From Haladaptatus litoreus (GTDB taxonomy: Archaea > Halobacteriota > Halobacteria > Halobacteriales > Haladaptataceae): DNA of 64,000 nt. The stretch spans positions 1,240,001 through 1,304,000 of the forward strand of contig NZ_FTNO01000001.1 in the NCBI RefSeq assembly GCF_900156425.1, in the 5' to 3' direction. A model generated the notes under the pieces. The model searched no databases and was not told the DNA's origin. It saw nothing but the letters and a program-made list of their open reading frames with translations. Shown one piece after another: positions 1 through 64,000 of the stretch. The position numbers were made by a program, and so were the translations under genes. Position 1 is the stretch's first letter. Every line of letters begins with the position of its first letter.

Positions 1-98
1 ATCCGGGCGACCACGTTCGCGTCAAAATCGAAGGGTCGGACGAGGAAGTCGTTCAAAACGCGGCGGATTGGCTTCGCCAGCGAGTCGAACGACCGTAA
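1..98 (+). CDS. C-terminal tail of a protein cut by the window edge (possibly CinA/MoaB-like)
   Basis: Reading frame 3 is open from the first base and ends at the TAA at 96-98. It encodes the last 31 residues of a protein, beginning PGDHVRVKIEGSDEEVV. The tail is a strand followed by a helix rich in Glu, Ala and Arg. The pattern 'V.I.GSDEE.V..AA.WLR' resembles the C-terminal end of archaeal CinA/MoaB-like molybdopterin-binding domain proteins, but 31 residues are too few to be sure. It ends 22 bases before the convergent stop of the next small gene. Confidence 0.4.
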   Translation, partial: PGDHVRVKIEGSDEEVVQNAADWLRQRVERP

Positions 99-119
99 AA
101 CGGTTCGCGGTTGGCTCGG

Positions 120-239
120 CTATCGGTAGAAGTACGCCATCCATGCGACGACAGAGCCGATTGAGGCCACTAAAACGGCGATGCTGACTTCCGCTAGGGG
201 GAACGTTGCGAGCGGGGCGAGGTCTGCGATTGGAATCAT
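120..239 (-). CDS. 39-residue single-span membrane protein
   Basis: An ATG at 239 opens 39 codons on the minus strand, closed by TAG. The protein starts MIPIADLAPLATF and has one hydrophobic helix over about residues 16-36 (EVSIAVLVASIGSVVAWMAY), ending FYR. The hydrophobic pattern and terminal aromatic/Arg residues are typical of very small haloarchaeal membrane proteins. No motif suggests a function. It is convergent with the truncated gene at the left edge and divergent from the manganese catalase, sharing its roughly 140-base upstream spacer. Confidence 0.5.
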   Translation of the reverse strand: MIPIADLAPLATFPLAEVSIAVLVASIGSVVAWMAYFYR

Positions 240-377
240 GTTCTGCGGTTGTCGGCGCTGTCTCTTAAGGTTTGAGAACTGCCCCCATTTTTCTCATGAT
301 TCAGTTCGAATCGAACAGTCCTCCGAGGCCGACATACTTATTGAAACGCTTACCGGATTCCGTTGCGGTGGGGAACG

Positions 378-1229
378 ATGTTTTACCACGATAATGGGAA
401 ACTACAGTACACAGTCGAAGTAGAGGAACCGAACCCGGAGTTTGCGAAGATGCTCCAGCAGGCTATCGGCGGCGTGGAGGGGGAGATGCGGGTCGCACTC
501 CAATACCTGTTTCAGGCGTGGGCGCTTCCGCAAAAACACAGCGAATACCGCCACGCATTGCTGGAAACCGCAGCGGAGGAACTCGGCCACATCGAGATGT
601 TGGCGACCGCAGTGGCCAAGAATCTCGAAGGAGCGCCGGTCGAACTGCGCAACCAGATGGGACAGGACAGCGCCGTTTCGGCGGCGATGAACGGGATGCA
701 ACCACGACAGGTGCTCTCGTCCGGCCTGCACGCGATGCCGGTCGATAGCAACGGCGTGCCGTTCAACGGGAGTTGCATCGTCGCAAGCGGCAACCTCGCG
801 GCGGACATGTACGCTAACGTGATGGCCGAATCGACCGGACGACTGCTCGCCACGCGACTGTGGGAGATGACCGAAGACGACGGTATGAAGGATATGCTGT
901 CCTATCTCATCGCGCGGGACACGATGCACCAGAACCAGTGGCTCGCCCTCCTACAGGATTTGGGCGACCCGGACGATATGTTCGACCACCTACCGGTTCC
1001 GGACAGTTTCCCGGACGAGATGGAACATCAGGAGTTCAACTACTCGTTCATGTCTACCGACATCAACGAACCGGACGACCCGCAGAAGCCGTGGACACAG
1101 GGCGAGTCGATGGACAGCGAAGGGTCGTTCTCGTTCATTCGAGAGAAGGATTTGGGGAAGACGGAACCGAACCTCCAACCGCCGAACGAGAAAGCACACA
1201 ACGAAGTGAAAGAGCAGGACGACGACTAA
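378..1229 (+). CDS. Manganese catalase family protein
   Basis: This 283-residue protein belongs to the dinuclear-manganese catalases, ferritin-like four-helix-bundle enzymes that convert hydrogen peroxide to water and oxygen in the cytoplasm. The expected two sets of metal ligands are visible: Glu36 in GGVEGEM, Glu68 and His71 in AAEELGHIEM, then Glu151 and His184 (ARDTMHQNQW). The C-terminal 60 residues are acidic and low in complexity. The ATG at 378 is chosen over an upstream TTG at 363 because MFYHDNGKLQY is the usual family start. An AT-rich TATA-like stretch lies near 333-342. The gene stands alone, followed by the NAD kinase gene on the same strand 67 bases later. Confidence 0.88.
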   Translation: MFYHDNGKLQYTVEVEEPNPEFAKMLQQAIGGVEGEMRVALQYLFQAWALPQKHSEYRHALLETAAEELGHIEMLATAVAKNLEGAPVELRNQMGQDSAVSAAMNGMQPRQVLSSGLHAMPVDSNGVPFNGSCIVASGNLAADMYANVMAESTGRLLATRLWEMTEDDGMKDMLSYLIARDTMHQNQWLALLQDLGDPDDMFDHLPVPDSFPDEMEHQEFNYSFMSTDINEPDDPQKPWTQGESMDSEGSFSFIREKDLGKTEPNLQPPNEKAHNEVKEQDDD

Positions 1230-1296
1230 CGCAAGAAAAGACGACGATTTCGCCACTGCCCACACGCCTTTTATCCGCGCCACCCAACCCACAGCC

Positions 1297-2373
1297 ATGC
1301 GAATCGGCGTGGTCGTCAATCCCATCGCGGGCATGGGTGGGCGAGTCGGCCTGAAGGGAACCGACGGCAAAGTCGCGGAAGCACGGGAACGGGGAGCAGA
1401 ACAGCGCGCGCCGGACAGGGCGGTTTCCGCCCTGTCCGCGCTCAAAGAGCGTGCGCCAGACGCCGAGATTCTGACCTACGCTGGCGAGATGGGTGCCGAG
1501 GAAGCACGACGCGCTGGATTCGACCCGGAAATCGTCGGCGAACCGTCGAAAGACGACCAAAATGACGAAACCAACGCAGAGGACACTCGCGAGGCGGTTC
1601 GCCGCCTCGCGGCGGAAAACGCAGAGTTGATTCTGTTCGTCGGCGGGGACGGAACCGCGGTCGATGTCGCCGAAACGCTCGCCGAGACAGGCGCGGAAAT
1701 CCCGATGCTGGGCGTCCCCGCCGGAGTGAAAATCTACTCGTCCGTCTTTGCAGTCACGCCGGAAGCGGCGGGGCGCGTCGCCGCCGGATTCGACCGCACG
1801 GAGGAACGCGAAGTGAACGACATCGACGAGGATGCCTACCGCGAGGGCGAAGTCCGGGCAGAACTGCGGGCGATTGCGAACGTTCCCGTCGCCGAATCGC
1901 TCCAATCGAGCAAGCAACTCGGCGGCGGAACGGTCGAAAGCCTCGCCGCCGGAGTCGCCGACGAAGTCGAGGACGGCGTGACATACGTCCTCGGGCCGGG
2001 AAGTACGGTCGGCGCAATCAAATCCCAACTCGGGTTCGACGGGTCGCCACTCGGCGTGGACGTGTGGCGCGACGGAGAAGTGTTGGCCCGCGATGCCAGC
2101 GAAACGGAAATCCTGTCGAGTCTTGGGGAACGAAACGAAATCATCGTTTCGCCGATTGGCGGACAGGGATTCATTTTCGGACGTGGAAACCACCAGATTT
2201 CGCCCGACGTGATTCGACAGTCCGAAGTGGAAGTCGTCGCTTCGAAGACGAAACTCGATGGCATCGGCGTTCTCCACGTCGACACCGGCGATGTAGACGT
2301 AGACGATTCCCTGCGCGGCTGGCGAAAAGTCCGCGTCGGACGCTTCGAGCGCAGAATGTTGAAAGTCGAGTAG
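1297..2373 (+). CDS. ATP-NAD kinase family protein
   Basis: The 358-residue product starts MRIGVVVNPIAGMGG, the phosphate-binding beginning of the NAD kinase/diacylglycerol kinase fold. The diagnostic GGDGTA motif lies near residues 113-118. Family members use ATP or polyphosphate to make NADP. This is the archaeal COG3199-type branch, longer than bacterial NadK because of the C-terminal half (SPIGGQGFIFGRGNHQ). The exact phosphate acceptor is not certain for this branch. Start ATG at 1297 follows a TTTTAT element by about 26 bases, suggesting a short or absent leader. It precedes the PhoU regulator by 89 bases. Confidence 0.82.
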   Translation: MRIGVVVNPIAGMGGRVGLKGTDGKVAEARERGAEQRAPDRAVSALSALKERAPDAEILTYAGEMGAEEARRAGFDPEIVGEPSKDDQNDETNAEDTREAVRRLAAENAELILFVGGDGTAVDVAETLAETGAEIPMLGVPAGVKIYSSVFAVTPEAAGRVAAGFDRTEEREVNDIDEDAYREGEVRAELRAIANVPVAESLQSSKQLGGGTVESLAAGVADEVEDGVTYVLGPGSTVGAIKSQLGFDGSPLGVDVWRDGEVLARDASETEILSSLGERNEIIVSPIGGQGFIFGRGNHQISPDVIRQSEVEVVASKTKLDGIGVLHVDTGDVDVDDSLRGWRKVRVGRFERRMLKVE

Positions 2374-2462
2374 ATGTTTATTCTCTTCCGAGATAGTTTT
2401 CCGATTCGAGACAGTTGTTGACATATGGCGACATTTAAGGTTTGGTGGAGAAATTAAAGGAC

Positions 2463-3491
2463 ATGGAAACACGGAAGGTTCAGCGATTGGGGCCATCGAC
2501 GCTGGCGATGACCCTGCCCGCCGAGTGGGCGCAGGAACACGGCGTCGAGAAGGGTGACGAAGTGTCCCTTCGAATCAGCGGAAAAGGGTCGCTCACGGTT
2601 CTCCCCGAATCTGCCCACGACGACGAGGCAGAGGCGACGATTCACACCGAACAACTGGATGCTGGTGCAGTCGAGCGCGCGATCGTCGCGCAGTACGTTC
2701 TCGGACGGCGCGTTATCCACGTCGTCAGCGAGGGAGCCTTGGAAAGCAGCCATATCAACGCCGTCTACAAGGCGGAGACGCAGTTGATGGGACTCGGCGT
2801 CATCGAGGAAACCCCGGAGAGCATCGCAATCAGGTGTTCAGTTGACCCGGAGGATTTCGACTTGGACAACCTCCTCGAACGACTGGAGAATACCGGGAGC
2901 ACCATGCGCGGCGAGGCGGTGAAAGCACTGGCGCATGGCAACCCAGACCTCGCTCAGCGAGCCTTGAACCGCGAGCGACAGGCAAACAAGATTTTCGTCC
3001 TCCTCCTTCGTCTCATCTTCACGGCGCACGAAAACCCGACGCTCGCCCGCGCAGTCGGTTTGGACAGCGGTTTCCCACTCATCGGCTACCGCTCGATTTC
3101 GAAAAATCTCGAACTGACTGCGGACAACGCGGAGGACATCGCGGACATCGTCCTCGAAGCGAATGGTCACACGCTCGAAGTCGATACCGGTACGATGCGG
3201 CGCATCCGCGAGTTCACCGACCACGTGGACGAGATGACCGCGCTGGCAGTGCAGGCCGCGGTCGAGCGCGATTACGACATGACGCTCGAAGTTCGAAAGA
3301 AGTTCCACGAACTCGGTGACCGGGAATCTGACATTCTCTCCGACCTGCCCGAGATGTCGAACGACGACCTCCTGCAGGTTCGGGACGTGCTCGTCAGCCT
3401 CCAGCAAACCGCCCAGTACGCGATGCGAAACGCGGAAATCGCGGCAAATCTGGCGCTCAACGAGGAGAGCGAACACACGACGATTAACTGA
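2463..3491 (+). CDS. AbrB-PhoU phosphate-uptake regulator family protein
   Basis: The 342-residue protein begins METRKVQRLGPSTLAMTLP, an AbrB/SpoVT-type swapped-hairpin DNA-binding domain (residues about 1-50). Two PhoU-like helical repeats follow. The usual PhoU role is to sense or relay phosphate status to the Pst transporter; the fused AbrB domain suggests direct DNA binding, an inference. No pst genes are nearby, so this is an orphan copy. The ATG at 2463 is preferred over an upstream GTG at 2442 because the domain starts right there. Downstream come two strong hairpins before the convergent gene. Confidence 0.8.
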   Translation: METRKVQRLGPSTLAMTLPAEWAQEHGVEKGDEVSLRISGKGSLTVLPESAHDDEAEATIHTEQLDAGAVERAIVAQYVLGRRVIHVVSEGALESSHINAVYKAETQLMGLGVIEETPESIAIRCSVDPEDFDLDNLLERLENTGSTMRGEAVKALAHGNPDLAQRALNRERQANKIFVLLLRLIFTAHENPTLARAVGLDSGFPLIGYRSISKNLELTADNAEDIADIVLEANGHTLEVDTGTMRRIREFTDHVDEMTALAVQAAVERDYDMTLEVRKKFHELGDRESDILSDLPEMSNDDLLQVRDVLVSLQQTAQYAMRNAEIAANLALNEESEHTTIN

Positions 3492-3512
3492 AACGGCCTA
3501 AAAAATCAACAG

Positions 3513-3539
3513 GCGGGCGCGTGCGCCGCACGCGCCCGC
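3513..3539. terminator. Perfect 13-bp GC hairpin
   Basis: GCGGGCGCGTGCG at 3513-3525 is exactly complementary to 3527-3539, leaving a one-base centre, so a real loop of 3-5 bases. It lies 21 bases after the PhoU-type gene's stop. There is no T run behind it, so it is a stem-type transcript end rather than a bacterial intrinsic terminator. Confidence 0.4.
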
Positions 3540-3656
3540 TAACCGACCGTTGGGTTGTGCTATCGCTCTCCGGAAGACGGATTTTCACGCAAAGACGGTT
3601 CGTCGAATGTGGAAGGGGCGAACTGACCGCTGGCCAGTCCGTCTCGTGATTGTCAC

Positions 3657-3689
3657 TCGCTTGAAAAACGCGGCGCGTTTTTCAAGCGA
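3657..3689. terminator. Perfect 15-bp hairpin between convergent genes
   Basis: Bases 3657-3671 (TCGCTTGAAAAACGC) pair perfectly with 3675-3689 around a GGC loop. On the minus strand it follows the stop of the 3698 gene by 8 bases. The stem carries a run of five A:T pairs, so either strand would contain a U-rich arm. It could end transcription from both sides. Confidence 0.45.
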
Positions 3690-3697
3690 ATATATCC

Positions 3698-4162
3698 TCA
3701 GTCCGCTCCCACCTCGGCGTTTCCATCGTTCCCTGCGACACTGGACTTTCCGGACTCCTTCTCCGCGGTCAGCGGATTGTGCAGAGAAATCCGACACGGG
3801 AAGTCGGGATGCTCCGCGAAGTGGCGAACCAGCAGGTGGCGGCGCGACCCTGTGATTCCGGTTCGGCCGACCTCCTCCGCGGAAAATTCGTCCGGCAGGC
3901 GGTCGAACAGTCGGGCCATCTCGTCGAAACTCTGGAACACCTTGGCGTTCCCCGACGAGTCCGCACCTCGGCGAGACACCTCGTAGCTTCCGTCCTCGCG
4001 GAAGGTACCTGCGGTGCGGAAGAACTCTTGGCGCTCGGTCAGCGCATCGCCGACGGCGTCTTGCAGTTGCGTCGCTGTTTCGCGCGATAGCTCGTAATCC
4101 TGTCCGTCGATGGCCAGTACAATCGATTCACCGTCTCTCGTTGCCGTTACGGCACTCTCATC
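3698..4162 (-). CDS. DUF7528-like haloarchaeal protein, start codon missing or frameshifted
   Basis: The minus frame reads DESAVTATRDGESIVLAIDG and then a helix (ELSRETATQLQDAV), followed by the conserved block SRRGADSSGNAKVFQSFDE and GRTGITGSRRHLLVRH. This matches my memory of a small haloarchaeal family (DUF7528). Within this frame the only GTG lies at 3979, after about 60 residues that look conserved; no ATG, GTG or TTG lies further upstream. An ATG at 4161 is one frame off (M-R-V-P-stop), so a one-base indel near 4147-4150 would restore a full gene. A TATA box sits at 4225-4234. Either the sequence has an error, the gene is broken, or a non-standard start is used. Confidence 0.55.
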   Translation of the reverse strand, partial: DESAVTATRDGESIVLAIDGQDYELSRETATQLQDAVGDALTERQEFFRTAGTFREDGSYEVSRRGADSSGNAKVFQSFDEMARLFDRLPDEFSAEEVGRTGITGSRRHLLVRHFAEHPDFPCRISLHNPLTAEKESGKSSVAGNDGNAEVGAD

Positions 4163-4224
4163 GCCCGAGAAGAACTCGACCAGGAGAGTGTGTACTCCGT
4201 GGCATAGAAAGACATGGTTTGGCC

Positions 4225-4234
4225 AATATAAAAA
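4225..4234 (-). promoter_or_regulatory. TATA box for the DUF7528-like gene
   Basis: Read on the minus strand the sequence is TTTTTATATT. Archaeal transcription normally begins about 25 bases downstream, which would be near 4203, just ahead of the coding region and with little or no leader. The neighbouring LEA14-like gene ends at 4256, so the promoter occupies the short gap. Confidence 0.45.
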
Positions 4235-4255
4235 GTCTGTCGGTGGCGGGAATAT

Positions 4256-5431
4256 TCAGTGTCGCTCGATTTCGACGGCGAGCAGAGTTCCGAGCAGTCC
4301 GCCATCGTCCGTGGTGGTCGTTTCCGTACCAGAGTCCGAAGTTGTGGCGGTCGAACTGGTCGCAGTCGTTTCTTCGCCGGTCGTCGTTTTCCCGACAGTC
4401 GTCTCACTGGTTTCCGTTTCATCGACTGTCGTCCCGGACGCAGGATTCGCTTTCACGTCGTCCAGCGCACCCTCCGCCGAGTCGTTCCGGAAGATGTCCG
4501 TCTCGATTTGCCGCTCGTAGGTCATCGCCCGAAGCGGCACTTCGACCGTGTCGCCGGTTGGAAGGTCGATTTTGGCGTGGAACTCTATTCGCAAGTCAGT
4601 CGTTTGGTTGTTTTCGAGGTGGCTCACCCACCAGTCGTCGAGTTTCTGGTTTCGAATGTTCGCTTGCATCCCGAGCGTTTTCTCGGATTTAGCCGGAATC
4701 GTGTACGGCTGTGCGGTCGTTCCATTGCCGACCGGAACGTCGTTCATCGTCATCTCGTAGCCGATTTCCGAAATCGTGTAGGGGATTGATTTCGGGTTGT
4801 ACGCTCGCATTCGCAGTTGAATCGGTGTCCGTTCCTGCGTCACGGAACCCCAGTTCGCGCTCGTTTCGTTCACGTAGAGCACGGGGTCGGAGACGAACGG
4901 AACGCTCGCGTTCACCGGGCGCGTTTCCGTCGAGTTGAACTGGCCGATGATGTCCGTCTCGATGTCGTCCTCGTATGGGACGCGCACCGAGCGACTGACG
5001 GCGGACGAGCGAACCTCGGACTGGATTCGGAGCGTCGTTCGCTCGTCGTTCCGGATGTGGGTGACCCACCACTCCGGAATCTTTCGATTCTGCATCTGCG
5101 TGGAAAACCCGAGCGTCGTTTTCCCCCGGTCGAGTGCGAGGTTCGACTGCTGGCCGCTCGCCATCGTCACGTCGTTCATTTCGACGGTGTAATCGACCGA
5201 GGTGTTGCCGACTCGAACGCTGAACGGATTCGGATTGTCCACGACGAGCGCAGTTCGAACTTCCGTCTGCTCGTTCGTTACGTCGCCGAACTCGTTATCC
5301 ACGCCGGAGACGCGCGGCGCGCCGAGAACGCCAGTGAGTACGCCGCCTCCCACGAGCACGACGATGAGAAACAGGGCGAGAAATCCCCGCTTTCCGACCG
5401 GTAACACCGACTTGAGTTTCTCTGCGACCAT
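4256..5431 (-). CDS. Membrane-anchored tandem WHy-domain (LEA14-like) protein
   Basis: The 391-residue protein has an N-terminal transmembrane anchor (residues about 16-37, FLALFLIVVLVGGGVLTGVL). Two related WHy/LEA type 2 repeats follow, each with the pattern 'NP.....V....Y.......V' and a W-W-V-[TS]-H block (WWVTHIRND and WWVSHLENN). The C-terminal tail is about 60 residues of Thr, Ser, Glu and Val, a likely glycosylated or linker region. LEA14-like proteins are linked to desiccation and stress tolerance; here the domains would face outside. Start ATG 5431 is chosen because MVAEKLKSVLPVGKRG directly precedes the anchor. Confidence 0.78.
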   Translation of the reverse strand: MVAEKLKSVLPVGKRGFLALFLIVVLVGGGVLTGVLGAPRVSGVDNEFGDVTNEQTEVRTALVVDNPNPFSVRVGNTSVDYTVEMNDVTMASGQQSNLALDRGKTTLGFSTQMQNRKIPEWWVTHIRNDERTTLRIQSEVRSSAVSRSVRVPYEDDIETDIIGQFNSTETRPVNASVPFVSDPVLYVNETSANWGSVTQERTPIQLRMRAYNPKSIPYTISEIGYEMTMNDVPVGNGTTAQPYTIPAKSEKTLGMQANIRNQKLDDWWVSHLENNQTTDLRIEFHAKIDLPTGDTVEVPLRAMTYERQIETDIFRNDSAEGALDDVKANPASGTTVDETETSETTVGKTTTGEETTATSSTATTSDSGTETTTTDDGGLLGTLLAVEIERH

Positions 5432-5542
5432 ATGCGGGTTCCTGCGGAGTGACACCAAAAATCTCCCGACTCGCTTCTCTGTCAGTGCCGGGATTGTACG
5501 CGAGTAGAATGAACTAAGTTAGCCCTCATGCAAAGAGGGCAC

Positions 5543-5731
5543 ATGGCAGGAAATCAGGCTGTTTCGACAGATATGGGGGTTGGACTCTCCGTGCTGTTCA
5601 CGCTTATCGCACTCGCGGGTGCAGGAGTAACGTTTGTCACGCCGGGGACGGAAACCGCCGCGTGGGGATTCGCCGCGGCCATCATCGCCGGTATCCTCGC
5701 AGTATCCGCGAATCACGTCTACTCGAACTGA
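5543..5731 (+). CDS. Small two-helix membrane protein (DUF7525-like)
   Basis: The product is 62 residues from the ATG at 5543 (MAGNQAVSTDMGVG); an ATG at 5528 would add five residues. Two hydrophobic helices are clear: GLSVLFTLIALAGAGVTFV and GFAAAIIAGILAVSA. The layout matches a haloarchaea-only family of about 60 residues. No function is known to me. It is divergent from the WHy-domain gene and shares its promoter gap. Confidence 0.7.
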   Translation: MAGNQAVSTDMGVGLSVLFTLIALAGAGVTFVTPGTETAAWGFAAAIIAGILAVSANHVYSN

Positions 5732-5798
5732 CGCGAAATCAGCACTTGCTCAGTAGGGGATAATGGTTAAGGCCATCTGGCACGTATTGGTGGTGAGG

Positions 5799-6023
5799 AT
5801 GACTGAGTTCACCAACGAGGAACAGCGTATCCTCGAATTCCTACGCGACAGCGTGTCTGGCGGTGAGCGCTACTTCCGCGCGAAGAACATCGCCAAACAC
5901 CTCGGCCTCTCATCCAAACAGGTGGGGTCTCGGCTCCCGAAGCTGGCGGAGAAGTCCGACGACGTAGACATCGAGAAGTGGGGGCGCGCTCGTTCGACGA
6001 CGTGGAAAGTTAGCCCGAACTAA
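5799..6023 (+). CDS. Small winged-helix protein (DUF7123-like)
   Basis: The 74-residue product starts MTEFTNEEQRILEFLRDSV. The core has the helix-turn-helix spacing 'RYFRAKNIAKHLGLSSKQVG', followed by a wing-like segment (DIEKWGRARSTTWKV). It is a conserved haloarchaeal single-domain winged-helix protein, probably a DNA-binding or translation-linked regulator; no target is visible. The ATG at 5799 is chosen because the domain begins there. An upstream ATG at 5763 adds 12 poorly conserved-looking residues. Confidence 0.72.
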   Translation: MTEFTNEEQRILEFLRDSVSGGERYFRAKNIAKHLGLSSKQVGSRLPKLAEKSDDVDIEKWGRARSTTWKVSPN

Positions 6024-6061
6024 GTGGCTGGCTTTTTACCACCACAGCCCAATTCTAGCGT

Positions 6062-6490
6062 ATGACTGTCCGGGTAGAGCGGACGTTCGAACTTCCGGTT
6101 CCTCCCGAGGACGTATGGGAGTTCCTCGCCGACCCGAAGCGCAGAGCCAGTGCTATAAGCGTCGTCGCCGACTACGACGCGCACGAAGGCCATCGCGCGA
6201 CGTGGCACATTGAACTTCCAATTCCGTTCGTGAACAAGACGATTCCAGTGGAGACGGAGGACGTTGCACGGGAAGAACCACGATACGTGAAGTTCGTCGG
6301 GCGCTCGTCGGCTTTGCGTGTCACGGGAGAACACGAAATCGAACCGACGGAAGAGGGATGCCGACTCGTCAATCGCTTCGTCGTTGATGGGCGTGTCCCG
6401 GGTATCGAACGCTATTTCAAGAAACATCTGGATGACGAACTGGAGAATTTAGAGGAAAAATTGCAAGAAGAGGTGGGTGTGACCACATGA
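6062..6490 (+). CDS. SRPBCC/CoxG family protein
   Basis: The 142-residue protein fits the START/Bet v1-like SRPBCC fold: an N-terminal strand with 'VRVERTFELPVPPEDVWEFL', a middle sheet and a long C-terminal helix (YFKKHLDDELENLEEKLQ). Such proteins bind small hydrophobic ligands; CoxG is one subfamily. Its stop overlaps the start of the nitrilase-like gene by 4 bases (ATGA), so the two are probably translated together. No ligand can be inferred. Confidence 0.78.
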   Translation: MTVRVERTFELPVPPEDVWEFLADPKRRASAISVVADYDAHEGHRATWHIELPIPFVNKTIPVETEDVAREEPRYVKFVGRSSALRVTGEHEIEPTEEGCRLVNRFVVDGRVPGIERYFKKHLDDELENLEEKLQEEVGVTT

Positions 6491-7287
6491 TACTCGCACT
6501 CGCACAAATCGCAATCGAGGGGGGTGATGTCGAGTCGAACCGCAAGCGTGCCGCGGACGCCATCGAATCCGCGGCGGCACGAGACGCAGACCTCGTCGCC
6601 CTTCCTGAAATTTTCAACGTCGGCTACTTCGCGTTCGAGACGTACCAGCGAAACGCCGAGGCGCTCGACGGGCCGACGCTCACGCGGATTAGCGACCTCG
6701 CGGACGAACACGATATTGGCGTTCTCGCGGGGAGCATCGTCGAAGACCTTTCCCTGACGGATGGTGAGACACCCGCCGAGGAAGGACTTGCAAACACCTC
6801 GGTCTTTTTCGACCGGGACGGCAACCGACGCGCGGTGTACCGGAAACACCATCTGTTCGGCTACGAATCCGCGGAAGCCGAGATGCTGGTTCCGGGGGAA
6901 TCGCTGGGAATCGTGGAGTTCGAGGATGTAACCCTCGGAATGACGACCTGCTACGACCTCCGATTTCCCGAACTGTACCGCGATATTGCGGAGGCGGGTG
7001 CGACTCTCGTTCTCGTCCCGAGCGCGTGGCCCTACCCTCGCGTCGAACACTGGCAAGTGCTCTCACGCGCACGCGCCATCGAAAACCAGTGTTTCCTCGC
7101 TACCATCAACGGTTCGGGTTCCTACGAGGATGCGACCCTCCTCGGTCGCTCCACGGTGTACGACCCGTGGGGAACCGCACTGGCGAGCACCGGTGACGAA
7201 CCGGAACTCGTCGTGAGAGACATCGACCCGACACGCGTTTCGAAGATTCGGGAAGAGTTCCCGGCGTGGCACGATAGACGCCGCTGA
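6487..7287 (+). CDS. Carbon-nitrogen (nitrilase-family) hydrolase
   Basis: This 266-residue enzyme shows the Glu-Lys-Cys triad of the nitrilase superfamily: Glu in 'VALPEIFNVGYF' (about residue 42), Lys in YRKHHLFG, and Cys in 'TTCYDLRFPEL' (about residue 155). The family hydrolyses C-N bonds in amides or omega-amides such as 2-oxoglutaramate. Length and motif order are complete. It overlaps the SRPBCC gene by 4 bases, making a two-gene operon. The true substrate is unknown; the RFPEL block is like the Nit/omega-amidase branch. Confidence 0.85.
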   Translation: MILALAQIAIEGGDVESNRKRAADAIESAAARDADLVALPEIFNVGYFAFETYQRNAEALDGPTLTRISDLADEHDIGVLAGSIVEDLSLTDGETPAEEGLANTSVFFDRDGNRRAVYRKHHLFGYESAEAEMLVPGESLGIVEFEDVTLGMTTCYDLRFPELYRDIAEAGATLVLVPSAWPYPRVEHWQVLSRARAIENQCFLATINGSGSYEDATLLGRSTVYDPWGTALASTGDEPELVVRDIDPTRVSKIREEFPAWHDRRR

Positions 7288-7320
7288 GCGGGTAAATAAA
7301 CAAAAGGTGAGTGGTTTGAT

Positions 7321-7920
7321 TTACAAGCCGATTGCGTGACCGTCCGACAGCGTTTCGGGCACGCTGTGGTGGTAGGTCATCGCACCCGAGGAGGTGACGA
7401 CTTTAATCGTAAACTCCTCGCGTTCCTGCAAACCATCCGTTATCTGTCCCGTGTCGAGAACGATACGGAATCTGTCTTTCTGACTGACGAGGACGGGAAG
7501 GGAGTCTTCCTCGTCGCGAATCTTTTCGAGGCCGAACTGCGTGTCGTTCGCTTCACTTCCCATCGTCATGATTTGGGCACCGTCCGGGCCGAGCCATTCG
7601 AGGGTGGCCTGTGATAGGTTGATGTCGCCCGCACCGGAGCCTTTCATCACGGTCATGTTGACGTAATCGACCTCGTGGTGTCCGTTGGTGGAGTCGTAGG
7701 TGACGTTCCCCATGGTACTCACCACGTGGACGTGGTCCGTTACCTGTGCGCTACTCTCGTGACCGGTCTGTTCGGCTTTCGATTGGAGAAAGCCCGCCGT
7801 GTTGATGAGGACGCCCGCGGCGATTGCGGCGACTAACACCATTGCGATGAACACGATGAGCGTTCCAATACCGACCTGACCTCGGTTCGAACGCCGGTCG
7901 TCTGTGTCTTTTTTGTTCAT
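7321..7920 (-). CDS. Archaellin (orphan copy)
   Basis: The 199-residue protein has the class III signal peptide '[15 protein letters not shown]', cut by the prepilin peptidase after the first Gly. A hydrophobic helix follows ([16 protein letters not shown]) and then the archaellin-typical [14 protein letters not shown]. The rest is the beta-rich outer domain. Archaellins polymerise into the archaellum filament. No archaellum motor or assembly genes (arlC-J) are in view, so it may be a spare filament subunit or an expression variant. It runs convergent to the nitrilase gene, 33 bases away. Confidence 0.85.
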
Positions 7921-8123
7921 GTTTGTTTTATGCCTATTTTGGATGATATTTTACCAGTTCAGTAGGATACAGTTCGCCCGGTTTCGTATTAAATACCACA
8001 GTCTGTTATCATGTCTGAGAACGTATGAAGTACAAAATATGACACTTTTCGGTAGAACTACGAACAAACGGTAGCGTCGCCACTCGTCTTTACTACTAAT
8101 GTCGGGGAACCGCAAACCGTGAT

Positions 8124-8360
8124 TCAGTCAGCTTGAGGTGCGACCACTTCGCGCTCGGTCACACGCATTTCGGTGGTAATCGCGTTGGACAGTGCAAAAA
8201 CAGCGGCTTTGTGGTCAGTTTTCGACCTGTGGATGGACGTCGGTCGTACCCCAAGAGATTCGTACTCGTCTAGTGTAATCGGTTCCCCGGTTTTCTCCTC
8301 GAAATGGTTTCCGACCTCTGCAAGCAGGCCGTGAAGGTGGATGAGCTCCTGCTTCTTCAT
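8124..8360 (-). CDS. UPF0058 family protein
   Basis: The 78-residue product begins MKKQELIHLHGLLAEVGNHF, the hallmark start of archaeal UPF0058 proteins, followed by 'YESLGVRPTSIHRSKTDHK'. The fold is mostly helical and the function is unknown. The ATG at 8360 is preferred over one at 8366 because family members start MKKQEL. A TATA-like AATAATATAA lies at 8388-8397, about 30 bases before the start, so the leader must be very short. Confidence 0.85.
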   Translation of the reverse strand: MKKQELIHLHGLLAEVGNHFEEKTGEPITLDEYESLGVRPTSIHRSKTDHKAAVFALSNAITTEMRVTEREVVAPQAD

Positions 8361-8387
8361 AAGCATCGTTGAGTAACAGTTGCAGGG

Positions 8388-8397
8388 TTATATTATT
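8388..8397 (-). promoter_or_regulatory. TATA box for the UPF0058 gene
   Basis: On the minus strand this reads AATAATATAA, centred about 32 bases upstream of the ATG at 8360. Archaeal spacing predicts a start site a few bases before the ATG. Between 8400 and 8600 I see no gene. Confidence 0.45.
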
Positions 8398-8602
8398 ATC
8401 TTGAGTGCCGTTAGCACGCCTTACAGTCAGAACTTCGGGAATTTCGGTTCCGTATCATACGAGAATGCGGTCGTTGAAACCGACCCTTGTCTGGATAGGA
8501 GTTGATTGCGGCGAATCGGCGAACCGAACATCGGTGGAACTAGCCAGTAGCTATCAGCTTATCGAGTCAAATCCGAGCGAGAAGATGTGGCGTTTCCGTT
8601 GT

Positions 8603-8621
8603 TTCGCGCGTAATGCGCGAA
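8603..8621. terminator. 7-bp hairpin after the zinc-ribbon gene
   Basis: TTCGCGC (8603-8609) pairs with GCGCGAA (8615-8621) around a 5-base loop. It begins 11 bases beyond the minus-strand stop of the zinc-ribbon gene at 8632, so it may mark the transcript end. Confidence 0.3.
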
Positions 8622-8631
8622 TAAGCAGTGC

Positions 8632-8811
8632 TTACTGGAGTTGCTTGAGCGTCTTCAAATCGCTCTCGGTTCGTGTGAACTCAGACGTTCGTCGCGTCGC
8701 ATGACAGTTCGGACAGTGGAACTGCTTGTCGGGGGTCGGCAAGTCGTCGGGACTCGATTCCCAGTGTTTTCCGCACTCCGGGCACAGCAATCGAACGTAC
8801 GTTTCCACCAT
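8632..8811 (-). CDS. 59-residue zinc-ribbon protein (DUF7836-like)
   Basis: The minus strand carries 59 codons starting MVETYVRLLCPECGKHW. Two CxxC knuckles, CPEC (residues 10-13) and CPNC (33-36), form a typical zinc ribbon. A charged helix ends the protein (TESDLKTLKQLQ). It matches the small haloarchaeal zinc-finger proteins often found near regulatory genes. Its role is unknown; nucleic-acid or protein binding is likely. It is transcribed in the same direction as the cold-shock gene 94 bases upstream. Confidence 0.7.
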   Translation of the reverse strand: MVETYVRLLCPECGKHWESSPDDLPTPDKQFHCPNCHATRRTSEFTRTESDLKTLKQLQ

Positions 8812-8905
8812 ATCCTGCCTATCGAGCGGTAAGGAGAAAAATCTTGTTGGCGATTTCGTGAAAGAGAGCTGTTGCTACCCGTCTGCTACGCCACACGGTG
8901 TCGTC

Positions 8906-9100
8906 TCAAAGCCGTTGGAGGTTCGTCGCCCGTGGCCCTTTGTCCGCCTGTTCGATGTCGAATTCGACTTCCTGTCCTTCCTCCAAATCCGGCCCACCAA
9001 TATCCTCCATGTGGAAGAATACGTCGTCGTCCGCGTCGTCAGTCTCGATAAAACCGTAACCGCCGGTGTCGTTGAAGAACGTAACCGTACCTTGCGCCAT
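8906..9100 (-). CDS. cspA: Cold-shock domain protein
   Basis: The 64-residue protein is a complete cold-shock domain: MAQGTVTFFNDTGGYGFIET contains RNP1 (GYGFI), and VFFHMEDI is RNP2. It should bind single-stranded RNA/DNA and act as an RNA chaperone. Asp and Glu are abundant, as expected for a halophile. The ATG at 9100 gives the exact family start. A TATA-like AATTCTTATC lies about 35 bases upstream, within the roughly 200-base divergent gap shared with the Mn transporter. Confidence 0.92.
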   Translation of the reverse strand: MAQGTVTFFNDTGGYGFIETDDADDDVFFHMEDIGGPDLEEGQEVEFDIEQADKGPRATNLQRL

Positions 9101-9216
9101 TGCAGGTGAACAGAGCGGTGTGACGAAGATAAGAATTACGGCTATTGGTACCACAGCACTTAGTCTCTTTTTGAACTATCGTCTGAAACTATCCTTCGGT
9201 CGGTTCTTACTGCCGA

Positions 9217-9228
9217 AACTTATAAGTT
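9217..9228 (+). promoter_or_regulatory. Palindromic TATA region of the Mn transporter
   Basis: AACTTATAAGTT is a perfect 12-base palindrome whose centre CTTATAAG also looks like a TATA box. Transcription would then start near 9248-9252, inside the second inverted repeat. A regulator bound here would block TATA-binding protein. Confidence 0.45.
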
Positions 9229-9245
9229 CCAAGGTGCAAAACTCT

Positions 9246-9265
9246 GTTTTAGAGATGTCTAAAAC
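9246..9265 (+). promoter_or_regulatory. 8-bp inverted repeat, candidate metal-regulator operator
   Basis: GTTTTAGA (9246-9253) and TCTAAAAC (9258-9265) are perfect inverted copies separated by GATG. The repeat covers the predicted transcription start of the Mn transporter gene. AT-rich dyads of this size are typical binding sites of DtxR/MntR/SirR-type metal regulators; assigning one here is inference from the context. Confidence 0.45.
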
Positions 9266-9302
9266 TATCTTCGTCTCCGCAGAGGAGGCGTATCTCTCAT
9301 GA
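9255..9302 (+). CDS. 15-codon upstream ORF overlapping the transporter start
   Basis: An ATG at 9255 begins a 15-codon frame (MSKTIFVSAEEAYLS) whose TGA overlaps the transporter ATG (ATGA at 9299-9302). It starts a few bases after the predicted transcription start, so it could be read from a leaderless mRNA. The strong Shine-Dalgarno GGAGG at 9284-9288 for the transporter lies inside it. Ribosomes translating this leader would cover that site, so it may couple or attenuate translation. Expression is unproven. Confidence 0.3.
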   Translation: MSKTIFVSAEEAYLS

Positions 9303-10495
9303 ACGAGCTATTAGAAGTGTTTCTCGCGTCGGTTCGTGATGGTTACGTCCAAGTGAGCGCGTTCGTCGCGGTTACAGTTCTCCTGTTCGGCCTCGTTCAG
9401 TACCGAACGAGCGGTGCGTTAGTCGAACGACTGTCCGAGAACGAGCGACTGCAACCGTTTTTCGGCGCACTCATGGGTCTGACCCCCGGCTGTGGCGGTG
9501 CAATCGTCATGATGCCGCTGTACGTTCGCGGCACGGTCAGTTTCGGCACCGTCGTCGCAACGCTCATCGCGACGGCTGGCGACTCCGCCTTCGTTATCCT
9601 CGCGTTGGCACCGGAAGCGGGACTGTACGCATACGGTATCGCCTTCGGCGCGGCCATCGTTTCCGGCTACGCAATCGACAAGTTCGGCATGGGCGTCGGC
9701 AGAATCGACAGCGCCGTGGCCAACATCAGCAACACGGCGACCGACGGCGGCGTCGTCAGCGCGAGTCGCGGCGGTAATCCTACACACGAGTACGACGCGG
9801 CCTGCGAAACCTCGGCCGCGCGAGAATCGTCAGTTCTGACGCCCCTCAGCCACGCGGTTCACGCTCTCTGGTGGGTGTCCGCGGGTATCGCACTCGTGGT
9901 GGGTGTCATGTACCTCACTGCGGGCGCACCCGAGGTTCCGCTGGAACTCGGACTGACCTACGCTGGTGTCTTTACTGTCGTCGGCGTCACGGGAACGACG
10001 GCGTCCTTCTACATCTACTTCGTCGGGCGACACTACCTCGGGGACGGCCACGTTGGCCGCGCTCGGGATACGTTCGCTAACGTCCACGAAACGCTCGTCC
10101 ACGCGGCACAGGAGACGAGTTTCGTCACCGTCTGGGTGCTCACGGCGTACCTGCTGTACGAATACTCCGTCCTCCTGTTCAACATCAACGTCGCCGAACT
10201 CGCCGCCGCCGCTGGTTTGCTCGCGCCCGTCGCCGGGGCGGCACTCGGACTGATTCCGGGATGTGGCCCGCAAATCGTGCTGGCAAGCGTGTACGCGGAA
10301 GGCGGGATTCCGTTCTCGGCGCTCACCGCGAACGCTATCAGTCAGGACGGCGACGCGCTGTTCCCGCTCATCGCCATCGACAAAAAGGCCGCAATCGTCG
10401 CGTCGATTTACACGACCATTCCCGCACTCATCGTCGGGATTGGACTGCACGTATTCTTCGACTTCGGTTCGGCAACCGGGTTCGGCGTGCTGTAA
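9299..10495 (+). CDS. Putative manganese transporter (ArsP_2-type permease)
   Basis: This 398-residue membrane protein has about 9-10 hydrophobic helices in two halves, each with a 'G..PGCG' motif: LMGLTPGCGGAIVMMP near residues 60-75 and LGLIPGCGPQIVLAS near 317-331. This duplicated motif and length match the family annotated as putative manganese transporters, which in bacteria often sits under Mn-responsive control and is thought to export Mn. A hydrophilic linker of about 45 residues separates the halves. Palindromic elements and a short upstream ORF precede the gene. GGAGG at 9284-9288 supports the ATG at 9299. Confidence 0.75.
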   Translation: MNELLEVFLASVRDGYVQVSAFVAVTVLLFGLVQYRTSGALVERLSENERLQPFFGALMGLTPGCGGAIVMMPLYVRGTVSFGTVVATLIATAGDSAFVILALAPEAGLYAYGIAFGAAIVSGYAIDKFGMGVGRIDSAVANISNTATDGGVVSASRGGNPTHEYDAACETSAARESSVLTPLSHAVHALWWVSAGIALVVGVMYLTAGAPEVPLELGLTYAGVFTVVGVTGTTASFYIYFVGRHYLGDGHVGRARDTFANVHETLVHAAQETSFVTVWVLTAYLLYEYSVLLFNINVAELAAAAGLLAPVAGAALGLIPGCGPQIVLASVYAEGGIPFSALTANAISQDGDALFPLIAIDKKAAIVASIYTTIPALIVGIGLHVFFDFGSATGFGVL

Positions 10496-10528
10496 TCGCA
10501 GAAAAAGTCAGCGTTGCGCAGAATCGGC

Positions 10529-11251
10529 TTACTGAACGATGAACTGTCCGGCGATTTCTTTGACCTCTTCCATCGTCTTCGCCTCGTCGAAGGCGTCAGG
10601 ATACGGCGAAACACCGTTGAGCGCGTTGAACGACGCTGCGTGACGCGCTTCGACGCTGTGAATGGACACTGCCGCCGTCAGTATCTCCTTGTTTTCGATG
10701 GACGGTGCCGCGCCAGCGTACGCCGCCACACCCGTGTTTTCGAGTGCCTTGGCAACTTTGAGGAACTGCGCGGGCGTCTCGTAGCCGAAGTCGTATTCGG
10801 CCTGTTCGACCGGTTCGCCGCCGAGTTGCTTGATGACCTTCGTAATCTGGTCGACGTGAACTGCCTCGTGTTCGCCAACGACTCGAACCTGTTCCGGAAT
10901 CTTCGCACGCTGATGGTCGCTGATTTCACAGCCGAGGTCTGCGTGCATGAGTTCGTCGTCGCTGAAGTCTTCCAGTCCCTTCGCGTAGAAGGTTGCTTCT
11001 AAGTGTTCGAGCGTCAGCGCGTAGTTCAGAATGTCGATGTCTGTTGTTTCGTCTTCCATGTTTCCACCATCTCCGGAACCGCCGTCGCTATCGTCATTGT
11101 GGTCGTCCGCACCCACGACGCCCATTCCTGCTCCCGTCAGTCCCACAGCCCCGACAGCCGCCGACCCTGCGAGGAAGCCACGACGGGATGTGAGTTGTTT
11201 CCGCGTCGTCTCTCCGAGTTCACCGACCGCGTCCTGTGTGTTGTCTGGCAT
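10529..11251 (-). CDS. Tat-exported ferritin-like domain protein
   Basis: The 240-residue product has a twin-arginine signal (LTSRRGFLAGSAAVGAVGL, about residues 18-36). A 20-residue Asp/Gly/Asn linker follows, then a ferritin_2-type four-helix domain with ligand-like motifs 'LTLEHLEATFY', 'VGEHEAVHVDQI' and 'VEARHAASF'. Such proteins are extracellular or membrane-associated and of uncertain biochemical role. The ATG at 11251 (MPDNTQDAVGEL) is preferred to an upstream in-frame start. The gene is convergent with the Mn transporter, 33 bases away, which may hint at a shared metal theme. Confidence 0.8.
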   Translation of the reverse strand: MPDNTQDAVGELGETTRKQLTSRRGFLAGSAAVGAVGLTGAGMGVVGADDHNDDSDGGSGDGGNMEDETTDIDILNYALTLEHLEATFYAKGLEDFSDDELMHADLGCEISDHQRAKIPEQVRVVGEHEAVHVDQITKVIKQLGGEPVEQAEYDFGYETPAQFLKVAKALENTGVAAYAGAAPSIENKEILTAAVSIHSVEARHAASFNALNGVSPYPDAFDEAKTMEEVKEIAGQFIVQ

Positions 11252-11376
11252 GGTTGGTCGTGCGTTGTGGCGCACACCACAACCGAGGACAGAGATTTAA
11301 AAGAAAATTTTCCGGACTCTCACCCAAATTCATTCGAACTCCGACCATGGTTCGTCCGTAAACGCCGCGAGAATAG

Positions 11377-11709
11377 CTATTCAGATACTTTCTCGATGAT
11401 TTCCGTGACTCGTTGCCACTCCCGTTTGACCGCCGAAGTCGGCGTGTAGATAGAACCGTACTCGCCATCGCCGTGCTGTTCGACGATTTCGTGTTCCGCG
11501 AGCACGTCGAGATGGTGGCGAATCGTAGAGTAATCGAGGTCGAGCGTCGTCGAGAGTTGGTTCGCGTTCTGTGGCCGATTTCCTACCTCTCGGAGTAGTC
11601 GGGCGCGACTCGCATCTCCCCGACTTCCCGAAAGGACGTACCAAAGCGTTCCATCCAACGAACTCCCCCCGCTGGATGTTGTGCTCGAGTTCCGACTCTG
11701 TCGTTTCAC
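11377..11709 (-). CDS. ArsR-like winged-helix regulator (first of a pair)
   Basis: The 110-residue protein contains a winged-helix fold: 'RARLLREVGNRPQNANQLS' then the recognition helix 'LDYSTIRHHLDVLAEHEIV' and a wing. The core is closely similar to the product at 12169-12444 (shared LWYVL, NANQL, LDLDY and RHHLDVL blocks). The two genes flank a small membrane protein on the same strand. The start is a GTG at 11709; an internal start near the core is possible. Probably a transcription factor of the haloarchaeal HTH plus membrane-protein type. Confidence 0.75.
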   Translation of the reverse strand: MKRQSRNSSTTSSGGSSLDGTLWYVLSGSRGDASRARLLREVGNRPQNANQLSTTLDLDYSTIRHHLDVLAEHEIVEQHGDGEYGSIYTPTSAVKREWQRVTEIIEKVSE

Positions 11710-11806
11710 AGGCGGAGTACAGTCTGAAACTACGTTATTAGCGATCAGCTAATCGCACCGTAAGTATATCATACAGAGACATAAACCGAAAAATCGAGTC
11801 GAAAAA

Positions 11807-12112
11807 TCAGTCCCACGTCGCCCACAGGAGAAACGAGAGGGCGAAAAATTCCAATATGTGAAGCGCGAGCATCGCGTGCCACGCCTCGGGGGGCACCGCA
11901 GTTGCGAACCACACCGACAGCAACTCATCCCACGAATACACGTACAGCGCCACCGCGTTTTCGCCGAGCAGGAGAAGTGCAAACACCGACAGTCCGAGCG
12001 TGTGCTTCGAGCGGAACTGCATGTAGTTTCGGAGCCAAACGTAGCTCAGACCCAGAAGCAACAGCACGTTCAGTGCCGTCGCCACCCGCGCTACGTCTAA
12101 CCAGAGACTCAT
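11807..12112 (-). CDS. Three-helix membrane protein between two winged-helix genes (DUF7521-like)
   Basis: The 101-residue product has three hydrophobic segments: VATALNVLLLLGLSYVWL, LGLSVFALLLLGENAVALYV and MLALHILEFFALSFLLW. Charged loops between them include NYMQFRSKHT. This arrangement matches a haloarchaeal small membrane family usually encoded beside a winged-helix gene. The pairing suggests a membrane sensor or anti-regulator for its neighbours, but no experiment known to me shows that. It is downstream of 12169-12444 by 56 bases. Confidence 0.7.
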   Translation of the reverse strand: MSLWLDVARVATALNVLLLLGLSYVWLRNYMQFRSKHTLGLSVFALLLLGENAVALYVYSWDELLSVWFATAVPPEAWHAMLALHILEFFALSFLLWATWD

Positions 12113-12168
12113 CTGTTCCTCCCTTGTAATCGGTGCCGGTTATATGCTTTCCCAGATTCAGCCATACT

Positions 12169-12444
12169 TTACTCCACCTGTTCCATGATTTCCTCGACGA
12201 TGTCCCAGTGCTGTCGCGCTTGCTCCGTGAGCAGATACACCGCGCCGTAATCGTCCCCACTGTTCTCGATTATGCCGTTGTCCATCAGCACGTCGAGGTG
12301 ATGGCGAACTGTTTTGTAATCGAGGTCCAACGCCTCCGCCAGTTGGTTGGCGTTCCGCGGACGTTCATCCAGCGCGCGAATCAGGCGGGCACGATTGGCT
12401 CCGCCGCGCGTACCGGTGAGTACGTACCACAGGACGCCCTCCAT
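12169..12444 (-). CDS. ArsR-like winged-helix regulator (second of a pair)
   Basis: The 91-residue product starts MEGVLWYVLTGTRGGANRAR and contains 'RPRNANQLAEALDLDYKTV' and 'RHHLDVLMDNGIIENSGDD', a complete winged helix. It is a paralogue of the product at 11377-11709. The ATG at 12444 is chosen because upstream codons look unrelated and the family core begins at LWYVL. As the first gene of the trio it is the likely promoter-proximal member of an operon with the membrane protein. Confidence 0.78.
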   Translation of the reverse strand: MEGVLWYVLTGTRGGANRARLIRALDERPRNANQLAEALDLDYKTVRHHLDVLMDNGIIENSGDDYGAVYLLTEQARQHWDIVEEIMEQVE

Positions 12445-12488
12445 TATCGCCAATCGACACACCCCGGACACGTAAGCGCATCGCCCAA

Positions 12489-12773
12489 CTACACGGTGAA
12501 GAGATGTCCATCCCTGGGCACGTCGAACAGACCGATTCGCGCCCCGGCATCCAACCACGCGTGCCCGTAGGAAAACGACGCGAGTGCGTTCACGAGGTCA
12601 TCGTTCTCGCGGAAATGCCGCCCGTCTTCGAGATACGAACGAGCCATTTCCTCACAGTCCGCCGCCGCCTCGCCCATCGGCGTGTCGGCCGCCGGAGCGA
12701 TTTCCGCGGCGTCGAGCGCCTCCGAGAGGAGGCGCTCGTATCGGTTCGTCTTCTCCACGATGTCTGCGCCCAT
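12489..12773 (-). CDS. DUF357 domain protein
   Basis: The 94-residue product starts MGADIVEKTNRYERLLSEAL and contains the conserved helical core 'MARSYLEDGRHFRENDDLV' and 'ALASFSYGHAWLDAGARIGL', which identifies the archaeal DUF357 family. It is a small helical bundle of unknown function; the histidine-containing SYGHAWLD block is invariant in members I recall. ATG 12773 gives the usual start. It is divergent from the TrxR fusion across a 200-base gap. Confidence 0.8.
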   Translation of the reverse strand: MGADIVEKTNRYERLLSEALDAAEIAPAADTPMGEAAADCEEMARSYLEDGRHFRENDDLVNALASFSYGHAWLDAGARIGLFDVPRDGHLFTV

Positions 12774-12972
12774 GCACGATTCGTCGGAGAGGACGAAGGT
12801 AAGGCCTTCGAGAGGCGGTGACAACCCGAACCAACCGCCGCTTCTGAATCGACCAACTGCGTCCTGGCGAGGATTACGTTGCTATCAATTAACAACGCTG
12901 GTGGAACTGTCGAAACCGGAAACGACCGAAGACAGCGCAAGCTAAATACACCGCGAACTGTGATATTGCATC

Positions 12973-14307
12973 ATGAGCGAACACCCTCACGTCGAGATTT
13001 ACACGAAGGAGAACTGCCCCTATTGTGAGAAGGCAAAAGACCTTTTCGACGAGAAAGGAATCGAGTACGAAACGTACAACGTGACCGGCGACGACGACCT
13101 CTTCTCCGAGATGGTCGAACGCGCCGACGGGCGCAAAACGGCGCCCGAGGTGTTCATCGACGACGAACTCATCGGCGGGTGGGACGAGACGAGCGCGCTC
13201 GAAGAGACGGGCGAACTGGACGACAAACTCGGCATCGTGTCGGCGGACGGCGGCGACGATTCCGCCACCCCGGAGCACCGCACGCTCATCGTCTCAGGAA
13301 GCGGAATTGCGGGACTCACTGCGGCAATCTACGCGGCACGGGGGAACAACGACCCGCTCGTCCTACAGGGCGACGAACCGGGCGGCCAGTTGACGCTGAC
13401 GACGGACGTGGAGAACTACCCCGGATTCCCGGACGGCATCAGCGGCCCGGAACTCATCAACAACATGCAGGAACAGGCCGAGCGATTCGGGGCCGAGGTG
13501 AAAACCGGCATCATCGAGGACGTTGACGATACGTCCCGCCCGTTCCGCGTCGAACTCACGAACGGCGAAGTGTACACCACCGACGCGCTCATCGCGGCCA
13601 GCGGGGCGAGCGCCCGAACCCTCTCGATTCCGGGCGAGGACGACCTGATGGGCTACGGCGTCTCGACCTGTGCGACCTGCGATGGCGCGTTCTTCCGCGA
13701 CGAGGAGATGGTCGTCATCGGCGGCGGTGACGCCGCATTCGAGGAGGCATCTTTCCTCACAAAGTTCGCATCGAAAGTCTACCTCGTCCACCGACGCGAG
13801 GAGTTCCGCGCCGAGAAGTATTGGCAAGACCGCGTGCAGGAGAAAGTCGATGCGGGCGAAATCGAGATTATGAAAAACACCGAAGTAACCGAGATTCACG
13901 GCTCGGTTGAGGAGGGTGTAGACTACGTCACCATGGTTACGAATCCGGAGGGCAAACCGTCCCAGAAACTCGACGACCCCGAAACCGAGGAGTTCGAGTT
14001 CGACACTGGTGCCGTGTTCCTCGCAATCGGTCACACGCCGAACACGGGCTACCTCGAAGATACGGGCGTCGAACTGGACGAGGAAGGCTACATCCGAACG
14101 CTCGGCGGCAAAGGAGGCGGCCAGACGAAAACGGACGTATCCGGCATCTTCGGCGCTGGCGACGTGGTGGACTTCCACTATCAGCAGGCCGTAACTGCCG
14201 CGGGAATGGGTTGTAAGGCTGCACTCGATGCAGACGACTATCTCGAAACCGCAGACCTCGGGGAGGCGACTGCCGCGCAGGAAGGTGCGGCGGCGTCAGA
14301 CGACTGA
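12973..14307 (+). CDS. Glutaredoxin-thioredoxin reductase fusion
   Basis: The 444-residue protein joins a glutaredoxin domain (residues 1-80, active site CPYC at 15-18, TAPEVFIDD cis-Pro block) to a thioredoxin-reductase-like flavoprotein. The second part has an FAD-binding GSGIAG (about residue 104), the redox-active pair CATC (Cys233, Cys236), a second Rossmann motif VIGGGDAAFEEA and the FAD-closing GAGDV. Electrons could pass from NAD(P)H through FAD and CATC to the fused CPYC. The tail is acidic. A TATA-like ATATTG precedes the ATG closely. Fusion is unusual for archaeal TrxR; see findings. Confidence 0.9.
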   Translation: MSEHPHVEIYTKENCPYCEKAKDLFDEKGIEYETYNVTGDDDLFSEMVERADGRKTAPEVFIDDELIGGWDETSALEETGELDDKLGIVSADGGDDSATPEHRTLIVSGSGIAGLTAAIYAARGNNDPLVLQGDEPGGQLTLTTDVENYPGFPDGISGPELINNMQEQAERFGAEVKTGIIEDVDDTSRPFRVELTNGEVYTTDALIAASGASARTLSIPGEDDLMGYGVSTCATCDGAFFRDEEMVVIGGGDAAFEEASFLTKFASKVYLVHRREEFRAEKYWQDRVQEKVDAGEIEIMKNTEVTEIHGSVEEGVDYVTMVTNPEGKPSQKLDDPETEEFEFDTGAVFLAIGHTPNTGYLEDTGVELDEEGYIRTLGGKGGGQTKTDVSGIFGAGDVVDFHYQQAVTAAGMGCKAALDADDYLETADLGEATAAQEGAAASDD

Positions 14308-14370
14308 AGCCGCCAGTCCGAGTTCACTTTTTTATCTCGCTGATTTTTCGCACATCGTTTCCGCGTCGGA

Positions 14371-14389
14371 TTCCGCGAAGTTCGCGGAA
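14371..14389. terminator. 8-bp hairpin after the TrxR fusion gene
   Basis: TTCCGCGA (14371-14378) pairs with TCGCGGAA (14382-14389) around AGT. It lies 64 bases past the TrxR stop and before the next gene. A TTTTTT run precedes it rather than follows, so the termination role is uncertain. Confidence 0.3.
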
Positions 14390-14446
14390 CCCGCCGGCGT
14401 AGTCGCTAACCACAGACCCTTAACGCTTGACGACGAAATGAGGGCT

Positions 14447-14746
14447 ATGGTTGACGCAGACGAAGTCGAGACGGCAACGTACAGTATCGAAGGTCCCGAC
14501 GGCGACAGCGACGAACTCGAACTCCCGCCGGGACTCATCGACCTGCTCCGCGAGGAAGACGAGTCACGCGAAACGGTCGTCGGCGACATGGCGCTCGTGT
14601 CGTTCGTCCAGCAGGCCCACGCCGCGGTTCACCACACGCAGGGCGAACCGGACGAGGAAGTCGTCGCCATCGAGGAGAAGGCCCGCGACCTGTTCGAAGA
14701 GCGACTCGGCATCACCTTCGAGCAGGCCACCGGTCACTCGCACTAA
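14447..14746 (+). CDS. Small acidic haloarchaeal protein (DUF7545-like)
   Basis: The 99-residue product (MVDADEVETATYSIEGPDGD) is strongly acidic. A predicted strand region precedes helices 'GLIDLLREEDESRETVVG' and 'VSFVQQAHAAVHHTQGEPDE', ending in ATGHSH. It matches a conserved small haloarchaeal family of unknown function. ATG at 14447 fits the family start; a second ATG nine bases upstream is possible. It follows the TrxR fusion on the same strand but has its own spacer and hairpin. Confidence 0.7.
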   Translation: MVDADEVETATYSIEGPDGDSDELELPPGLIDLLREEDESRETVVGDMALVSFVQQAHAAVHHTQGEPDEEVVAIEEKARDLFEERLGITFEQATGHSH

Positions 14747-14866
14747 GCGGTAGTTTTCCCGCCAACTTTTACTCTCCATCCAATACTTAGAAATATCCTC
14801 GGCAGATGTAGTATTCGTCTAAACGTCGGCCTCAAAGTATATTTAGAACGATGTGAATTATTAGAT

Positions 14867-15709
14867 ATGGAACAGAAATTACAACGCTCTCGCTCGCTTC
14901 AAGAACGTCTCGGTCGGGTCTATCATCAGCCAATCGACGTCGAATCGTGGACGAACAAGCGGATAACGGTGAACTACCGAGTGCCGCTAGAACAACTCGA
15001 ACAACTCGTTCCGGACTGCGTCACCGTCGAAGAGATTCGTGATACAGGAACCGGGATGCTAAGTATGTGTGCATGCGATTTCTCGGTGACGAAACTCGGC
15101 CCGGTTCCGATGCCGCGGGTTCACACGAACGAGGTGCTCTGTCGAATCAGCGTCTCGGTGCCGAAAAACGGAACACAGCGCCGTGCGTACTACACGCTTC
15201 GTTCCGACACCTCGTCGCGCTTTTTAGGTCTGTGCGGTGGATTCTTTTCGCACTTCCGGAAAGCAACGTCTTCGTTCGACAGAGTGGACGACGGCGACAC
15301 GTATGCGCTCCGGTGCCGCGCGGACGATTCGCTCTGTAACGGCGAACTCACTGCGTCGATGGACTCCATCAGCGACGAACCACCCGAGACAACCGTTTTC
15401 GATGACGTGACGGAAGCGACTGATTTCGTCCTCGAACTCGACGGCAGTTGCGGCTACAACTTCGCCAAAGAGAAACTCTCGTTCCAAGACATCGACTACC
15501 CCGACTGGGACGTATCGTTCTGTCACGACTTCTCGCTCGACTCCTCACTCATCGACTACCTCGAAACGTCGTTCGACCTCGACCTGACGTTCGACTGCGC
15601 CCTCTACATGGGCGACGTTGACCAGACGTGGAGGCGGTCGTGGATGTACGAACCGACGCCGACGTTCGAGGAAACGTCCGGTGGGCACGCAGTGCCCGCG
15701 GACGACTAA
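14867..15709 (+). CDS. DUF2071/acetoacetate-decarboxylase-like protein
   Basis: The 280-residue protein resembles the DUF2071 family, related in fold to acetoacetate decarboxylase: 'RITVNYRVPLEQLEQLVPDC', then GMLSMCACDF, 'LCRISVSVPKNGTQRRAYYT' and FLGLCGGFFSHF. The family's catalytic activity is unknown. Two clusters of Asp and Ser in the C-terminal half are halophilic surface features. The gene stands alone, with an AT-rich promoter region (TATATTTAGAAC at about 14837). Confidence 0.68.
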   Translation: MEQKLQRSRSLQERLGRVYHQPIDVESWTNKRITVNYRVPLEQLEQLVPDCVTVEEIRDTGTGMLSMCACDFSVTKLGPVPMPRVHTNEVLCRISVSVPKNGTQRRAYYTLRSDTSSRFLGLCGGFFSHFRKATSSFDRVDDGDTYALRCRADDSLCNGELTASMDSISDEPPETTVFDDVTEATDFVLELDGSCGYNFAKEKLSFQDIDYPDWDVSFCHDFSLDSSLIDYLETSFDLDLTFDCALYMGDVDQTWRRSWMYEPTPTFEETSGGHAVPADD

Positions 15710-15794
15710 GCGAGTAACGTATTTTTGTTTCACAGCTAGTTCATCGCTGAATTAGAAAACGCCAGTAGGAAATGGAGAGCGGCAGTTTGTGCGC

Positions 15795-16238
15795 TCAGAC
15801 TGAAACGTCTGGTGTCGGCCCCTCGTGCCCGACAACAAACTGTGTCAAGAAGAACACTGCACCACCAGCCACGGAAAGGAGAATGCCGAAACCGAACGTG
15901 AGCAGTGACAGCGAAGCGGGGTCGTACGTCATTTCGAACGTGTAAATTTCCCCCTGATACCGAACGGCGTTGTTGGCGAACGTCTTTAGTTCGGTATCTT
16001 CGACTGGTGCCGCTTGACCGGTCTTCAATCGGTCGAATACAGCCTTTTCTGGTGCTGTAAGGCTGGAATACGCAATCGTTGATTCGTCTGTGGGTGACTC
16101 ATCGTGATCAATCTGAACCATATACGGAGTGGATTCCATCTCCCCGTATGCAGCAGAACCGGTAATCACAATTCCGACGACGAACAGTCCGATACTAACT
16201 ATGTGAAGCGTCGGACGGAGCCACGTAGAGGGATTCAT
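15795..16238 (-). CDS. Two-span membrane protein with extracellular domain (DUF7979-like)
   Basis: The 147-residue product (MNPSTWLRPTLHIVSIGLFV) has an N-terminal helix, an outer domain of about 85 residues, and a second helix (LLTFGFGILLSVAGGAVFFL). The outer part contains a helix 'YSSLTAPEKAVFDRLKTGQA' and a beta segment 'VRYQGEIYTFEMTYDPASL', a pattern I associate with a haloarchaeal membrane family. Function unknown. ATG 16238 is chosen over a start 24 bases upstream. Codon use is somewhat richer in A/T than neighbours. Confidence 0.65.
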   Translation of the reverse strand: MNPSTWLRPTLHIVSIGLFVVGIVITGSAAYGEMESTPYMVQIDHDESPTDESTIAYSSLTAPEKAVFDRLKTGQAAPVEDTELKTFANNAVRYQGEIYTFEMTYDPASLSLLTFGFGILLSVAGGAVFFLTQFVVGHEGPTPDVSV

Positions 16239-16366
16239 ACATTGAAATACAAATCGAATCAATTATTAATGTTTTCAACTCGAAATAATTTTATAAATCA
16301 ATCCAATACTGTTCTATCGCTCGCCAATCGAGCAGATAGTAGCGGACCGTCAAATTTCGACGACCG

Positions 16367-17203
16367 CTACAGGTCGATTCTGTCACCGATTTCGACGATT
16401 TCCAGCGACTTCGGATAGTCGTAACTCCGACTGTGTTCGTACAGTGCGGTCGGGTCGGCGGTCAGTCCCTTCCACATGTCCCAGTGGCTTGGGAGCAGCG
16501 TATCGAGTTGAAGCGCGTTCGCGGCCTCGACGGTCTGATTTTCGTCGCTGTACCATTTCGTTCGCTTCGGTTCGCGGGTCTGTTTGTCGGGAATTTGGCC
16601 AACGGAACCGAACGCGAGGACACCGAGGTCGATGTCGTAGTTCTCGCCGATTGGTTCGAGTTCGTCGCCCGGTTTCGTGTCCCCACCGTGGAAAAACGTT
16701 CCCGCTTCGTGCTCGATGACGTAGGAGACGGGATGGGTCGAATCAGGGTCGTTCGCTGGTTCGACGTGAACTGTGAACTCGCCGACGTCGAAGCTGTCAC
16801 CCTCCGCGACCTCCTCGAACTGGTCGTCGGAGACGTCCCACTCATCGGGCCAGTTTTCGTCCTCTCGTGCGACGGCGAGGCCGTCGTCCGGCGCGTAGAA
16901 CGTCGCATCAGTCGATTCGAGAATCGGGGCTTGACTCGGGCCGTGAACGTGGTCGGTGTGCTCGTGTGTCGCCAGCACCGCGTCGGCCTCGGTCACGTCT
17001 TCCGGGTCGAACGGAATCGGAACCATCCGGACGGTTCGCGGCGGGTCGCCGGTTCCGAGGTACGGGTCTACGAACACCGTCGTTCCGCTGTTTCCTTTGA
17101 GAATGAACCCGTTACAGCCGAGATACCAGACGGCAACGCCTTCAGGTGTCGCGTCTTCGACCGCACGCGGAAGCCAGTCTCCCCAGTCGCTATGAATTGC
17201 CAT
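16367..17203 (-). CDS. Metallo-beta-lactamase-fold hydrolase (UlaG-like)
   Basis: The 278-residue protein has the dizinc motif THEHTDHVHG (HxHxDH) near residues 86-95 and a further His in FFHGGDTKPGDE and in LLPSHWDMWKG. The block 'AVWYLGCNGFILKGNSGT' and this motif order match the UlaG-like lactonase branch of the metallo-beta-lactamase fold. Substrate is unknown; UlaG itself opens L-ascorbate-6-phosphate lactone. ATG 17203 (MAIHSDWGDWL) is chosen; the frame continues upstream without looking coding. Confidence 0.82.
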   Translation of the reverse strand: MAIHSDWGDWLPRAVEDATPEGVAVWYLGCNGFILKGNSGTTVFVDPYLGTGDPPRTVRMVPIPFDPEDVTEADAVLATHEHTDHVHGPSQAPILESTDATFYAPDDGLAVAREDENWPDEWDVSDDQFEEVAEGDSFDVGEFTVHVEPANDPDSTHPVSYVIEHEAGTFFHGGDTKPGDELEPIGENYDIDLGVLAFGSVGQIPDKQTREPKRTKWYSDENQTVEAANALQLDTLLPSHWDMWKGLTADPTALYEHSRSYDYPKSLEIVEIGDRIDL

Positions 17204-17404
17204 ACGAACTACTGCCGGGCAAGCGTGCCTAAAGGTTGCGTTCACTCCCGGCAACTGAACCGTAATATGCTTTCTGGCAGTCGATGAATCGACTTCTCTC
17301 AATTATTAACCAAAGACATATATTACACCAGTCACATTCGAAAGATGCCTGACGATAGTTGTTTCACTGTCGCAGGCAGTCGGTACTGCAATGTGTCTCT
17401 GACA

Positions 17405-17428
17405 GGTGCGGTCGGTACCGACCGCACC
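17405..17428. repeat. Perfect 24-base palindrome
   Basis: GGTGCGGTCGGTACCGACCGCACC reads the same on both strands. It lies 35 bases after the minus-strand stop of the DUF7344-type regulator, in the space before the lactonase gene. It could form a cruciform or, in RNA, a hairpin terminator; or be a dimeric protein binding site. Confidence 0.5.
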
Positions 17429-17462
17429 CACATTCGAACGCTCCTTCGAAAATTGAACGTTC

Positions 17463-17807
17463 TTAGGAGTGGCGACTGGCGAGAGAAAGCGATTTTTCGA
17501 GTACGGAGATGTCACACGTTCGTTCGACGGTGTTCGTCTCCGTATCGTAGACGATAAACCCATAGTCCATCAGCTTCGGGAGGTGGTTGTGATGGAGGTC
17601 GATACCAGTTCGTCGTCTGTCGTCGCTCGATGCCTTTTCGCAGACGAACATCGACTCGACCATTTCGGCAAGCGAGATGGGACACTCGTGTACTGTAAGA
17701 TAGCAGACGACTTCTCTACGGAGGGGATGTTGGAGGGCTTCGAACACGGCGGAAGGTGTGGATGACAGCGCGTCCGTATCCGAGAGCACGACTTTGTTGT
17801 TGCTCAT
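17463..17807 (-). CDS. Winged-helix regulator (DUF7344-type)
   Basis: The 114-residue product (MSNNKVVLSDTDALSSTPSA) carries the haloarchaeal HTH core 'VFEALQHPLRREVVCYL', a helix pair and 'DLHHNHLPKLMDYGFIVYD', ending in a charged helix. This is the DUF7344-type winged helix found in many haloarchaeal regulators. ATG 17807 fits the family; the frame is open for 15 codons further. It is divergent from the FilR1-type regulator across 255 bases with no other gene. Confidence 0.78.
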   Translation of the reverse strand: MSNNKVVLSDTDALSSTPSAVFEALQHPLRREVVCYLTVHECPISLAEMVESMFVCEKASSDDRRRTGIDLHHNHLPKLMDYGFIVYDTETNTVERTCDISVLEKSLSLASRHS

Positions 17808-18062
17808 GTGAATCGTACCTCTGATTGACCCGCCTTGTGGAGAGTAGGCCAATGGCGTCGCGGGAACCGAGTTCGAACCGTGAACTCGGGCATCCTATAT
17901 TTTTGGAGCGGACCTCATTACTTTATTTCGTCAAACGCGATTTAGGATTGGAAACTGAGTTACCATTCGAAAATCTATCTCGATGGTTCGGACAGCACTG
18001 ATAAATGTTACTATTATTTAAAATATGTTTATACCGAGTCTAACACAACGACTGGATACTGC

Positions 18063-18857
18063 ATGAGCGAGGAGGGAGCAACCCCAGACGAACTGATAGC
18101 AATAGTGACGAAGCGAGCATCGTTTCTCGCGGTGCTCTCGTCCGGGGCGATGGAAAAGCGTGCGCTCCGGGACGAACTGGGCGTCTCTCGCTCGACGGTG
18201 TACAAAGCAGTTCGAGAACTGAAAGCGTATGACCTCGTCGAACGGACGAATGACGGCCTCAGACTAACACTCGCCGGTCGAATCCTCGAATCCGAGTACG
18301 ACACATTCCGACGGCGCACCGAGGATGTCTGTCGCACACGGCACTTGCTTTCGACGCTCCCTGCGGATTGTGGCATTCCAACTGCTCTCATCGAAAACGC
18401 AGAAACAATCCTTCCGGAGCGTCACGCACCGAATCATCCGATTCAGTATTTCGAGCGGATGGTTTCCGACGCCGACTGTGTGCGGGGACTCTCCCCTGTT
18501 GCCCTCCCGCAGTACGTGGATTTGTTTTACGAACGCTCCGTTTCGGGTGGGATGGCGGCGGAGTTGGTACTCGAACAACCCGTGGTCAAGTACCTCGTCA
18601 CCGACTACAGCGACGAACTCCGCGAAGCGTTGGAAATCGGTAACTTGTCCGTTTGGGAAACAGAGAACACGCTCCCGTTCGGCCTCATCGTCGCGAAAGG
18701 CACCACCAACGAACACGATGGCGTCTGCGTTGTCGTGTACAACGAGCGAGGTGAACTCCGCGGACTCATCACAAACGACACGAGAAACGCGGTCGAATGG
18801 GGGCACGAGACGTTCGAGCGGTTCCGAAACGACGCAACTCTCGTCGGCGGAGAGTGA
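18063..18857 (+). CDS. HTH regulator with FilR1-like sensor domain
   Basis: The 264-residue protein has an N-terminal winged helix (about residues 20-85: 'KRALRDELGVSRSTVYKAVR') and a C-terminal domain with the FilR1/methanogenesis-regulator pattern, including 'RGLSPVALPQYVDLFYE' and 'LPFGLIVAKGTTNEHDGVCV', expected to bind a ligand. Such haloarchaeal proteins are sometimes transcription factors for nearby genes. Target unknown. The start is an ATG at 18063 behind an AT-rich region with TTATTTAAAATATG. It ends 1 base before the convergent enoyl-CoA hydratase stop. Confidence 0.78.
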   Translation: MSEEGATPDELIAIVTKRASFLAVLSSGAMEKRALRDELGVSRSTVYKAVRELKAYDLVERTNDGLRLTLAGRILESEYDTFRRRTEDVCRTRHLLSTLPADCGIPTALIENAETILPERHAPNHPIQYFERMVSDADCVRGLSPVALPQYVDLFYERSVSGGMAAELVLEQPVVKYLVTDYSDELREALEIGNLSVWETENTLPFGLIVAKGTTNEHDGVCVVVYNERGELRGLITNDTRNAVEWGHETFERFRNDATLVGGE

Positions 18858-19697
18858 TTATCGGTCTTCCCACTCGGGTTCTCGGTCTTCAAGGAAGGCG
18901 TCGATGCCCTCGTTTTTGTCCTCCGAGGCGAACAGCAGCGCGAACAGTTCCGCCTCGTACTCGATTCCGGCCTCCAAATCCATCCGACTGCTAGCCTTGA
19001 CGGCCTTCTTCGCCAGTTCCAACGCCTTCGGACTCTTCTCGGCCATTCGTCCCGCAAGCTCGTAGACCCGGTCTTCGAACTCGTCGTCCGAACACACCTC
19101 GTCCACGAGACCAATGTCGTGAGCCTCCTCCGCGTCGATGATTTCGCCCGACAGGACGAGTCGCATGGCCTGTCCCTCGCCGACTAATCGAGTCAGGCGC
19201 TGGGTGCCGCCGCCACCGGGCATTATGCCGAGATTGATTTCGGGTTGGCCGAGTTTCGCTCGCTCGTGCGCGATACGCACGTCGCACGCTTGTGCGAGTT
19301 CGCATCCGCCGCCGAGCGCGTGGCCGTTGAGCGCGCCGATAACCGGTTTTTCCAAGTCGTCCACGTACTCGTACACTCGGGGACGTTTGCTCGCTTCGCG
19401 CTGTTCCATCGCGTCACGCTGGCGCAGTTCCTTCACGTCCGCCCCGGCGACGAAGGCTTTCGCCTCGTTCGCTCCCGTAAGCACGACGACGCGAACGTCC
19501 GGGTCTGCTTCCACGGCGTCGAGTACGTCCTTCAGTTCAGCCCGTAGTTGCGCGTTCAACGCGTTTCGTGCGTCCGGACGGTTCAGCGTGACTGTGGCGA
19601 CGTACTCCTTGACTATCGCATCGACCGTTTCGCATTCGTTTGCGACCTGTTCGGGACTACCGGGTGTGTCGGTGGTTTCGCTATTTTTGCCGCTCAT
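18858..19697 (-). CDS. Enoyl-CoA hydratase/isomerase family protein
   Basis: The 279-residue protein has the crotonase oxyanion-hole blocks 'KAFVAGADVKELRQRDAM' and 'NGHALGGGCELAQACDVRI', plus 'LPEINLGIMPGGGGTQRL'-like catalytic Glu segment (GQPEINLGIMPGGGGTQ). It should hydrate trans-2-enoyl-CoA in beta-oxidation. The N-terminal 25 residues are extra and acidic. Start codon overlaps the stop of the upstream dehydrogenase gene by 4 bases (ATGA at 19694-19697), so the two form an operon transcribed from about 20.8 kb. Confidence 0.9.
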   Translation of the reverse strand: MSGKNSETTDTPGSPEQVANECETVDAIVKEYVATVTLNRPDARNALNAQLRAELKDVLDAVEADPDVRVVVLTGANEAKAFVAGADVKELRQRDAMEQREASKRPRVYEYVDDLEKPVIGALNGHALGGGCELAQACDVRIAHERAKLGQPEINLGIMPGGGGTQRLTRLVGEGQAMRLVLSGEIIDAEEAHDIGLVDEVCSDDEFEDRVYELAGRMAEKSPKALELAKKAVKASSRMDLEAGIEYEAELFALLFASEDKNEGIDAFLEDREPEWEDR

Positions 19698-20638
19698 TCG
19701 TCGTCACCTTCGTTTCCGTCGTATTCGCCAGAGACACCGTCAGACTTCGACTGACGATCCGTCCGGCTTTCGCCGGAGACCCCCACAATCTCGCCATCCT
19801 CCCACACGTAGAACCCTTCGCCGGTCTTCTTGCCGAGTTTTCCGGCGCGAACCTTCTGGCGGAGAATCTGCGGCGGGCGGAAGCGCTCGCCGAGTTCTTC
19901 GCGGAGGTGTTCCAAGATGTCCAATCGAACGTCCAATCCGACCACGTCGCCGAGTTCGATCGGTCCCATCGGGTGGTTGTAGCCGAGTTCCATGGCGGTG
20001 TCGATGTCTCGGGGACTGGCGACGTCCTCTTGCACCATTCGAATCGCTTCGACGCCCAAGGAGACGCCGAGGCGCGAGGAGGCGAAGCCAGGCGAATCGC
20101 GAACTTCGACGCCGACCTTGTCGATGTCGGAAACGAACTCGTCGGCGAACTCGACCGTCTCGCGGTCTGCCTGTTCGGGGACGACGATTTCCACGAGCTT
20201 CATGATGTGAACCGGGTTGAAAAAGTGGAGACCGACTGCCCGGCTTGGATTGTCCAGCGCGCTGGCGATTTCGGTCAGCGAGAGCGACGACGTGTTCGAC
20301 CCGATAATCGTGTCGTCGGAGACGAGCGCCTCCACGTCCGAGAACGTCTTTCGCTTGATGTCCATCTCTTCGGGTACTGCTTCGATGACCATGTCCGCGT
20401 CGCCGACCGCAGTTTCGAGGTCGGTGGTTCCCGAAATTCGGTCGAGGGTGGCTTCCATCTCCTCGGCCGTCACTTTGTCGCGTTCGACACCGCCTTGAAG
20501 GTTCGAGGAAATGCTCTCGATGCCGTTGTCAACGAATTCCCGTTCGATGTCGCGGAGGGTCACTTCGTGACCAGCCATGGCCGTCACCTGTGCGATTCCG
20601 TGTCCCATCGTCCCTGCTCCGAGTACGGCTACCTTCAT
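19694..20638 (-). CDS. 3-hydroxyacyl-CoA dehydrogenase
   Basis: The 314-residue protein has an NAD-binding start (MKVAVLGAGTMGHGIAQV) and the C-terminal dehydrogenase motifs SNTSSLSLTEIA and HFFNPVHIMKLVEIV, with the catalytic His in HFFNP. It converts 3-hydroxyacyl-CoA to 3-oxoacyl-CoA, the step after the hydratase encoded just downstream. The last 30 residues are an acidic tail. Length is slightly above the bacterial 280-residue average because of this tail. A small CxxC frame lies just upstream. Confidence 0.92.
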   Translation of the reverse strand: MKVAVLGAGTMGHGIAQVTAMAGHEVTLRDIEREFVDNGIESISSNLQGGVERDKVTAEEMEATLDRISGTTDLETAVGDADMVIEAVPEEMDIKRKTFSDVEALVSDDTIIGSNTSSLSLTEIASALDNPSRAVGLHFFNPVHIMKLVEIVVPEQADRETVEFADEFVSDIDKVGVEVRDSPGFASSRLGVSLGVEAIRMVQEDVASPRDIDTAMELGYNHPMGPIELGDVVGLDVRLDILEHLREELGERFRPPQILRQKVRAGKLGKKTGEGFYVWEDGEIVGVSGESRTDRQSKSDGVSGEYDGNEGDDE

Positions 20639-20640
20639 CG

Positions 20641-20763
20641 TCAGAAGAGGCGTGGGGGCGCACGAAAAACGTTGTTTTCCGCGATTGGCTTGCAGGTTTT
20701 ACAGTCGCCGGTCGCCATGAGTGACTGGATTGCCGATTCGAATTTCTTCGGTGTTTCCCGCAA
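20641..20763 (-). CDS. Possible 40-residue CxxC micro-protein upstream of the dehydrogenase
   Basis: A TTG at 20763 opens 40 codons (LRETPKKFESAIQSLMATGD) containing CKTC, ending two bases before the dehydrogenase ATG. A TATA-like AATATATAAT at 20794-20803 lies about 35 bases upstream, so this would be the first cistron of the operon. Lys-rich content is unusual for a halophile, and the start is TTG. It could instead be simply the 5' leader. Homology search would decide. Confidence 0.3.
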   Translation of the reverse strand: MRETPKKFESAIQSLMATGDCKTCKPIAENNVFRAPPRLF

Positions 20764-20793
20764 TGTGAGCGACAGTGCTCTGTAGTAATGTAA

Positions 20794-20803
20794 ATTATAT
20801 ATT
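20794..20803 (-). promoter_or_regulatory. TATA box of the hydratase-dehydrogenase operon
   Basis: Read on the minus strand: AATATATAAT. Spacing predicts a transcription start near 20772. The 20805-21078 stretch between this promoter and the next gene holds no gene I can support; it is AT-rich with a short GC hairpin at the far end. Confidence 0.45.
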
Positions 20804-21078
20804 ATTTATTGCTGATGAAATATTACCCCAAATGCGGTTTTGGACCGTTTCGTCGCCGAAATCGGCCGAATTAACGAAATGTATTGCGGTCCCGACCGTT
20901 TGCAGAAAGCTTTTACCGTAACCGGCAAATCGGTTAATTGTCTCGGGTAGGGGTACACGAGACCAACGATTCTTTCGGAACTGAAACCGGAGCCACAGGT
21001 GTGACGAACTGTCGAAGAAAGCAGGGAGAACTGCTTCTATGATTTAAAACTCAATCTGCTAGATGATATTTGGAGACA

Positions 21079-21097
21079 CGGATAGCGGAGCTATCCG
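21079..21097. terminator. 8-bp hairpin after the HMGS-DUF35 fusion gene
   Basis: CGGATAGC (21079-21086) pairs with GCTATCCG (21090-21097) around GGA, directly after the minus-strand stop at 21103. A second imperfect dyad (TCAAAATTCGACCG/CGGTCGAGTTTTGA, about 21103-21132) covers the gene's last codons. Together they look like a strong transcript end. Confidence 0.45.
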
Positions 21098-21102
21098 CTT
21101 AT

Positions 21103-22545
21103 TCAAAATTCGACCGACGGTCGAGTTTTGAACCCATACCTCGTCACGCCTTCCTGCGTGTAGATTCTGCGCATCGTCGTTGCCACTGAGTCCCCGATTT
21201 CGAGGGTTCCGGTGTCCGCGCCGGTCACCTGCGCAGGGGCGCTCGCGGTATCTCCCTCCGGGCCATCGAGCGCGACGATTGCCACGTCGAAGTCGCCCGA
21301 TTTGCCCTGCTGTTCTGCGAACTCTGGCGGGGCACCACCTTGCGAAATCGTCGTCACGGCTTCGATGGTTCCGGTTCCAGTCAGTTGCACGTCGTCGTAT
21401 TCGACCAGCGTTTTACAGCCGCTACAGGCGCCTTCCGGCGGGAAGTTCAACGCGCCACAGTCGGGGCATTTTCCGGCCAGCAGTCGGTGTCGCTGGTCGA
21501 GCGTGCGCCGCCACGAAGGGACGCTGACGTAGGCACCGCCGCCGCTCGGCGGGCCGGACGTGAGGTCGCCGCGTTTGCGGAGATATTCGGCGTAGCTGAT
21601 TGGGTCATCGCCGTCAAGCGCCATCGAAACCGGAACGTCACCCGCTTCGACCAAGAGAGCGTCCGCGCCTGCGCCGCTTCCGAACGAAGCCGCGAGGATT
21701 AGTTCGTGGCCCTCTGCGAGGGCTTTCGCCAAACTCAACGGAACGCTCGCCGCGCCGGTATCACCGAGTTCGTGGACGAGAGCGCCCGCCTGAATTTCCT
21801 CGACTCCGACGCCGAGTGCACCCGCCGCGCGGTACGGGAGTTTCCCATCTGGGGCTTGCACCCCGGTAACGTCTACGTCTTCCGTGTCGAAATCCAACTG
21901 TCCGACCGCTCCAGCGAGCGTTTCGGAAAACGCTCGCCGGTCGTAGCCCGTGACGCCGAGGCCTTCGACGGCTTCTTCGCCGGTTCCTCGGAAGCGAGTT
22001 CCGGGGAACTCGCTTCCGTACTCTGCCTGCTGGACGATGCTGGCCCCGCCAGCATCGTCCAGAACGAACGCCGCCGAACCCGCACCTGCGGCGTGTTCTT
22101 CTGCCGAATTTGGTTCTCCGCGCGGGCAATCCGCGGCGATGACCAACCCGACGCCGTCCTCCCACGGCCCGGCGGACAGTCCGGCCACGAGTGCTCTGGT
22201 TCCCGCGCGAGTACTTCCCGTGAAGACGTGCCGGGTCGCCGTTTCCGACACGCCGAGCATGCCGCCGAGTCTGGCGGTCAGGTCTTCTTCCGCCATCGGT
22301 GGCGTGGTCGAAGCAAATGCAAGGAAGGAAACGTCGGGGTTTCCGGCGGCGGAGAGCGCCCGTTCTCCGGCCTCGTAGGCCATCGTCAAGGCGTCCTCGT
22401 CGGCTTGCGGTACTGCTTTTTCGTTGATTCCCCCGGCGTGGAACTGCCCCCACGCCTCGCGGAACTCGTCTGCCGAGATTCGGAACCGAGGTGCGTAGGC
22501 TCCGACTGCGGCGATGTTCGGGACTGTGCTTCCTTTCGAGTTCAT
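21103..22545 (-). CDS. HMG-CoA-synthase-like/DUF35 zinc-ribbon fusion protein
   Basis: The 480-residue protein joins a thiolase-fold, HMG-CoA-synthase-like part (residues about 1-335) to a DUF35 part with rubredoxin-like zinc ribbon (CPDCGALNFPPEGACSGC) and an OB fold. In archaea, thiolase, HMG-CoA synthase and DUF35 form a CoA-channelling complex. Here two of those parts are one chain and the next gene is a thiolase. At the usual HMGS Cys position the sequence is FTGSTRAGTRAL, with Thr where Cys is expected, so the first domain may be non-catalytic. It overlaps the thiolase gene by 4 bases. Confidence 0.78.
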   Translation of the reverse strand: MNSKGSTVPNIAAVGAYAPRFRISADEFREAWGQFHAGGINEKAVPQADEDALTMAYEAGERALSAAGNPDVSFLAFASTTPPMAEEDLTARLGGMLGVSETATRHVFTGSTRAGTRALVAGLSAGPWEDGVGLVIAADCPRGEPNSAEEHAAGAGSAAFVLDDAGGASIVQQAEYGSEFPGTRFRGTGEEAVEGLGVTGYDRRAFSETLAGAVGQLDFDTEDVDVTGVQAPDGKLPYRAAGALGVGVEEIQAGALVHELGDTGAASVPLSLAKALAEGHELILAASFGSGAGADALLVEAGDVPVSMALDGDDPISYAEYLRKRGDLTSGPPSGGGAYVSVPSWRRTLDQRHRLLAGKCPDCGALNFPPEGACSGCKTLVEYDDVQLTGTGTIEAVTTISQGGAPPEFAEQQGKSGDFDVAIVALDGPEGDTASAPAQVTGADTGTLEIGDSVATTMRRIYTQEGVTRYGFKTRPSVEF

Positions 22546-23729
22546 TGTGCATCCACCCCCAGTTCGTTTTCGCGCTCAAGGACGTGGACGACCGCCGCGC
22601 CGCCGCTTCCGCCGACGTTGTGGGTCAGGCCACGAGTTGCGCCTTCGACCTGTCGTTCCCCCGCCTCGCCCGAGAGTTGCTTGAAGGCTTCAACCAACTG
22701 TCCCGCGCCAGTCGCGCCGATTGGGTGCCCCTTCGATTTCAGCCCACCCGAGGTGTTGACCGGGCGTTCGCCGCCGAGTTCGGTTTCGCCGGATTCGACG
22801 AGACTTCCGGCTTCGCCGGGTTCGCAGAAGCCGAGGTCTTCGTAGGCCAGCAGTTCCGCGATTGCGAAGCAGTCGTGAACCTCCGCGAAGTCGATGTCCT
22901 CCGGCGTGATTCCGGCCATCTCGTAGGCCTGCTTTCCCGCCTCCTTCGAGGCCGGAACCGAGGTGTACGACTCGCGCTGGAACAGGCCGACTCGGTCGCT
23001 CGACGCGCCCACACCTGAAATTCGAATCGGGTCGTCGGTGTACTCGTCAACCACGTCCTCGCTGACGACGAGGGCGCAGGCCGCCCCGTCCGTCGTCGGA
23101 CAGCAGTGGTAAAGCGTGAGGGGGTCGGCGACCACAGGTGCGTTTTCCGCGTCCTCAAGCGAACACTCGAACCCGAGGTGAGCGTGCGGATTTTTTGCTC
23201 CGTTCGAGTGGTTTTTCACCGCCACGCTCGAGAGGTGTTCGCTGGTGGTTCCGTATTTTTCCATGTGCGCGTCGGCCATCTGGGCGTAGACGCCCGCGAA
23301 CGTCGTTCCGGAGAGGCGCTCCCACTCGGTTTCGCCCGAGACGCCGAGCCAGTACTTCGTCGCGTCGCTCGACGTGTCGGTCATGATTTCGACCCCGCCC
23401 GCGAGAGCCACGTCTGCCATGCCGCTTTTCACGGCTTGAACGGCGTGTCGTCCCGCGAATCCACTCGCGGCACAGGCGTTTTCGACGCGAGTGCAGGGGA
23501 TGCCGCCGAGTCCGACGTGTTCGGTCACGGCAGGCCCCGAAAGTCCGAGTTGTCGCCCGCCGACACCCAGCGTGCCGACGAAGGCCTCGTCCACGTCATC
23601 CGGGTCGATACCCGCCGGAACGCTGTCTACGGCCGCCTCGAAGGCGGTTCGGAACAGCGACCGATAGCTTTCGTCGGGGAACGACCCGAAATCCGTCTGG
23701 GCCGCGCCGACGAGATAGGCGTCTCGCAT
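22542..23729 (-). CDS. Thiolase family protein (acetyl-CoA acyltransferase, SCP2-like)
   Basis: The 395-residue protein has thiolase motifs: nucleophile Cys in ENACAASGFAGRHAV (about residue 85), 'DFAEVHDCFAIAELLAYE' and the C-terminal GHPIGATGAGQ. The HDCFAIAE plus GHPIGATG pattern is typical of the SCP2/archaeal thiolase branch that partners DUF35 proteins. It cleaves 3-oxoacyl-CoA or condenses acyl-CoAs. Its gene leads the operon and overlaps the HMGS-DUF35 gene by ATGA. The chemistry links it with the hydratase and dehydrogenase genes downstream. Confidence 0.88.
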   Translation of the reverse strand: MRDAYLVGAAQTDFGSFPDESYRSLFRTAFEAAVDSVPAGIDPDDVDEAFVGTLGVGGRQLGLSGPAVTEHVGLGGIPCTRVENACAASGFAGRHAVQAVKSGMADVALAGGVEIMTDTSSDATKYWLGVSGETEWERLSGTTFAGVYAQMADAHMEKYGTTSEHLSSVAVKNHSNGAKNPHAHLGFECSLEDAENAPVVADPLTLYHCCPTTDGAACALVVSEDVVDEYTDDPIRISGVGASSDRVGLFQRESYTSVPASKEAGKQAYEMAGITPEDIDFAEVHDCFAIAELLAYEDLGFCEPGEAGSLVESGETELGGERPVNTSGGLKSKGHPIGATGAGQLVEAFKQLSGEAGERQVEGATRGLTHNVGGSGGAAVVHVLERENELGVDAQ

Positions 23730-23851
23730 GGTTGGTGGTCTTGCGGCAGGGGAAAAATAACTGCCGTCACCACCGCGCCTTTGCCGGGAATCAGATGGAG
23801 GTTGTTTTTGATTTGTTTTTAATTGTGGACTCTTTTCTGGTGTGGCGCTAG

Positions 23852-24006
23852 GTAATCACGACTCCACTGAAACCGCACCCGCCACCGCAGGCCACACCCT
23901 CTCCAACCGACTCTTGCGCTCACTTTGTTCGCGCATTCGTCCCTCGCACGCTGTCAGCACAGGGCTGAGGACTGTACGTCCGAAGCCCTGCGCCAGCGCG
24001 CACCAC
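23852..24006. repeat. Dispersed intergenic repeat, copy A-left
   Basis: This stretch begins AATCACGACTCCACTGAAAC and holds CCCTCGCACGCTGTCAGCAC, GTACGTCC and CCAGCGCGC-CCAC blocks in the same order as the copy at 48515-48718. The copy at 46937-47183 carries them in reverse. It looks noncoding. The repeat family is imperfect, about 150-250 bases, confined to gaps. Confidence 0.5.
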
Positions 24007-24075
24007 TTGGATAACTCGGGATTCCAGGATTGACGCAAACCACATGGCGCGTGCGTTGGCAAGCCCGAGGAAAAA

Positions 24076-24146
24076 GCGGTTTCTATGAAACCGCGAACGC
24101 GAGTAGCGCGGAACGCAGTTCCGCGGACAGTTGAGCGGCGAAGCCG
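24076..24146. ncRNA. Three consecutive triloop hairpins, possible structured RNA
   Basis: Within 71 bases three perfect stems occur: GCGGTTTC/GAAACCGC (24076-24094), CGCGGAAC/GTTCCGCG (24107-24125) and GCGGC/GCCGC (24134-24146), each with a three-base loop. They lie between the two repeat arms in the 730-base gap before the Trm56 gene. This may be a structured RNA or hairpin-rich repeat; transcription is not shown. Confidence 0.3.
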
Positions 24147-24198
24147 CGAAACGACGGTGTAACCGCGAGCAATCGTCCGAGGGCTTGCGAATTATCAC

Positions 24199-24396
24199 GC
24201 GAGGTCTTCGTGAGCGACGGAGGAGCGAGCGAACGGCTCGTCGTAGTTCGTCTCCGACGGTGGATGACTGAAACGACAAAAAAGGAGTGGAAGGAATCGG
24301 TTGGGCGGCGTGTGGGAAACGAGGTCGCGGAGCGACTCCGACTGCGAGCGGTGGAGCCGCGAGCGCGGTTGCGGTCATGTGTTGTCGTGATTTGCG
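24199..24396. repeat. Dispersed intergenic repeat, copy A-right (inverted arm)
   Basis: It carries GCGAGGTCTTCGTGAGCG, GCGAGCGAACGGCTCG, TGGATGACTGA and ends GTCGTGATTTGC, the same order as the copy at 46937-47183. Relative to copy A-left it faces inward, so this gap has two inverted half-elements. No coding sequence of haloarchaeal type is evident; the open frames here run through repeat bases. Confidence 0.5.
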
Positions 24397-24458
24397 AACA
24401 GCAGAAGAAAAGAACTCGAAACAGCGTTTACATGAGCCAATCCTGAAAATCCTCCCTT

Positions 24459-25001
24459 CTACTCCTCGTCAACGGGTTCGACCCGTTTCCCGGTCGCTTT
24501 GGGAATCACGCGCTGGTCTGCGTCCTCCCACTCTCGGTCGAGTTCCCGGCCTTCGAACAACCGGTCTAAAAAGACGGCCAATCCGGCAACCTCGGAGTGG
24601 GGCTGATTCGTCACGCCGACGTTCCAGTCCGCGGCCTCGTACACGTCGAAAGAGACTTTTTCAGCCCCGACGACGACGAGCAGGGGTTCGCCACTCCACG
24701 CTTCCCGAACCTCGCCTTCTACGTCCTGCACGCGCTCGCCGTACATCGTCAGGTGGACGACTGTTCCTTCCCAGTTTCGGATGAGCGCCTTCTGGCTCTC
24801 CGAGCATTCGACTTCGAACGGGCCGCCGAATCGCTCGGTGATGTCCGCAATGGTGTCGCGGGATTTCCCGGCGTTGTCCGGGAGGACGACGCGGTCTGCA
24901 CCCAACGCTCGGGCGGTGAGTCCGACGTGTGTGGTCATTCGCTCGTCGCGTCCAGGTCGGTGGCCGAGACGGACGACGGTAACCTCGGTTTCGGTTTGCA
25001 T
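24459..25001 (-). CDS. tRNA (cytidine(56)-2'-O)-methyltransferase (aTrm56)
   Basis: The 180-residue protein is a SPOUT-class methyltransferase that methylates the ribose of C56 in the tRNA T-loop. 'VTVVRLGHRPGRDERMTTHV' is the family start, with 'ALGADRVVLPDNAGKSRDTI' next; the SAM-binding knot contains 'PLLVVVGAEKVSFDVYEAAD' and 'GVTNQPHSEVAGLAVFLDRL'. These blocks are diagnostic for archaeal Trm56. Complete length. It is divergent from the epimerase gene over 200 bases. Confidence 0.92.
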   Translation of the reverse strand: MQTETEVTVVRLGHRPGRDERMTTHVGLTARALGADRVVLPDNAGKSRDTIADITERFGGPFEVECSESQKALIRNWEGTVVHLTMYGERVQDVEGEVREAWSGEPLLVVVGAEKVSFDVYEAADWNVGVTNQPHSEVAGLAVFLDRLFEGRELDREWEDADQRVIPKATGKRVEPVDEE

Positions 25002-25202
25002 ACTCGCTGATGACAGGCGAAGCGGTTAGGTGGTTTCGAAATTCGATTTCGGCTACTTTCCGGCAGGACGAACCGTGTCCGACGGCTGATTACCCTATCG
25101 GCGGTGACGACGGCGGTTGCTAACGACACACTGACTACGATTATTTTTGCAGACGCTTCGAAGACCGGAACACACTTGCGGATAACCAGCACAGATTGGT
25201 GC

Positions 25203-26135
25203 ATGCAACTCTCCGGTAAGCGAGTGCTCGTAACCGGCGGTGCCGGACTCGTCGGTTCCCAGATGGTCGAAGACCTCGTCGAAGACAACGATGTTGTCGT
25301 CGCGGACGACCTCTCCAACGGGATTCGTTCCTCCATACCAGACGATGCCGAGTTCGTACAGGCGGATTTGACGGACGAATCACAGGTCACAGATGTCATC
25401 ACGAGCGAGTTGGACGCCGTCTTCCACTTCGCCGCCGCGGACAAGTACGTCAATACGGACGACCCGCGCCCGCAGTTCGAGGAGAACGGCGAAATGACGT
25501 ACAACATCCTCGAACGGATGGACGAGGTCGGCGTGACGAATTTCGTCTTTACTTCCTCTTCGACCGTTTACGGCGAGGCCCCGCGCCCGACGCCGGAGGA
25601 TTACGCGCCACTCGAACCCATCAGCATCTACGGGTCGGCAAAGCTCTCCGAGGAAGCACTCCTCTCGACGTTCGCACACTCCTACGATTTCACGGTGTGG
25701 AACTTCCGCTTTGCAAACATCGTCGGCCCACGATTCGGCGCTGGCGTCGTTCCGGATTTCGTGGAGAAGTTGGACGAAAGCCCAGACCTGCTCACGATTC
25801 TCGGCAACGGACTGCAGGAGAAGTCGTACATGCACGTTACGGAGTGTACCGAGGCAATTCGCTACGTCGTGGAAAACGCGGACGACGAGATGAACACCTA
25901 CAACCTCGGCACGAAGACGACCACCTCGGTCAACGCGATTGCTGACATCGTGGCCGACGTAATGGGCCTCGACCCGGAATACGAGTACACAGGCGGCGAC
26001 CGAGGATGGACTGGCGACGTGCCGAAGATGCGCCTCTCCATCGAGAAACTGTCCGCACTCGGCTGGCAACCCGACCAGAGCAGTGACGAGGCGGTCAGAC
26101 GGGCGACAGAGCAGTTGGTCGAAAAGTTGGAATAA
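25203..26135 (+). CDS. NAD-dependent sugar-nucleotide epimerase/dehydratase
   Basis: The 310-residue protein is an extended short-chain dehydrogenase: NAD-binding 'VLVTGGAGLVGSQMVEDL', the active-site 'FTSSSTVYGEAPRPTPEDY' and catalytic YGSAK (Tyr and Lys). The order and length fit UDP-glucose 4-epimerase-like enzymes for surface-sugar and glycosylation pathways; the exact sugar is unknown. ATG 25203 (MQLSGKRVLVT) is chosen because the Rossmann strand begins there. It stands alone. Confidence 0.85.
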   Translation: MQLSGKRVLVTGGAGLVGSQMVEDLVEDNDVVVADDLSNGIRSSIPDDAEFVQADLTDESQVTDVITSELDAVFHFAAADKYVNTDDPRPQFEENGEMTYNILERMDEVGVTNFVFTSSSTVYGEAPRPTPEDYAPLEPISIYGSAKLSEEALLSTFAHSYDFTVWNFRFANIVGPRFGAGVVPDFVEKLDESPDLLTILGNGLQEKSYMHVTECTEAIRYVVENADDEMNTYNLGTKTTTSVNAIADIVADVMGLDPEYEYTGGDRGWTGDVPKMRLSIEKLSALGWQPDQSSDEAVRRATEQLVEKLE

Positions 26136-26158
26136 GCTTTCTGTCGATTTCGAACCAA

Positions 26159-26491
26159 TCAGACCGAAAAGTCGGTTCGCGCTTCTACGTCTTCTTCCAT
26201 GATTTCGAGCGTCGCGACGACGGTGTAGTAGCCCGGCGTCGGGTCGGCCCAGCCACCCGAATAGGTGCGTTCCGAATCTGGGTCGAACGTCTCCGACTGG
26301 AGCGCCTGCGTGAACATTCGCCCGTCGCTTGCGCGCCAAATTTCTTGGTCATCTTCGAGAACGGCGAAATCCGCCTTGAGGCCGCTTCGGAAGGTAACGT
26401 CTACTGGGTCGTCGCCGGGATTTCTAACCGTCAGTTCGAACTCGACGTTGCCGTCGCCGGGAGTCGCCGTCAGTTCGCTTTCGAGCGTCAT
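26159..26491 (-). CDS. BsuPI-domain protein
   Basis: The 110-residue product is a single beta-sandwich: MTLESELTATPGDGNVEFEL, NPGDDPVDVTFRSG and 'GWADPTPGYYTVVATL'. It matches BsuPI, named from an intracellular proteinase inhibitor of Bacillus, but the inhibitor role is not proven for archaeal members. Here it lies 149 bases upstream of, and on the same strand as, the tandem secreted subtilases, which makes a protease-related job plausible. No signal peptide is visible. Confidence 0.75.
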   Translation of the reverse strand: MTLESELTATPGDGNVEFELTVRNPGDDPVDVTFRSGLKADFAVLEDDQEIWRASDGRMFTQALQSETFDPDSERTYSGGWADPTPGYYTVVATLEIMEEDVEARTDFSV

Positions 26492-26639
26492 TGATTCATT
26501 CTTCGATGCGATGATTCGAAAAGCTTCTGGGGAATTTCGGCGAGTGAAGATGGTTCTCCGCTCGAAGTACACGTAAAAATAGAGTCCACGTAAAGATGGA
26601 TGACAGTGGACAGCACGAACGGGAACCGAGCGGTTCGGC

Positions 26640-27767
26640 TTAGTTATCCCACGTTGGCGAATCAACTGCGGCCGCCACGTCGAGGAGGCCAGAACCGGAC
26701 TCGTTGCTCGACAGGCCGATGTTCTCCGCCGTGCTCTTGAGTTGACTGCGAGCGCCCGAGTTCGAGTAGCCCGCGGCCATCAGGACGCCAGCGGCACCGG
26801 CGACGTGTGGGCACGCCATCGAGGTACCCGAAAGCGTGTTGTAGCCACCGCCGGGGTACGTCGAGTTGATGTTCGAACCAGGTGCGGCGATTTCGATTTC
26901 CGGGCCAGTCGAGGAGAACGAGGACAGGCCATCGCTGGAGTTGGTCGAACTAACTGCCATGACCGAGTCGTACACTGCCGGGTAACCGACACAGTACGAA
27001 CACGGGCCGGAGTTACCCGCCGCCGCGACGACGAAGACGCCGCTGTTGTTGGCGTAGTTACACGCGTCTTGGAGCGTGTAGGAACCGGACGAGCCACCGA
27101 GGCTCATGCTGGCCACGTCGAAGCCTTGGTTTGCGGTCCATTCGACACCGGCGGCGATGTCGGAGAACGAACCACTGCCGCTGTCGCTCAGGACTTTGCC
27201 GGCGTGGAGTGTCGCGTCGGGTGCGACACCTTTGATTCCTTGGCCGTCGTTTTCTGCCGCCGCGATACCGGCACAGTGGGTACCGTGACCGTTTCCGTCT
27301 TCCCACGTGCTGTAGCCGAATCCTTTCCCATAGCCGACGTTGTCGAGGTCAGGGTGGTTGCTGTCGATACCTGTGTCGAGAATGGCGATGTGAGCACCTG
27401 AGCCGGTATAGCCGTCTGCGTGTGCCTGTTCCGCGTCAACGCGGTCAACGCCCCACGGAACCGAGTCCGCGAGAGCGTGCATCTGGCCGTTCTCTTCGAC
27501 GTAACGTACGCTTGAGTTCTTCTGTAAAGCCGTCGCCGCTTTTTTCGGAACACGGATCGTCAGAGCATTGAAATCGAACTCGCGAACGACGTCATCTGCT
27601 GCGTTGCGGGCCATCGCTCGCCCGCTTGCGTCTTTGACGCCAACGTTGACTTCCACCAAATCATCCGGCTTCGCGTTTGCAAAACCAGTAACGGAAATCG
27701 CCGCCGCGGCTCCACCAGTTGCTTTGAGCACATTACGTCGTGAAACGCTACCTTTGTTACCTTGCAT
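26640..27767 (-). CDS. Halolysin-like subtilase S8 (copy 1)
   Basis: The 375-residue precursor has a Tat signal (SVSRRNVLKATGGA, residues 7-20) and an I9 propeptide ending about residue 95 (SVRYVEENGQMHALA). A subtilisin domain follows with Asp131 (AILDTGID), His161 (NGHGTHCAG), oxyanion Asn252 (AAAGNSGPC) and Ser316 (GTSMACPHVAG). It is secreted and should digest proteins in brine. A Cys pair (CSYC) recurs in the family copies. There is no long C-terminal domain as in classic halolysins. It is last of four same-strand subtilase genes. Confidence 0.93.
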   Translation of the reverse strand: MQGNKGSVSRRNVLKATGGAAAAISVTGFANAKPDDLVEVNVGVKDASGRAMARNAADDVVREFDFNALTIRVPKKAATALQKNSSVRYVEENGQMHALADSVPWGVDRVDAEQAHADGYTGSGAHIAILDTGIDSNHPDLDNVGYGKGFGYSTWEDGNGHGTHCAGIAAAENDGQGIKGVAPDATLHAGKVLSDSGSGSFSDIAAGVEWTANQGFDVASMSLGGSSGSYTLQDACNYANNSGVFVVAAAGNSGPCSYCVGYPAVYDSVMAVSSTNSSDGLSSFSSTGPEIEIAAPGSNINSTYPGGGYNTLSGTSMACPHVAGAAGVLMAAGYSNSGARSQLKSTAENIGLSSNESGSGLLDVAAAVDSPTWDN

Positions 27768-27884
27768 TGCATGCGAAACAATGTCTGGGCCTGTATTAAG
27801 TTTTTCTCTAATAAATATATTAATTAATATTTTTTTGTTTGAAAATAACAGTAGGGGGCCGAAATCGGCGGTTTGAACCGGCGG

Positions 27885-29012
27885 TTAGTTATCCGCCGAG
27901 TTCAGACCGAGCGCGGCCGCCACATCGACCAGACCGTATCCTTGTTCGTCGCTCGACAGACCAAGATCTTCCGCCGTGTCGTGGAGTCGCTGGCGCGCAT
28001 CCGTGTTCGAGTAGCCAGCAGCGGTAACCTGTGCTGCGGCACCAGCAACGTGCGCAGTCGCCATCGACGTGCCCGACAGCGTCTCGTAGGTGTTGTCGTA
28101 GTAGGTCGAATAGATGTTCGTACCGGGCCCTGCGAGTTCGATTTCCGGCCCTTGGCTGGAGAAACTCGCCCGACCGTCGTTCTCGTTCGTGGCACCGACC
28201 GCGATAACTTCCGGTTCTGCGGCGGGATAGCCCACACAACCCCCACTACACGGCCCGGAACCGCCGCCAGCACCGACGAGCAACGACCCTTGGCTGTATG
28301 CGTATTCGACCGCACTTTCGATGGTCGCGGATTTGCTTCCGCCGAGGCTCAGGTTGATAACGTCGTGTCCCTGATTCGCGGCCCATTCGATACCTGACGC
28401 GATGTCGGAGTACGTCCCGCTTCCGTATCTGTTCAGTGCTTTCACCGCGTGCAGGGTCGCATCGGGCGCGATGCTTCCGACGCCGGAGTAGTTGTTGACC
28501 GCCGCAATCGTCCCCGCGACGTGCGTTCCGTGGCCGTTCTCATCCGACCACGAACTGCCATGATACGTCTTCCCGTTTCCGAGATTCGCTTGTAGGTCGG
28601 GGTGGTCGGCGTCGATTCCCGTATCCACGACCGCCACATCCGCGCCCGCGCCGGTGTAGCCGTTCGCCTGCGCGACATCGGCGTCGATGCGGTCGACGCC
28701 CCACGGGAGGGTTTCGGCGAGAGCGTGCATCTGGCCGTTCTCCTCGACGTAGTTCACGTCCGGCGCGCTTTCGAGCGCGGTAATCGCCTGCTCGGGGACA
28801 CGAATCGTCATCGCGTTTATCGAATCGAACTCACGAATGACGTCGTTCGACGCCTCCACCGCAAATCTCCGTGCAGACGTGCTGTCGAATCCGACGTTCA
28901 CCTCTCGAACGTTCTCCCGTCCCGCGGCGACGCCACTGCCGCCCAGTGTGACAATGGATACACCGGTCGCTTTCAGTACGTTTCGTCGTGTGTGGCTTTC
29001 TTCCACCATCAA
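27885..29012 (-). CDS. Subtilase S8 homologue with Gly in place of the oxyanion Asn (copy 2)
   Basis: This 375-residue precursor has a Tat motif (TRRNVLKATG), I9 propeptide, and the triad Asp (AVVDTGID), His (NGHGTHVAG) and Ser (GTSMATAHVAG). In the oxyanion segment the residues are VGAGGGSGPC, where copies 1, 3 and 4 have AAAGNSGxC. Replacing Asn by Gly in subtilisin is known to cut turnover strongly. Also Ala replaces Pro after the catalytic Ser (MATAH against MATPH). It may be a low-activity or regulatory paralogue. Start ATG 29012 or 29009 (MMVEESH). Confidence 0.9.
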   Translation of the reverse strand: MMVEESHTRRNVLKATGVSIVTLGGSGVAAGRENVREVNVGFDSTSARRFAVEASNDVIREFDSINAMTIRVPEQAITALESAPDVNYVEENGQMHALAETLPWGVDRIDADVAQANGYTGAGADVAVVDTGIDADHPDLQANLGNGKTYHGSSWSDENGHGTHVAGTIAAVNNYSGVGSIAPDATLHAVKALNRYGSGTYSDIASGIEWAANQGHDVINLSLGGSKSATIESAVEYAYSQGSLLVGAGGGSGPCSGGCVGYPAAEPEVIAVGATNENDGRASFSSQGPEIELAGPGTNIYSTYYDNTYETLSGTSMATAHVAGAAAQVTAAGYSNTDARQRLHDTAEDLGLSSDEQGYGLVDVAAALGLNSADN

Positions 29013-29163
29013 TTAATACAGAGACTATCTCCCGGTATAATTCCTTCTATAATATATTAAATTAATTATGGTCAATTTTTGCTGTATTATAAATTAAGTC
29101 GCTAGCATCACGCTACTGACTTCCGAAGTGGTGTAAAATGAATGACTCGAGAGCGACTGTCGA

Positions 29164-30354
29164 TTAGTTGTCGCTGGAATCGTAGCCGAGCGCGGCGGCC
29201 ACGTCGAGGAGGCCTTGTCCCTGCTCGTTCTCTGGCAGGCCGATGTCTTTGGCCGTGCTCAGGATTTGGCTCTCCGCGTCGCGGGCCGAGTAGCCCTGCG
29301 ACATCAGGAGGCCAACGGCACCCGCGACGTGCGGCGTCGCCATCGAGGTTCCCGAGAACGTGTCGTAGCCGCCCGGAACCGTCGAGTAGACGTCCGTACC
29401 AGGTGCGATGATGTCGACTTCTGGCCCTTGGCTGGAGAACGACGACTGACCGTCGCTGTCGTTCGAGGACGCGACTGCGATAGTCTCTGGGTAGGCGGCA
29501 GGGTAACCGACACAGTCGGTACACTGACCGGAGTTACCGGCGGCGGCGATAATCGAGACGCCGTTGTCGTAGGCGTACTGGACTGCATCGCGGAGCGCCG
29601 AGGAACTGGACGAGCCACCGAGGCTCATGCTGGCGACGTCCCAGCCTTGGTCGGCGACGTACTCGACACCGGCGGCGATGTCGGAGAACGAACCGCTACC
29701 AGCACAGTCCAGCACTTTGACCGCGTGAAGCGTTGCGTTCGGTGCGACACCGACGACACCTTCCGTGTTGTCGTCACCTGCCGCGGTACCGGCACAGTGG
29801 GTACCGTGGTCGTTGTCGTCCGACCACGAAACGTTACAGGAGTTGCTGTTTCCAGAGAACATACAGCTTCCCGTGAAGCCGCCACTGCCACAGGAGACGA
29901 AGGCCTCGCCGGAGCCGAGGTGGTCTTGCAGGTCTGGGTGGTCGTCGTCGATTCCCGTGTCGACGATAGCGATGTCGGCACCTGCGCCGAGGTCACCGTT
30001 CGCGTGAGCGACCTCCGCATCGACGCGGTCGATACCCCACGGTTCGGTTTCCGCGAGGGCTTCCATCGTACCGTTCGCTTCGACGTAGCGAATGTTCGGG
30101 TTCTTTTCGAGTGCGGTTGCCGCCTTCTTCGGCACTCGGATGGTCATCGCTTTAATCGAGTTGAACTCCCGGACGACTTCGTCCGCACTACTTCGGGTCA
30201 TCGCCCGACCGCGCTCGCTGTTGAAACCGACGTTGACTTCCACCTTGTCAGTCGGAGCCGCAGACGCGAGGCCGGTTGCACCGGCCGCCGCCAGTGAACC
30301 GCCAGTGAGTTTGAGTACATTCCGCCGCGAAACGCCATTGGCTTTCCTTGGCAT
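29164..30354 (-). CDS. Halolysin-like subtilase S8 (copy 3)
   Basis: A 396-residue precursor with Tat signal (GVSRRNVLKLTGG), I9 propeptide ending near ANGTMEALAE, and a complete catalytic set: IVDTGIDDDHPD, NDHGTHCAGTAAG, AAAGNSGQC and GTSMATPHVAG. Compared with the other copies it has an extra Cys-rich loop of about 20 residues (CGSGGFTGSCMFSG) after the first strand, adding possible disulphides. Secreted endopeptidase. Upstream of copy 2 by 150 bases; AT-rich promoter gaps separate the copies, suggesting separate control. Confidence 0.93.
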   Translation of the reverse strand: MPRKANGVSRRNVLKLTGGSLAAAGATGLASAAPTDKVEVNVGFNSERGRAMTRSSADEVVREFNSIKAMTIRVPKKAATALEKNPNIRYVEANGTMEALAETEPWGIDRVDAEVAHANGDLGAGADIAIVDTGIDDDHPDLQDHLGSGEAFVSCGSGGFTGSCMFSGNSNSCNVSWSDDNDHGTHCAGTAAGDDNTEGVVGVAPNATLHAVKVLDCAGSGSFSDIAAGVEYVADQGWDVASMSLGGSSSSSALRDAVQYAYDNGVSIIAAAGNSGQCTDCVGYPAAYPETIAVASSNDSDGQSSFSSQGPEVDIIAPGTDVYSTVPGGYDTFSGTSMATPHVAGAVGLLMSQGYSARDAESQILSTAKDIGLPENEQGQGLLDVAAALGYDSSDN

Positions 30355-30495
30355 ACGATTTGTGAGAACATACCATGGAATAAAAACCCTTTGATTTTAA
30401 TATAAGACAATATAATTACAACTATTTTTAAATATATTTCTATAGAATTAATTTGTGAAATAATATGAGCAGGTTGTGGCCGCTGACCGATACGC

Positions 30496-31656
30496 TTAGT
30501 TGTCGCTGGAGTCGTAGCCGAGCGCGGCGGCCACGTCGAGAAGGCCTGCACCGGACTCGTTGTCCGCCAGACCGATGTTTTCTGCTGTGTTCGTGAGTGT
30601 ATCACGCGCTTGCGTGTTGGAGGCACCGTTTGCCATCAGCTGGCCTGCGGCACCTGCGACGTGCGGCGTTGCCATCGACGTTCCGGAGAAACTGGCGTAG
30701 TCTCCACCGGGGATGGTCGAGTAGACGTCCGAACCGGGTGCGGCGATTTCGACTTCCGGACCGGTCGAGGAGAAGGACGAGAGACCGTCGCTGGAGTTGG
30801 TCGAACTGACTGCCATCACTTCTGGGTAGGCAGCAGGGTAACCGACACAGTCCGAACATGGACCGGAGTTACCTGCCGCGGCCACGACGAAGACACCGTT
30901 GTTCACGGCGTATTGGCAGGCATCGCGAAGTGCGGCGGAACCGGAGGACGCGCCGAGACTCATGCTGGCGACGTCCCAGCCCTGGTCTGCGACGTATTCG
31001 ACACCAGCGGCGATGTCGGAGAACGAACCGCTGCCGCGCTTGTTGAGAACCTTCACCGCGTGGAGTGTCGCTTCAGTGGAGACACCGATGACACCTTGAC
31101 TGTTGTCGACAGCGTCGGCGATACCGGCACAGTGCGTACCGTGGTCGTTGTCGTCGTCCCAGTCGTTCGGGCAACTTTTTGGGCCGCCTTTACACTTGGT
31201 GAACGCTCGTCCTGCACCGATGTTTGCCTGCAGGTCTGGGTGGTCGGAGTCGATACCTGTGTCGAGAATCGCGATATCTGCGCCCGCACCCGTGTCACCA
31301 TTCGCGTGGGCAACATCCGCATCAACGCGGTCGATGCCCCACGGTTCGGTTTCCGCGAGAGCGTGCATCTGACCGTTTTCTTCGACGTAGCGCACGTTCG
31401 GGTTCTTCCCGAGTGCGGTTGCCGCCTGCTTTGGCACTCGAATCGTCATCGCTTTGATGGAGTTGAACTCCCGAACGACTTCGTTCGCACTGCTTCGGGC
31501 CATTGCCCGTCCGCGTTCGCTCTTGAAACCGACGTTTACTTCGACTTGGTCGGTCGGCTTCGCCGCAGCAAGACCGGTCGTTCCGGCCATTGCCAGTGAA
31601 CCGCCAGTGAGTTTGAGTACATTTCGCCGCGAAACGCCATTGGCTTTCCTTGCCAT
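30496..31656 (-). CDS. Halolysin-like subtilase S8 (copy 4)
   Basis: The 386-residue precursor shares its first 35 residues almost exactly with copy 3 (ANGVSRRNVLKLTGGSLA). The triad lies in ILDTGIDSDHPD, NDHGTHCAGIADA and GTSMATPHVAGAAG, with Asn in AAAGNSGPC. A short Cys-containing loop (CKGGPKSCPND) sits where copy 3 has its larger loop. Closest relative within the set is copy 3, implying recent duplication. Secreted serine endopeptidase with own AT-rich promoter region. Confidence 0.93.
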   Translation of the reverse strand: MARKANGVSRRNVLKLTGGSLAMAGTTGLAAAKPTDQVEVNVGFKSERGRAMARSSANEVVREFNSIKAMTIRVPKQAATALGKNPNVRYVEENGQMHALAETEPWGIDRVDADVAHANGDTGAGADIAILDTGIDSDHPDLQANIGAGRAFTKCKGGPKSCPNDWDDDNDHGTHCAGIADAVDNSQGVIGVSTEATLHAVKVLNKRGSGSFSDIAAGVEYVADQGWDVASMSLGASSGSAALRDACQYAVNNGVFVVAAAGNSGPCSDCVGYPAAYPEVMAVSSTNSSDGLSSFSSTGPEVEIAAPGSDVYSTIPGGDYASFSGTSMATPHVAGAAGQLMANGASNTQARDTLTNTAENIGLADNESGAGLLDVAAALGYDSSDN

Positions 31657-31773
31657 GCAATTTGGTACAACTTAGCATATGCTTAAATAATTTTCTACAG
31701 AAGGTTATAAAAATATTAAACAAAGATGCCACTAAGAAAGCGACAAGCAATCGAAGTTGGCTTTTAACGCGGT

Positions 31774-32001
31774 TTAACCGCCTGTTTGTCCGTTTTCTTC
31801 GACGTATCTGATTTCGGGGTGGTTTTCCAGTTCAGTCCACGCCGACCGCGGAATTCGGACCGTCACGACATCGAGAGAACTGAACTCACGAACAACTTCC
31901 ACGGAGGTCTCTACCGCCGATTTTCGACCTTCATCGCCGTCGAATCCGACGTTCACCGCTACGGTGTCGTCCCCGGAATCCCCTGTGTCACTCTCCGGCA
32001 C
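31774..32001 (-). CDS. Free-standing I9 inhibitor/propeptide-like protein
   Basis: The 75-residue product begins at a GTG (31999-32001); a stop lies just upstream. It is a lone I9 domain: AVNVGFDGDEGRKSAVETSV, 'VVREFSSLDVVTVRIPRSAW' and RYVEENGQTGG, matching the propeptides of the four subtilases next door. There is no Tat signal and no protease remnant downstream. I9 domains can act alone as tight subtilase inhibitors or chaperones in fungi; here it may protect the cell or be a leftover of a fifth copy. Confidence 0.6.
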   Translation of the reverse strand: MPESDTGDSGDDTVAVNVGFDGDEGRKSAVETSVEVVREFSSLDVVTVRIPRSAWTELENHPEIRYVEENGQTGG

Positions 32002-32163
32002 GCTATGTTGCTACAACACATGGGTTATTAAAGCATTGTCCTTAATTTCAAATATTCCAATACTACTCAATTTTAACCACGATTATTAACAAATCAACCG
32101 TCCAACAAAATTCCACCTCCGGCAAACGACACGGCTTTTATCGTTTAGAACGGACGATCAATC

Positions 32164-32922
32164 GTGCAAATCGTCGGGTACGACACCGGTGCATCCGGAG
32201 ATGGCGCGCCTGCCTTGTTAGTGAGTGACGAGGATTCACTATCGCGCGAAGAACTATCAGTTGGCTCCGAACTCGAATACACCCTCGGTCGACGACACTG
32301 CGCCGGGACGTTCGACGGGTCGGTACACGTCCCGTGTACCCGACCCGGCGCACCATACTGCGATGCTCACACCTCGACGTGGATTTGCGCCCGCTGTACC
32401 GGGACCTGTCTCAAAGACGAGATGGACTGCTACGAACCCCACGCCATCTATCTCGCGGCGTTCGCCCCCACGACGTTCAAAGTCGGCGTTACGCGCGAAT
32501 GGCGACTCGAAACCCGACTCAAAGAACAGGGCGCAGACCGCGCCGTCCACCTTCAGACTGTGAAAGACGGACGAATCGCCCGCCAGCTCGAAGCCGAAAT
32601 CGCAGAGGAGTTCACCGACCGCGTGCGGGTTCCGACAAAGATTCGTGACCTCAACCGAACCGTCGATGAATCCACGTGGAACGACGCGCTTTCCGCGTTC
32701 GACCCAATCGCCAGTTTCGACTTCGATTACGGCTTCGAACTCGACTCTGCTCCGGTTCACGAAACGCTCGCCAGCGGCACCGTCGTCGGGACACAGGGCC
32801 GCGTTCTCGTCCTCGAACGCGGCGGAACTGCCTACGCCACCGACATGCGCGATTTGGTCGGCTACGAACTCGAAGCGGGTACCACGGAACGAAGCCTGCA
32901 AGCCAGCCTCGGCACTTTTTAG
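32164..32922 (+). CDS. DUF2797 protein
   Basis: The 252-residue product begins at a GTG (MQIVGYDTGASGDGAPALLV). It contains a Cys/His-rich N-terminal half with RRHCAGTF, CTRPGAPYCDAH and CARCTGTC-type metal-binding pairs, and a helical second half with 'AFAPTTFKVGVTREWRLETR', a GIY-YIG-like block. DUF2797 proteins are widespread in haloarchaea and of unknown role. The stop lies 24 bases before the helicase start on the same strand, so the two are likely co-transcribed. Confidence 0.82.
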   Translation: MQIVGYDTGASGDGAPALLVSDEDSLSREELSVGSELEYTLGRRHCAGTFDGSVHVPCTRPGAPYCDAHTSTWICARCTGTCLKDEMDCYEPHAIYLAAFAPTTFKVGVTREWRLETRLKEQGADRAVHLQTVKDGRIARQLEAEIAEEFTDRVRVPTKIRDLNRTVDESTWNDALSAFDPIASFDFDYGFELDSAPVHETLASGTVVGTQGRVLVLERGGTAYATDMRDLVGYELEAGTTERSLQASLGTF

Positions 32923-32945
32923 GCCACAGCATCCCCAGTTTCGAT

Positions 32946-34304
32946 GTGGCCGATGTGACCATCTCGTTCGAGGGCGGGACGCTCCGGGTCGAAATCGACG
33001 ACGACCTGCCACTTACCGCATCCGACTTGCCCTTTATCGAATCCGACCCCCGTTCGAAAACACTGCGTGCACCCGCGTTTCGATACGCCGCACTCTGCGA
33101 CTATTTCGATTCACAGAACATCGCGACAGAAGATTCCGTCCTCGACCTGCCCGAACTTCCCACGATTCTTTCTGCCTACGACCTCCGGGAGTATCAGGCC
33201 GACGCCCTTGATTCGTGGGACGACGCGAACCGCCGCGGCGTGCTCGAACTCCCCACCGGAAGCGGAAAAACGGTTATCGGCGTCAAGGCAATCGAAAAGT
33301 GTGGGACGCCCACGCTGGTCGTCGTTCCGACCATCGACCTGCTCGAACAGTGGCGCGGAATCCTCGAAACCGAGTTCGACGTGCCAATCGGCCAACTCGG
33401 CGGCGGCGAACAGCGCGTAGAAGCCCTCACGGTTTCGACCTACGATTCTGCCTACCTCCGGGCGGACGACATCGGCGACCGATTCGGCCTCGTCATTTTC
33501 GACGAAGTACACCACCTCGGCGGCGAGGGCTACCGCGAAATCGCGCGTCTTCTCGCGGCACCGGCACGAATGGGACTGACGGCGACGTTCGAGCGCCCCG
33601 ACGGCGCACACGAAGTCGTCACCGACCTCGTCGGAGAAAAGGTGTTCGACATCGACGTGGACGATTTGGCGGGTGAACACCTCGCCCCCTACGACGTAAA
33701 GCGCCTGACGGTCGAACTCACGACCGAAGAACGCGAGCGATACGAACGCAAACAGCAGGTTTTCACCCGGTATCTCGCGCAGTCGAGTATCGACATGCGG
33801 AGCGGGAGCGACTATTTGGAACTCGTCAAACGCTCCGGAAACGACCCGAAAGCCCGCGAAGCACTGCTTGCGAACCAGCGCGCGCGAGACATCATGATGA
33901 ACAGCGAGGGCAAAGTGACCGCGCTCGCGGATATTTTGCGTCAGCACCGTGACGACCGCGTTATCGTGTTCACCGCCCACAACGACCTCGTTTATCGACT
34001 TTCGGAGCGATTTCTCATTCCCGCGATCACGCACCAGACCGCCGCAGCGGAACGCCGCGAGATACTCGACCGATTCCGGCGAGGGGTGTACTCCCGCGTC
34101 ATCACGTCCAACGTGCTGGACGAGGGGGTTGACGTTCCCGATGCCAACGTTGCAGTCGTCCTCTCGGGAAGCGGAAGCGAGCGCGAGTTCACGCAACGAC
34201 TCGGGCGAATCCTCCGCCCGAAAGAAGACGGCGGGCGCGCGATTCTCTACGAAGTCGTGACGAAAGAAACCGCGGAAGTTCGAGTGGCGAACCGGCGTCG
34301 CTGA
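32946..34304 (+). CDS. XPB/Rad25-like DEAD/DEAH helicase
   Basis: The 452-residue protein starts at GTG (VADVTISFEGGTLRVEID) and has a substrate-damage-recognition-like N-terminal part, then Walker A LPTGSGKTVIG, Walker B DEVHH, motif III GLTATFERPDG, and C-terminal blocks VTSNVLDEGVDVP and QRLGRILRPK. XPB unwinds DNA in repair and transcription; archaeal XPB partners the nuclease Bax1, encoded here as the DUF790 gene 1.2 kb downstream. The helicase and DUF790 genes are on the same strand with one small gene between and one opposite. Confidence 0.88.
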   Translation: MADVTISFEGGTLRVEIDDDLPLTASDLPFIESDPRSKTLRAPAFRYAALCDYFDSQNIATEDSVLDLPELPTILSAYDLREYQADALDSWDDANRRGVLELPTGSGKTVIGVKAIEKCGTPTLVVVPTIDLLEQWRGILETEFDVPIGQLGGGEQRVEALTVSTYDSAYLRADDIGDRFGLVIFDEVHHLGGEGYREIARLLAAPARMGLTATFERPDGAHEVVTDLVGEKVFDIDVDDLAGEHLAPYDVKRLTVELTTEERERYERKQQVFTRYLAQSSIDMRSGSDYLELVKRSGNDPKAREALLANQRARDIMMNSEGKVTALADILRQHRDDRVIVFTAHNDLVYRLSERFLIPAITHQTAAAERREILDRFRRGVYSRVITSNVLDEGVDVPDANVAVVLSGSGSEREFTQRLGRILRPKEDGGRAILYEVVTKETAEVRVANRRR

Positions 34305-34382
34305 CGCCGATTTCCGGTTTGCTTGCGTTCCTGCTTTTTTCCGTTTCACTACTTTCGATGGTTTCGGTACTCTGGATGGTTT

Positions 34383-34414
34383 GTATAGTTTCTATACTAT
34401 TTTGTGAGTACTCA
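34383..34414. repeat. Small dyads in the gap after the helicase gene
   Basis: GTATAG (34383-34388) and CTATAC (34392-34397) flank TTT; eight bases later TGAGTACTCA (34405-34414) is a perfect 10-base palindrome. The 210-base gap before the next gene holds no other gene. These may be a promoter-linked operator for the 34514 gene. Confidence 0.3.
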
Positions 34415-34513
34415 ATACCCGCCTGCTCGTTGCTTCAAATGGGGGCGACCCCTTCCCCTCTGACATGGCTTTCGGGGGAACCCCCTTCCGATATGACGTA
34501 ATATGAAGGAACA

Positions 34514-35038
34514 ATGGCCCACGCATCCACCGACCCCACGACCGAGAAGTACGAACTGCTGACCGCGAAACAGAAAGAGCGAGATGGCAACACCGAGACG
34601 GCGATCGTCGAACACGTGTACGTGAGCAACGAACAGGTCGTCCTCACGCTCGCCTTCGATTGGACGACTGATTCGAAACGGTTGGTGTACGAGTTGGACG
34701 ACGACCGGGACGTGCGCAAACTCGAATCGCTGACGGACGACCACGGATTCGAGTTCGCGCAGGTCGGCCACCTCGAAGGGCTATCGCTGACGGTGCGGTA
34801 CACCGGTCGCGGTTGGGTTCCGATTTCCACCCTCGCGTACACCGAAGGGGAAGGTTCGGTGACCGAGACGTTCCGCACTGAACTCGAACTGCTCGCGCGA
34901 GAACTCGCCCGTTCACCCGGCTATCTGCGCCGATTCGTCGCGTGGGCGCGGTCGCTGTCGATGAAACAGACCGTCATCGCGGTCATCATCGTCAAGAAAA
35001 TAATCGTCATCGCACTCGTCGCGGGAATGGTGCTGTAG
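34514..35038 (+). CDS. Tail-anchored protein of unknown function
   Basis: I do not recognise this 174-residue protein. The first 150 residues are soluble with sheet-like and acidic stretches ('EHVYVSNEQVVLTLAFDWTT', 'DGHLEGLSLTVRYTG'-like block HLEGLSLTVRYTGRGW) and a helix (ELELLARELARSPGYL). The last 22 (KQTVIAVIIVKKIIVIALVA) form one hydrophobic helix with a short tail, so it looks anchored from the cytoplasm. It lies between the XPB-like helicase and Bax1-like nuclease genes, which may be chance. Confidence 0.5.
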   Translation: MAHASTDPTTEKYELLTAKQKERDGNTETAIVEHVYVSNEQVVLTLAFDWTTDSKRLVYELDDDRDVRKLESLTDDHGFEFAQVGHLEGLSLTVRYTGRGWVPISTLAYTEGEGSVTETFRTELELLARELARSPGYLRRFVAWARSLSMKQTVIAVIIVKKIIVIALVAGMVL

Positions 35039-35425
35039 TTATTTCAAGTCGAGGTCGATGCTCGTCCGCGACGCCTCCTCGTACTTCGAATACTCGACTT
35101 CGAACGGGATTCGGACGCCTTTCGTTTGACCGCCCGGAACGGTCACTTCCGGCGTTTTCTCGTGTACCGTCTCGCCGATGGTGGCGGCCACGTTGAGCTT
35201 TGCTGACGACTGGCTATCGCCGTGGTTCTCGATGTTGACAACGACGACGAGATTCCCGCTCTCGCCTTCGACGATGCTGTCGATGCCGATGGTTTCTAAG
35301 TCTCCCGAGCGCGCTCTGTCGCCGTCGTCTGTCTCACTCCCGCCACCGAGAATAGAAGCACAACCGCCGGTCGAAGCGAGGGCGGCAACCAAACCGAACT
35401 GCTGGAGGGCGTTTCGTCTGCGCAT
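35039..35425 (-). CDS. Lipoprotein-like secreted protein with CARDB/FxLD-type domain
   Basis: The 128-residue product starts MRRRNALQQFGLVAALASTG, a Tat-like signal, followed by the lipobox GGCASIL, so it should be exported and lipid-anchored. The rest is one beta-sandwich: LVVVVNIENHGDSQSSAKLN and PGGQTKGVRIPFEVEYSKYE, a CARDB-like fold for cell-surface adhesion or binding. The stop is antiparallel to the tail-anchored gene's stop. ATG 35425 gives the shortest signal. Confidence 0.65.
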   Translation of the reverse strand: MRRRNALQQFGLVAALASTGGCASILGGGSETDDGDRARSGDLETIGIDSIVEGESGNLVVVVNIENHGDSQSSAKLNVAATIGETVHEKTPEVTVPGGQTKGVRIPFEVEYSKYEEASRTSIDLDLK

Positions 35426-35503
35426 ACTCCACACCCATTGGGTCACGCGGAATGAATCTTCTCATTCCGACGGCTTTTGTACGTTCCTTTCCTACGTCGA
35501 ATC

Positions 35504-37006
35504 GTGCTTACGAAAGACCTGCTCCGGGTGTCTCGCGCCGGGGGAGGCTACCATCCGCAGTTTGCCGGACGAGAACACCGCCCGCTCGCCGCGCGCGTCC
35601 TCGGAACGTATCAGGGTCACGTCGGCGAACCGCGTTCTGCACTCCAGTCAGCCCTCGCCGACCTCGAACCCGACGCACCGCATTTTAAACTCGTGCGAGG
35701 CCTCGCCAAACTGCTCGAACGCGAATCGACGTTCGAACCACGGGCACCGGTTCATCCCGAACACGCGCGAAACGTCGCCTTCGAGGAAGCCGAGGCGGTC
35801 GGAGTCGCGTGCGACTCCGACCGCAAAACCGCACTCAAGCACGCCGCAGACCGCCTCGACGCAACCCCGGACGACATCGAACGTTCGCTGTACGCCGATT
35901 TGGAGGAACGCCAGATCTTGGCCTCTTTCGACTCGCGCTGGAACCCCGACGAACTGGTCGCCCAGTACAATCTCTCGCTCGCCCAAACCGCGCTGTTCGA
36001 CGCGACTGAACTCCGCGTTCTGAGTTCCGATCCGAAGGCGCTTGTCTCCGCCGTCAAGCGACTTCGACTGATGTACGAAATTCGCAAAACAGACCGCGGG
36101 CGGGAAGTCGTCGTCACCGGGCCGGACGCCCTCTTTCGCGCCACACGACGGTACGGAACGCGATTTGCGCGCTTGCTCCGAACCGTCGTCAAAGCGGACG
36201 AATGGCGTCTCACTGCAACCATCGACGATTCCGGAACCGAGCGCGACTTCACCCTCTCCGATTCCGACCCGGTTCGGCCGCCGGGTGCGGAGCCGGTCAG
36301 CGACGTTTCCTTCGACAGCGACGTCGAACGCGAGTTCGCCGCGCGATTCGCCGCGCTCGGGTTGGACTGGAACCTCGTGCGTGAACCGGAACCGCTGGAG
36401 GCGGGTGCGAAAGTGATGATTCCCGATTTCGCGTTCGACTACCGACACGCCGATTTCCGCGTCTTCTTCGAAATCATGGGCTTCTGGACGCCCGAGTACG
36501 TCGAAAAGAAACTGTCGCAACTCGACAGCGTCGAAGACGAACTGCTCGTGGCGGTGGACGAATCGCTCGGCGTCGGCGAGGAAATCACGGCCCGCGACCA
36601 CCGCGCGATACCGTATTCGGCCCGGATTCGCGTCAAGGACGTTCGCGCCGCGCTCAGACGCTACGAAGACGAATTGGTGGCTGAAAGCGCACACTCCCTT
36701 CCGGACGAAATCGTTCCGGACGAGGACGCGATTTCACTCGCCGACCTCGCCGACAATCACGGCGTCAGCGAGGACGCCATCGAGGACAAGGCGTTTCCAG
36801 AACACGACCGAGTCGGTCGGACGCTGATTCGTCCCGCGATTCTCGCCGAACTGCGGGACGAAATCGAGGACGGAATGGCGTACTCCGAGGTGGAAAAACT
36901 CCTCGCCAAATCCGGCATCGAGGATGCCAGTGCCATCCTTTCCGAACTCGGCTACGCAGTCGAGTGGGAGGGACTGAGCGGCGGAACTGTTCGGCGAAGC
37001 GGTTAG
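35504..37006 (+). CDS. DUF790 (Bax1-like) nuclease
   Basis: The 500-residue protein starts at GTG (VLTKDLLRVSRAGGGYHPQF), the usual DUF790 beginning. The C-terminal third contains the nuclease core 'IPDFAFDYRHADFRVFFEIM' then GFWTPEYVEKKLSQL, a PD-(D/E)XK-like core. In archaea DUF790 proteins (Bax1) bind XPB and cut DNA in a repair role. Here the XPB-like helicase is 1.2 kb upstream on the same strand. The last 130 residues include a helical HTH-like segment. Confidence 0.87.
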   Translation: MLTKDLLRVSRAGGGYHPQFAGREHRPLAARVLGTYQGHVGEPRSALQSALADLEPDAPHFKLVRGLAKLLERESTFEPRAPVHPEHARNVAFEEAEAVGVACDSDRKTALKHAADRLDATPDDIERSLYADLEERQILASFDSRWNPDELVAQYNLSLAQTALFDATELRVLSSDPKALVSAVKRLRLMYEIRKTDRGREVVVTGPDALFRATRRYGTRFARLLRTVVKADEWRLTATIDDSGTERDFTLSDSDPVRPPGAEPVSDVSFDSDVEREFAARFAALGLDWNLVREPEPLEAGAKVMIPDFAFDYRHADFRVFFEIMGFWTPEYVEKKLSQLDSVEDELLVAVDESLGVGEEITARDHRAIPYSARIRVKDVRAALRRYEDELVAESAHSLPDEIVPDEDAISLADLADNHGVSEDAIEDKAFPEHDRVGRTLIRPAILAELRDEIEDGMAYSEVEKLLAKSGIEDASAILSELGYAVEWEGLSGGTVRRSG

Positions 37007-37067
37007 GGACGACCGATTTTGGTTGTCATAGGCAGAACAATTTCTGTGGGTTGTTTGAGTTGCTCCA

Positions 37068-37583
37068 CTACAGGTCGCGCCGTCGCCCCTTCGGAACGAG
37101 CGACTGCAGTTCCCCGTGGAGATACAAGCCGACGCCGAGCGGTTCCCGCCCGCCCGCGATTTCGTGGCTGACGATGAGGTAGCCCCAGTCGCCGCCCCAG
37201 TCGAGTTCGTGGTCTTTCCCGCGGACGAACCGACTCGCTTGCTCGTCGTCCAGTCCGATGACGTTCTTGCTGGCGAGGCCGCCGAATCGCTGGGCCGCGT
37301 TCGTCGTCGGTTTCCAGTGTCGCTGTCGAGTTCGCAGGAACGTCATGCCGAGAGCTTCGATGTGAACCGGCGAATCGAGGTCACCGCGGAGAATCCAGAT
37401 TTTCCCTTTCCCTTTTTCCCAGAAGGAGTAGCCGTCGAACGTCTCGGGTGCGACTCCAAATCGCTCTTTCCACCAGTCGATGATTTCCTCTCGGGTCGCA
37501 CGCCCGGCAACTTCGCGTTCCTCGGCGGTTGCGGGAAGGCGGTCGAATCGTTGCCCGTCGTTCGTTTCCATCTCGTCGCTCAT
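37068..37583 (-). CDS. DUF7122-like protein, RNA-methyltransferase partner
   Basis: The 171-residue product (MSDEMETNDGQRFDRLPATA) has a central block 'KGKGKIWILRGDLDSPVHIE' and the end 'GVGLYLHGELQSLVPKGRRR', similar to the PUA-like C-terminal domain of bacterial RsmF-type rRNA methyltransferases. It starts 4 bases inside the end of the m5C methyltransferase gene (ATGA at 37580-37583), so the two are co-translated and probably work together on RNA. Function of the family is inferred. Confidence 0.72.
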   Translation of the reverse strand: MSDEMETNDGQRFDRLPATAEEREVAGRATREEIIDWWKERFGVAPETFDGYSFWEKGKGKIWILRGDLDSPVHIEALGMTFLRTRQRHWKPTTNAAQRFGGLASKNVIGLDDEQASRFVRGKDHELDWGGDWGYLIVSHEIAGGREPLGVGLYLHGELQSLVPKGRRRDL

Positions 37584-38485
37584 GCCCCCACCTCCAGTTT
37601 CGCGCAAAAGAATCCGCCAGTGTCGTTGTGGTGCGGGTAGAACCGTTTCGCCTTCCGGATGCTCTCGTCGAATTCGTCGCCCTGCCATTCGGTGAGTCCG
37701 GGTTCGGATTGAAGACCGATGTCGTACTCGACCAGTCGGCAGTCTTCACGTTTGAGAACGTGGTCTAGAACGGCTTCGTTTTCCTCCGGCGCGAAGGTAC
37801 AGGTGGAGTAGACGACGCTGCCGCCTTCCTTCGTGGCTTGGATTGCGCGGCGAAGGATTCCCTTTTGTACCCCCGCGACGCCTTCGATGTGGTCGAGGCT
37901 CCAGTCGTCTAATGCGGTCGGATTCTTTCGAATCGTCCCTTCACAGGAACAGGGAACGTCAACGAGTGCCGAGTCGAACGCCTCGATGCCGAACGGTTTG
38001 AGCGAGAAGTTGCGCGCGTCCTGATTCGTCACGGCGACGCAGGTAACCCCGAGTCGTTCGGTGTTGAATCGAAGCGCGGACAGTCGTCCGAGGTTGCTGT
38101 CGTTGGCGACGATGAGTCCGTCGTCGTCCATCAGCGCGCCGAGTTGTGTCGTCTTGCTACCCGGCGCGGCACAGGAGTCGAGGACTCGCTCGCCGGGTTC
38201 CGGGTCGAGCGCGAACGCCGAGATAGAAGAGACTTCCTCCTGTCCGTGCGTCCAGCCGTGAAACGAAGGCCACGTGTTGCCCGGACTGCTGTCGATTTTC
38301 AGTACGTTTTCGTTCCAGTCGCGTGATTCCCATTCGACTCCCTCGGCGTCGAACGCCTCAGTCACCTGCTCGCGGGTCGCTTTGATTTCGTTCACCCGAA
38401 CGACCGACGGGAGCGGGCGTTCACAGGCGGCGCGAAACGCCTCGAAGTCGTCGATGATGGGTTCGTATCGCTCCAGTGCGTCCAT
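37580..38485 (-). CDS. RNA m5C methyltransferase (RsmB/Nop2/NSUN family)
   Basis: The 301-residue enzyme has the SAM-binding GERVLDSCAAPGSKTTQL, 'VDVPCSCEGTIRKNPTAL' and 'VYSTCTFAPEENEAVLDHVL' with the two catalytic Cys (PCSC and TCTFAPEENE). It methylates cytosine-5 in rRNA or tRNA. The N-terminal part lacks a long RNA-binding extension; the missing PUA-like part is provided by the next gene, which overlaps by 4 bases. The gene is divergent from the PAC2 gene. Confidence 0.9.
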   Translation of the reverse strand: MDALERYEPIIDDFEAFRAACERPLPSVVRVNEIKATREQVTEAFDAEGVEWESRDWNENVLKIDSSPGNTWPSFHGWTHGQEEVSSISAFALDPEPGERVLDSCAAPGSKTTQLGALMDDDGLIVANDSNLGRLSALRFNTERLGVTCVAVTNQDARNFSLKPFGIEAFDSALVDVPCSCEGTIRKNPTALDDWSLDHIEGVAGVQKGILRRAIQATKEGGSVVYSTCTFAPEENEAVLDHVLKREDCRLVEYDIGLQSEPGLTEWQGDEFDESIRKAKRFYPHHNDTGGFFCAKLEVGA

Positions 38486-38593
38486 TACTCGTCACTGCGT
38501 GCGAGAGGTGTTTGTGGGTTTCGGAGCAACGTGACGGGTTCGATAACTGAACACTACCTCCTTTTTAAGTTGAACCCGTCCGAACTGTGATGT

Positions 38594-39340
38594 ATGAGTA
38601 ATATTACCGTGGTCGCCGAGGACATCGAACTCGACGCGCCGACACTGGTCGAAGGCCTTCCGGGACTTGGATTGGTCGGCAAAATCGCCACCGACCACAT
38701 CGTAGAGCAGTTCGACATGACCTACTACGCGGGTATCGACTGCGACGGGATTCCAGAAATCGCGGTGTACGACGGCGACGACCGCGAACTTCTGCCTCCC
38801 GTGCGACTGTACGCCGACGAGGAGCGGAATCTGGTCGCACTCAAAAGCGACGTGCCCGTGTCCGCCGACGGGTCGCCGCAGTTCGCAAAATGCGTCTCCT
38901 CGTGGATTCAGTCGAAAGACGCGACGCCGCTCTACCTGAGCGGTCTGCCACACCAGAAGGAGGTCGGAACGGTTCCCGAACTGTACGGCGTTTCGACCGG
39001 CGAGATGAACGACGTGCTGGACGAGCGCGGAATCGGCTTCCCGAACGAAACGGGCGCGGTCAGCGGGCCGACCGGCGCGCTCTTGCATCGTGCGGGCAAA
39101 CTCGGACTCGACGCAATCGGCCTCATCGTCCAGTCCGACCCGCAGTTCCCCGACCCAGCAGCGGCCCAAGTCCTCATCAAGGACGGCATCGCCCCGATTG
39201 CCGACATTGAGGTGAACACCGACGACCTCGTAGAGCGGGCAGAAGACATCCGCGAGCAGAAAGAGCAGTTCGCCCAGCGTATGCAGGAAGCAGAGCAAGA
39301 AGAGAGTTCGCAGGCGAAGCCACTGCGGATGTTCCAATGA
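38594..39340 (+). CDS. Proteasome assembly chaperone (PAC2) family protein
   Basis: The 248-residue protein has the PAC2 signature 'LDAPTLVEGLPGLGLVGKIA' and 'MTYYAGIDCDGIPEIAVYDG', followed by 'VSGPTGALLHRAGKLG'-like block (AVSGPTGALLHRAG). PAC2-family proteins assist 20S proteasome assembly in eukaryotes; archaeal members are assumed related. The last 40 residues form a charged coiled coil. The proteasome-activating ATPase gene lies 17 kb away in the same window. A long hairpin follows the stop. Confidence 0.85.
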   Translation: MSNITVVAEDIELDAPTLVEGLPGLGLVGKIATDHIVEQFDMTYYAGIDCDGIPEIAVYDGDDRELLPPVRLYADEERNLVALKSDVPVSADGSPQFAKCVSSWIQSKDATPLYLSGLPHQKEVGTVPELYGVSTGEMNDVLDERGIGFPNETGAVSGPTGALLHRAGKLGLDAIGLIVQSDPQFPDPAAAQVLIKDGIAPIADIEVNTDDLVERAEDIREQKEQFAQRMQEAEQEESSQAKPLRMFQ

Positions 39341-39347
39341 GCACGAC

Positions 39348-39416
39348 CTTTTACGACGGTCACGGGCAGAAACGGCGATGACAGTCATCGCCATTTCTGC
39401 TGGTATCCTGTAAAAG
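39348..39416. terminator. Long nested hairpin after the PAC2 gene
   Basis: GCAGAAACGGCGATGAC (39366-39382) pairs with 39384-39400 with one C.A mismatch and a one-base centre. The outer bases CTTTTAC (39348-39354) pair with GTAAAAG (39410-39416). It begins 8 bases after the stop codon, so it is a good candidate for transcript end. Confidence 0.5.
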
Positions 39417-39450
39417 CTCGACCAAAAGCACTCCTCCTTCACTTCGCTCC

Positions 39451-39471
39451 GGAAGACGCAAAGCGTCTTCC
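39451..39471. repeat. 9-bp hairpin with AAA loop
   Basis: GGAAGACGC (39451-39459) pairs perfectly with GCGTCTTCC (39463-39471). The rest of the 39417-39760 gap has short GTGGTTGTGT-like repeats but no gene I can support. Confidence 0.35.
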
Positions 39472-39766
39472 GTACTCTCGTTCGCTTCGCTCACGAGAAC
39501 CCGCTCCGTTCAGTCGTCGGCCCGCTCGCTCGTCGTTACACTCCTCGCTCGCGGAGAACTGCTGGCCGCTGGCGGTTGTGTCGATTGCTGACCTCTGTGG
39601 TTAGTGCCGCCTGATGATTTTAGTGGTTGTGTAGATGGCAACCGCTAGTGGTTGTGTCCTTTCCGATAATTACCGTCTCGCCCTCGCTAAAGCAACTGCA
39701 CAATCGCCCGATTTCGACGCCTGAAAAAACGACTGATTGTTCTTGATGCCTGTGACTGCGCCGATT

Positions 39767-40519
39767 TCAGATTCCGGAGTAGTCCTTCGGAATCGGGTCG
39801 CCTGCGGTGACGTTGTCGCCGTCGTTACCCGGAATCGAGAGGTGGTTGCGGTTTTGCTCGATGGTGAAGTGGAGGTGAGGACCAGTGGAGTTACCTGTGT
39901 CACCCATGCCACCGATTTTCTGGCCGCGCGAGACACTCTCGCCCTGCACAACGTCGAAGCTGTTCAGGTGACAGTAGAGTGTCTGGTAGCCGTTCTCGTG
40001 GCCGAGTTTTAGGTAGTTGCCACAGCCGTCGGCTTGGTAGCTTCGGATGTCAACGACACCGTCGCGGGCCGCGTAAATCGGCTCGCCGATGTTGCCGTTG
40101 GCTCCGAAGTCCACCGCGAGGTGGTTCGGACGGGATGGCGACGAGTACGGCGAGGTGATGTAGCCTGTAATCGGCCAGTCGAAGTCAGCACCGCCGCCAC
40201 CGGACGTGGACTGGAGGTACTGCTCGACCGACCAGCCCCACACGTTCCGGTCGAGCCAGTGGACGCCCCACCAGCGGTAGCCGTCTTCGTCGACCGGGCC
40301 GTTCATGATTTCGCCGACTTCGCCGTTGTTCAGCGTGGCGACGACGGTCGACTCCGTACCAGGCTGTTCCCGCGTGTTCAGCGCACTCGCCGTGACTTCA
40401 ACACGTTCGTCCATGGTAAACGCACTCGCCGAACCGCTCATTGCGACCGTTGCGGTTCCGGCGGTTGCCGCGGTTCCGAGCGATTTGAGTATCGATCGTC
40501 GATTGAATTTTTCTGGCAT
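39767..40519 (-). CDS. Tat-exported SH3-M23 peptidase
   Basis: The 250-residue precursor has a Tat signal (FNRRSILKSLGTAATAGTA), an SH3_3 domain (residues about 40-105: TASALNTREQPGTESTVVA) and a lysostaphin-like M23 domain with zinc motif NHLAVDFGA (HxxxD), YQTLYCHL and GPHLHFTI (HxH). M23 enzymes cut Gly-rich peptide cross-links in bacterial walls. Archaea lack peptidoglycan, so the target may be bacterial competitors or extracellular peptides. Secreted. Promoter gap upstream is AT-rich. Confidence 0.88.
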   Translation of the reverse strand: MPEKFNRRSILKSLGTAATAGTATVAMSGSASAFTMDERVEVTASALNTREQPGTESTVVATLNNGEVGEIMNGPVDEDGYRWWGVHWLDRNVWGWSVEQYLQSTSGGGGADFDWPITGYITSPYSSPSRPNHLAVDFGANGNIGEPIYAARDGVVDIRSYQADGCGNYLKLGHENGYQTLYCHLNSFDVVQGESVSRGQKIGGMGDTGNSTGPHLHFTIEQNRNHLSIPGNDGDNVTAGDPIPKDYSGI

Positions 40520-40669
40520 CGCATATCCAGAACTCTACTGGTTGATATTAAGATTTATTACAGTAAATATATTATTTAAAATAAATTTGTATCATAAGAT
40601 TTATATTCGGATAACCACTCTCAGTATGCAAACAGGACGTTTTTGGGTTCGAAGTGCCTTCGGTCGAAT

Positions 40670-40819
40670 ATGAGTGAATCTGACGACGTTGATTTGACCC
40701 AATTTTTCAGAGACGTGGACAAAGTGTACTCGGAGTACGAAAACGGCTACATGGACGCCGACGCCGCCCTCTCCGTGCTTTCTGACCATCTCGAATCCCT
40801 TCGCGCACAGGTCGAATAA
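40670..40819 (+). CDS. 49-residue acidic protein
   Basis: From the ATG at 40670 a 49-codon frame (MSESDDVDLTQFFRDVDKVY) ends in TAA at 40819. It is acidic and likely helical, with 'DAALSVLSDHLESLRAQVE' at the end. It lies between the M23 gene and the aminotransferase gene and has a good start context. Its size and charge look like a small haloarchaeal protein; function unknown. Confidence 0.5.
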   Translation: MSESDDVDLTQFFRDVDKVYSEYENGYMDADAALSVLSDHLESLRAQVE

Positions 40820-40885
40820 AACGACCACGACTGTCGAGTAGTCGAGGAGAAGAATTATCGCCCCCCGCTCCGTGGTTTCGGGCGT

Positions 40886-42007
40886 ATGACCGGCTTTTCG
40901 GACAGGGTCGAACACGTATCGATTAGCGGAATTCGGAAAGTGTTCGAAGCCGCAGGAGACGACGCTATCAACCTCGGCATCGGCCAACCGGACTTTCCAA
41001 CCCCACAGCACGCGCGACAGGCCGCACTCGACGCCATCGAATCCGGCGCGACGGACGCCTACACCTCGAACAAAGGCATCGTAGAACTCCGAGAGGCCAT
41101 CAGCGCGAAGCACGAGCGCGACAACGACCTCGACGTTCCGCCGGAGAACATCATCGCTACCGCAGGCGGAAGCGAAGCCCTTCACCTCGTTATGGAGGCT
41201 CACGTGAATCAGGGCGAGGAAGTCATCTTCCCCGACCCCGGATTCGTCGCCTACGACGCCCTCACGCACATCGCTGGCGGAACGCCGAAACCAGTGGCAG
41301 TCCGCGAAGACCTCACACTCGACCCCGCAGATGTCGAGGACGCGATTACGGACGACACGGCGGCGTTCGTCGTGAACAGCCCCGGCAATCCGACCGGCGC
41401 AGTTTCTTCCGAGGAAGACATTCGCGAGTTCGCCCGCATCGCGGACGAACACGATGTACTCTGCATCACAGACGAGGTGTACGAACACATCGTCTTCGAC
41501 GGTGACCACTACTCACCGATGGAGTTCGCGGAATCGGACAACGTCGTCATCGTCAACGCCTGCTCGAAAACCTACTCGATGACCGGCTGGCGACTCGGCT
41601 GGGTCGCCGGAAGCGAACGCCGAATCGAGCGCATGCTCCGCGTTCATCAGTACGTCCAAGCCTGCGCGAGCGCCCCGGCGCAGTTCGCCGCGAAAGGTGC
41701 GCTTTCCGGCCCGCAAGACCCGGTGCAGGAAATGGTCTCCTCGTTCGAAGAGCGCAGGGACGTACTTTTGGACGGCCTTTCGGACATCGGCCTCGAAACG
41801 CCGACGCCGTCCGGAGCCTTCTACGCCATGCCGAAAGTGCCCGAAGGATGGATTGACGAAGTGCTTTCCCGCGGCGTCGTCGTCGTTCCCGGCGAAGCCT
41901 TCGGCGAGAACGGCGCTGGCTACGCACGCATCTCCTATGCAACTGGTGTCGAAGAAATCAAGGAGGCGCTGGAAATCATGGGCGAAGCGGCGGACGCGGT
42001 TCGGTAA
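40886..42007 (+). CDS. PLP-dependent aminotransferase (AspC-like)
   Basis: The 373-residue enzyme is a class I/II aminotransferase with 'AINLGIGQPDFPTPQHARQA', the substrate/cofactor motif 'VVNSPGNPTGAVSSEEDIRE' and the PLP lysine in 'NACSKTYSMTGWRLGWVAGS' (SKTYSMTG). It transfers amino groups between amino acids and 2-oxoacids; specificity may be aspartate or aromatic amino acids. ATG 40886, length complete. Preceded by the acidic 49-residue gene by 66 bases. Confidence 0.9.
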   Translation: MTGFSDRVEHVSISGIRKVFEAAGDDAINLGIGQPDFPTPQHARQAALDAIESGATDAYTSNKGIVELREAISAKHERDNDLDVPPENIIATAGGSEALHLVMEAHVNQGEEVIFPDPGFVAYDALTHIAGGTPKPVAVREDLTLDPADVEDAITDDTAAFVVNSPGNPTGAVSSEEDIREFARIADEHDVLCITDEVYEHIVFDGDHYSPMEFAESDNVVIVNACSKTYSMTGWRLGWVAGSERRIERMLRVHQYVQACASAPAQFAAKGALSGPQDPVQEMVSSFEERRDVLLDGLSDIGLETPTPSGAFYAMPKVPEGWIDEVLSRGVVVVPGEAFGENGAGYARISYATGVEEIKEALEIMGEAADAVR

Positions 42008-42088
42008 TCGGAATCGGTGAAACGCTTTTTCACTCCGTGCTTCCACTGACCTGAGATTTTATCTTCTTTGCCCCCGTGTTTTGATGCC

Positions 42089-42940
42089 ATGCCCATCTCG
42101 CGCCACGACTCCGGCGCAGTCTCCGCCTTCCGCGCCGTCGTTTCCCAGATTCATCCGGTGTTCATGCTTCCACCCATCGCGGCGTCGTGGTTCGGGAGCA
42201 TGCTCGCCGGACAGTTCTCGCTCCTGACGGGCGCACTCCACATGACGGCCATCTTCGCGGGAGTCTACACGGCCCACGTCAAGGACGGCTACATCGATTT
42301 TCACGTCCGTGGTGAGGACGACGACCATCCACTCACAGAACGAGGATGCAAACTCCTCCTTGCCGCCGCGACCGCAGTCTTCGCGCTCTGTCTCGCCGGT
42401 CTTTGGGCCATCGTCGGAATCGGTGCCGCACTCATCACGCTTCCGGGGTGGTTCGTCGGCTATCTCCACGCGCCGCAACTCGACATGCACCCGATTTCTG
42501 CGACCGGGGGCTACCCGCTCGGCATCGCGCTCGCGATTCTCGGCGGGTTCTACACGCAAACGCAAACGCTCGCGCCGATTGCGCTCGCGTTCGCTGGCGT
42601 CTTTTTCGTCCTCCTTTCCGGCGTGAAAGTCATCGACGACGCGCAGGATTACGACTACGACCGTTCCATCTCGAAACGCACCGTGGCAGTCGTCCTCGGG
42701 CGCGAATGCGCCCGGACGACGGCGTTTTTGCTCATGGCATTCTCCCTGCTCTGCGTCCTCGGATTCGTCGTCGCCGAGGTCTTTCCCCCGAGCAGTGTTC
42801 TCGCGGTGCTGGCCTTCGCGGTAATCGTCGTCGTCGCCCACCGTACCGGGCCGGAATTGGCCACGATGCTCCTAATTCGCGGGTCGTACGTTTTCCTCGC
42901 GCTTCTGCTCGCGGCGGTTTGGTTCCGGCCCCTGTCGTAA
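42089..42940 (+). CDS. UbiA-family prenyltransferase-like membrane protein
   Basis: The 283-residue protein has about eight hydrophobic helices and the Asp-rich motif KVIDDAQDYDYDRSISKRT, the second motif of UbiA prenyltransferases. A first motif candidate is 'AHVKDGYIDFHVRGEDDDH'. UbiA enzymes attach prenyl chains to aromatic acceptors or lipids; in archaea they serve quinone, heme or membrane-lipid synthesis. Substrate cannot be told. ATG 42089 is preferred over a TTG upstream. It is followed within 31 bases by a small gene. Confidence 0.82.
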   Translation: MPISRHDSGAVSAFRAVVSQIHPVFMLPPIAASWFGSMLAGQFSLLTGALHMTAIFAGVYTAHVKDGYIDFHVRGEDDDHPLTERGCKLLLAAATAVFALCLAGLWAIVGIGAALITLPGWFVGYLHAPQLDMHPISATGGYPLGIALAILGGFYTQTQTLAPIALAFAGVFFVLLSGVKVIDDAQDYDYDRSISKRTVAVVLGRECARTTAFLLMAFSLLCVLGFVVAEVFPPSSVLAVLAFAVIVVVAHRTGPELATMLLIRGSYVFLALLLAAVWFRPLS

Positions 42941-42971
42941 CGCTATTGTCCTGTTGATAAAACCAGAATTT

Positions 42972-43082
42972 ATGACAGATTGGCTCGACTCCGATACGGT
43001 CGCCGAGCAGTACGAAGAACGGTTCGGGGACGGGGTTTTCCACGTCACGAAAAATACCGGGATGTTCGTCGCGCGCGAGTGA
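42972..43082 (+). CDS. 36-residue small protein
   Basis: ATG 42972 opens 36 codons (MTDWLDSDTVAEQYEERFGD) ending TGA at 43082. The sequence is acidic then basic, with VFHVTKNTGMFVARE. It is 31 bases after the prenyltransferase stop on the same strand. It may be a haloarchaeal micro-protein; nothing shows its function. Confidence 0.4.
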   Translation: MTDWLDSDTVAEQYEERFGDGVFHVTKNTGMFVARE

Positions 43083-43204
43083 ACGACGGTCGAAATCGGT
43101 GGCAAGACCGAAACTCCGGACGAAAACCGGACAGCGAAAACGATTTCCCCGCGAACCCTGACCGGGACACTTACACCTCTCCTCTTCATCTAACAATTGT
43201 AGTC

Positions 43205-43636
43205 GTGACCGAATCAACGTTTACCGAGGAAAAAGCGTACGCCTACGTCACCCGCAAAGAGGCGGAGTCCCGCGAACTGCTCGTGTTTGAGCATCCCAAC
43301 CCGGAGGGGGGCGTGCAGATTCCGAAAGGGGGCATCGAGGACGGGGAGTCGCCGCGCGAGGCGGTCGTTCGAGAAGTGAAGGAAGAAAGCGGTCTGACGG
43401 AGTTCGAGTCGATACAGTCCCTCACAACGGACGTGTGGGAACACCACGAGAAGCCGAAATCGTATCGTCGTCATTTCTTCCACCTCATCGCGGAGGAATC
43501 CCGCGATCAGTGGCGACACACGGTCACAGGAGACGGCGAAGACGAGGGGGTCGTCTACGATTATTTCTGGATTCTCCCAGGGTCGATTTCGCTGGCGCGT
43601 GAGATGGACGATTACGTCAATCAAATACTACTGTAA
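43205..43636 (+). CDS. Nudix hydrolase
   Basis: The 143-residue enzyme starts at GTG and has a complete Nudix box: GGIEDGESPREAVVREVKEE followed by SGL (GX5EX7REUXEEXGU). It should hydrolyse a nucleoside diphosphate linked to another moiety. Surrounding 'VTRKEAESRELLVFEHPNPE' is typical of the fold. Its substrate is open: NTP, ADP-ribose or dinucleotide. It is convergent with the frameshifted gene, overlapping by 9 bases. Confidence 0.85.
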   Translation: MTESTFTEEKAYAYVTRKEAESRELLVFEHPNPEGGVQIPKGGIEDGESPREAVVREVKEESGLTEFESIQSLTTDVWEHHEKPKSYRRHFFHLIAEESRDQWRHTVTGDGEDEGVVYDYFWILPGSISLAREMDDYVNQILL

Positions 43637-44022
43637 CTCCGTTTCGAGCGTCTGACACTGTTCTATCCACTCCTCCTCGAAGGTCGAACTCGTCACGACT
43701 CGCCCTGCGAGATTCGAGATTTCGGGGACTCCTTCTGTCTTGCACCACGAGACGCATTGTTCGTAGACAGAAATGGAAATTTCGTCGGCGTCTCGAACAA
43801 CCCGGAGTTCGTTCGCACCCGAAAGATACGCGACGAATGCGCGGGTGTGCGCCAGTCTGTAAGCGTCCACTCGCCGTGGATTTTTCGAACCGGGAGAGCG
43901 TCATAATTCGGTGATTCGAAATCGAACCACTCGATGACTGACGATAGCTTCGACTCATCGAGATACAACTGGCTGGGTTGAACCTCACCGAGCGGAACGC
44001 GAAGCGATTCCGGCACGCACAC
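43628..44022 (-). pseudogene. ParB/sulfiredoxin-like gene broken by a frameshift at the DGHTRA motif
   Basis: Two minus frames together give one family protein: an N-terminal part (EVQPSQLYLDESKLSSVIEW, DALPVRKIHGEWTLTD) in frame one, then HTRAFVAYLSGANELRVVRD and a helical C-terminal part in another. In family members GEWTLTDGHTRAF is continuous. Here five bases (43850-43854) stand between GAC and CAC where three (one Gly codon) would be expected. A 2-base insertion explains it. It is either a pseudogene, or an assembly error. Start GTG 44022 is approximate. Confidence 0.6.
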
Positions 44023-44061
44023 ACGTCAACGCTTAACCACGAAAACACCGTCGGTACTGGC

Positions 44062-44943
44062 ATGCCTGAATTGACTCACGACGACGCAATCGTCAACGGC
44101 GTCCGCCACCACTACGTCGAGGCCGGAGAGGGGCCGCTGGTCGTCCTCCTCCACGGTTTTCCGGAGTTCTGGTACTCGTGGCGGAAACAGATTCCGGCAC
44201 TCGCGGAGGCCGGATACCGGGTCGTCGCACCGGATTTGCGCGGCTACAACGCCTCCGAGAAACCGCACAGCGTCGAACAGTACGGACTCGACGAACTGGT
44301 CGGCGACGTGCTCGGACTTATCGACCATTTTGACGAAGAGAGTGCCCACATCGTCGGTCACGACTGGGGCGGCCTCATCGCGTGGGAAGTCGCCATTCGC
44401 CATCCCGAGCGAGTCGAAAAACTCGCGGTATTGAACGCACCGCATCCGGAACGGTTTCGAGAGATGCTCCGAACGCCGGAACAACTTCGGCGTTCGTGGT
44501 ACGTGTTCTACTTTCAGTTGCCGTGGCTCCCCGAACGTCTGCTCTCCATTCGCAACTACACTCCCATCGCGGAACTGTTCCGCGACGGTGCGGAAAATCC
44601 GAACGCCTTCGATGAACTCGACATTCAGCGATACGTCGAGGCCGCCAAGCAACCGGGTGCACTGACGAGCGCGATTAACTACTATCGAGCGCTCTTCTGG
44701 GAGCGAGCACGGAACGAACTCCGGGCGCTGTTCGGCCGCTCTCGAAGCAATAACGAAGTACAGGCACCCACCCTACTGATTTGGGGCGAACAGGACGCGG
44801 CCCTCCGAGTCGAACTGACGGAGGGAATGGAGCGATGGGTTCCGAACCTCAGGGTCGAACGACTGCCGAACGCGAGTCACTGGGTGCAGAATGACCGACC
44901 GGAGAAAGTGAGCAACCTGCTGGTCGAATTTCTGGAAGGCTGA
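44062..44943 (+). CDS. Alpha/beta hydrolase (epoxide-hydrolase-like)
   Basis: The 293-residue protein has the oxyanion HGFPEFWYSW, the nucleophile Asp in VGHDWGGLIAW, and an acid/His pair with the catalytic His in LPNASHWVQNDRPEK. 'HGFPE' plus 'GHDWGG' are typical of epoxide hydrolases/haloalkane dehalogenases; the nucleophile is Asp, not Ser. Substrate unknown. ATG 44062 (MPELTHDDAIVNG) is chosen. It is followed by the amidotransferase gene after 58 bases. Confidence 0.85.
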   Translation: MPELTHDDAIVNGVRHHYVEAGEGPLVVLLHGFPEFWYSWRKQIPALAEAGYRVVAPDLRGYNASEKPHSVEQYGLDELVGDVLGLIDHFDEESAHIVGHDWGGLIAWEVAIRHPERVEKLAVLNAPHPERFREMLRTPEQLRRSWYVFYFQLPWLPERLLSIRNYTPIAELFRDGAENPNAFDELDIQRYVEAAKQPGALTSAINYYRALFWERARNELRALFGRSRSNNEVQAPTLLIWGEQDAALRVELTEGMERWVPNLRVERLPNASHWVQNDRPEKVSNLLVEFLEG

Positions 44944-45001
44944 GTTTCGCCGGTTTCCGCCGGCCATAGCTTTTTGACCGATTCCGTTCGATAGTCGGTC
45001 G

Positions 45002-45664
45002 ATGTTGCTCGTACTGGAAAACGAGGTCAACCCCGATTTCCGCTACTTCGTTCGCGAGATGCGAACCTATCTTCCGGAGCACCGAGTTTACGACTACGCG
45101 AACGAGGGCGGGAACCCATCGCTCTCCGGCGTGGACGGCGTCATCGTCGCCGGAAGCACGGCGGGCGTGTACGAGCGTGCGGACTATCCGTGGATGGACG
45201 AGGAAATCCAGTTCGTCCGCGAACTGGTCGCTCGCGAGATTCCGACCCTCGGTGTCTGTTTCGGCCACCAAATCGTCAACCACGCGCTCGGCGGGTCGGT
45301 CGAACATCGCGGACTGACGAACGAACTCGTCCGTGCTGACCTCGCGGACGACCCGATTTTCGAGGCTGTTTCGCCGGTCGTTCCGGCGGTTCACGGCGAC
45401 CACCTGGTCGAAACCGGAAACGGGATGGAAACGATTGCCTCAACGAAGTACAACGACCATTTCGCCACTCGGCATCGGGACGTTCCGTTGTGGACGATGC
45501 AGTTTCATCCGGAGTTTACGGAGAGGCTTTACCCGAGAGTGTCCGCGGATTTTGGCTGGCAGGAGAACGAGGACTCGTTTTCGGACGTGAACGGGGAGCA
45601 GGTGTTCGAAAATTTCGCTCGACTGGTTGGCGTGGACGAAAACAGCGACGACCGCGAGTTGTGA
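45002..45664 (+). CDS. Class I glutamine amidotransferase
   Basis: The 220-residue protein has the GATase triad: Cys in 'PTLGVCFGHQIVNHALGG' and His/Glu in 'WTMQFHPEFTERLYP'. Its start MLLVLENEVNPDFRYFV is that of GMP-synthase-subunit-like or YfdE-type amidotransferases. It transfers ammonia from glutamine to an unknown partner; no synthetase subunit is adjacent. The stop is 6 bases from the convergent YchF stop. Confidence 0.85.
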   Translation: MLLVLENEVNPDFRYFVREMRTYLPEHRVYDYANEGGNPSLSGVDGVIVAGSTAGVYERADYPWMDEEIQFVRELVAREIPTLGVCFGHQIVNHALGGSVEHRGLTNELVRADLADDPIFEAVSPVVPAVHGDHLVETGNGMETIASTKYNDHFATRHRDVPLWTMQFHPEFTERLYPRVSADFGWQENEDSFSDVNGEQVFENFARLVGVDENSDDREL

Positions 45665-45670
45665 CCACGA

Positions 45671-46852
45671 CTACTTCGCCGTACTCACGATTTTGATGAC
45701 GTCGCCCTCTTCCAACTCGTAGGAGTCGCTGATGTCGCGGTTCGTCTTCGCGTTGACGGCGTGGAGATAGCCGTCGCCGATGTCGCTGTGAACTGCATAC
45801 GCGAGGTCTGGTGGAGTCGAACCGTTCGGGAGCAGAAAGGCGTCGGGAAGCACGTTTCCTTGGCCGTCCGTCCACTTCGATTCGTTCTGCACGGGATAGG
45901 CCGTGATTCTGTCGAGCAGGTCGTAGACGGCGGTGTCGAGGGCGTCCTGCACGCCGGTTCCGCCCCACTCCTGCATGACGCCTCTGATTCGTTCGAGTCC
46001 GGCCTGCTGTTGGCCGCTCAGGTCGCCAACGATTTCGAAATCGTCATCACCGGAATCGTAGTCCACGACGCCCGCTTCGACTCCCTTCTGAAGTGCGAGT
46101 TCGCCTTCTGCAGTCGCAGGGATGACGGGTTTGCCGGTTTCGCGCAGTCGTTCGATGTTCTCTTCGGGCGCGATGTCGGCCTTGTTCGCCACGAGAATTA
46201 TCGGCTTGGTTCGGGCGCGGATGTCGCGGGCGAGTGCTTCGCGATGGTCGTCCGTCCACTGTTGGGGGTCGTCGGGGTATTCGAGTTCGCGGAGGCTAGC
46301 CGCCACTTCGTGTTCGCTCGCGCCGAATCCCGTCAGCATCTCCGAGAGAGCCTCGTCGATGTCGAATCCGGGCGAGCGCGACTGGCGTTCGACGGTTTCC
46401 CAGTTGCGTTCGATGATGCCTGCGAGCCACTGGTTCATCTCCTCCTCGATGAAATCGACTTCCTCGACTGGGTCGTAGGTGCCGACTTCGACGGGTTCGC
46501 CTTCCTCGTTGGTTCCGCCGGAAGCGTCCACGACGTTGATGATTGCGTCGGCGTTCGTCAGTTCGTCCAAGAACTGGTTACCCAGTCCACGGCCTTCGTG
46601 TGCGCCCGGGACAAGTCCAGCCACGTCGAGCAGTTCGATGGGGACGTAGCGTTTGCCGTCGTGGCAGTGTTCGTTCCCACATCGTTCATCGCGTTCGAGA
46701 CAGGGACAGTCGGTTCGGACGTGGCTCACGCCGCGATTCGCGTCGATTGTCGTGAATGGGTAGTTCGCCACGTCTACCTCGGCCAGCGTCGCAGATTTGT
46801 AGAAGGTGGACTTCCCGGCGTTGGGCTTGCCCGCGAGCGCGATGGAAATCAT
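45671..46852 (-). CDS. ychF: YchF/OLA1-family GTPase (redox-regulated ATPase)
   Basis: The 393-residue protein starts [20 protein letters not shown] (G1) with '[20 protein letters not shown]' (G3) and [12 protein letters not shown] (NKAD, the G4-like element). It ends in a TGS domain ([16 protein letters not shown]). The family binds ribosomes and responds to oxidative stress in bacteria and eukaryotes; the archaeal subgroup is longer. ATG 46852 is chosen; an open frame continues upstream but runs through the intergenic repeat. Confidence 0.92.
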
Positions 46853-46936
46853 GCTCGTCGGTAACAGGGAAACCGGGAACTGCCTTTCGGTTTTTCGAGA
46901 GAGGATGTTCGTGAACGAATCTTCGCAACCGGGATG

Positions 46937-47183
46937 GCGCGCTAGCGTGGCAGCGAGGACTGTACGTCCGAGACGCCAGCGCTGACAGCGTGCGAGGTCT
47001 TCGTGAGCGGAGTTCTCGTGAGCAACGCGAACGAGAGCAGGGAAGCGCTTGCTATTCCCGTGCGAGCGAACGGCTCGGCAGAGCGTGTCTCTGACGATGG
47101 ATGACTGACCGAGTGAAACGAGGGAAGGAATCAGTTTGGGGAGGGTGTGGCTTACGGAGGCGGTTATCTGTTGACGTGATTTG
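46937..47183. repeat. Dispersed intergenic repeat, copy B (reverse)
   Basis: On the plus strand it holds GAGGACTGTACGTCCGAGACG, CTGACAGCGTGCGAGGTCTTC, GCGAGCGAACGGCTCG, TGGATGACTGA, then GACGTGATTTG at the end: the reverse order of copy C blocks and the same order as copy A-right. A further solo TTTGGAGTCGTGATTTG end lies at 47242-47258. Noncoding, in the YchF-to-GNAT gap. Confidence 0.5.
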
Positions 47184-47395
47184 TCTATATCATATCTGTT
47201 CCGGGGTAAACTACGCACTGCCTGTTTCGTCAAGGCCGTCATTTGGAGTCGTGATTTGTCCTATAATGTCGAAAATAACCACAAAACCCGACCAAAATCA
47301 CTCTCAAACGACCCAATCCATAGAATCGTAAGTCCTCTCAGTCCACTGTCCAATCCATCGTTAATAATAAGTAGGGATAAGTGGTAACAGTGTGC

Positions 47396-48127
47396 ATGGA
47401 GTTCTCCGAGAAACTAGAGTTCGGCCACGAAGACCGCAAGCACATCTACGAATACGTAGAACAGCACGGAACGGCCGACGCGGACGACGTACAGCAGTCG
47501 CTCGGCATCGACCCGAGTGGGTTCCTCCACCACGTCGCCATCCTCCGTCGGGATGGCTACCTCTCGGAGGACGACGGCGTCCTCACCGTCTCGCTCGAAA
47601 CCGGGGCGGAAGAGGAGTTCCTCGATGAGGATATAGAGTTCATCATCCGCCCCGCCCGGCAGGAAGACCTGACGGGTATCGTCGGCGCGATTCGACAGGT
47701 CGCGGAGGAAGGAACCTACATCGTCGCGGAAACCGTCGCGGACGAAATCGACCACCAGGAGGCCCTGCTCCGGCACAACGAACTCCAATCGCGGATGTTC
47801 TTCGTCGCCACGGTGAACGACGACGTGGTCGGCTGGGTGCACCTCCACGCGCCGGAACTGGACAAACTCAGCCACACTGCGGAGTTGACCGTCGGCGTCT
47901 TGGACGAGTACACCGGCCACGGAATCGGAAGCCACCTGCTCGAACGCGGGTTGGAGTGGGCCGGGTCGAACGGCTACGAAAAGGTGTACCAGAGCGCTCC
48001 TTCGACCAACCAGAACGCCATCGACTTCCTCAAAGCCCACGGCTGGGAAACCGAGGCGGTTCGGAAAGACCACTACAAAATCGGGGGCGACTACGTAGAC
48101 GAGGTGATGATGGCGGTGAAACTGTAG
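47396..48127 (+). CDS. Winged-helix/GNAT acetyltransferase fusion
   Basis: The 243-residue protein has an N-terminal helical HTH-like part (residues 1-60: 'EYVEQHGTADADDVQQSLGI', 'FLHHVAILRRDGYLSEDDGV') and a GNAT domain with acetyl-CoA motif A 'EYTGHGIGSHLLERGLEWAG' and the end AHGWETEAVRKDHYKIG. The fusion suggests an acetyltransferase that may bind DNA, or use the winged helix to find a partner. Substrate unknown. ATG 47396 is preferred over an upstream GTG. Confidence 0.82.
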   Translation: MEFSEKLEFGHEDRKHIYEYVEQHGTADADDVQQSLGIDPSGFLHHVAILRRDGYLSEDDGVLTVSLETGAEEEFLDEDIEFIIRPARQEDLTGIVGAIRQVAEEGTYIVAETVADEIDHQEALLRHNELQSRMFFVATVNDDVVGWVHLHAPELDKLSHTAELTVGVLDEYTGHGIGSHLLERGLEWAGSNGYEKVYQSAPSTNQNAIDFLKAHGWETEAVRKDHYKIGGDYVDEVMMAVKL

Positions 48128-48246
48128 CATCTCTATTTTCCAAACCAGTACCGCAACCGCATTGTTCCGAGAGCGATGGCGACTGCTCGGCAGGTGTTCG
48201 ATTTCGAAAAGGAACGTCGAACTCGATTCTCGCCGCCACCCCCCGT

Positions 48247-48453
48247 TTATTCGTGGCGAACCGGGAACGCGACTTCGACCGTCGCTTTGTATCCCGTTAT
48301 CTCACCATTCTCTACGTCGGCCGTCCAATCTTCGACTTCGACGCCGTGAATCTCGTCGATGGTCTGGCTCGCCTGTTCGACTGCTTCCCGAGCGGCGTCT
48401 TCCCACGATTCTTCGGACGTGCCGAGCACTTTGATGATTTTTACTGCCGTCAT
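48247..48453 (-). CDS. Dodecin (flavin-binding protein)
   Basis: The 68-residue protein (MTAVKIIKVLGTSEESWEDA) is a complete dodecin: 'VEQASQTIDEIHGVEVEDWT', then the beta hairpin 'ADVENGEITGYKATVEVAFP'. Trp in DWTADV stacks against riboflavin or lumichrome in the twelve-subunit sphere known from Halobacterium. It buffers free flavins and protects against light damage. ATG 48453; an alternative start 9 bases upstream. Its promoter region carries the repeat end in copy C. Confidence 0.9.
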   Translation of the reverse strand: MTAVKIIKVLGTSEESWEDAAREAVEQASQTIDEIHGVEVEDWTADVENGEITGYKATVEVAFPVRHE

Positions 48454-48514
48454 GGCATCCACCCTACGCCAGCATCCGGGTAGCGTTTTGTGGCCGTGCT
48501 TTGAGGTGGTTCGT

Positions 48515-48718
48515 TTGGAGTCGTGATTTGCTCACTCCTATTTGATTCGATTGTATCGAAGCAAATCACGACTCCAATGAAACCGCAAACCGCAACCGAC
48601 CACACACCTCCCCAACCGATTCCCGTCATTCGTTTCACTCATTCCGGTCATCCCTCGCACGCTGTCAGTACACCCCTTCGGACGTACAGTCCTCAGGAGC
48701 GTACCAGCGCGCGCCACA
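48515..48718. repeat. Dispersed intergenic repeat, copy C with 17-bp inverted ends
   Basis: TTGGAGTCGTGATTTGC (48515-48531) and its exact inverse (48561-48577) form a perfect 17-bp dyad separated by 29 bases; the loop has a second dyad (TTCGA/TCGAA). The stretch then follows copy A-left: GAAACCGCA, CAACCGA, CCCTCGCACGCTGTCAG, GGACGTACAG and CCAGCGCGC. Terminal inverted repeats suggest a short non-autonomous element. Confidence 0.55.
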
Positions 48719-48807
48719 GTGGCTGTAAAAATTTCGACCAACCATCCCTGCCCGATTCTGCCATTCGATTCTTGTACTTTCCCGACGTTCTATGGTTGGG
48801 GGAAAAC

Positions 48808-49203
48808 ATGGATTACAGCCAGTTTATCGGCCAGACACAGCACCGACTGAAGTTGGATACGCAGGGAAAAACGGTTCGAGCGATTCGCGCCACGCTGACG
48901 ACGCTCGGCGAGCGATTGCAGGAGGGGGAAGCCAAAGACCTCGCGGGGCCGCTCCCGATGGAAATCGACTGGTATCTCGAACGGGCGGAATCCGGCCAGC
49001 GATTCCACTTCGACGAGTTCGTAGACCGCGTTGCGGAGCGCGAAGGAATCGAACGACAGGACGCGCTCTTTCACGCCAAAGGCGTGCTGTCGCTCGTCGC
49101 CGAAGTCGTTCCGGAGGGAGAGTACCAACAGGTCCGCCAGCAGTTGCCGGACGAGTACGACCCGCTGTTCGAACTCGTCGGAAACGAAGAAGCGTTCGAC
49201 TAG
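48808..49203 (+). CDS. DUF2267-like protein
   Basis: The 131-residue product (MDYSQFIGQTQHRLKLDTQG) is mainly helical, with 'TLTTLGERLQEGEAKDLAGP' and 'GQLPDEYDPLFELVGNEEAF'-like end (PDEYDPLFELVG). The pattern 'F.......L.......A..A..A.L..L...L' with LPMEI is that of DUF2267, a family of unknown function. It ends 1 base past the convergent gene's stop, overlapping by four bases. Confidence 0.75.
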   Translation: MDYSQFIGQTQHRLKLDTQGKTVRAIRATLTTLGERLQEGEAKDLAGPLPMEIDWYLERAESGQRFHFDEFVDRVAEREGIERQDALFHAKGVLSLVAEVVPEGEYQQVRQQLPDEYDPLFELVGNEEAFD

Positions 49204-49580
49204 CGCCGTGCACGCCGGATTTCAGGACTCGGAATCCGGGTCAGCAGTTGCACCGTGTCGTGAATATTGTGGGTCTTCACGACCAGTTCCGCGACTTCCC
49301 GAACCGTGAACTCAGTCTCTATTTCGTGGCCGTAACAGCGTGCGTACAGCGCCAACCAGTCGTTGAGCGCCTGCTCAAGCCGCGTCATCTCCCATTCGTC
49401 GAATCGCACGAACTCGCCGGTTCGCCCTTCGACGTACACCGAGACGACATCGCCGACGCCCGAACGCAGGATGGACACCGCGCGCTCCTCGTCCGGCGGG
49501 TTTTCTGGCGGGTCGAACGATTTACGGTCGGCCTGCGCCCGGTTTGCGAGGTCGGCGATTCGGTCGCGGTGTTCGGTCAT
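49200..49580 (-). CDS. Haloarchaeal protein of unknown function, downstream of ETF-QO
   Basis: The 126-residue product (MTEHRDRIADLANRAQADRK) is acidic. It has a beta part 'VGDVVSVYVEGRTGEFVRFD' and helices 'LEQALNDWLALYARCYGHEI' and 'VREVAELVVKTHNIHDTVQL'. I do not recognise its family. It lies 22 bases after the ETF-quinone oxidoreductase stop and so is likely the last gene of that operon, suggesting a redox or regulatory helper. Confidence 0.6.
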   Translation of the reverse strand: MTEHRDRIADLANRAQADRKSFDPPENPPDEERAVSILRSGVGDVVSVYVEGRTGEFVRFDEWEMTRLEQALNDWLALYARCYGHEIETEFTVREVAELVVKTHNIHDTVQLLTRIPSPEIRRARR

Positions 49581-49602
49581 TCGTGACTCCTCCTGTTCTC
49601 GC

Positions 49603-51276
49603 TCACCCTTGTTTGAACTCCACGCCTTTGTCGCCGCGCGGGTGTTCCCACTCCGTCTCGGCGACGACGGCACAAGTGCCACATTCGACGCAGGGTTGCG
49701 TGTCGAGGCTCACGATTTTCTCCTCGTGGCCGTTCATCTGCACCGTCTCCTCGCGGTAGCATCCGCCGCCGAAATCCTTCGCGCTGACCGGACAGGCCGA
49801 AACCGCCTCGCCGCTGGCTTCGTAGGAGTCGTTTCGCAGGCGGATGTGTGGGTTGCCCACGTCGGTGTCGTAGGTCAAATCGCCGATTCGGTCGGCGAGG
49901 CTCTTCGGTTCGACCTCGTTCACGTCTTCGATTTCGGTGCCCAACTCCTCCGCGATAACCGTCGGGAGCGTGACGTAGGGCGTCTTCGTGTCCGGAATCA
50001 TCGAAGAGAGGAACGGCGAACTGTACAGGCGCTCCAGTTGCGACTCCATCGCGCCAGAGCGAAGCACGGCACGGCCAATCGGCGACGTGAGAAGGTTGTC
50101 GGTGAACTCTGCTATTGTTCCGTTCTCGCCGAATCGTCCGAGGGTTCGGTACTGCTTCGGACGCAGTTTCCCCATCACGCCCTCGTCTTTCAACTTCTTC
50201 TCGTACAGTCGTCCGGCCTTTTCTGGGTCGCCGCGCATTCGCGCCTCGGCGAAGGCCTCGGCAGCGAGCGCGCCGGCAGTCACGGCGTGGTTCATTCCCT
50301 TGATAATCGGCCCTTGGGCCTGCATCTGCCCGCCAGCGTCTCCGACGAGCGCGAGACGCCCGCGGTGGGGCGCGGGGTGCGCCGCCTTCTTCGAATCGGG
50401 GACGAGTTTCGCGCTGTACTCCACCTCGTCGTAGTGGCCGTTCAACCACTGGGCGAGCAAGGGATGCGTGAGCAGATTGTCGAGCAGTTCGTGCGGTTCC
50501 GCCTCCTCCGCCACCAGACTGTCGAGGTGGAAAACCGTGCCAATCGACAGCGAATCCTGATTCGTGTAGAGGAAACCACCGCCGCGAACGTCCTCGAACA
50601 GGTTGCCCGAGAAGAGGTGCGCTTCGCCTGTGTTCGGCGACACGCCGAACCGTTCCGCGATAACGTCTTCGGGCATGTCGATGACTGCTTTCACACCTTG
50701 GAACCATTCGTCCGGTTCGTCCCAGTCCATCAGACCGGCATCGCGGGCGAGTTCGCTGTTTACGCCGTCCGCCGCGATGATGAAGTCGGCCTTGATGGGG
50801 TCGAGTTCGTCGCAGGTGACGCCGACAATTTTGCCGCTCTCGCGGAGTAAGCCGTTCACTCGAACGCCAGTCAGCAGGCCGCCGCCGGTTTCGCTCGTCA
50901 TCTCGTGAACCCGGTCGGCCAACCACGAGTCCATTTTGCGCCGGAGGACGGCGTCGGACCACTCCGTGTCGTGTTCGTGGAGTCGGGTGATATCGAACGA
51001 TTTCACCTTCTCGTCGGCGACGTTGTGGATGTTGTAGCTCGTAATCGGGCGTTCTGCGGCCTCTTCGCGGAAATCAGGAAAGAGCGAGTCGATGGTGTAC
51101 GGCGCCGACTCCTCGGCGTAGATGAGGCCGCCGGAGACGTTTTTCGACCCGGCTTCGACACCGCGTTCCAAGACGAGCGTTTCGATTCCGTTGCGTGCGA
51201 GCGTCGCGGCCGCCGCGGCTCCACCGGGGCCAGCACCGACTACGACGGCTTCGTACTGTTCGTATTCTCCTGTCAT
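49603..51276 (-). CDS. ETF-quinone oxidoreductase with FixX-like ferredoxin domain
   Basis: The 557-residue protein joins a FixC-type flavoprotein (FAD start 'VVVGAGPGGAAAAATLARNG', 'IIAADGVNSELARDAGLMDW') to a C-terminal FixX-type iron-sulphur part (CPVSAKDFGGGCY, CVECGTC, four or more Cys). It takes electrons from the reduced ETF and passes them to the membrane quinone. It is third in the operon EtfB-EtfA-QO, 19 bases after EtfA. In bacteria FixC and FixX are separate or fused as ETF-QO. Confidence 0.92.
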   Translation of the reverse strand: MTGEYEQYEAVVVGAGPGGAAAAATLARNGIETLVLERGVEAGSKNVSGGLIYAEESAPYTIDSLFPDFREEAAERPITSYNIHNVADEKVKSFDITRLHEHDTEWSDAVLRRKMDSWLADRVHEMTSETGGGLLTGVRVNGLLRESGKIVGVTCDELDPIKADFIIAADGVNSELARDAGLMDWDEPDEWFQGVKAVIDMPEDVIAERFGVSPNTGEAHLFSGNLFEDVRGGGFLYTNQDSLSIGTVFHLDSLVAEEAEPHELLDNLLTHPLLAQWLNGHYDEVEYSAKLVPDSKKAAHPAPHRGRLALVGDAGGQMQAQGPIIKGMNHAVTAGALAAEAFAEARMRGDPEKAGRLYEKKLKDEGVMGKLRPKQYRTLGRFGENGTIAEFTDNLLTSPIGRAVLRSGAMESQLERLYSSPFLSSMIPDTKTPYVTLPTVIAEELGTEIEDVNEVEPKSLADRIGDLTYDTDVGNPHIRLRNDSYEASGEAVSACPVSAKDFGGGCYREETVQMNGHEEKIVSLDTQPCVECGTCAVVAETEWEHPRGDKGVEFKQG

Positions 51277-51295
51277 TGGCTGTCAATCACCATGT

Positions 51296-52843
51296 TCAGT
51301 CATCGTCTTCCGCCACGACCGCATCTAGTTCGCCCGCCTCGACTGCCTCGGTGAGGCGGGGAAGCACTTCGAACAGGTCGCCTTCGATGAAGTAATCGCT
51401 GAAATCCTTGATGTCGGCGTCCGTGTCGGTGTTAATCGCAATAATCGTCTCCGACTCGTCCATGCCGACTTTGTGCTGAATCGCGCCGCTGATGCCCGCC
51501 GCGATGTAGAGCGGCGGTTGGACGATTTGGCCGGTTTCGCCGATTTGGCGCTCCTCGCTGACGTACTGCTCGACGTGACCCTCCACGTTGTAGGAGGCCG
51601 TAACGACACCTCGAGAAAGGCCGAGGTCGGCGTCGTCGAAGGCGTCCACGAGGTCGAGGGCGAGTTCGATTCCTTCCGTGGGGTCGTCGCCGATGCCGCG
51701 ACCGATTGCGATGACGACTTCCCGCCCGGTCAAATCGACGCCCGCATCGAGGGTGTCCCACTCGGTAACTTCGACTCGATACCAGTCGTCCGGCGTGTCG
51801 ATGTCGTGGGAAACGATTTCGCCTTCACGTCCGGGGTCGGCTTCCATCGCGTCGAAACTACCCGGAATCACGGAACAGCCCTGCGGGTGGAACTCCCGGT
51901 CGGGGTTGTCGATACAGAGGATGGTCGAGTACTCGAACCCGGAGAAATCGGGGCGTTTCATGTGGAGGATGCGCTCGAAATCCACCTTCTCGCCGGGCAT
52001 GCCGGTTTTTACCGGATTCGAGATGAGTTCGTTCGTGATGGTCAAGCCCGAACAGTCGCTCGCGAGTCCGGAGTCGAGTTCGCCCTGTACCTGTGCGGAG
52101 AGGTCGCGTCCGTTGTTGGTCGCCGGAAAGAGGAAGTAGCGCGGTTTGTCGTACTCCTTCCAGTCGGCATCGGTTCGCGCCATATCCGCCACGATTTCGG
52201 TGTATGGCTTGTGGCGGAATCGCTCCAGTCGGTCGTCGTCGTGGTACACCGCCACGTCCGCGCCGAGCGCGATACACTCCTCCGCGAGGTCGTGCATGTC
52301 GTCGCCGACGAGTACGGCGACGACTCGTTCGTCGCCGCCGTACTCGGTTTCGTAGTCGTCCATCAACTCGCGGGCCTTGCCGAGCATCTCCTTCGATACG
52401 TCGAGGAGTTCGCCGCCCTGCGTCTCGCAGTACACCCACATGTCGCGGTAGACGCCGTCTTCCAGCGCCCGAACGTGTTTTTTGTCCGCGGTGGGATGGG
52501 TGAGTCCGTCGTCTTCTTCCTCCGCTTCGGCTTCATCTGCTTCGTCTGCATCAGCGGAATCGGATGTATCCGATTCCGCCGTTTCTTCTCCCTCGTCCGG
52601 GTCTGCCACGTCCTCCGCTGTCTCTTCGTACTCGCCTTCGGTTTCCGTGTCTTCGACTTCACCACCTTCTGTCTCGGCTTCCAGTTCGTCGATTCGGGCT
52701 TGGATGACCTCCTTTGCCGTCTTCCTGTCTTTGCCTTCTTCTTCGTCCGTAAGCAGGTCGTCCAAAGCACCCGGGTCTTCTACGGTCTGTACGTCCTCTT
52801 CCAGTTCCTCGACGGTTCGGTCGCCGGGATTTTCGTTCGTCAT
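51296..52843 (-). CDS. etfA: Electron transfer flavoprotein alpha subunit
   Basis: The 515-residue protein is EtfA/FixB with FAD-binding end 'QIVQPPLYIAAGISGAIQHK' (about residues 445-465). About 115 N-terminal residues are additional and very acidic: VEELEEDVQTVEDPGALDDL, then a run of Glu, Asp, Ser and Ala (residues about 60-110) before the normal EtfA start (RALEDGVYRDMWVYCE). Normal EtfA is near 310 residues. The extension may be a haloarchaeal solubility tail or partner-binding arm. Confidence 0.9.
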   Translation of the reverse strand: MTNENPGDRTVEELEEDVQTVEDPGALDDLLTDEEEGKDRKTAKEVIQARIDELEAETEGGEVEDTETEGEYEETAEDVADPDEGEETAESDTSDSADADEADEAEAEEEDDGLTHPTADKKHVRALEDGVYRDMWVYCETQGGELLDVSKEMLGKARELMDDYETEYGGDERVVAVLVGDDMHDLAEECIALGADVAVYHDDDRLERFRHKPYTEIVADMARTDADWKEYDKPRYFLFPATNNGRDLSAQVQGELDSGLASDCSGLTITNELISNPVKTGMPGEKVDFERILHMKRPDFSGFEYSTILCIDNPDREFHPQGCSVIPGSFDAMEADPGREGEIVSHDIDTPDDWYRVEVTEWDTLDAGVDLTGREVVIAIGRGIGDDPTEGIELALDLVDAFDDADLGLSRGVVTASYNVEGHVEQYVSEERQIGETGQIVQPPLYIAAGISGAIQHKVGMDESETIIAINTDTDADIKDFSDYFIEGDLFEVLPRLTEAVEAGELDAVVAEDDD

Positions 52844-52845
52844 TA

Positions 52846-53694
52846 TCAGTCCCCCGTGGCGAATGGCCGCATCGTTTCGAGCACGTCCTCTATCGCCTCC
52901 TCGTCGTCGGGCGTGACCATCGTGGCATCCCGCTCCGCCGGAGCCTTCGGAATCGGGTCAACCGACGACACGATTGTCGGTGACCCGTCCAGTCCGATGT
53001 ACTCCGGGTCGAGATTGAGGTCGGCGTGGTCCCACGTCGAGAGGTACTCTTCGTACTCCTCGGCGCGTTCTTCGGTTTCGGCTTTCAGTCGCTTCTTCTG
53101 GAGTCGGTGGGCCGACTTTCGGTACGATGGTTCGTACTCCGGGTCGGTCACGATGAATGCCGGAAGCGGCGCGGTGACGGTTTCGATTTCGTCTACGTCA
53201 CCCTCCACGAGTCGTTTCGCGCGTACCTGTCGTTCCTCCTCGTCGACTTCCATCGCGATGACGTGCGTGATGATGGGATAGTCCAGACACCACGCCGTCT
53301 GCGGGCCGGTCTGTCCCGTCTCTCCGTCTGCGGTTTTGAACCCCGCGAAAACCAAATCCGGTTCGCCGATTTTTTCGATTCCTGCCGAGAGGGTAATCGC
53401 CGTCGCCCACGTGTCCGCGGCGGCCATCTCGCGGTCGGAGAGGAGATAGCAGTCGTCCGCGTACACCGTCATCGCTTCGCGGAGCACGTCGGCGTAGCCC
53501 GGCGGCCCCATGCTCATCGCGCTCACCTGCCCGCCGTGTTTCACTTTCGTCTGGAGGGCAGCCTTGAGGGCGAACTCGTCGTTCGGGTTCATCACCGTCG
53601 GCGTCCGTCCGCGTTCTAAGTGACCGTCCTCGTCGAACGACACCTGCCCCTCGCGGAAGTCGGGGACGCCTTTCGTCAACACGACCGAGTGCAT
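52846..53694 (-). CDS. etfB: Electron transfer flavoprotein beta subunit
   Basis: The 282-residue protein (MHSVVLTKGVPDFREGQVSF) is EtfB/FixA. It has the conserved 'PNDEFALKAALQTKVKHGGQ' and 'VFAGFKTADGETGQTGPQTA' motifs for AMP/FAD contact. With EtfA it accepts electrons from acyl-CoA dehydrogenases. It is the first gene; EtfA follows with a 2-base gap. ATG 53694 is chosen; an in-frame ATG four codons upstream is also possible. Confidence 0.9.
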   Translation of the reverse strand: MHSVVLTKGVPDFREGQVSFDEDGHLERGRTPTVMNPNDEFALKAALQTKVKHGGQVSAMSMGPPGYADVLREAMTVYADDCYLLSDREMAAADTWATAITLSAGIEKIGEPDLVFAGFKTADGETGQTGPQTAWCLDYPIITHVIAMEVDEEERQVRAKRLVEGDVDEIETVTAPLPAFIVTDPEYEPSYRKSAHRLQKKRLKAETEERAEEYEEYLSTWDHADLNLDPEYIGLDGSPTIVSSVDPIPKAPAERDATMVTPDDEEAIEDVLETMRPFATGD

Positions 53695-53757
53695 TGATAC
53701 CACCAACCATGACTGTGTTTAGTTTGCATACGTCACCAAGTACCAAAGCCCCCGGAG

Positions 53758-53769
53758 GTTATTATACTG
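53758..53769 (-). promoter_or_regulatory. TATA box for the ETF operon
   Basis: On the minus strand the sequence is CAGTATAATAAC, about 64-75 bases before the EtfB ATG. A start near 53737 gives a leader of roughly 40 bases. The space from 53770 to 53864 holds no gene. Confidence 0.45.
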
Positions 53770-53864
53770 TTGGGAAGTCAACAAAAATCTGACATTCCAA
53801 TAGAATACTACCCGCTGATGATGTCTGTCATTTCTGTGAGATAACGACCGAAACGTGTCAATAC

Positions 53865-54821
53865 TCAGGCTTGCGGAGCAGGGCCGTCTCCCGCGCCTCG
53901 TTCTCGCTGATGGGCGGTTTCCGCCGTCTCGACGGCATCTTCCGCCTCGTTTTCGTTTTCATCATCGGATTCACCAGTCGGCCTTCGTCGCTCGCTCCGA
54001 ATCATCGTCATCTCGCCGCGAGCACGCATGGTTCCATCAGCAGTTGCGTTCTCGTGAAATTCGAGGTCCGTGCAGGCTACGTCGCCCAGCACTTCCGCCC
54101 CGTCTTCCAAAACGACGGTCCCATTGCGGGTCGTCACGTCGCCGTGGATTCGCGTCTTCTCCCCCACGACGATGTCGCCGCGAGCACGAAGACTGCCGAA
54201 CAGTTCGGTCTTCGAACCCATCTCGATTTCCTCGGCGCGGATGTTGCCGTGCAGTCGGCATTCGTCGCCGATTGTCGCGGGGGTCGAAACGCGCCACGCA
54301 TCGTCGCTGACGTGGGCGCTTCGCGGGATGACCGCCGGGTCGGCCTCGCTTTCGTCCAGCATCTCGTCGATGACGTTTTTCGCGGCCTCCTCCTCGCCCA
54401 GTCGGAGCAACTGCGAGAGGTAGACGAAGAGGAACACGACGGTCGGCATCGGATTTCGGATGACAATCCAGCCGTTCGCTTCGAATCCGTTGTCGATTTG
54501 AACGTCGTCGCCGATGTCGAGGTCGCCGCTGACCATCAATCGCCCGGCAACGTGGACGCGCTCGCCCAAGTAGGCGTCCTGTCCGACGAGAACGTCGCCA
54601 TCGACCTCCGACCAGAGGTCGAGGCGACAGTCCGCCTCAGCTTCGATATGTCCGCCAAACGTCGCTCGCTCGCCCGCGATGACGTGGTTCCCACGCACGC
54701 CGAACTCGACAGTGCTCTGTGCGCCGACGATGATGTCGCCGTTGGTCACGAGGTCGTGTTCTTCGACGGTCGTCCCGTCGGGAATCGAAAGTTCATCCAG
54801 AGGGTCGGAGCGGAGCGGCAC
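53865..54821 (-). CDS. Bactofilin/polymer-forming-like protein with one membrane helix
   Basis: The 318-residue product begins GTG-Pro-Leu-Arg (54821) and has repeated short beta-strand turns of the bactofilin type: 'EEHDLVTNGDIIVGAQSTVE', 'VDGDVLVGQDAYLGERVHVA' and 'LFGSLRARGDIVVGEKTRIH'. A hydrophobic segment (MPTVVFLFVYLSQLLRL) interrupts the two helical stretches. The C-terminal 45 residues are acidic. Such right-handed beta-helices can build cytoskeletal filaments. A longer upstream start (GTG 54911) is possible. Confidence 0.75.
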   Translation of the reverse strand: MPLRSDPLDELSIPDGTTVEEHDLVTNGDIIVGAQSTVEFGVRGNHVIAGERATFGGHIEAEADCRLDLWSEVDGDVLVGQDAYLGERVHVAGRLMVSGDLDIGDDVQIDNGFEANGWIVIRNPMPTVVFLFVYLSQLLRLGEEEAAKNVIDEMLDESEADPAVIPRSAHVSDDAWRVSTPATIGDECRLHGNIRAEEIEMGSKTELFGSLRARGDIVVGEKTRIHGDVTTRNGTVVLEDGAEVLGDVACTDLEFHENATADGTMRARGEMTMIRSERRRPTGESDDENENEAEDAVETAETAHQRERGAGDGPAPQA

Positions 54822-54968
54822 ACATCCTACCAACGATTCCCGCGTAATAAATCCTCCCGAGAACGTCTGACGCTCGTCTGCCGAGTTGGGATGCGCTACG
54901 TTCCCAAACACCTGTGTGTCGATAGCTATTCTACAGCTTTTTTATCCGTCGGGGGCTAACGCCGGAGT

Positions 54969-55166
54969 ATGACTACTCTTTCATTCGATGACGAGGGCGT
55001 CGATGTGGTTTACGAAGGAACCGAGTTCCGACTCGAAAAAGACCTCATCGAGGACGCGACGCAGAAATCCTACTTCGACGTGACCGACCACGAAGTCCTG
55101 CGAATCGTGGAGAAAGACCCGTCACTGGGAGGGCAAGCACGCCGAATCGGAGATATTATTCGATAG
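54969..55166 (+). CDS. DUF5800 family protein
   Basis: The 65-residue product (MTTLSFDDEGVDVVYEGTEF) carries the conserved 'RLEKDLIEDATQKSYFDVTD' then 'HEVLRIVEKDPSLGGQARRI', matching the haloarchaeal DUF5800 family. It is small, acidic and of unknown function. ATG 54969 gives the standard start. It is divergent from the bactofilin-like gene. Confidence 0.82.
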   Translation: MTTLSFDDEGVDVVYEGTEFRLEKDLIEDATQKSYFDVTDHEVLRIVEKDPSLGGQARRIGDIIR

Positions 55167-55264
55167 CACGTTCTCTCCAACGTATAATATACAGATGCCC
55201 CGGTTTCAGTTGAATATAAATTTATATAAATAAATTTTTGTTTGAAATTAGTAGATATTCTCTA

Positions 55265-55540
55265 ATGAAATACCCAAAAACGTATCTGCCATGGGTTTTT
55301 GTTCTTGGCGCTGTCGGAGTTGCTCTCCGAACTGTTGTACGGTGGACAGGGGAAACGCCTTCGATTTCTCTTTATGCAGATATTTCATTACTATTTCTCT
55401 TTCTAGCTATATCAGTTGAGTATTATTACGAATCCAAAGAGAAACCTCTCTCTGGATTGTTCCGACATATTTTATTGGTGATTTCCACAGCCTGTTTGTT
55501 GGTCATACTCTGTTCACTGACTGCCCCCCTTTTCCGGTAG
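55265..55540 (+). CDS. Three-helix membrane protein of AT-rich base use
   Basis: The 91-residue product (MKYPKTYLPWVFVLGAVGVA) has three hydrophobic segments, including 'LYADISLLFLFLAISVEYYY' and 'ILLVISTACLLVILCSL'. Its codons are much richer in A and T than surrounding genes, and the loops carry Lys rather than Glu/Asp. TATAAATAAATTTT precedes it. This suggests recent transfer. A TTG start nine codons upstream is possible. Function unknown. Confidence 0.5.
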   Translation: MKYPKTYLPWVFVLGAVGVALRTVVRWTGETPSISLYADISLLFLFLAISVEYYYESKEKPLSGLFRHILLVISTACLLVILCSLTAPLFR

Positions 55541-55570
55541 GATTTAGGTACTCCCGCCGAACAATCGTGT

Positions 55571-55705
55571 ATGAACCTTCCAGCCGATTTCGACCACCCC
55601 GCGTGGCTGACCGCGGCAGGCACGATTGCGTCGTACCTGCTCATCCTTGCCGTGATGACCGTCCTGTTGTTCGGCGTGCCGTATCTGATTTTCACCGCGC
55701 TGTAA
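55571..55705 (+). CDS. 44-residue single-span membrane protein
   Basis: ATG 55571 opens 44 codons: MNLPADFDHPAWLTAAGTIA then a hydrophobic helix 'SYLLILAVMTVLLFGVPYLI' and FTAL. The N-terminal Asp-rich segment and one or two spans are typical of small haloarchaeal membrane proteins. It is 30 bases after the AT-rich gene. Function unknown. Confidence 0.5.
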   Translation: MNLPADFDHPAWLTAAGTIASYLLILAVMTVLLFGVPYLIFTAL

Positions 55706-55873
55706 GTCGCATTTTCTAACTGCTAGAAACGAAACCAAGAAGGCCAGATTACAACTGTTAGCTGTAGGCCAGGCCCTCGCTCACGCTGCACTCGGCCCCA
55801 ATTGATTGTTTGGTTTGCCATAGATTTCGGCAAGATGAATTACCGTTACAAAACGACTGGCTAAACTTGGGTT

Positions 55874-55901
55874 GGCCGGGTGCGCCTCAGCGCACCCGGC
55901 C
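55874..55901. terminator. Perfect 12-bp GC hairpin
   Basis: GGCCGGGTGCGC (55874-55885) and GCGCACCCGGCC (55890-55901) pair perfectly around CTCA. It sits in the 375-base gap between a small membrane protein gene and the PAN stop, so it could end transcription of either. Downstream, 55917-56008 has faint similarity to the dispersed repeat ends (GTAGACGTGACTT). Confidence 0.45.
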
Positions 55902-56080
55902 TTGCTGTCCTGGCGGGTACGGGCGAGCGAACAAGGAACGAGTGGCTCTGCCACGAGTGACTGCGAGAGCGAGGGCGTATCTGTAGACGTGACTTCTGTG
56001 GTCGTCACTGCACCAAGACAAGTATCAACTGAAACACAAAACCGCGAACCTGAAAAGACCGACTGTGTTTGACGGTTCGC

Positions 56081-57298
56081 TTAGGCGAACGTCTTGGAGA
56101 CTTCGTCGCTTTCGTCGTCTTCCGCCTCGATTTTCTCCCGTGCGTCTTCGAAGTCCTGCATCGTGATTTCGGTGCGGTCGTCGCGGATGGCGAACATCCC
56201 GGCCTCGGTACAGATGGCCTTGATGTCGGCACCGCTGGCGTCGCCCGTTTCGACGGCGAGTTTTTCGAAGTCCACGTCGTCGGCGACGTTCATGCCGCGG
56301 GTGTGGATGCGGAAGATCTGCTCTCTGCCCTCGTCGTTCGGGTTCGGCACCTCGATGAGGCGGTCGAAACGACCGGGGCGGAGAATCGCGCGGTCGAGCA
56401 TGTCGAAGCGGTTGGTGGCGGCGATGATGCGGATTTCGCCGCGGTCTTCGAAGCCGTCCATCTCCGAGAGCAACTGCATCATCGTACGCTGCACTTCTGC
56501 GTCACCCGACGTTTTCGAGTCGGTACGCTTCGACGCGATGGCGTCGATTTCGTCGATGAAGAGGACGGCCGGTTCGTGCTGACGGGCGACTTCGAACAGG
56601 TCACGGACGAGTTTCGCGCCCTCGCCGATGAACTTGTGGACGAGTTCTGACCCGGCCATCTTGATGAAGGTCGCATCGGTCTGGTTGGCGACTGCTTTCG
56701 CCAGCATGGTTTTCCCGGTTCCGGGTGGGCCGTAGAGCAGAACGCCGGACGGTGGGTCGATGCCAACTTCGGTGAACATCTCGGGACTCTCCAACGGCAT
56801 CTCGACCGTCTCACGGACTTCGTTCATCTGCTCTTTCAGTCCGCCGATGTCCTCGTAGGTGACTTCGGGACTCTTCGTGACTTGCATCACGCGGGCACGA
56901 ACGTCCGTTTCGTCGTCAAGGGTCTTTACGATAGAGAGAGAGTTGTTGACGGCGACTCGGGAGTCGGGTTCGAGTTCGGTATGCATCTCATCAGTCACTT
57001 CGGTAACGGCTTCCTGATTGTTACCGTGCTGTTTGATGATAACACCCTCGTCCGTAATCTCCTGCACGGTGGCGACGAACAACGGGGACTGCTTTAGCTT
57101 CTTGTTCTCGTGCGTGAGCCGTTCGAGCTTCTGCTGGTACTTGTTGTTCTCCGCGTTCGCGTCGAGGAGTTTGTCTCGCATCTCCTCGTTCTGGGATTCG
57201 AGGACTTCGAGGCGTTCTTGGAGTGCCTCTATTTTCTCCTGTCTGGACGTACTCTCCTCGTCGTAGGGGAGTTCTACGTCATCCACAGTATCGGTCAT
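56081..57298 (-). CDS. pan: Proteasome-activating nucleotidase (AAA ATPase)
   Basis: The 405-residue protein has an N-terminal coiled coil (residues 20-70), an OB ring and AAA domain with Walker A GPPGTGKT (190-197) and Walker B LFIDEIDA (Asp249-Glu250), '[20 protein letters not shown]' sensor blocks. It unfolds proteins and opens the 20S proteasome gate. The C-terminal tail reads EVSKTFA: the classical gate-opening HbYX motif would need a hydrophobic residue, Tyr and any residue. Here TFA has Phe but no hydrophobic residue before it. Confidence 0.95.
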
Positions 57299-57449
57299 CA
57301 ATTCCGGATAAGCGCCTGTCTCTTAAGAGGCTTCGGGTGACCGACCTTTTCGCACCGTTTTTGCCGCTACACAGCTTACCGTGACAATTCCCATGAGTAA
57401 TAAAATTGAATAGGAAATATTATCACCCTGTATCTGAAATTGGTAGTCG

Positions 57450-57725
57450 ATGAGTGTCCCAGAGCTATCCCAGACGAACACTAACCGGTTGCAAGACGCA
57501 GATTCGACCGAGGCTGTCCGCGACCTTCCACCCAGTGCAAAGTTGGTCGCGAAGGTGTTGGAGTACAACGAGACGATGACCCAGAGCGAACTGGCCGACG
57601 AAACGCTCCTGCCGCCTCGAACGGTCCGCTACGCGTTGAATCGACTCGAAGACGAAGACCTCGTCGATTCGCGGTTTTCGTTCTCGGATGCGCGCAAACG
57701 ACTCTACACGCTCGACATTCAGTAA
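57450..57725 (+). CDS. Winged-helix regulator (MarR/TrmB-like)
   Basis: The 91-residue product (MSVPELSQTNTNRLQDADST) is a compact winged helix: 'SAKLVAKVLEYNETMTQSEL' then the recognition helix 'PPRTVRYALNRLEDEDLVDS' and a wing. Many haloarchaeal homologues are DNA-binding regulators of about this size. The gene is divergent from PAN with 151 bases between; it might control it, an inference. Confidence 0.78.
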   Translation: MSVPELSQTNTNRLQDADSTEAVRDLPPSAKLVAKVLEYNETMTQSELADETLLPPRTVRYALNRLEDEDLVDSRFSFSDARKRLYTLDIQ

Positions 57726-57917
57726 CACAGAATCCAAGCGTTTATATCAGAACACGCGCCCAATCCGGGCCGTGAGTTCGAAATCGTTTCCCTGTCGATT
57801 TGTCCAGCCCTCTCCTGATTTTTCATTCGTCCCATCGGAGCACCATCCGATTCGTCATCGACCGTACCGTGGCGCTCACGGAAATCATTTAACAGCAGGA
57901 AGCCAACGAACAAATCA

Positions 57918-59360
57918 ATGACACGGGTGATTCACACGGGCGACACCCATATCGGGTATCGGCAGTATCATTCGCCCGAACGACGGAACGATTTCCTCTC
58001 CGCGTTCGACAGCGTCGTGGATGACGCAATCGAAGACGATTTCGACGCCGTCATCCACGCGGGCGATTTGTTCCACGACCGACGACCCGGACTTTCCGAC
58101 CTCCACGGGACAATTTCGGTTCTCAGGAAACTCGAACGTGCAGAGATTCCGTTTCTCGCCATCGTCGGCAACCACGAAAGTACGCGCGGCGAACAGTGGC
58201 TCGACCTGCTCGAAACGCTCGGACTGGCCACTCGACTCGGCGCGGAACCGGTCGTCGTGGGAGATACCGCATTCTACGGCTTAGACCACGTTCCGGAATC
58301 GAAGCGGGACGACCTCGAATACGATTTTTCGCCGCACGAGCAGGAGCATTCTGCACTCGTCGGACACGGACTTTTCACGCCCTTCGATTTCGGCAACTGG
58401 GAGTCGGAAGTCGTCCTGAGCGAAGCGTCGGTCGATTTCGACGCGATGTTGCTCGGGGACAACCACAAACCGGAAAAGGAGCGAGTCGATGGAACGTGGG
58501 TCACCTACTGCGGTTCCACCGAGCGCGCGAGCGCCAGCGAGCGCGACGCCCGGGGCTACAACATCGTCACATTCGACGGCGACGTGGCGCTTTCGCGCCG
58601 CGGAATCGAAACCCGCGATTTCGAATTTATCTCGGTCGAACTCAAGGGAGAGGAAGGAATCGACCGAATCCGCGACGTCGTTCGTGAGTACGACCTCGAC
58701 GATTCGGTCGCCCTGATTTCCATCGAAGGCGAGGGCGGGGACGTAACTGCTGCGCGAGTCGAGGAGTTCGCACTGGACGAAGGTGCGCTCGTCACTCGAG
58801 TCACCGACCGCCGGGAAATCGAAGCCGAAGCGGACGAGCTTTCGGTTTCCTTCGCCGACCCGGACGACGCCGTCAGAAGTCGGGTTCGTGAGATGGGACT
58901 CAGCGAAACTGCACACGATGTGGACGAAATCGTCCGTGCGAGCAAAGTCGCCGATTCGAACGTTCGAACTGCGGTCGAAGAACACGTCGCAGACCGCATC
59001 TCGGAGGACGTTGATGCGTTCGAACCTGCCTCCGATGACGTGGAAGCGGAGGACGAAGTGGTAGACGAATCGACAGACACGGAGACTGACGAGGGAGAAG
59101 AGGAAACTGCGGAATCAGTCGTCGGGGCGACTGATTCCGCAGATACTGTCGAATCGACAACTGGCGCAGCAGACGATGAGCCAGCAACCGACGAATCCAT
59201 GAATGGCACGACTACAACTGCCGACGGCGGGGAATCCGCCGACAACACCGGGACGGCAGACTCCGCCGACAACACCGAGACGACTGATTCTTCTGAAGTA
59301 CCGGAAACAACGGACAGTAGTTCCGGAGACGACCAAGTTTCCATGGAGGATTACCTGTGA
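57918..59360 (+). CDS. mre11: Mre11 double-strand-break nuclease
   Basis: The 480-residue protein has the metallophosphatase motifs [12 protein letters not shown], '[20 protein letters not shown]', VGNHEST, '[12 protein letters not shown]' and LLGDNHKPE. It is the nuclease that, with Rad50, processes DNA ends. The C-terminal 130 residues are a disordered tail dominated by Thr, Glu, Ser and Asp, with repeats like [13 protein letters not shown]. The start of Rad50 overlaps the stop by 4 bases. Confidence 0.93.
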
Positions 59361-62023
59361 GATTCGACCGGATTCGCCTCTCGAACTTCAAATGCTACGA
59401 GGACGCGGATTTACGCCTCGACACCGGCGTCACGGTCATTCACGGACTCAACGGCAGTGGCAAATCCTCTTTGCTCGAAGCGTGCTTTTTCGCGCTTTAC
59501 GGCGCGAACGCACTCGACCGAACGCTGGAGGATGTCGTCACCATCGGCGCGGAGGACGCAGAAATCGAACTCTGGTTCGAACACGCTGGCGGCGATTACC
59601 ACATCCATCGTCGGATTCGAGCGACCGGCGACTCCGCCCAAACCGCGAAATGCGTCCTCGAAACTCCCGACGGGAGTTTCGACGGGGCACGAGACGTGCG
59701 CAATCACATCGCTTCGCTGTTTCGTATGGACGCCGATGCGTTCGTCAACTGCGCCTACGTCCGGCAGGGCGAGGTGAACAAACTCATCAACGCGACACCC
59801 GCGCAACGACAGGATATGATCGACGACCTGCTCCAGTTGGGTAAACTAGAGGAGTACCGAGAACGCGCCAGTGACGCCCGCCTCGGCGTGAAAAGCGTCC
59901 TCGACGACCGACGCGGAAGCCTTTCCGAACTCGACACGCAAATCGTAGCGAAGGAGGAAAAAAATCTTCACAGCCTCCTGAACGACCTCGAATCGGAGCG
60001 CAACGAGGTCGAATCGAAAATTGAAAACTACGAAGAACAACGCGACAAGGCCGAACAGGCACGTGACGACGCGAAAAACGTTCTCGAATCCTACGACGAA
60101 AAGCGCGAAGAATTGTCGTCGCTCGAGAACGACATTGGGAACCTACAAACCGAAATCTCGGAGACGGAACAAGAACACGACTCACTCCGTGAGCGGGCCA
60201 GTGAGATTCGGGACGAAATCTCGGAGTTGGAGTCCGACATCGACACCAAACTGCGCGACACGGAACTCGACGCAGCAAAAGAGGACGAACTCTCCACTCG
60301 ACTGGACGAACTGGAGACGAAGGACGACGAGGTCAGCGAGCAACTGGAAGACGCTCGGATGAAAGCCCAGATGTTCGACAATCAGGCGTCGAACCTCGCG
60401 GAACGCGCGGAAGAACTCGAGGCACGAGGGCGCAAAAAACGCAATCGAGCCGAAGAACTCGAAACGGAAATCGAAGCCGCGACCGACGAACTCGAAGACC
60501 GACGGGAGAAACTGTCGGAGTTCGACGCCGAAATCGAATCCGAGCGCGAGTCGTTCGAGGATGCACCAATCGAATTTGGCGAGGCGAGTGGCCACCTCGA
60601 ATCGCTTCGCTCCGAACTGGCGGACTGTCGCGAGGAAGCGACGGAATGCCGGACGAAACTCCGAACTGCTGAAGGGCAGGTCGAAGAGGCCGAGAAACTG
60701 CTGGATGCAGGAAAATGCCCGGAGTGCGGCCAGTCGGTCGAAGAATCGCCACACGTCGATACGATAGCCGAAGACCGGGAACGAGTGGCGGAACTGATAT
60801 CGGGACTCGAAGAACTCCGCGAAAAGCAGAGCAGTCTGGAATCGAAAATCGAAACTGCGGAATCGCTCGTGGCCGCCGAAAACCGCGCGAACGAACTGCG
60901 AACCAACCGGCAAAACGTCGAGCAGTTGGTGGAAAGCCGCGAGACAGCAGTCGAGGAAAAACGGGAACAGGTCGAAACGCTCCGTGAAGAGGCGGACGAA
61001 CTGGCCGACGACGCGGAGGGACGGTCGGAGGACGCAACCGAACTCGAATCGAAGGCGGAAACGCACCGCGAAACGGTCGAAGAACTCGAACGAGAGGAAC
61101 AGTCCATTTCCGACGCCAAAACCCGACTCGAACGAATCCAAGCCATCCGAGACGAAATCGAGGATGCGGAGGACGAACTCGACCGCCTCGCCGAGAAGCG
61201 AACGCATCTGCAAGAACTGAACGACCAACGGCGCGACCGTCTCGCCGAAAAGCGGTCGCGTCGGACTGAATTGGAGGAGTTGTACGACGAGTCTAAAGTC
61301 GAGAAAGCGCGCGAGAGTAAGCAGCAAGCGGAAGCGTACCTCGAACAGGTCGGTGAGGAGTTAGAAACCCTCCGGGAGCAACGAGACGACCTCATCGACC
61401 GAATCGGCGGCGTTCGCGGCGAAATCGAAGCCCTCGAAAATCTCCGAGAACGGCGGAAAGAAGTCGTCTCGCGGGTGGATGCCCTCGAATCGCTGTACGA
61501 CGAAGCCGACGACTTGCAGGCGATGTACGGCGACCTTCGGGCGGAACTCCGCCAGCGGAACGTCGAAAACTTAGAACGGATGTTGAACGAAGTGTTCGAC
61601 CTCATCTATCAGAACGATTCGTACTCGCGCATCGCGCTCGACGGCGAATACCGGCTGACGATCTACCAGAAGGACGGCGAACCGCTCGACCCGGAACAGC
61701 TATCGGGCGGCGAACGAGCGCTGTTCAACCTCAGTCTCCGGTGTGCGATTTACCGCCTCCTCGCGGAAGGCATTGAAGGTAGTGCGCCGATGCCACCTCT
61801 CATTCTGGACGAACCGACGGTGTTCCTCGACTCCGGCCACGTCTCGCAACTGGTCGAACTCGTGGAGTCGATGCGCGGTTTAGGCGTCGAGCAGATTATC
61901 GTCGTCAGTCACGACGACGAACTAGTTGGGGCCGCGGACGACCTCGTGCGGGTCGAAAAAGATTCCACGACGAACCGGTCGCACGTCGAACACGGTGATT
62001 CACTGGTCGAACTCCTCGGGTAG
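59357..62023 (+). CDS. rad50: Rad50 ATPase
   Basis: The 888-residue protein starts [20 protein letters not shown] with Walker A GLNGSGKS (30-37), then about 700 residues of coiled coil around the zinc hook [10 protein letters not shown] (Cys454 and Cys457). The C-terminal half of the ATPase has [14 protein letters not shown] near residue 784 and Walker [14 protein letters not shown] near 813. Rad50 dimers tether DNA ends with Mre11. Overlaps Mre11 (ATGA) and is overlapped by 24 bases at its 3' end by the convergent gene. Confidence 0.95.
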
Positions 62024-62434
62024 GGAGTTCAGTCCCTCGATTGCCACGTCCGTCAACTCGTAGCCGCGTTCGCCGGCGACCCTGCATTCTTGAATGAGTC
62101 CGGCGGCGCGAAACTCAGCAAGAAGGCCGTGGAGGTCGCTTTCACAGAGGTCATAGGCAGAGAGGAGTTCCCTGACTGGAAGCCTTCCGCGGTCAGAAAA
62201 TTCGACCAGCAGACCGAGCGCGCGGTCGTTGTGAACTGCGGTGAGGATTCTGCGAGCGGGCGAGGACACTCTCTTGGCGGCGGTTTCTAGCGGCGACTCG
62301 CCTTCGACGGGAGTGAGCCGGTCGTTTTCGAGATAGCTCTCGTCTCCCGTTTGCGGGTCGCGGACGAGACTCGATTCACCGGACTGCTTGAGAAGGAGAT
62401 ACCGAGCACCCGATTCGTCACGCACGGTTCGCAT
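62000..62434 (-). CDS. DUF7346-like winged-helix protein
   Basis: The 144-residue product ([20 protein letters not shown]) begins with a beta part containing '[20 protein letters not shown]', followed by helices '[20 protein letters not shown]' and '[20 protein letters not shown]'-like block ([18 protein letters not shown]), a winged-helix pattern. The last 8 codons overlap the rad50 end. Function unknown; it is the first of three small minus-strand genes next to the PolB gene. Confidence 0.72.
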
Positions 62435-62459
62435 AAATCGACGTAGCGGCGGAGCGCGG

Positions 62460-62795
62460 TTAGTCCTTCTGGAAGGAGCGATACCGACTGTAACCGCGGA
62501 CGAAGGTGATGACGCCGACGGCGAGGAGTAAACCGCCGAACGTCCACCGTTGTTCGAATCCGACGAGCATGAGGCCGAGGCTGAGTGTGAACAGAGCGAT
62601 GTTGAACAAAATGACCTGTGCCCAGAACTCCTTCTGTATTTCCGGGTCTGCATCCCCGTCGATAGGTTCCGGCGCGGTTGGCGGATTTGTATCGAACCGG
62701 TCAGAGGGGTCACGGACTTTCGGAGCCATGTCTATCTCTTCGGCGTATCCCGGGTCATCCGACCCCTCGTCGTCGTGGCCGAACTTATCGAACAC
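62460..62795 (-). CDS. DUF7322-like membrane protein
   Basis: The 111-residue product (MFDKFGHDDEGSDDPGYAEE) has an acidic N-terminal region of about 60 residues and two C-terminal helices (WAQVILFNIALFTLSLGLML and FGGLLLAVGVITFVRGY). It ends RYRSFQKD. It matches a haloarchaeal small membrane family. Its gene is 25 bases from the DUF7346 gene in the same direction, so the two may be co-transcribed. Confidence 0.72.
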   Translation of the reverse strand: MFDKFGHDDEGSDDPGYAEEIDMAPKVRDPSDRFDTNPPTAPEPIDGDADPEIQKEFWAQVILFNIALFTLSLGLMLVGFEQRWTFGGLLLAVGVITFVRGYSRYRSFQKD

Positions 62796-62886
62796 TGGTT
62801 TGATACATTGTTCGCAAAGAGAAAAGCGTTCGGAGTCGCTTCAGACCCACAGCAGGAGTCGGGCCATACTCTTTTTCTGAGTCAGC

Positions 62887-63072
62887 TCAGACTTGTTTTT
62901 TTAGTGTGACCGCACTCGACGACTTCACCCATCCAAGCGGATTTTCTGCGTCGTAAAGTACGACGCCGTCTTCCGTCTCGTAGGCTTCAATCGAACTCAT
63001 CGGCTCCTCGGGAGCCGGTAGCTCGGTTTCTGCGCGGTCCAGCGTTCCGTCTTCGGTTGCACGGTCAGACAT
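62887..63072 (-). CDS. DUF7331-like small protein
   Basis: The 61-residue product (MSDRATEDGTLDRAETELPA) has a disordered acidic front and a conserved 'AYETEDGVVLYDAENPLGWV' then KSSSAVTLKKQV. It matches a haloarchaeal small family. A short dyad (TGCTAA/TTAGCA) lies 19 bases upstream in the divergent promoter region shared with DNA polymerase B. Confidence 0.75.
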   Translation of the reverse strand: MSDRATEDGTLDRAETELPAPEEPMSSIEAYETEDGVVLYDAENPLGWVKSSSAVTLKKQV

Positions 63073-63090
63073 TGGCTTGACCTCTGCCTA

Positions 63091-63105
63091 TGCTAAGCGT
63101 TAGCA
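63091..63105. promoter_or_regulatory. Dyad in the divergent DUF7331-PolB promoter region
   Basis: TGCTAA (63091-63096) and TTAGCA (63100-63105) are inverted copies around GCG. It lies between the two divergent starts (63072 and 63180). It may be a site for a dimeric regulator; no more can be said. Confidence 0.3.
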
Positions 63106-63179
63106 CATTAAGTCTCTTTCCCTTCAGGAACTGGTGCAAACGGGAGGGTTTTTACCGGGAAGCGCCAAAAACAATCGAC

Positions 63180-64000
63180 ATGACTCAATCTGGGCTTGGT
63201 GACTTCGCGGGCGAGGGCGATCGCCCCGCGGCAGAAGCCCACGCCGTTGCGGGAAACGACGACGCGACAGTGGCCGTCGTCGATGCCGATACGGACTGGC
63301 TTCCGGACTCACAAGGCGACATCGAACTCGCAGTGACGCAGGTCGATTACACCATCGAAGGATACGGCGACGATGAAACGCCGATTATCCACGTTTTCGG
63401 GCGAACCGAAGACGACGAACACGAACACGTCCGCGTCGTCGGCTTCAGACCGTACTTCTACGCGCCGACGGAATCGCTCACCGAGGAGAAACTAAGCGAC
63501 GACCGACTCACCGGTTCCGAGGACGGCTACGAGAGCATCCGCGGCGAAAAGCTAACGAAGATTTTCGGTCGGACGCCGCGAGACGTGGGGAACATTCGCG
63601 ACCAGTTCGACCACTACGAGGCTGACATCCTCTTCCCGAACCGGTTCCTCATCGACAAGGACATCAAAAGCGGGATTCGCATTCCGGAACGTCGGCAAGA
63701 AGACGGCGACCTCGTCGTCCAGGAAAACGAAGTCGAAGCGACGGATGTGCAGGCGAATCTGCGCGTACACACCTTCGACATCGAGGTTGACGACCGTTCC
63801 GGCTTCCCGGAAGACGGCGAAGAGCCCATCATCTGTCTCGCTAGCCACGACTCCTATCGGGACGAGTACATCGCGTGGCTGTTCGACGCACCCGACGGCG
63901 ACGCCGACCTGCCGGAGAGCGTTCCGGAGTACGAACCCCTCCGCGACGGCCCCGAAATCGAGGTCAGAACGTTCGAGGAAGAAGAAGCCATGTTGGACGC
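63180..64000 (+). CDS. polB: Family B DNA polymerase, N-terminal part (cut by window edge)
   Basis: The ATG at 63180 starts MTQSGLGDFAGEGDRPAAEA; 273 codons are in the window and the frame stays open to the end. It has the PolB N-terminal domain ('FRPYFYAPTESLTEEKLSDD', 'VGNIRDQFDHYEADILFPNR') and exonuclease motif I FDIEV in TFDIEVDDRSGFPEDG. It is the replicative or repair polymerase of archaea; the polymerase motifs lie beyond the window. Acidic N-terminal extension of about 50 residues. Confidence 0.92.
   Translation, partial: MTQSGLGDFAGEGDRPAAEAHAVAGNDDATVAVVDADTDWLPDSQGDIELAVTQVDYTIEGYGDDETPIIHVFGRTEDDEHEHVRVVGFRPYFYAPTESLTEEKLSDDRLTGSEDGYESIRGEKLTKIFGRTPRDVGNIRDQFDHYEADILFPNRFLIDKDIKSGIRIPERRQEDGDLVVQENEVEATDVQANLRVHTFDIEVDDRSGFPEDGEEPIICLASHDSYRDEYIAWLFDAPDGDADLPESVPEYEPLRDGPEIEVRTFEEEEAMLD

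Follow-up and report, generated by a model that had tools for sequence, protein, structure and literature searches.

Tandem subtilase genes bracketed by two predicted cytoplasmic guards in Haladaptatus litoreus

In Haladaptatus litoreus, a row of four halolysin-type subtilase genes with putative Tat-type leaders lies between genes for two small proteins, a stand-alone subtilisin propeptide and a BsuPI homologue, and we lean, if only slightly, toward the view that these two are cytoplasmic guards of the array. Gene order, conservation, co-occurrence and residue changes are established, and the lack of signal peptides was read from the sequence; we infer that BsuPI and the stand-alone propeptide are inhibitory and act in the cytoplasm. 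One array member, S8c, carries two active-site replacements and is most likely a folded, exported subtilase that is weakly hydrolytic or substrate binding.

RESULTS

Four subtilase genes in tandem

The window (the whole stretch of 64,000 nucleotides that was analyzed) was described in an initial annotation, made from the sequence alone, as containing four same-strand S8 protease genes with propeptides. This was confirmed: on the minus strand between positions 26640 and 31656, we found the genes S8a (30496..31656; 386 amino acids [aa]), S8b (29164..30354; 396 aa), S8c (27885..29009, with the ATG at 29009; 374 aa) and S8d (26640..27767; 375 aa), and all four products matched the S8 catalytic domain above the Pfam cut-off. 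By eye, an RR-N-V-L-K leader was recognized in each of them, while Pfam TAT_signal matched two of the four, below its cut-off. A Fervidolysin_NPro-like domain scored above the cut-off in three of the four propeptides and Inhibitor_I9 below it in two; the propeptides end (by eye) with HAL, or EAL in S8b, directly ahead of the mature start. The shared blocks and differing loops noted earlier correspond to pairwise identities of 53 to 74%, the most variable part being a loop that lies between Asp32 and His64 and is longest in S8b. Catalytic residues and trees were analyzed with the 89 S8 frames that reached 340 aa, fragments below this length being excluded; the last S8 of G019, past the contig start, was read separately from the 89. 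The set Asp-His-Asn-Ser is complete in S8a, and Asn155 is present in S8a, S8b and S8d and replaced by Gly in S8c.

Following the layout described for halolysins (PMC6085418), the array proteins share with SptA, R4, Nep and HlyHap a propeptide and an S8 catalytic domain and, as judged by eye, a Tat-type leader. In contrast to classical halolysins, all four array proteins lack the C-terminal extension and stop at the end of the catalytic domain. HlyHap is also reported as an extension-less halolysin; its source is given as Haladaptatus sp. DYF46 (PMC12893001), one review naming Halococcus instead.

A stand-alone propeptide gene conserved in Haladaptatus

The predicted I9 domain upstream of the array was indeed found, as a minus-strand gene at 31774..32001 that starts with GTG and encodes 75 aa, 47 to 54% identical to the propeptides of the four S8 proteins. 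Since an in-frame TAG lies 12 nt upstream of the GTG, there is no room for a signal peptide. A TATA-like box, GCTTTAATAA (32025..32034, minus strand), precedes the GTG by approximately 28 nt, consistent with a leaderless transcript. The gene was present in all nine Haladaptatus genomes, always between the DUF2797 gene (32164..32922, plus strand; PF10977, E = 4e-23), which serves as the upstream syntenic anchor, and the first S8 gene. The GTG start was found in 9/9, an in-frame stop shortly upstream in 7/9, and TTTAATA near the position of the TATA-like box in 8/9. As a separate gene, the propeptide was absent among the matches listed for the other 234 genomes searched. Searches of RNA families gave no match in positions 20000 to 40000 of the window, and phage families gave none for the stand-alone propeptide or BsuPI proteins.

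Pairwise dN/dS values ranged from 0.08 to 0.35, mostly 0.1 to 0.3 (31 of 36 pairs computable), and the gene is under purifying selection. The nine proteins form one clade (SH-aLRT 99) on a long stem. Occurrence in all nine genomes and the single clade rule out an origin by recent truncation in one species. Its similarity to the neighboring propeptides and its place at the array edge might suggest that the gene is the decaying remnant of an S8 gene since lost, but this is extremely improbable: the gene is open and alignable in all nine species with dN/dS as given, start codon and TATA-like box are conserved, and the clade is single and long stemmed.

Pfam scored the protein below the cut-off for PF22148 (19.7 versus 21 bits) and did not report PF05922. 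An AF2 model (pLDDT 81) gave subtilisin propeptides as the best PDB matches. Glu68 and Asn70, invariant in 9/9, correspond to the positions of the subtilisin propeptide for which helix capping has been described (PMC6993865). The tail ends at P2 in six of the nine proteins, which thus have no P1, and passes P1 by two residues (Asp-Ala or Asp-Asp) in the other three; the protein is therefore not a plain copy of an ordinary, product-like propeptide tail. A missing P1 could weaken inhibition.

Small stand-alone genes with a propeptide fold are also known among the MEROPS I9 inhibitors (Pleurotus, yeast and Arabidopsis; Plasmodium SUB1-ProM and Toxoplasma MIC5), and those named in PMC6993865 are eukaryotic. 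The Haladaptatus gene resembles SUB1-ProM in adjoining subtilase genes and in the Glu/Asn pair at the capping positions. It differs from the MEROPS inhibitors in being archaeal, in its clear homology to the propeptides of its neighbors, in the lack of a secretory signal and in the altered tail.

Among close relatives, the alternative raised by the initial annotation, one S8 copy and no I9 gene, did not occur within Haladaptatus, where all nine loci have two to five S8 genes plus the stand-alone gene; it applies in part to the sister genus Halorussus, with the stand-alone gene in 0/18 genomes and 0 to 10 S8 genes at the locus. As a separate observation, the presence of up to 10 S8 genes in Halorussus, yet no stand-alone propeptide, speaks against a guard role.

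BsuPI co-occurs with halolysin-like subtilases across haloarchaea

Downstream of S8d lies, as annotated, a gene for a BsuPI/IPI (intracellular proteinase inhibitor) homologue (26159..26491, minus strand; 110 aa; PF12690, E = 4.9e-26, 91.1 bits against a cut-off of 22.9). The locus order given earlier was thus right, but its interval, 26640 to 32001, leaves out BsuPI, and the active-site changes in S8c went unmentioned. BsuPI is the only copy in the genome and has no signal peptide by eye. Behind it lie an NAD-dependent epimerase gene (25104..26135, plus strand; PF01370, E = 2.5e-47), the downstream neighbor in Haladaptatus and some relatives, and the downstream anchor, the Trm56 tRNA methyltransferase gene (24459..25001, minus strand; PF01994, E = 2.1e-48).

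In the family of H. litoreus, BsuPI was single copy in 28 of 28 genomes, and in 24 of them its immediate upstream neighbor was an S8 gene or a fragment of one. This arrangement is not limited to the family: it was found in 18 of 96 loci outside it (one per genome, from 106 non-family genomes with a match, ten not included). Nevertheless, the frame of DUF2797, BsuPI, epimerase and Trm56 genes is widespread in the order, whole or in parts, and mostly without S8, so the adjacency of BsuPI and S8 may be an inherited position. BsuPI would then have another function, and S8 genes would have come and gone in the slot between DUF2797 and BsuPI. Most examined loci outside the family have no S8 in the slot, and in Halorussus G017 and G018 DUF2797 directly adjoins BsuPI with no S8 at all. 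What makes us regard this explanation as unlikely is the distribution of the genes. Among 215 genomes, BsuPI and a halolysin-like S8 (scored as present at a match of E = 1e-40 or better only) were both found in 91 and both missing in 85; the S8 was absent from 15 of the 106 non-family genomes with BsuPI, and BsuPI from 24 of the 115 with the S8, exceptions that count against the guard view. The link held within families (stratified odds ratio 7.0, p = 1e-8, for the 203 of 215 genomes of known family, 12 being dropped), whereas the gas-vesicle and rhodopsin control genes had no link to BsuPI after family stratification. Furthermore, BsuPI was present in 43 of the 45 genomes whose S8 match reached E = 1e-100 or better.

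With B. subtilis IPI, which inhibits the intracellular subtilisin Isp1, the homologue shares the family match above the cut-off and the lack of a signal peptide by eye; unlike it, the Haladaptatus gene lies directly behind subtilases of the exported type. According to a 2013 IPI paper, no IPI gene was near a subtilisin gene in the complete genomes then available (PMC3901451).

S8c combines two active-site replacements

Alignment of the S8c catalytic domain with subtilisin Carlsberg showed that Asp, His and Ser are retained, that the oxyanion residue Asn155 is replaced by Gly (Gly250; codon 28260..28262, minus strand) and that Pro225 is replaced by Ala (Ala319; codon 28053..28055, minus strand). 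The Gly155/Ala225 class comprises 17 genes from two genera, Haladaptatus and Halorussus. In 17/17, the triad Asp-His-Ser is intact, the nucleophile is Ser, none having Cys221, and Ala225 is present. Generality among haloarchaea was unsupported: no class member was detected outside the two genera in 111 S8 frames from 75 of 76 loci, scanned with two patterns, one of them SGTS[MFY]A[TA]AH, with the best 80 of 417 candidates retained. Nor was the combination found among the S8 frames close to BsuPI, 24 in number when the two pieces of one broken gene are counted separately. A single origin was not rejected (p-AU 0.30), and the free tree requires two changes, with three long rows omitted. The dN/dS values of six Haladaptatus members (no Halorussus member was in this set, and that of G005 was omitted from it and from the class alignment for its overlong reading frame) resembled those of Asn155-bearing paralogues. 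The predicted structure of S8c had a mean pLDDT of 37, and we therefore make no claim from it about active-site geometry.

Judged from these residues, S8c is most likely a constrained, catalytically slowed array member of reduced activity. It shares Ala225 with subtiligase (S221C/P225A subtilisin) but keeps the Ser nucleophile, and like PC2, which has Asp at the oxyanion position, it has lost the oxyanion Asn, but to Gly; unlike both, it combines the oxyanion and the 225 changes, and does so naturally. In pseudoproteases of the CspC type the catalytic triad is lost, whereas S8c retains it.

DISCUSSION

The Tat pathway exports folded proteins, and S8 zymogens can therefore fold and self-cleave within the cell. 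We propose that the array zymogens would do so in the cytoplasm before export, and that BsuPI and the stand-alone propeptide would bind and block subtilases that have matured prematurely or stayed unexported. The stand-alone propeptide would dock on the subtilase like a normal propeptide. BsuPI, which occurs widely in the order, would be the old guard, and the stand-alone propeptide would have been added in Haladaptatus. When its Tat signal is mutated, the halolysin SptA is reported to mature within its Haloferax host, followed by cell death (PMC6085418, citing Du 2015). B. subtilis IPI is reported to inhibit subtilisins, with a Ki on the order of 1e-9 M for Isp1; the same 2013 paper doubts the inhibitor role and the intracellular location of IPI in B. 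subtilis (PMC3901451).

The stand-alone propeptide might instead be a folding chaperone acting in trans on the array enzymes in the cytoplasm, before Tat export, rather than an inhibitor. The fold, in the model the same as that of subtilisin propeptides, the missing room for a signal peptide in 7/9 and the tail, shortened or altered relative to a product-like one, would suit such a role. However, each array protein, like the aligned relatives of S8c, retains a propeptide of its own, so an extra chaperone looks redundant, and we consider this reading quite improbable. In subtilisins, chaperone and inhibitor roles of propeptides are usually coupled.

For the Gly155/Ala225 subtilases, a realistic though somewhat unlikely alternative is that they are plain pseudoproteases, decoys or propeptide sinks without chemistry. 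Replacement of Asn155 by Leu is reported to lower the kcat of subtilisin 200- to 300-fold (PMC5986005), and PC1/3 N309K to shed its prodomain and lack activity in trans (PMC4182778). On the other hand, PC2 is described there as active despite its oxyanion Asp, conservation of Asp, His and Ser in 17/17 would be needless in a pure decoy, and the six Haladaptatus members resemble the Asn155 paralogues in dN/dS. At the other extreme, the class could be a natural, slowed, exported S8 group that retains the acyl-enzyme long enough for the peptide to be handed to an amine, as in surface transpeptidation or ligation; the cells producing it would restrain their active sister proteases ahead of export with two inhibitors that lack signal peptides, one being a propeptide set free from its enzyme. 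This reading we see as very improbable. Our preferred view of S8c remains that of a slowed subtilase.

The initial annotation regarded the locus as an expanded, possibly self-regulated extracellular protease locus. Expansion with conserved inhibitor-like neighbors is upheld by synteny and selection, and self-regulation in part, but within the cell rather than outside it. Since by eye the neighbors lack signal peptides and the S8 proteins have Tat-type leaders, any self-regulation would take place before export.

How cells that make folded Tat subtilases survive is a real question, and the locus supplies two concrete candidates for guards. BsuPI/IPI genes are now seen adjoining subtilase genes and tracking them across haloarchaea, which speaks to a question that the 2013 work did not settle and makes their inhibitor status directly testable. 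The Gly155/Ala225 class offers a natural experiment on two positions that were engineered for the study of the oxyanion hole and for peptide ligases. A row of exported proteases flanked by signal-less, inhibitor-like proteins is perhaps a way to keep the enzymes quiet until export.

A stand-alone propeptide-like gene, four subtilase genes and a BsuPI gene form one array

The window array consists of six minus-strand genes. In the order of transcription, these encode a stand-alone propeptide-like protein (31774-32001; 75 aa), the subtilases S8a (30496-31656), S8b (29164-30354), S8c (27885-29009) and S8d (26640-27767), and a BsuPI/IPI homologue (26159-26491; 110 aa). S8a to S8d show 53-74% pairwise identity and share one layout: an RR-N-V-L-K leader, then a propeptide and an S8 domain, with no C-terminal extension in any of the four. 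The spacer ahead of each S8 gene is AT-rich, with TATA-like stretches visible by eye at about -30. In total, the genome contains 15 S8 matches and one BsuPI. Elsewhere in the window (39767-40519, minus strand), an M23 peptidase with an SH3 domain and an RR leader looks exported.

Among the matches listed, the stand-alone propeptide is confined to Haladaptatus

A search of all 28 Haladaptataceae genomes revealed the stand-alone propeptide gene in all nine Haladaptatus genomes and in none of the 19 others. Three further matches in frames shorter than 210 aa corresponded to two broken S8 copies and one S8 gene cut by a contig end. Among the matches listed for a 243-genome sample of the order (all but the weakest), only the nine Haladaptatus genes were stand-alone propeptides; three more matches, in frames of 150-206 aa, lay either close to the end of a contig or within a disrupted S8 gene. 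In all nine genomes, the gene is flanked by the DUF2797 gene and the first S8 gene, and its GTG start is conserved. Since an in-frame stop is present at most 22 codons upstream of the GTG in seven of them, a leader peptide is excluded in these cases. In the other two (G001 and G008) the upstream open frame is longer, yet both the domain and its GTG can be aligned. In 31 of 36 pairs, dN/dS was 0.08-0.35, dS being saturated in the other five. The nine proteins form one clade separate from the 89 array propeptides (SH-aLRT 99, in a tree on only 63 columns).

The AF2 model of the protein (pLDDT 81) best matched subtilisin propeptides. Foldseek returned 1spb chain P with a probability of 1.00 at E 0.005, no match being as good as E 0.001, and the sequence-profile match to 1spb was weak (E 0.8). 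In the BPN' propeptide, the counterparts of the invariant residues Glu68 and Asn70 are Glu69 and Asp71, which an excerpt of PMC6993865 describes as helix-capping residues. When P positions are taken from the aligned propeptide junctions of the neighbouring subtilases, the tail stops at P2 in six genomes, while in three it continues through Leu or Phe and two residues (Asp-Ala or Asp-Asp). Titles of PDB entries show that, even when shortened by two or five residues at the C-terminus, the propeptide of Tk-subtilisin formed crystals together with the enzyme. As background only, PMC10580911 describes an effect of propeptide tails on inhibition.

BsuPI is linked to halolysin-like subtilases

BsuPI is present in exactly one copy in each of the 28 family genomes. 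In 24 of them it immediately follows the final S8 gene or S8 fragment, in the same orientation (23 found by script, with gaps of 49-433 bp, plus G019, which was read across its contig start). The four genomes outside this pattern are G009, G014, G017 and G018; in the last two, DUF2797 adjoins BsuPI with no S8 gene between.

One Halorussus genome carries ten full-length S8 genes in a one-strand row with BsuPI at its end (L056:2426-15636), and in three arrays of this genus the BsuPI end holds broken or fragmentary S8 copies (L057:4750-5894, L068:5158-6305 and L066:6497-6625). The second S8 of the Haladaptatus array in G003 (L048:8611-10026) was matched in two overlapping parts, suggestive of a frameshifted end.

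Beyond the family, BsuPI matches were detected in 106 genomes of the order sample, and a same-strand S8 gene was directly upstream in 18 of 96 examined loci (seven family codes). In four loci of one genus from another family (L186, L198, L203 and L226), a second S8 with 47-49% identity and the unusual oxyanion stretch AAAGNGR precedes the BsuPI-linked one. A 3.2-kb contig with the label Nannocystineae bacterium also carries a halolysin-like S8 (48% identity; L119:915-2039), perhaps through a binning error. A 2013 paper on IPI states in the excerpt consulted that no complete genome has an IPI gene close to a subtilisin gene (PMC3901451); for the genomes now available, the present loci contradict this statement. 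The excerpt also questions whether IPI truly is an inhibitor and mentions possible secretion of a longer form in B. subtilis. No signal-like stretch was seen by eye in the frame upstream of the window BsuPI start.

Because DUF2797, the epimerase or Trm56 is frequently found beside BsuPI without any S8, adjacency is weaker as evidence, and co-occurrence is the stronger test of the link. Among 215 non-family genomes, 91 had both BsuPI and a halolysin-like S8 (match at E 1e-40 or better), 15 only BsuPI, 24 only S8 and 85 neither. The odds ratio was 21 unstratified, 7.0 (p 1.3e-8) when stratified by family (203 genomes) and 26 by genus (hand count), kinship being handled to family or genus level at most and uncorrected below. 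As a control, a gas-vesicle protein was linked to BsuPI and S8 unstratified (odds ratios 5.3 and 4.2), and this link was gone after stratification. Rhodopsin, the other control, showed no link to BsuPI and a weak negative one to S8 after stratification (p 0.03).

S8c belongs to a class with Gly at Asn155 and Ala at Pro225

S8c can be aligned to subtilisin Carlsberg across the catalytic domain. It retains Asp, His and Ser, and has Gly instead of Asn155 and Ala instead of Pro225. Both changes were present in 16 of the 89 full-length array frames of the family and neither in 70; two had Ala225 alone and one had lost the oxyanion segment. A seventeenth member was found in G019. Seven of nine Haladaptatus genomes carry the class, as do 10 of the 15 genomes of Halorussus in which the array locus contains S8. 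With columns 155 and 225 masked, all 16 fell inside one 19-row group (SH-aLRT 97), and a tree test did not reject a single origin. Six Haladaptatus members showed dN/dS of 0.09-0.21, similar to S8b and S8d. Just before the SLGG block, Asn replaces Ser in 16/16 members, and a conserved Cys is Val in 15/16. Because these other differences agree with subtilisin Carlsberg, the class looks like an old separate line and not a decayed copy. In the last array S8 of L051 (4943-6091, minus strand), the oxyanion Gly-Asn pair is lost and the active-site Ser region reads GSSM.

In subtilisin, Asn155Leu is stated to lower kcat 200-300-fold and barely to change Km (excerpt of PMC5986005). PC1/3 with Lys at the oxyanion position shows slowed but intact prodomain removal and abolished trans activity, and PC2 is functional with Asp there (excerpt of PMC4182778). 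Ala225 corresponds to P225A, which is half of subtiligase (excerpt of PMC7921005). From these precedents we infer that S8c would process itself, be exported and hydrolyse poorly.

A possible cytoplasmic guard

Among the top-ranked results of searches in open-licence papers, none addressed this locus, an archaeal stand-alone I9 domain or a natural Gly155/Ala225 subtilase; most subscription papers were outside this scope, which makes this weak evidence of absence. Halolysins are exported by Tat, which exports folded proteins. According to an excerpt of PMC6085418 citing Du 2015, Natrinema SptA activates itself inside cells, and with a mutated Tat signal the active enzyme builds up in the Haloferax host, followed by host death. 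Two predicted signal-less, inhibitor-like proteins whose genes bracket Tat-type subtilases could act as a cytoplasmic guard. The balance tips very slightly towards the stand-alone propeptide and BsuPI, both putative inhibitors, serving this role.
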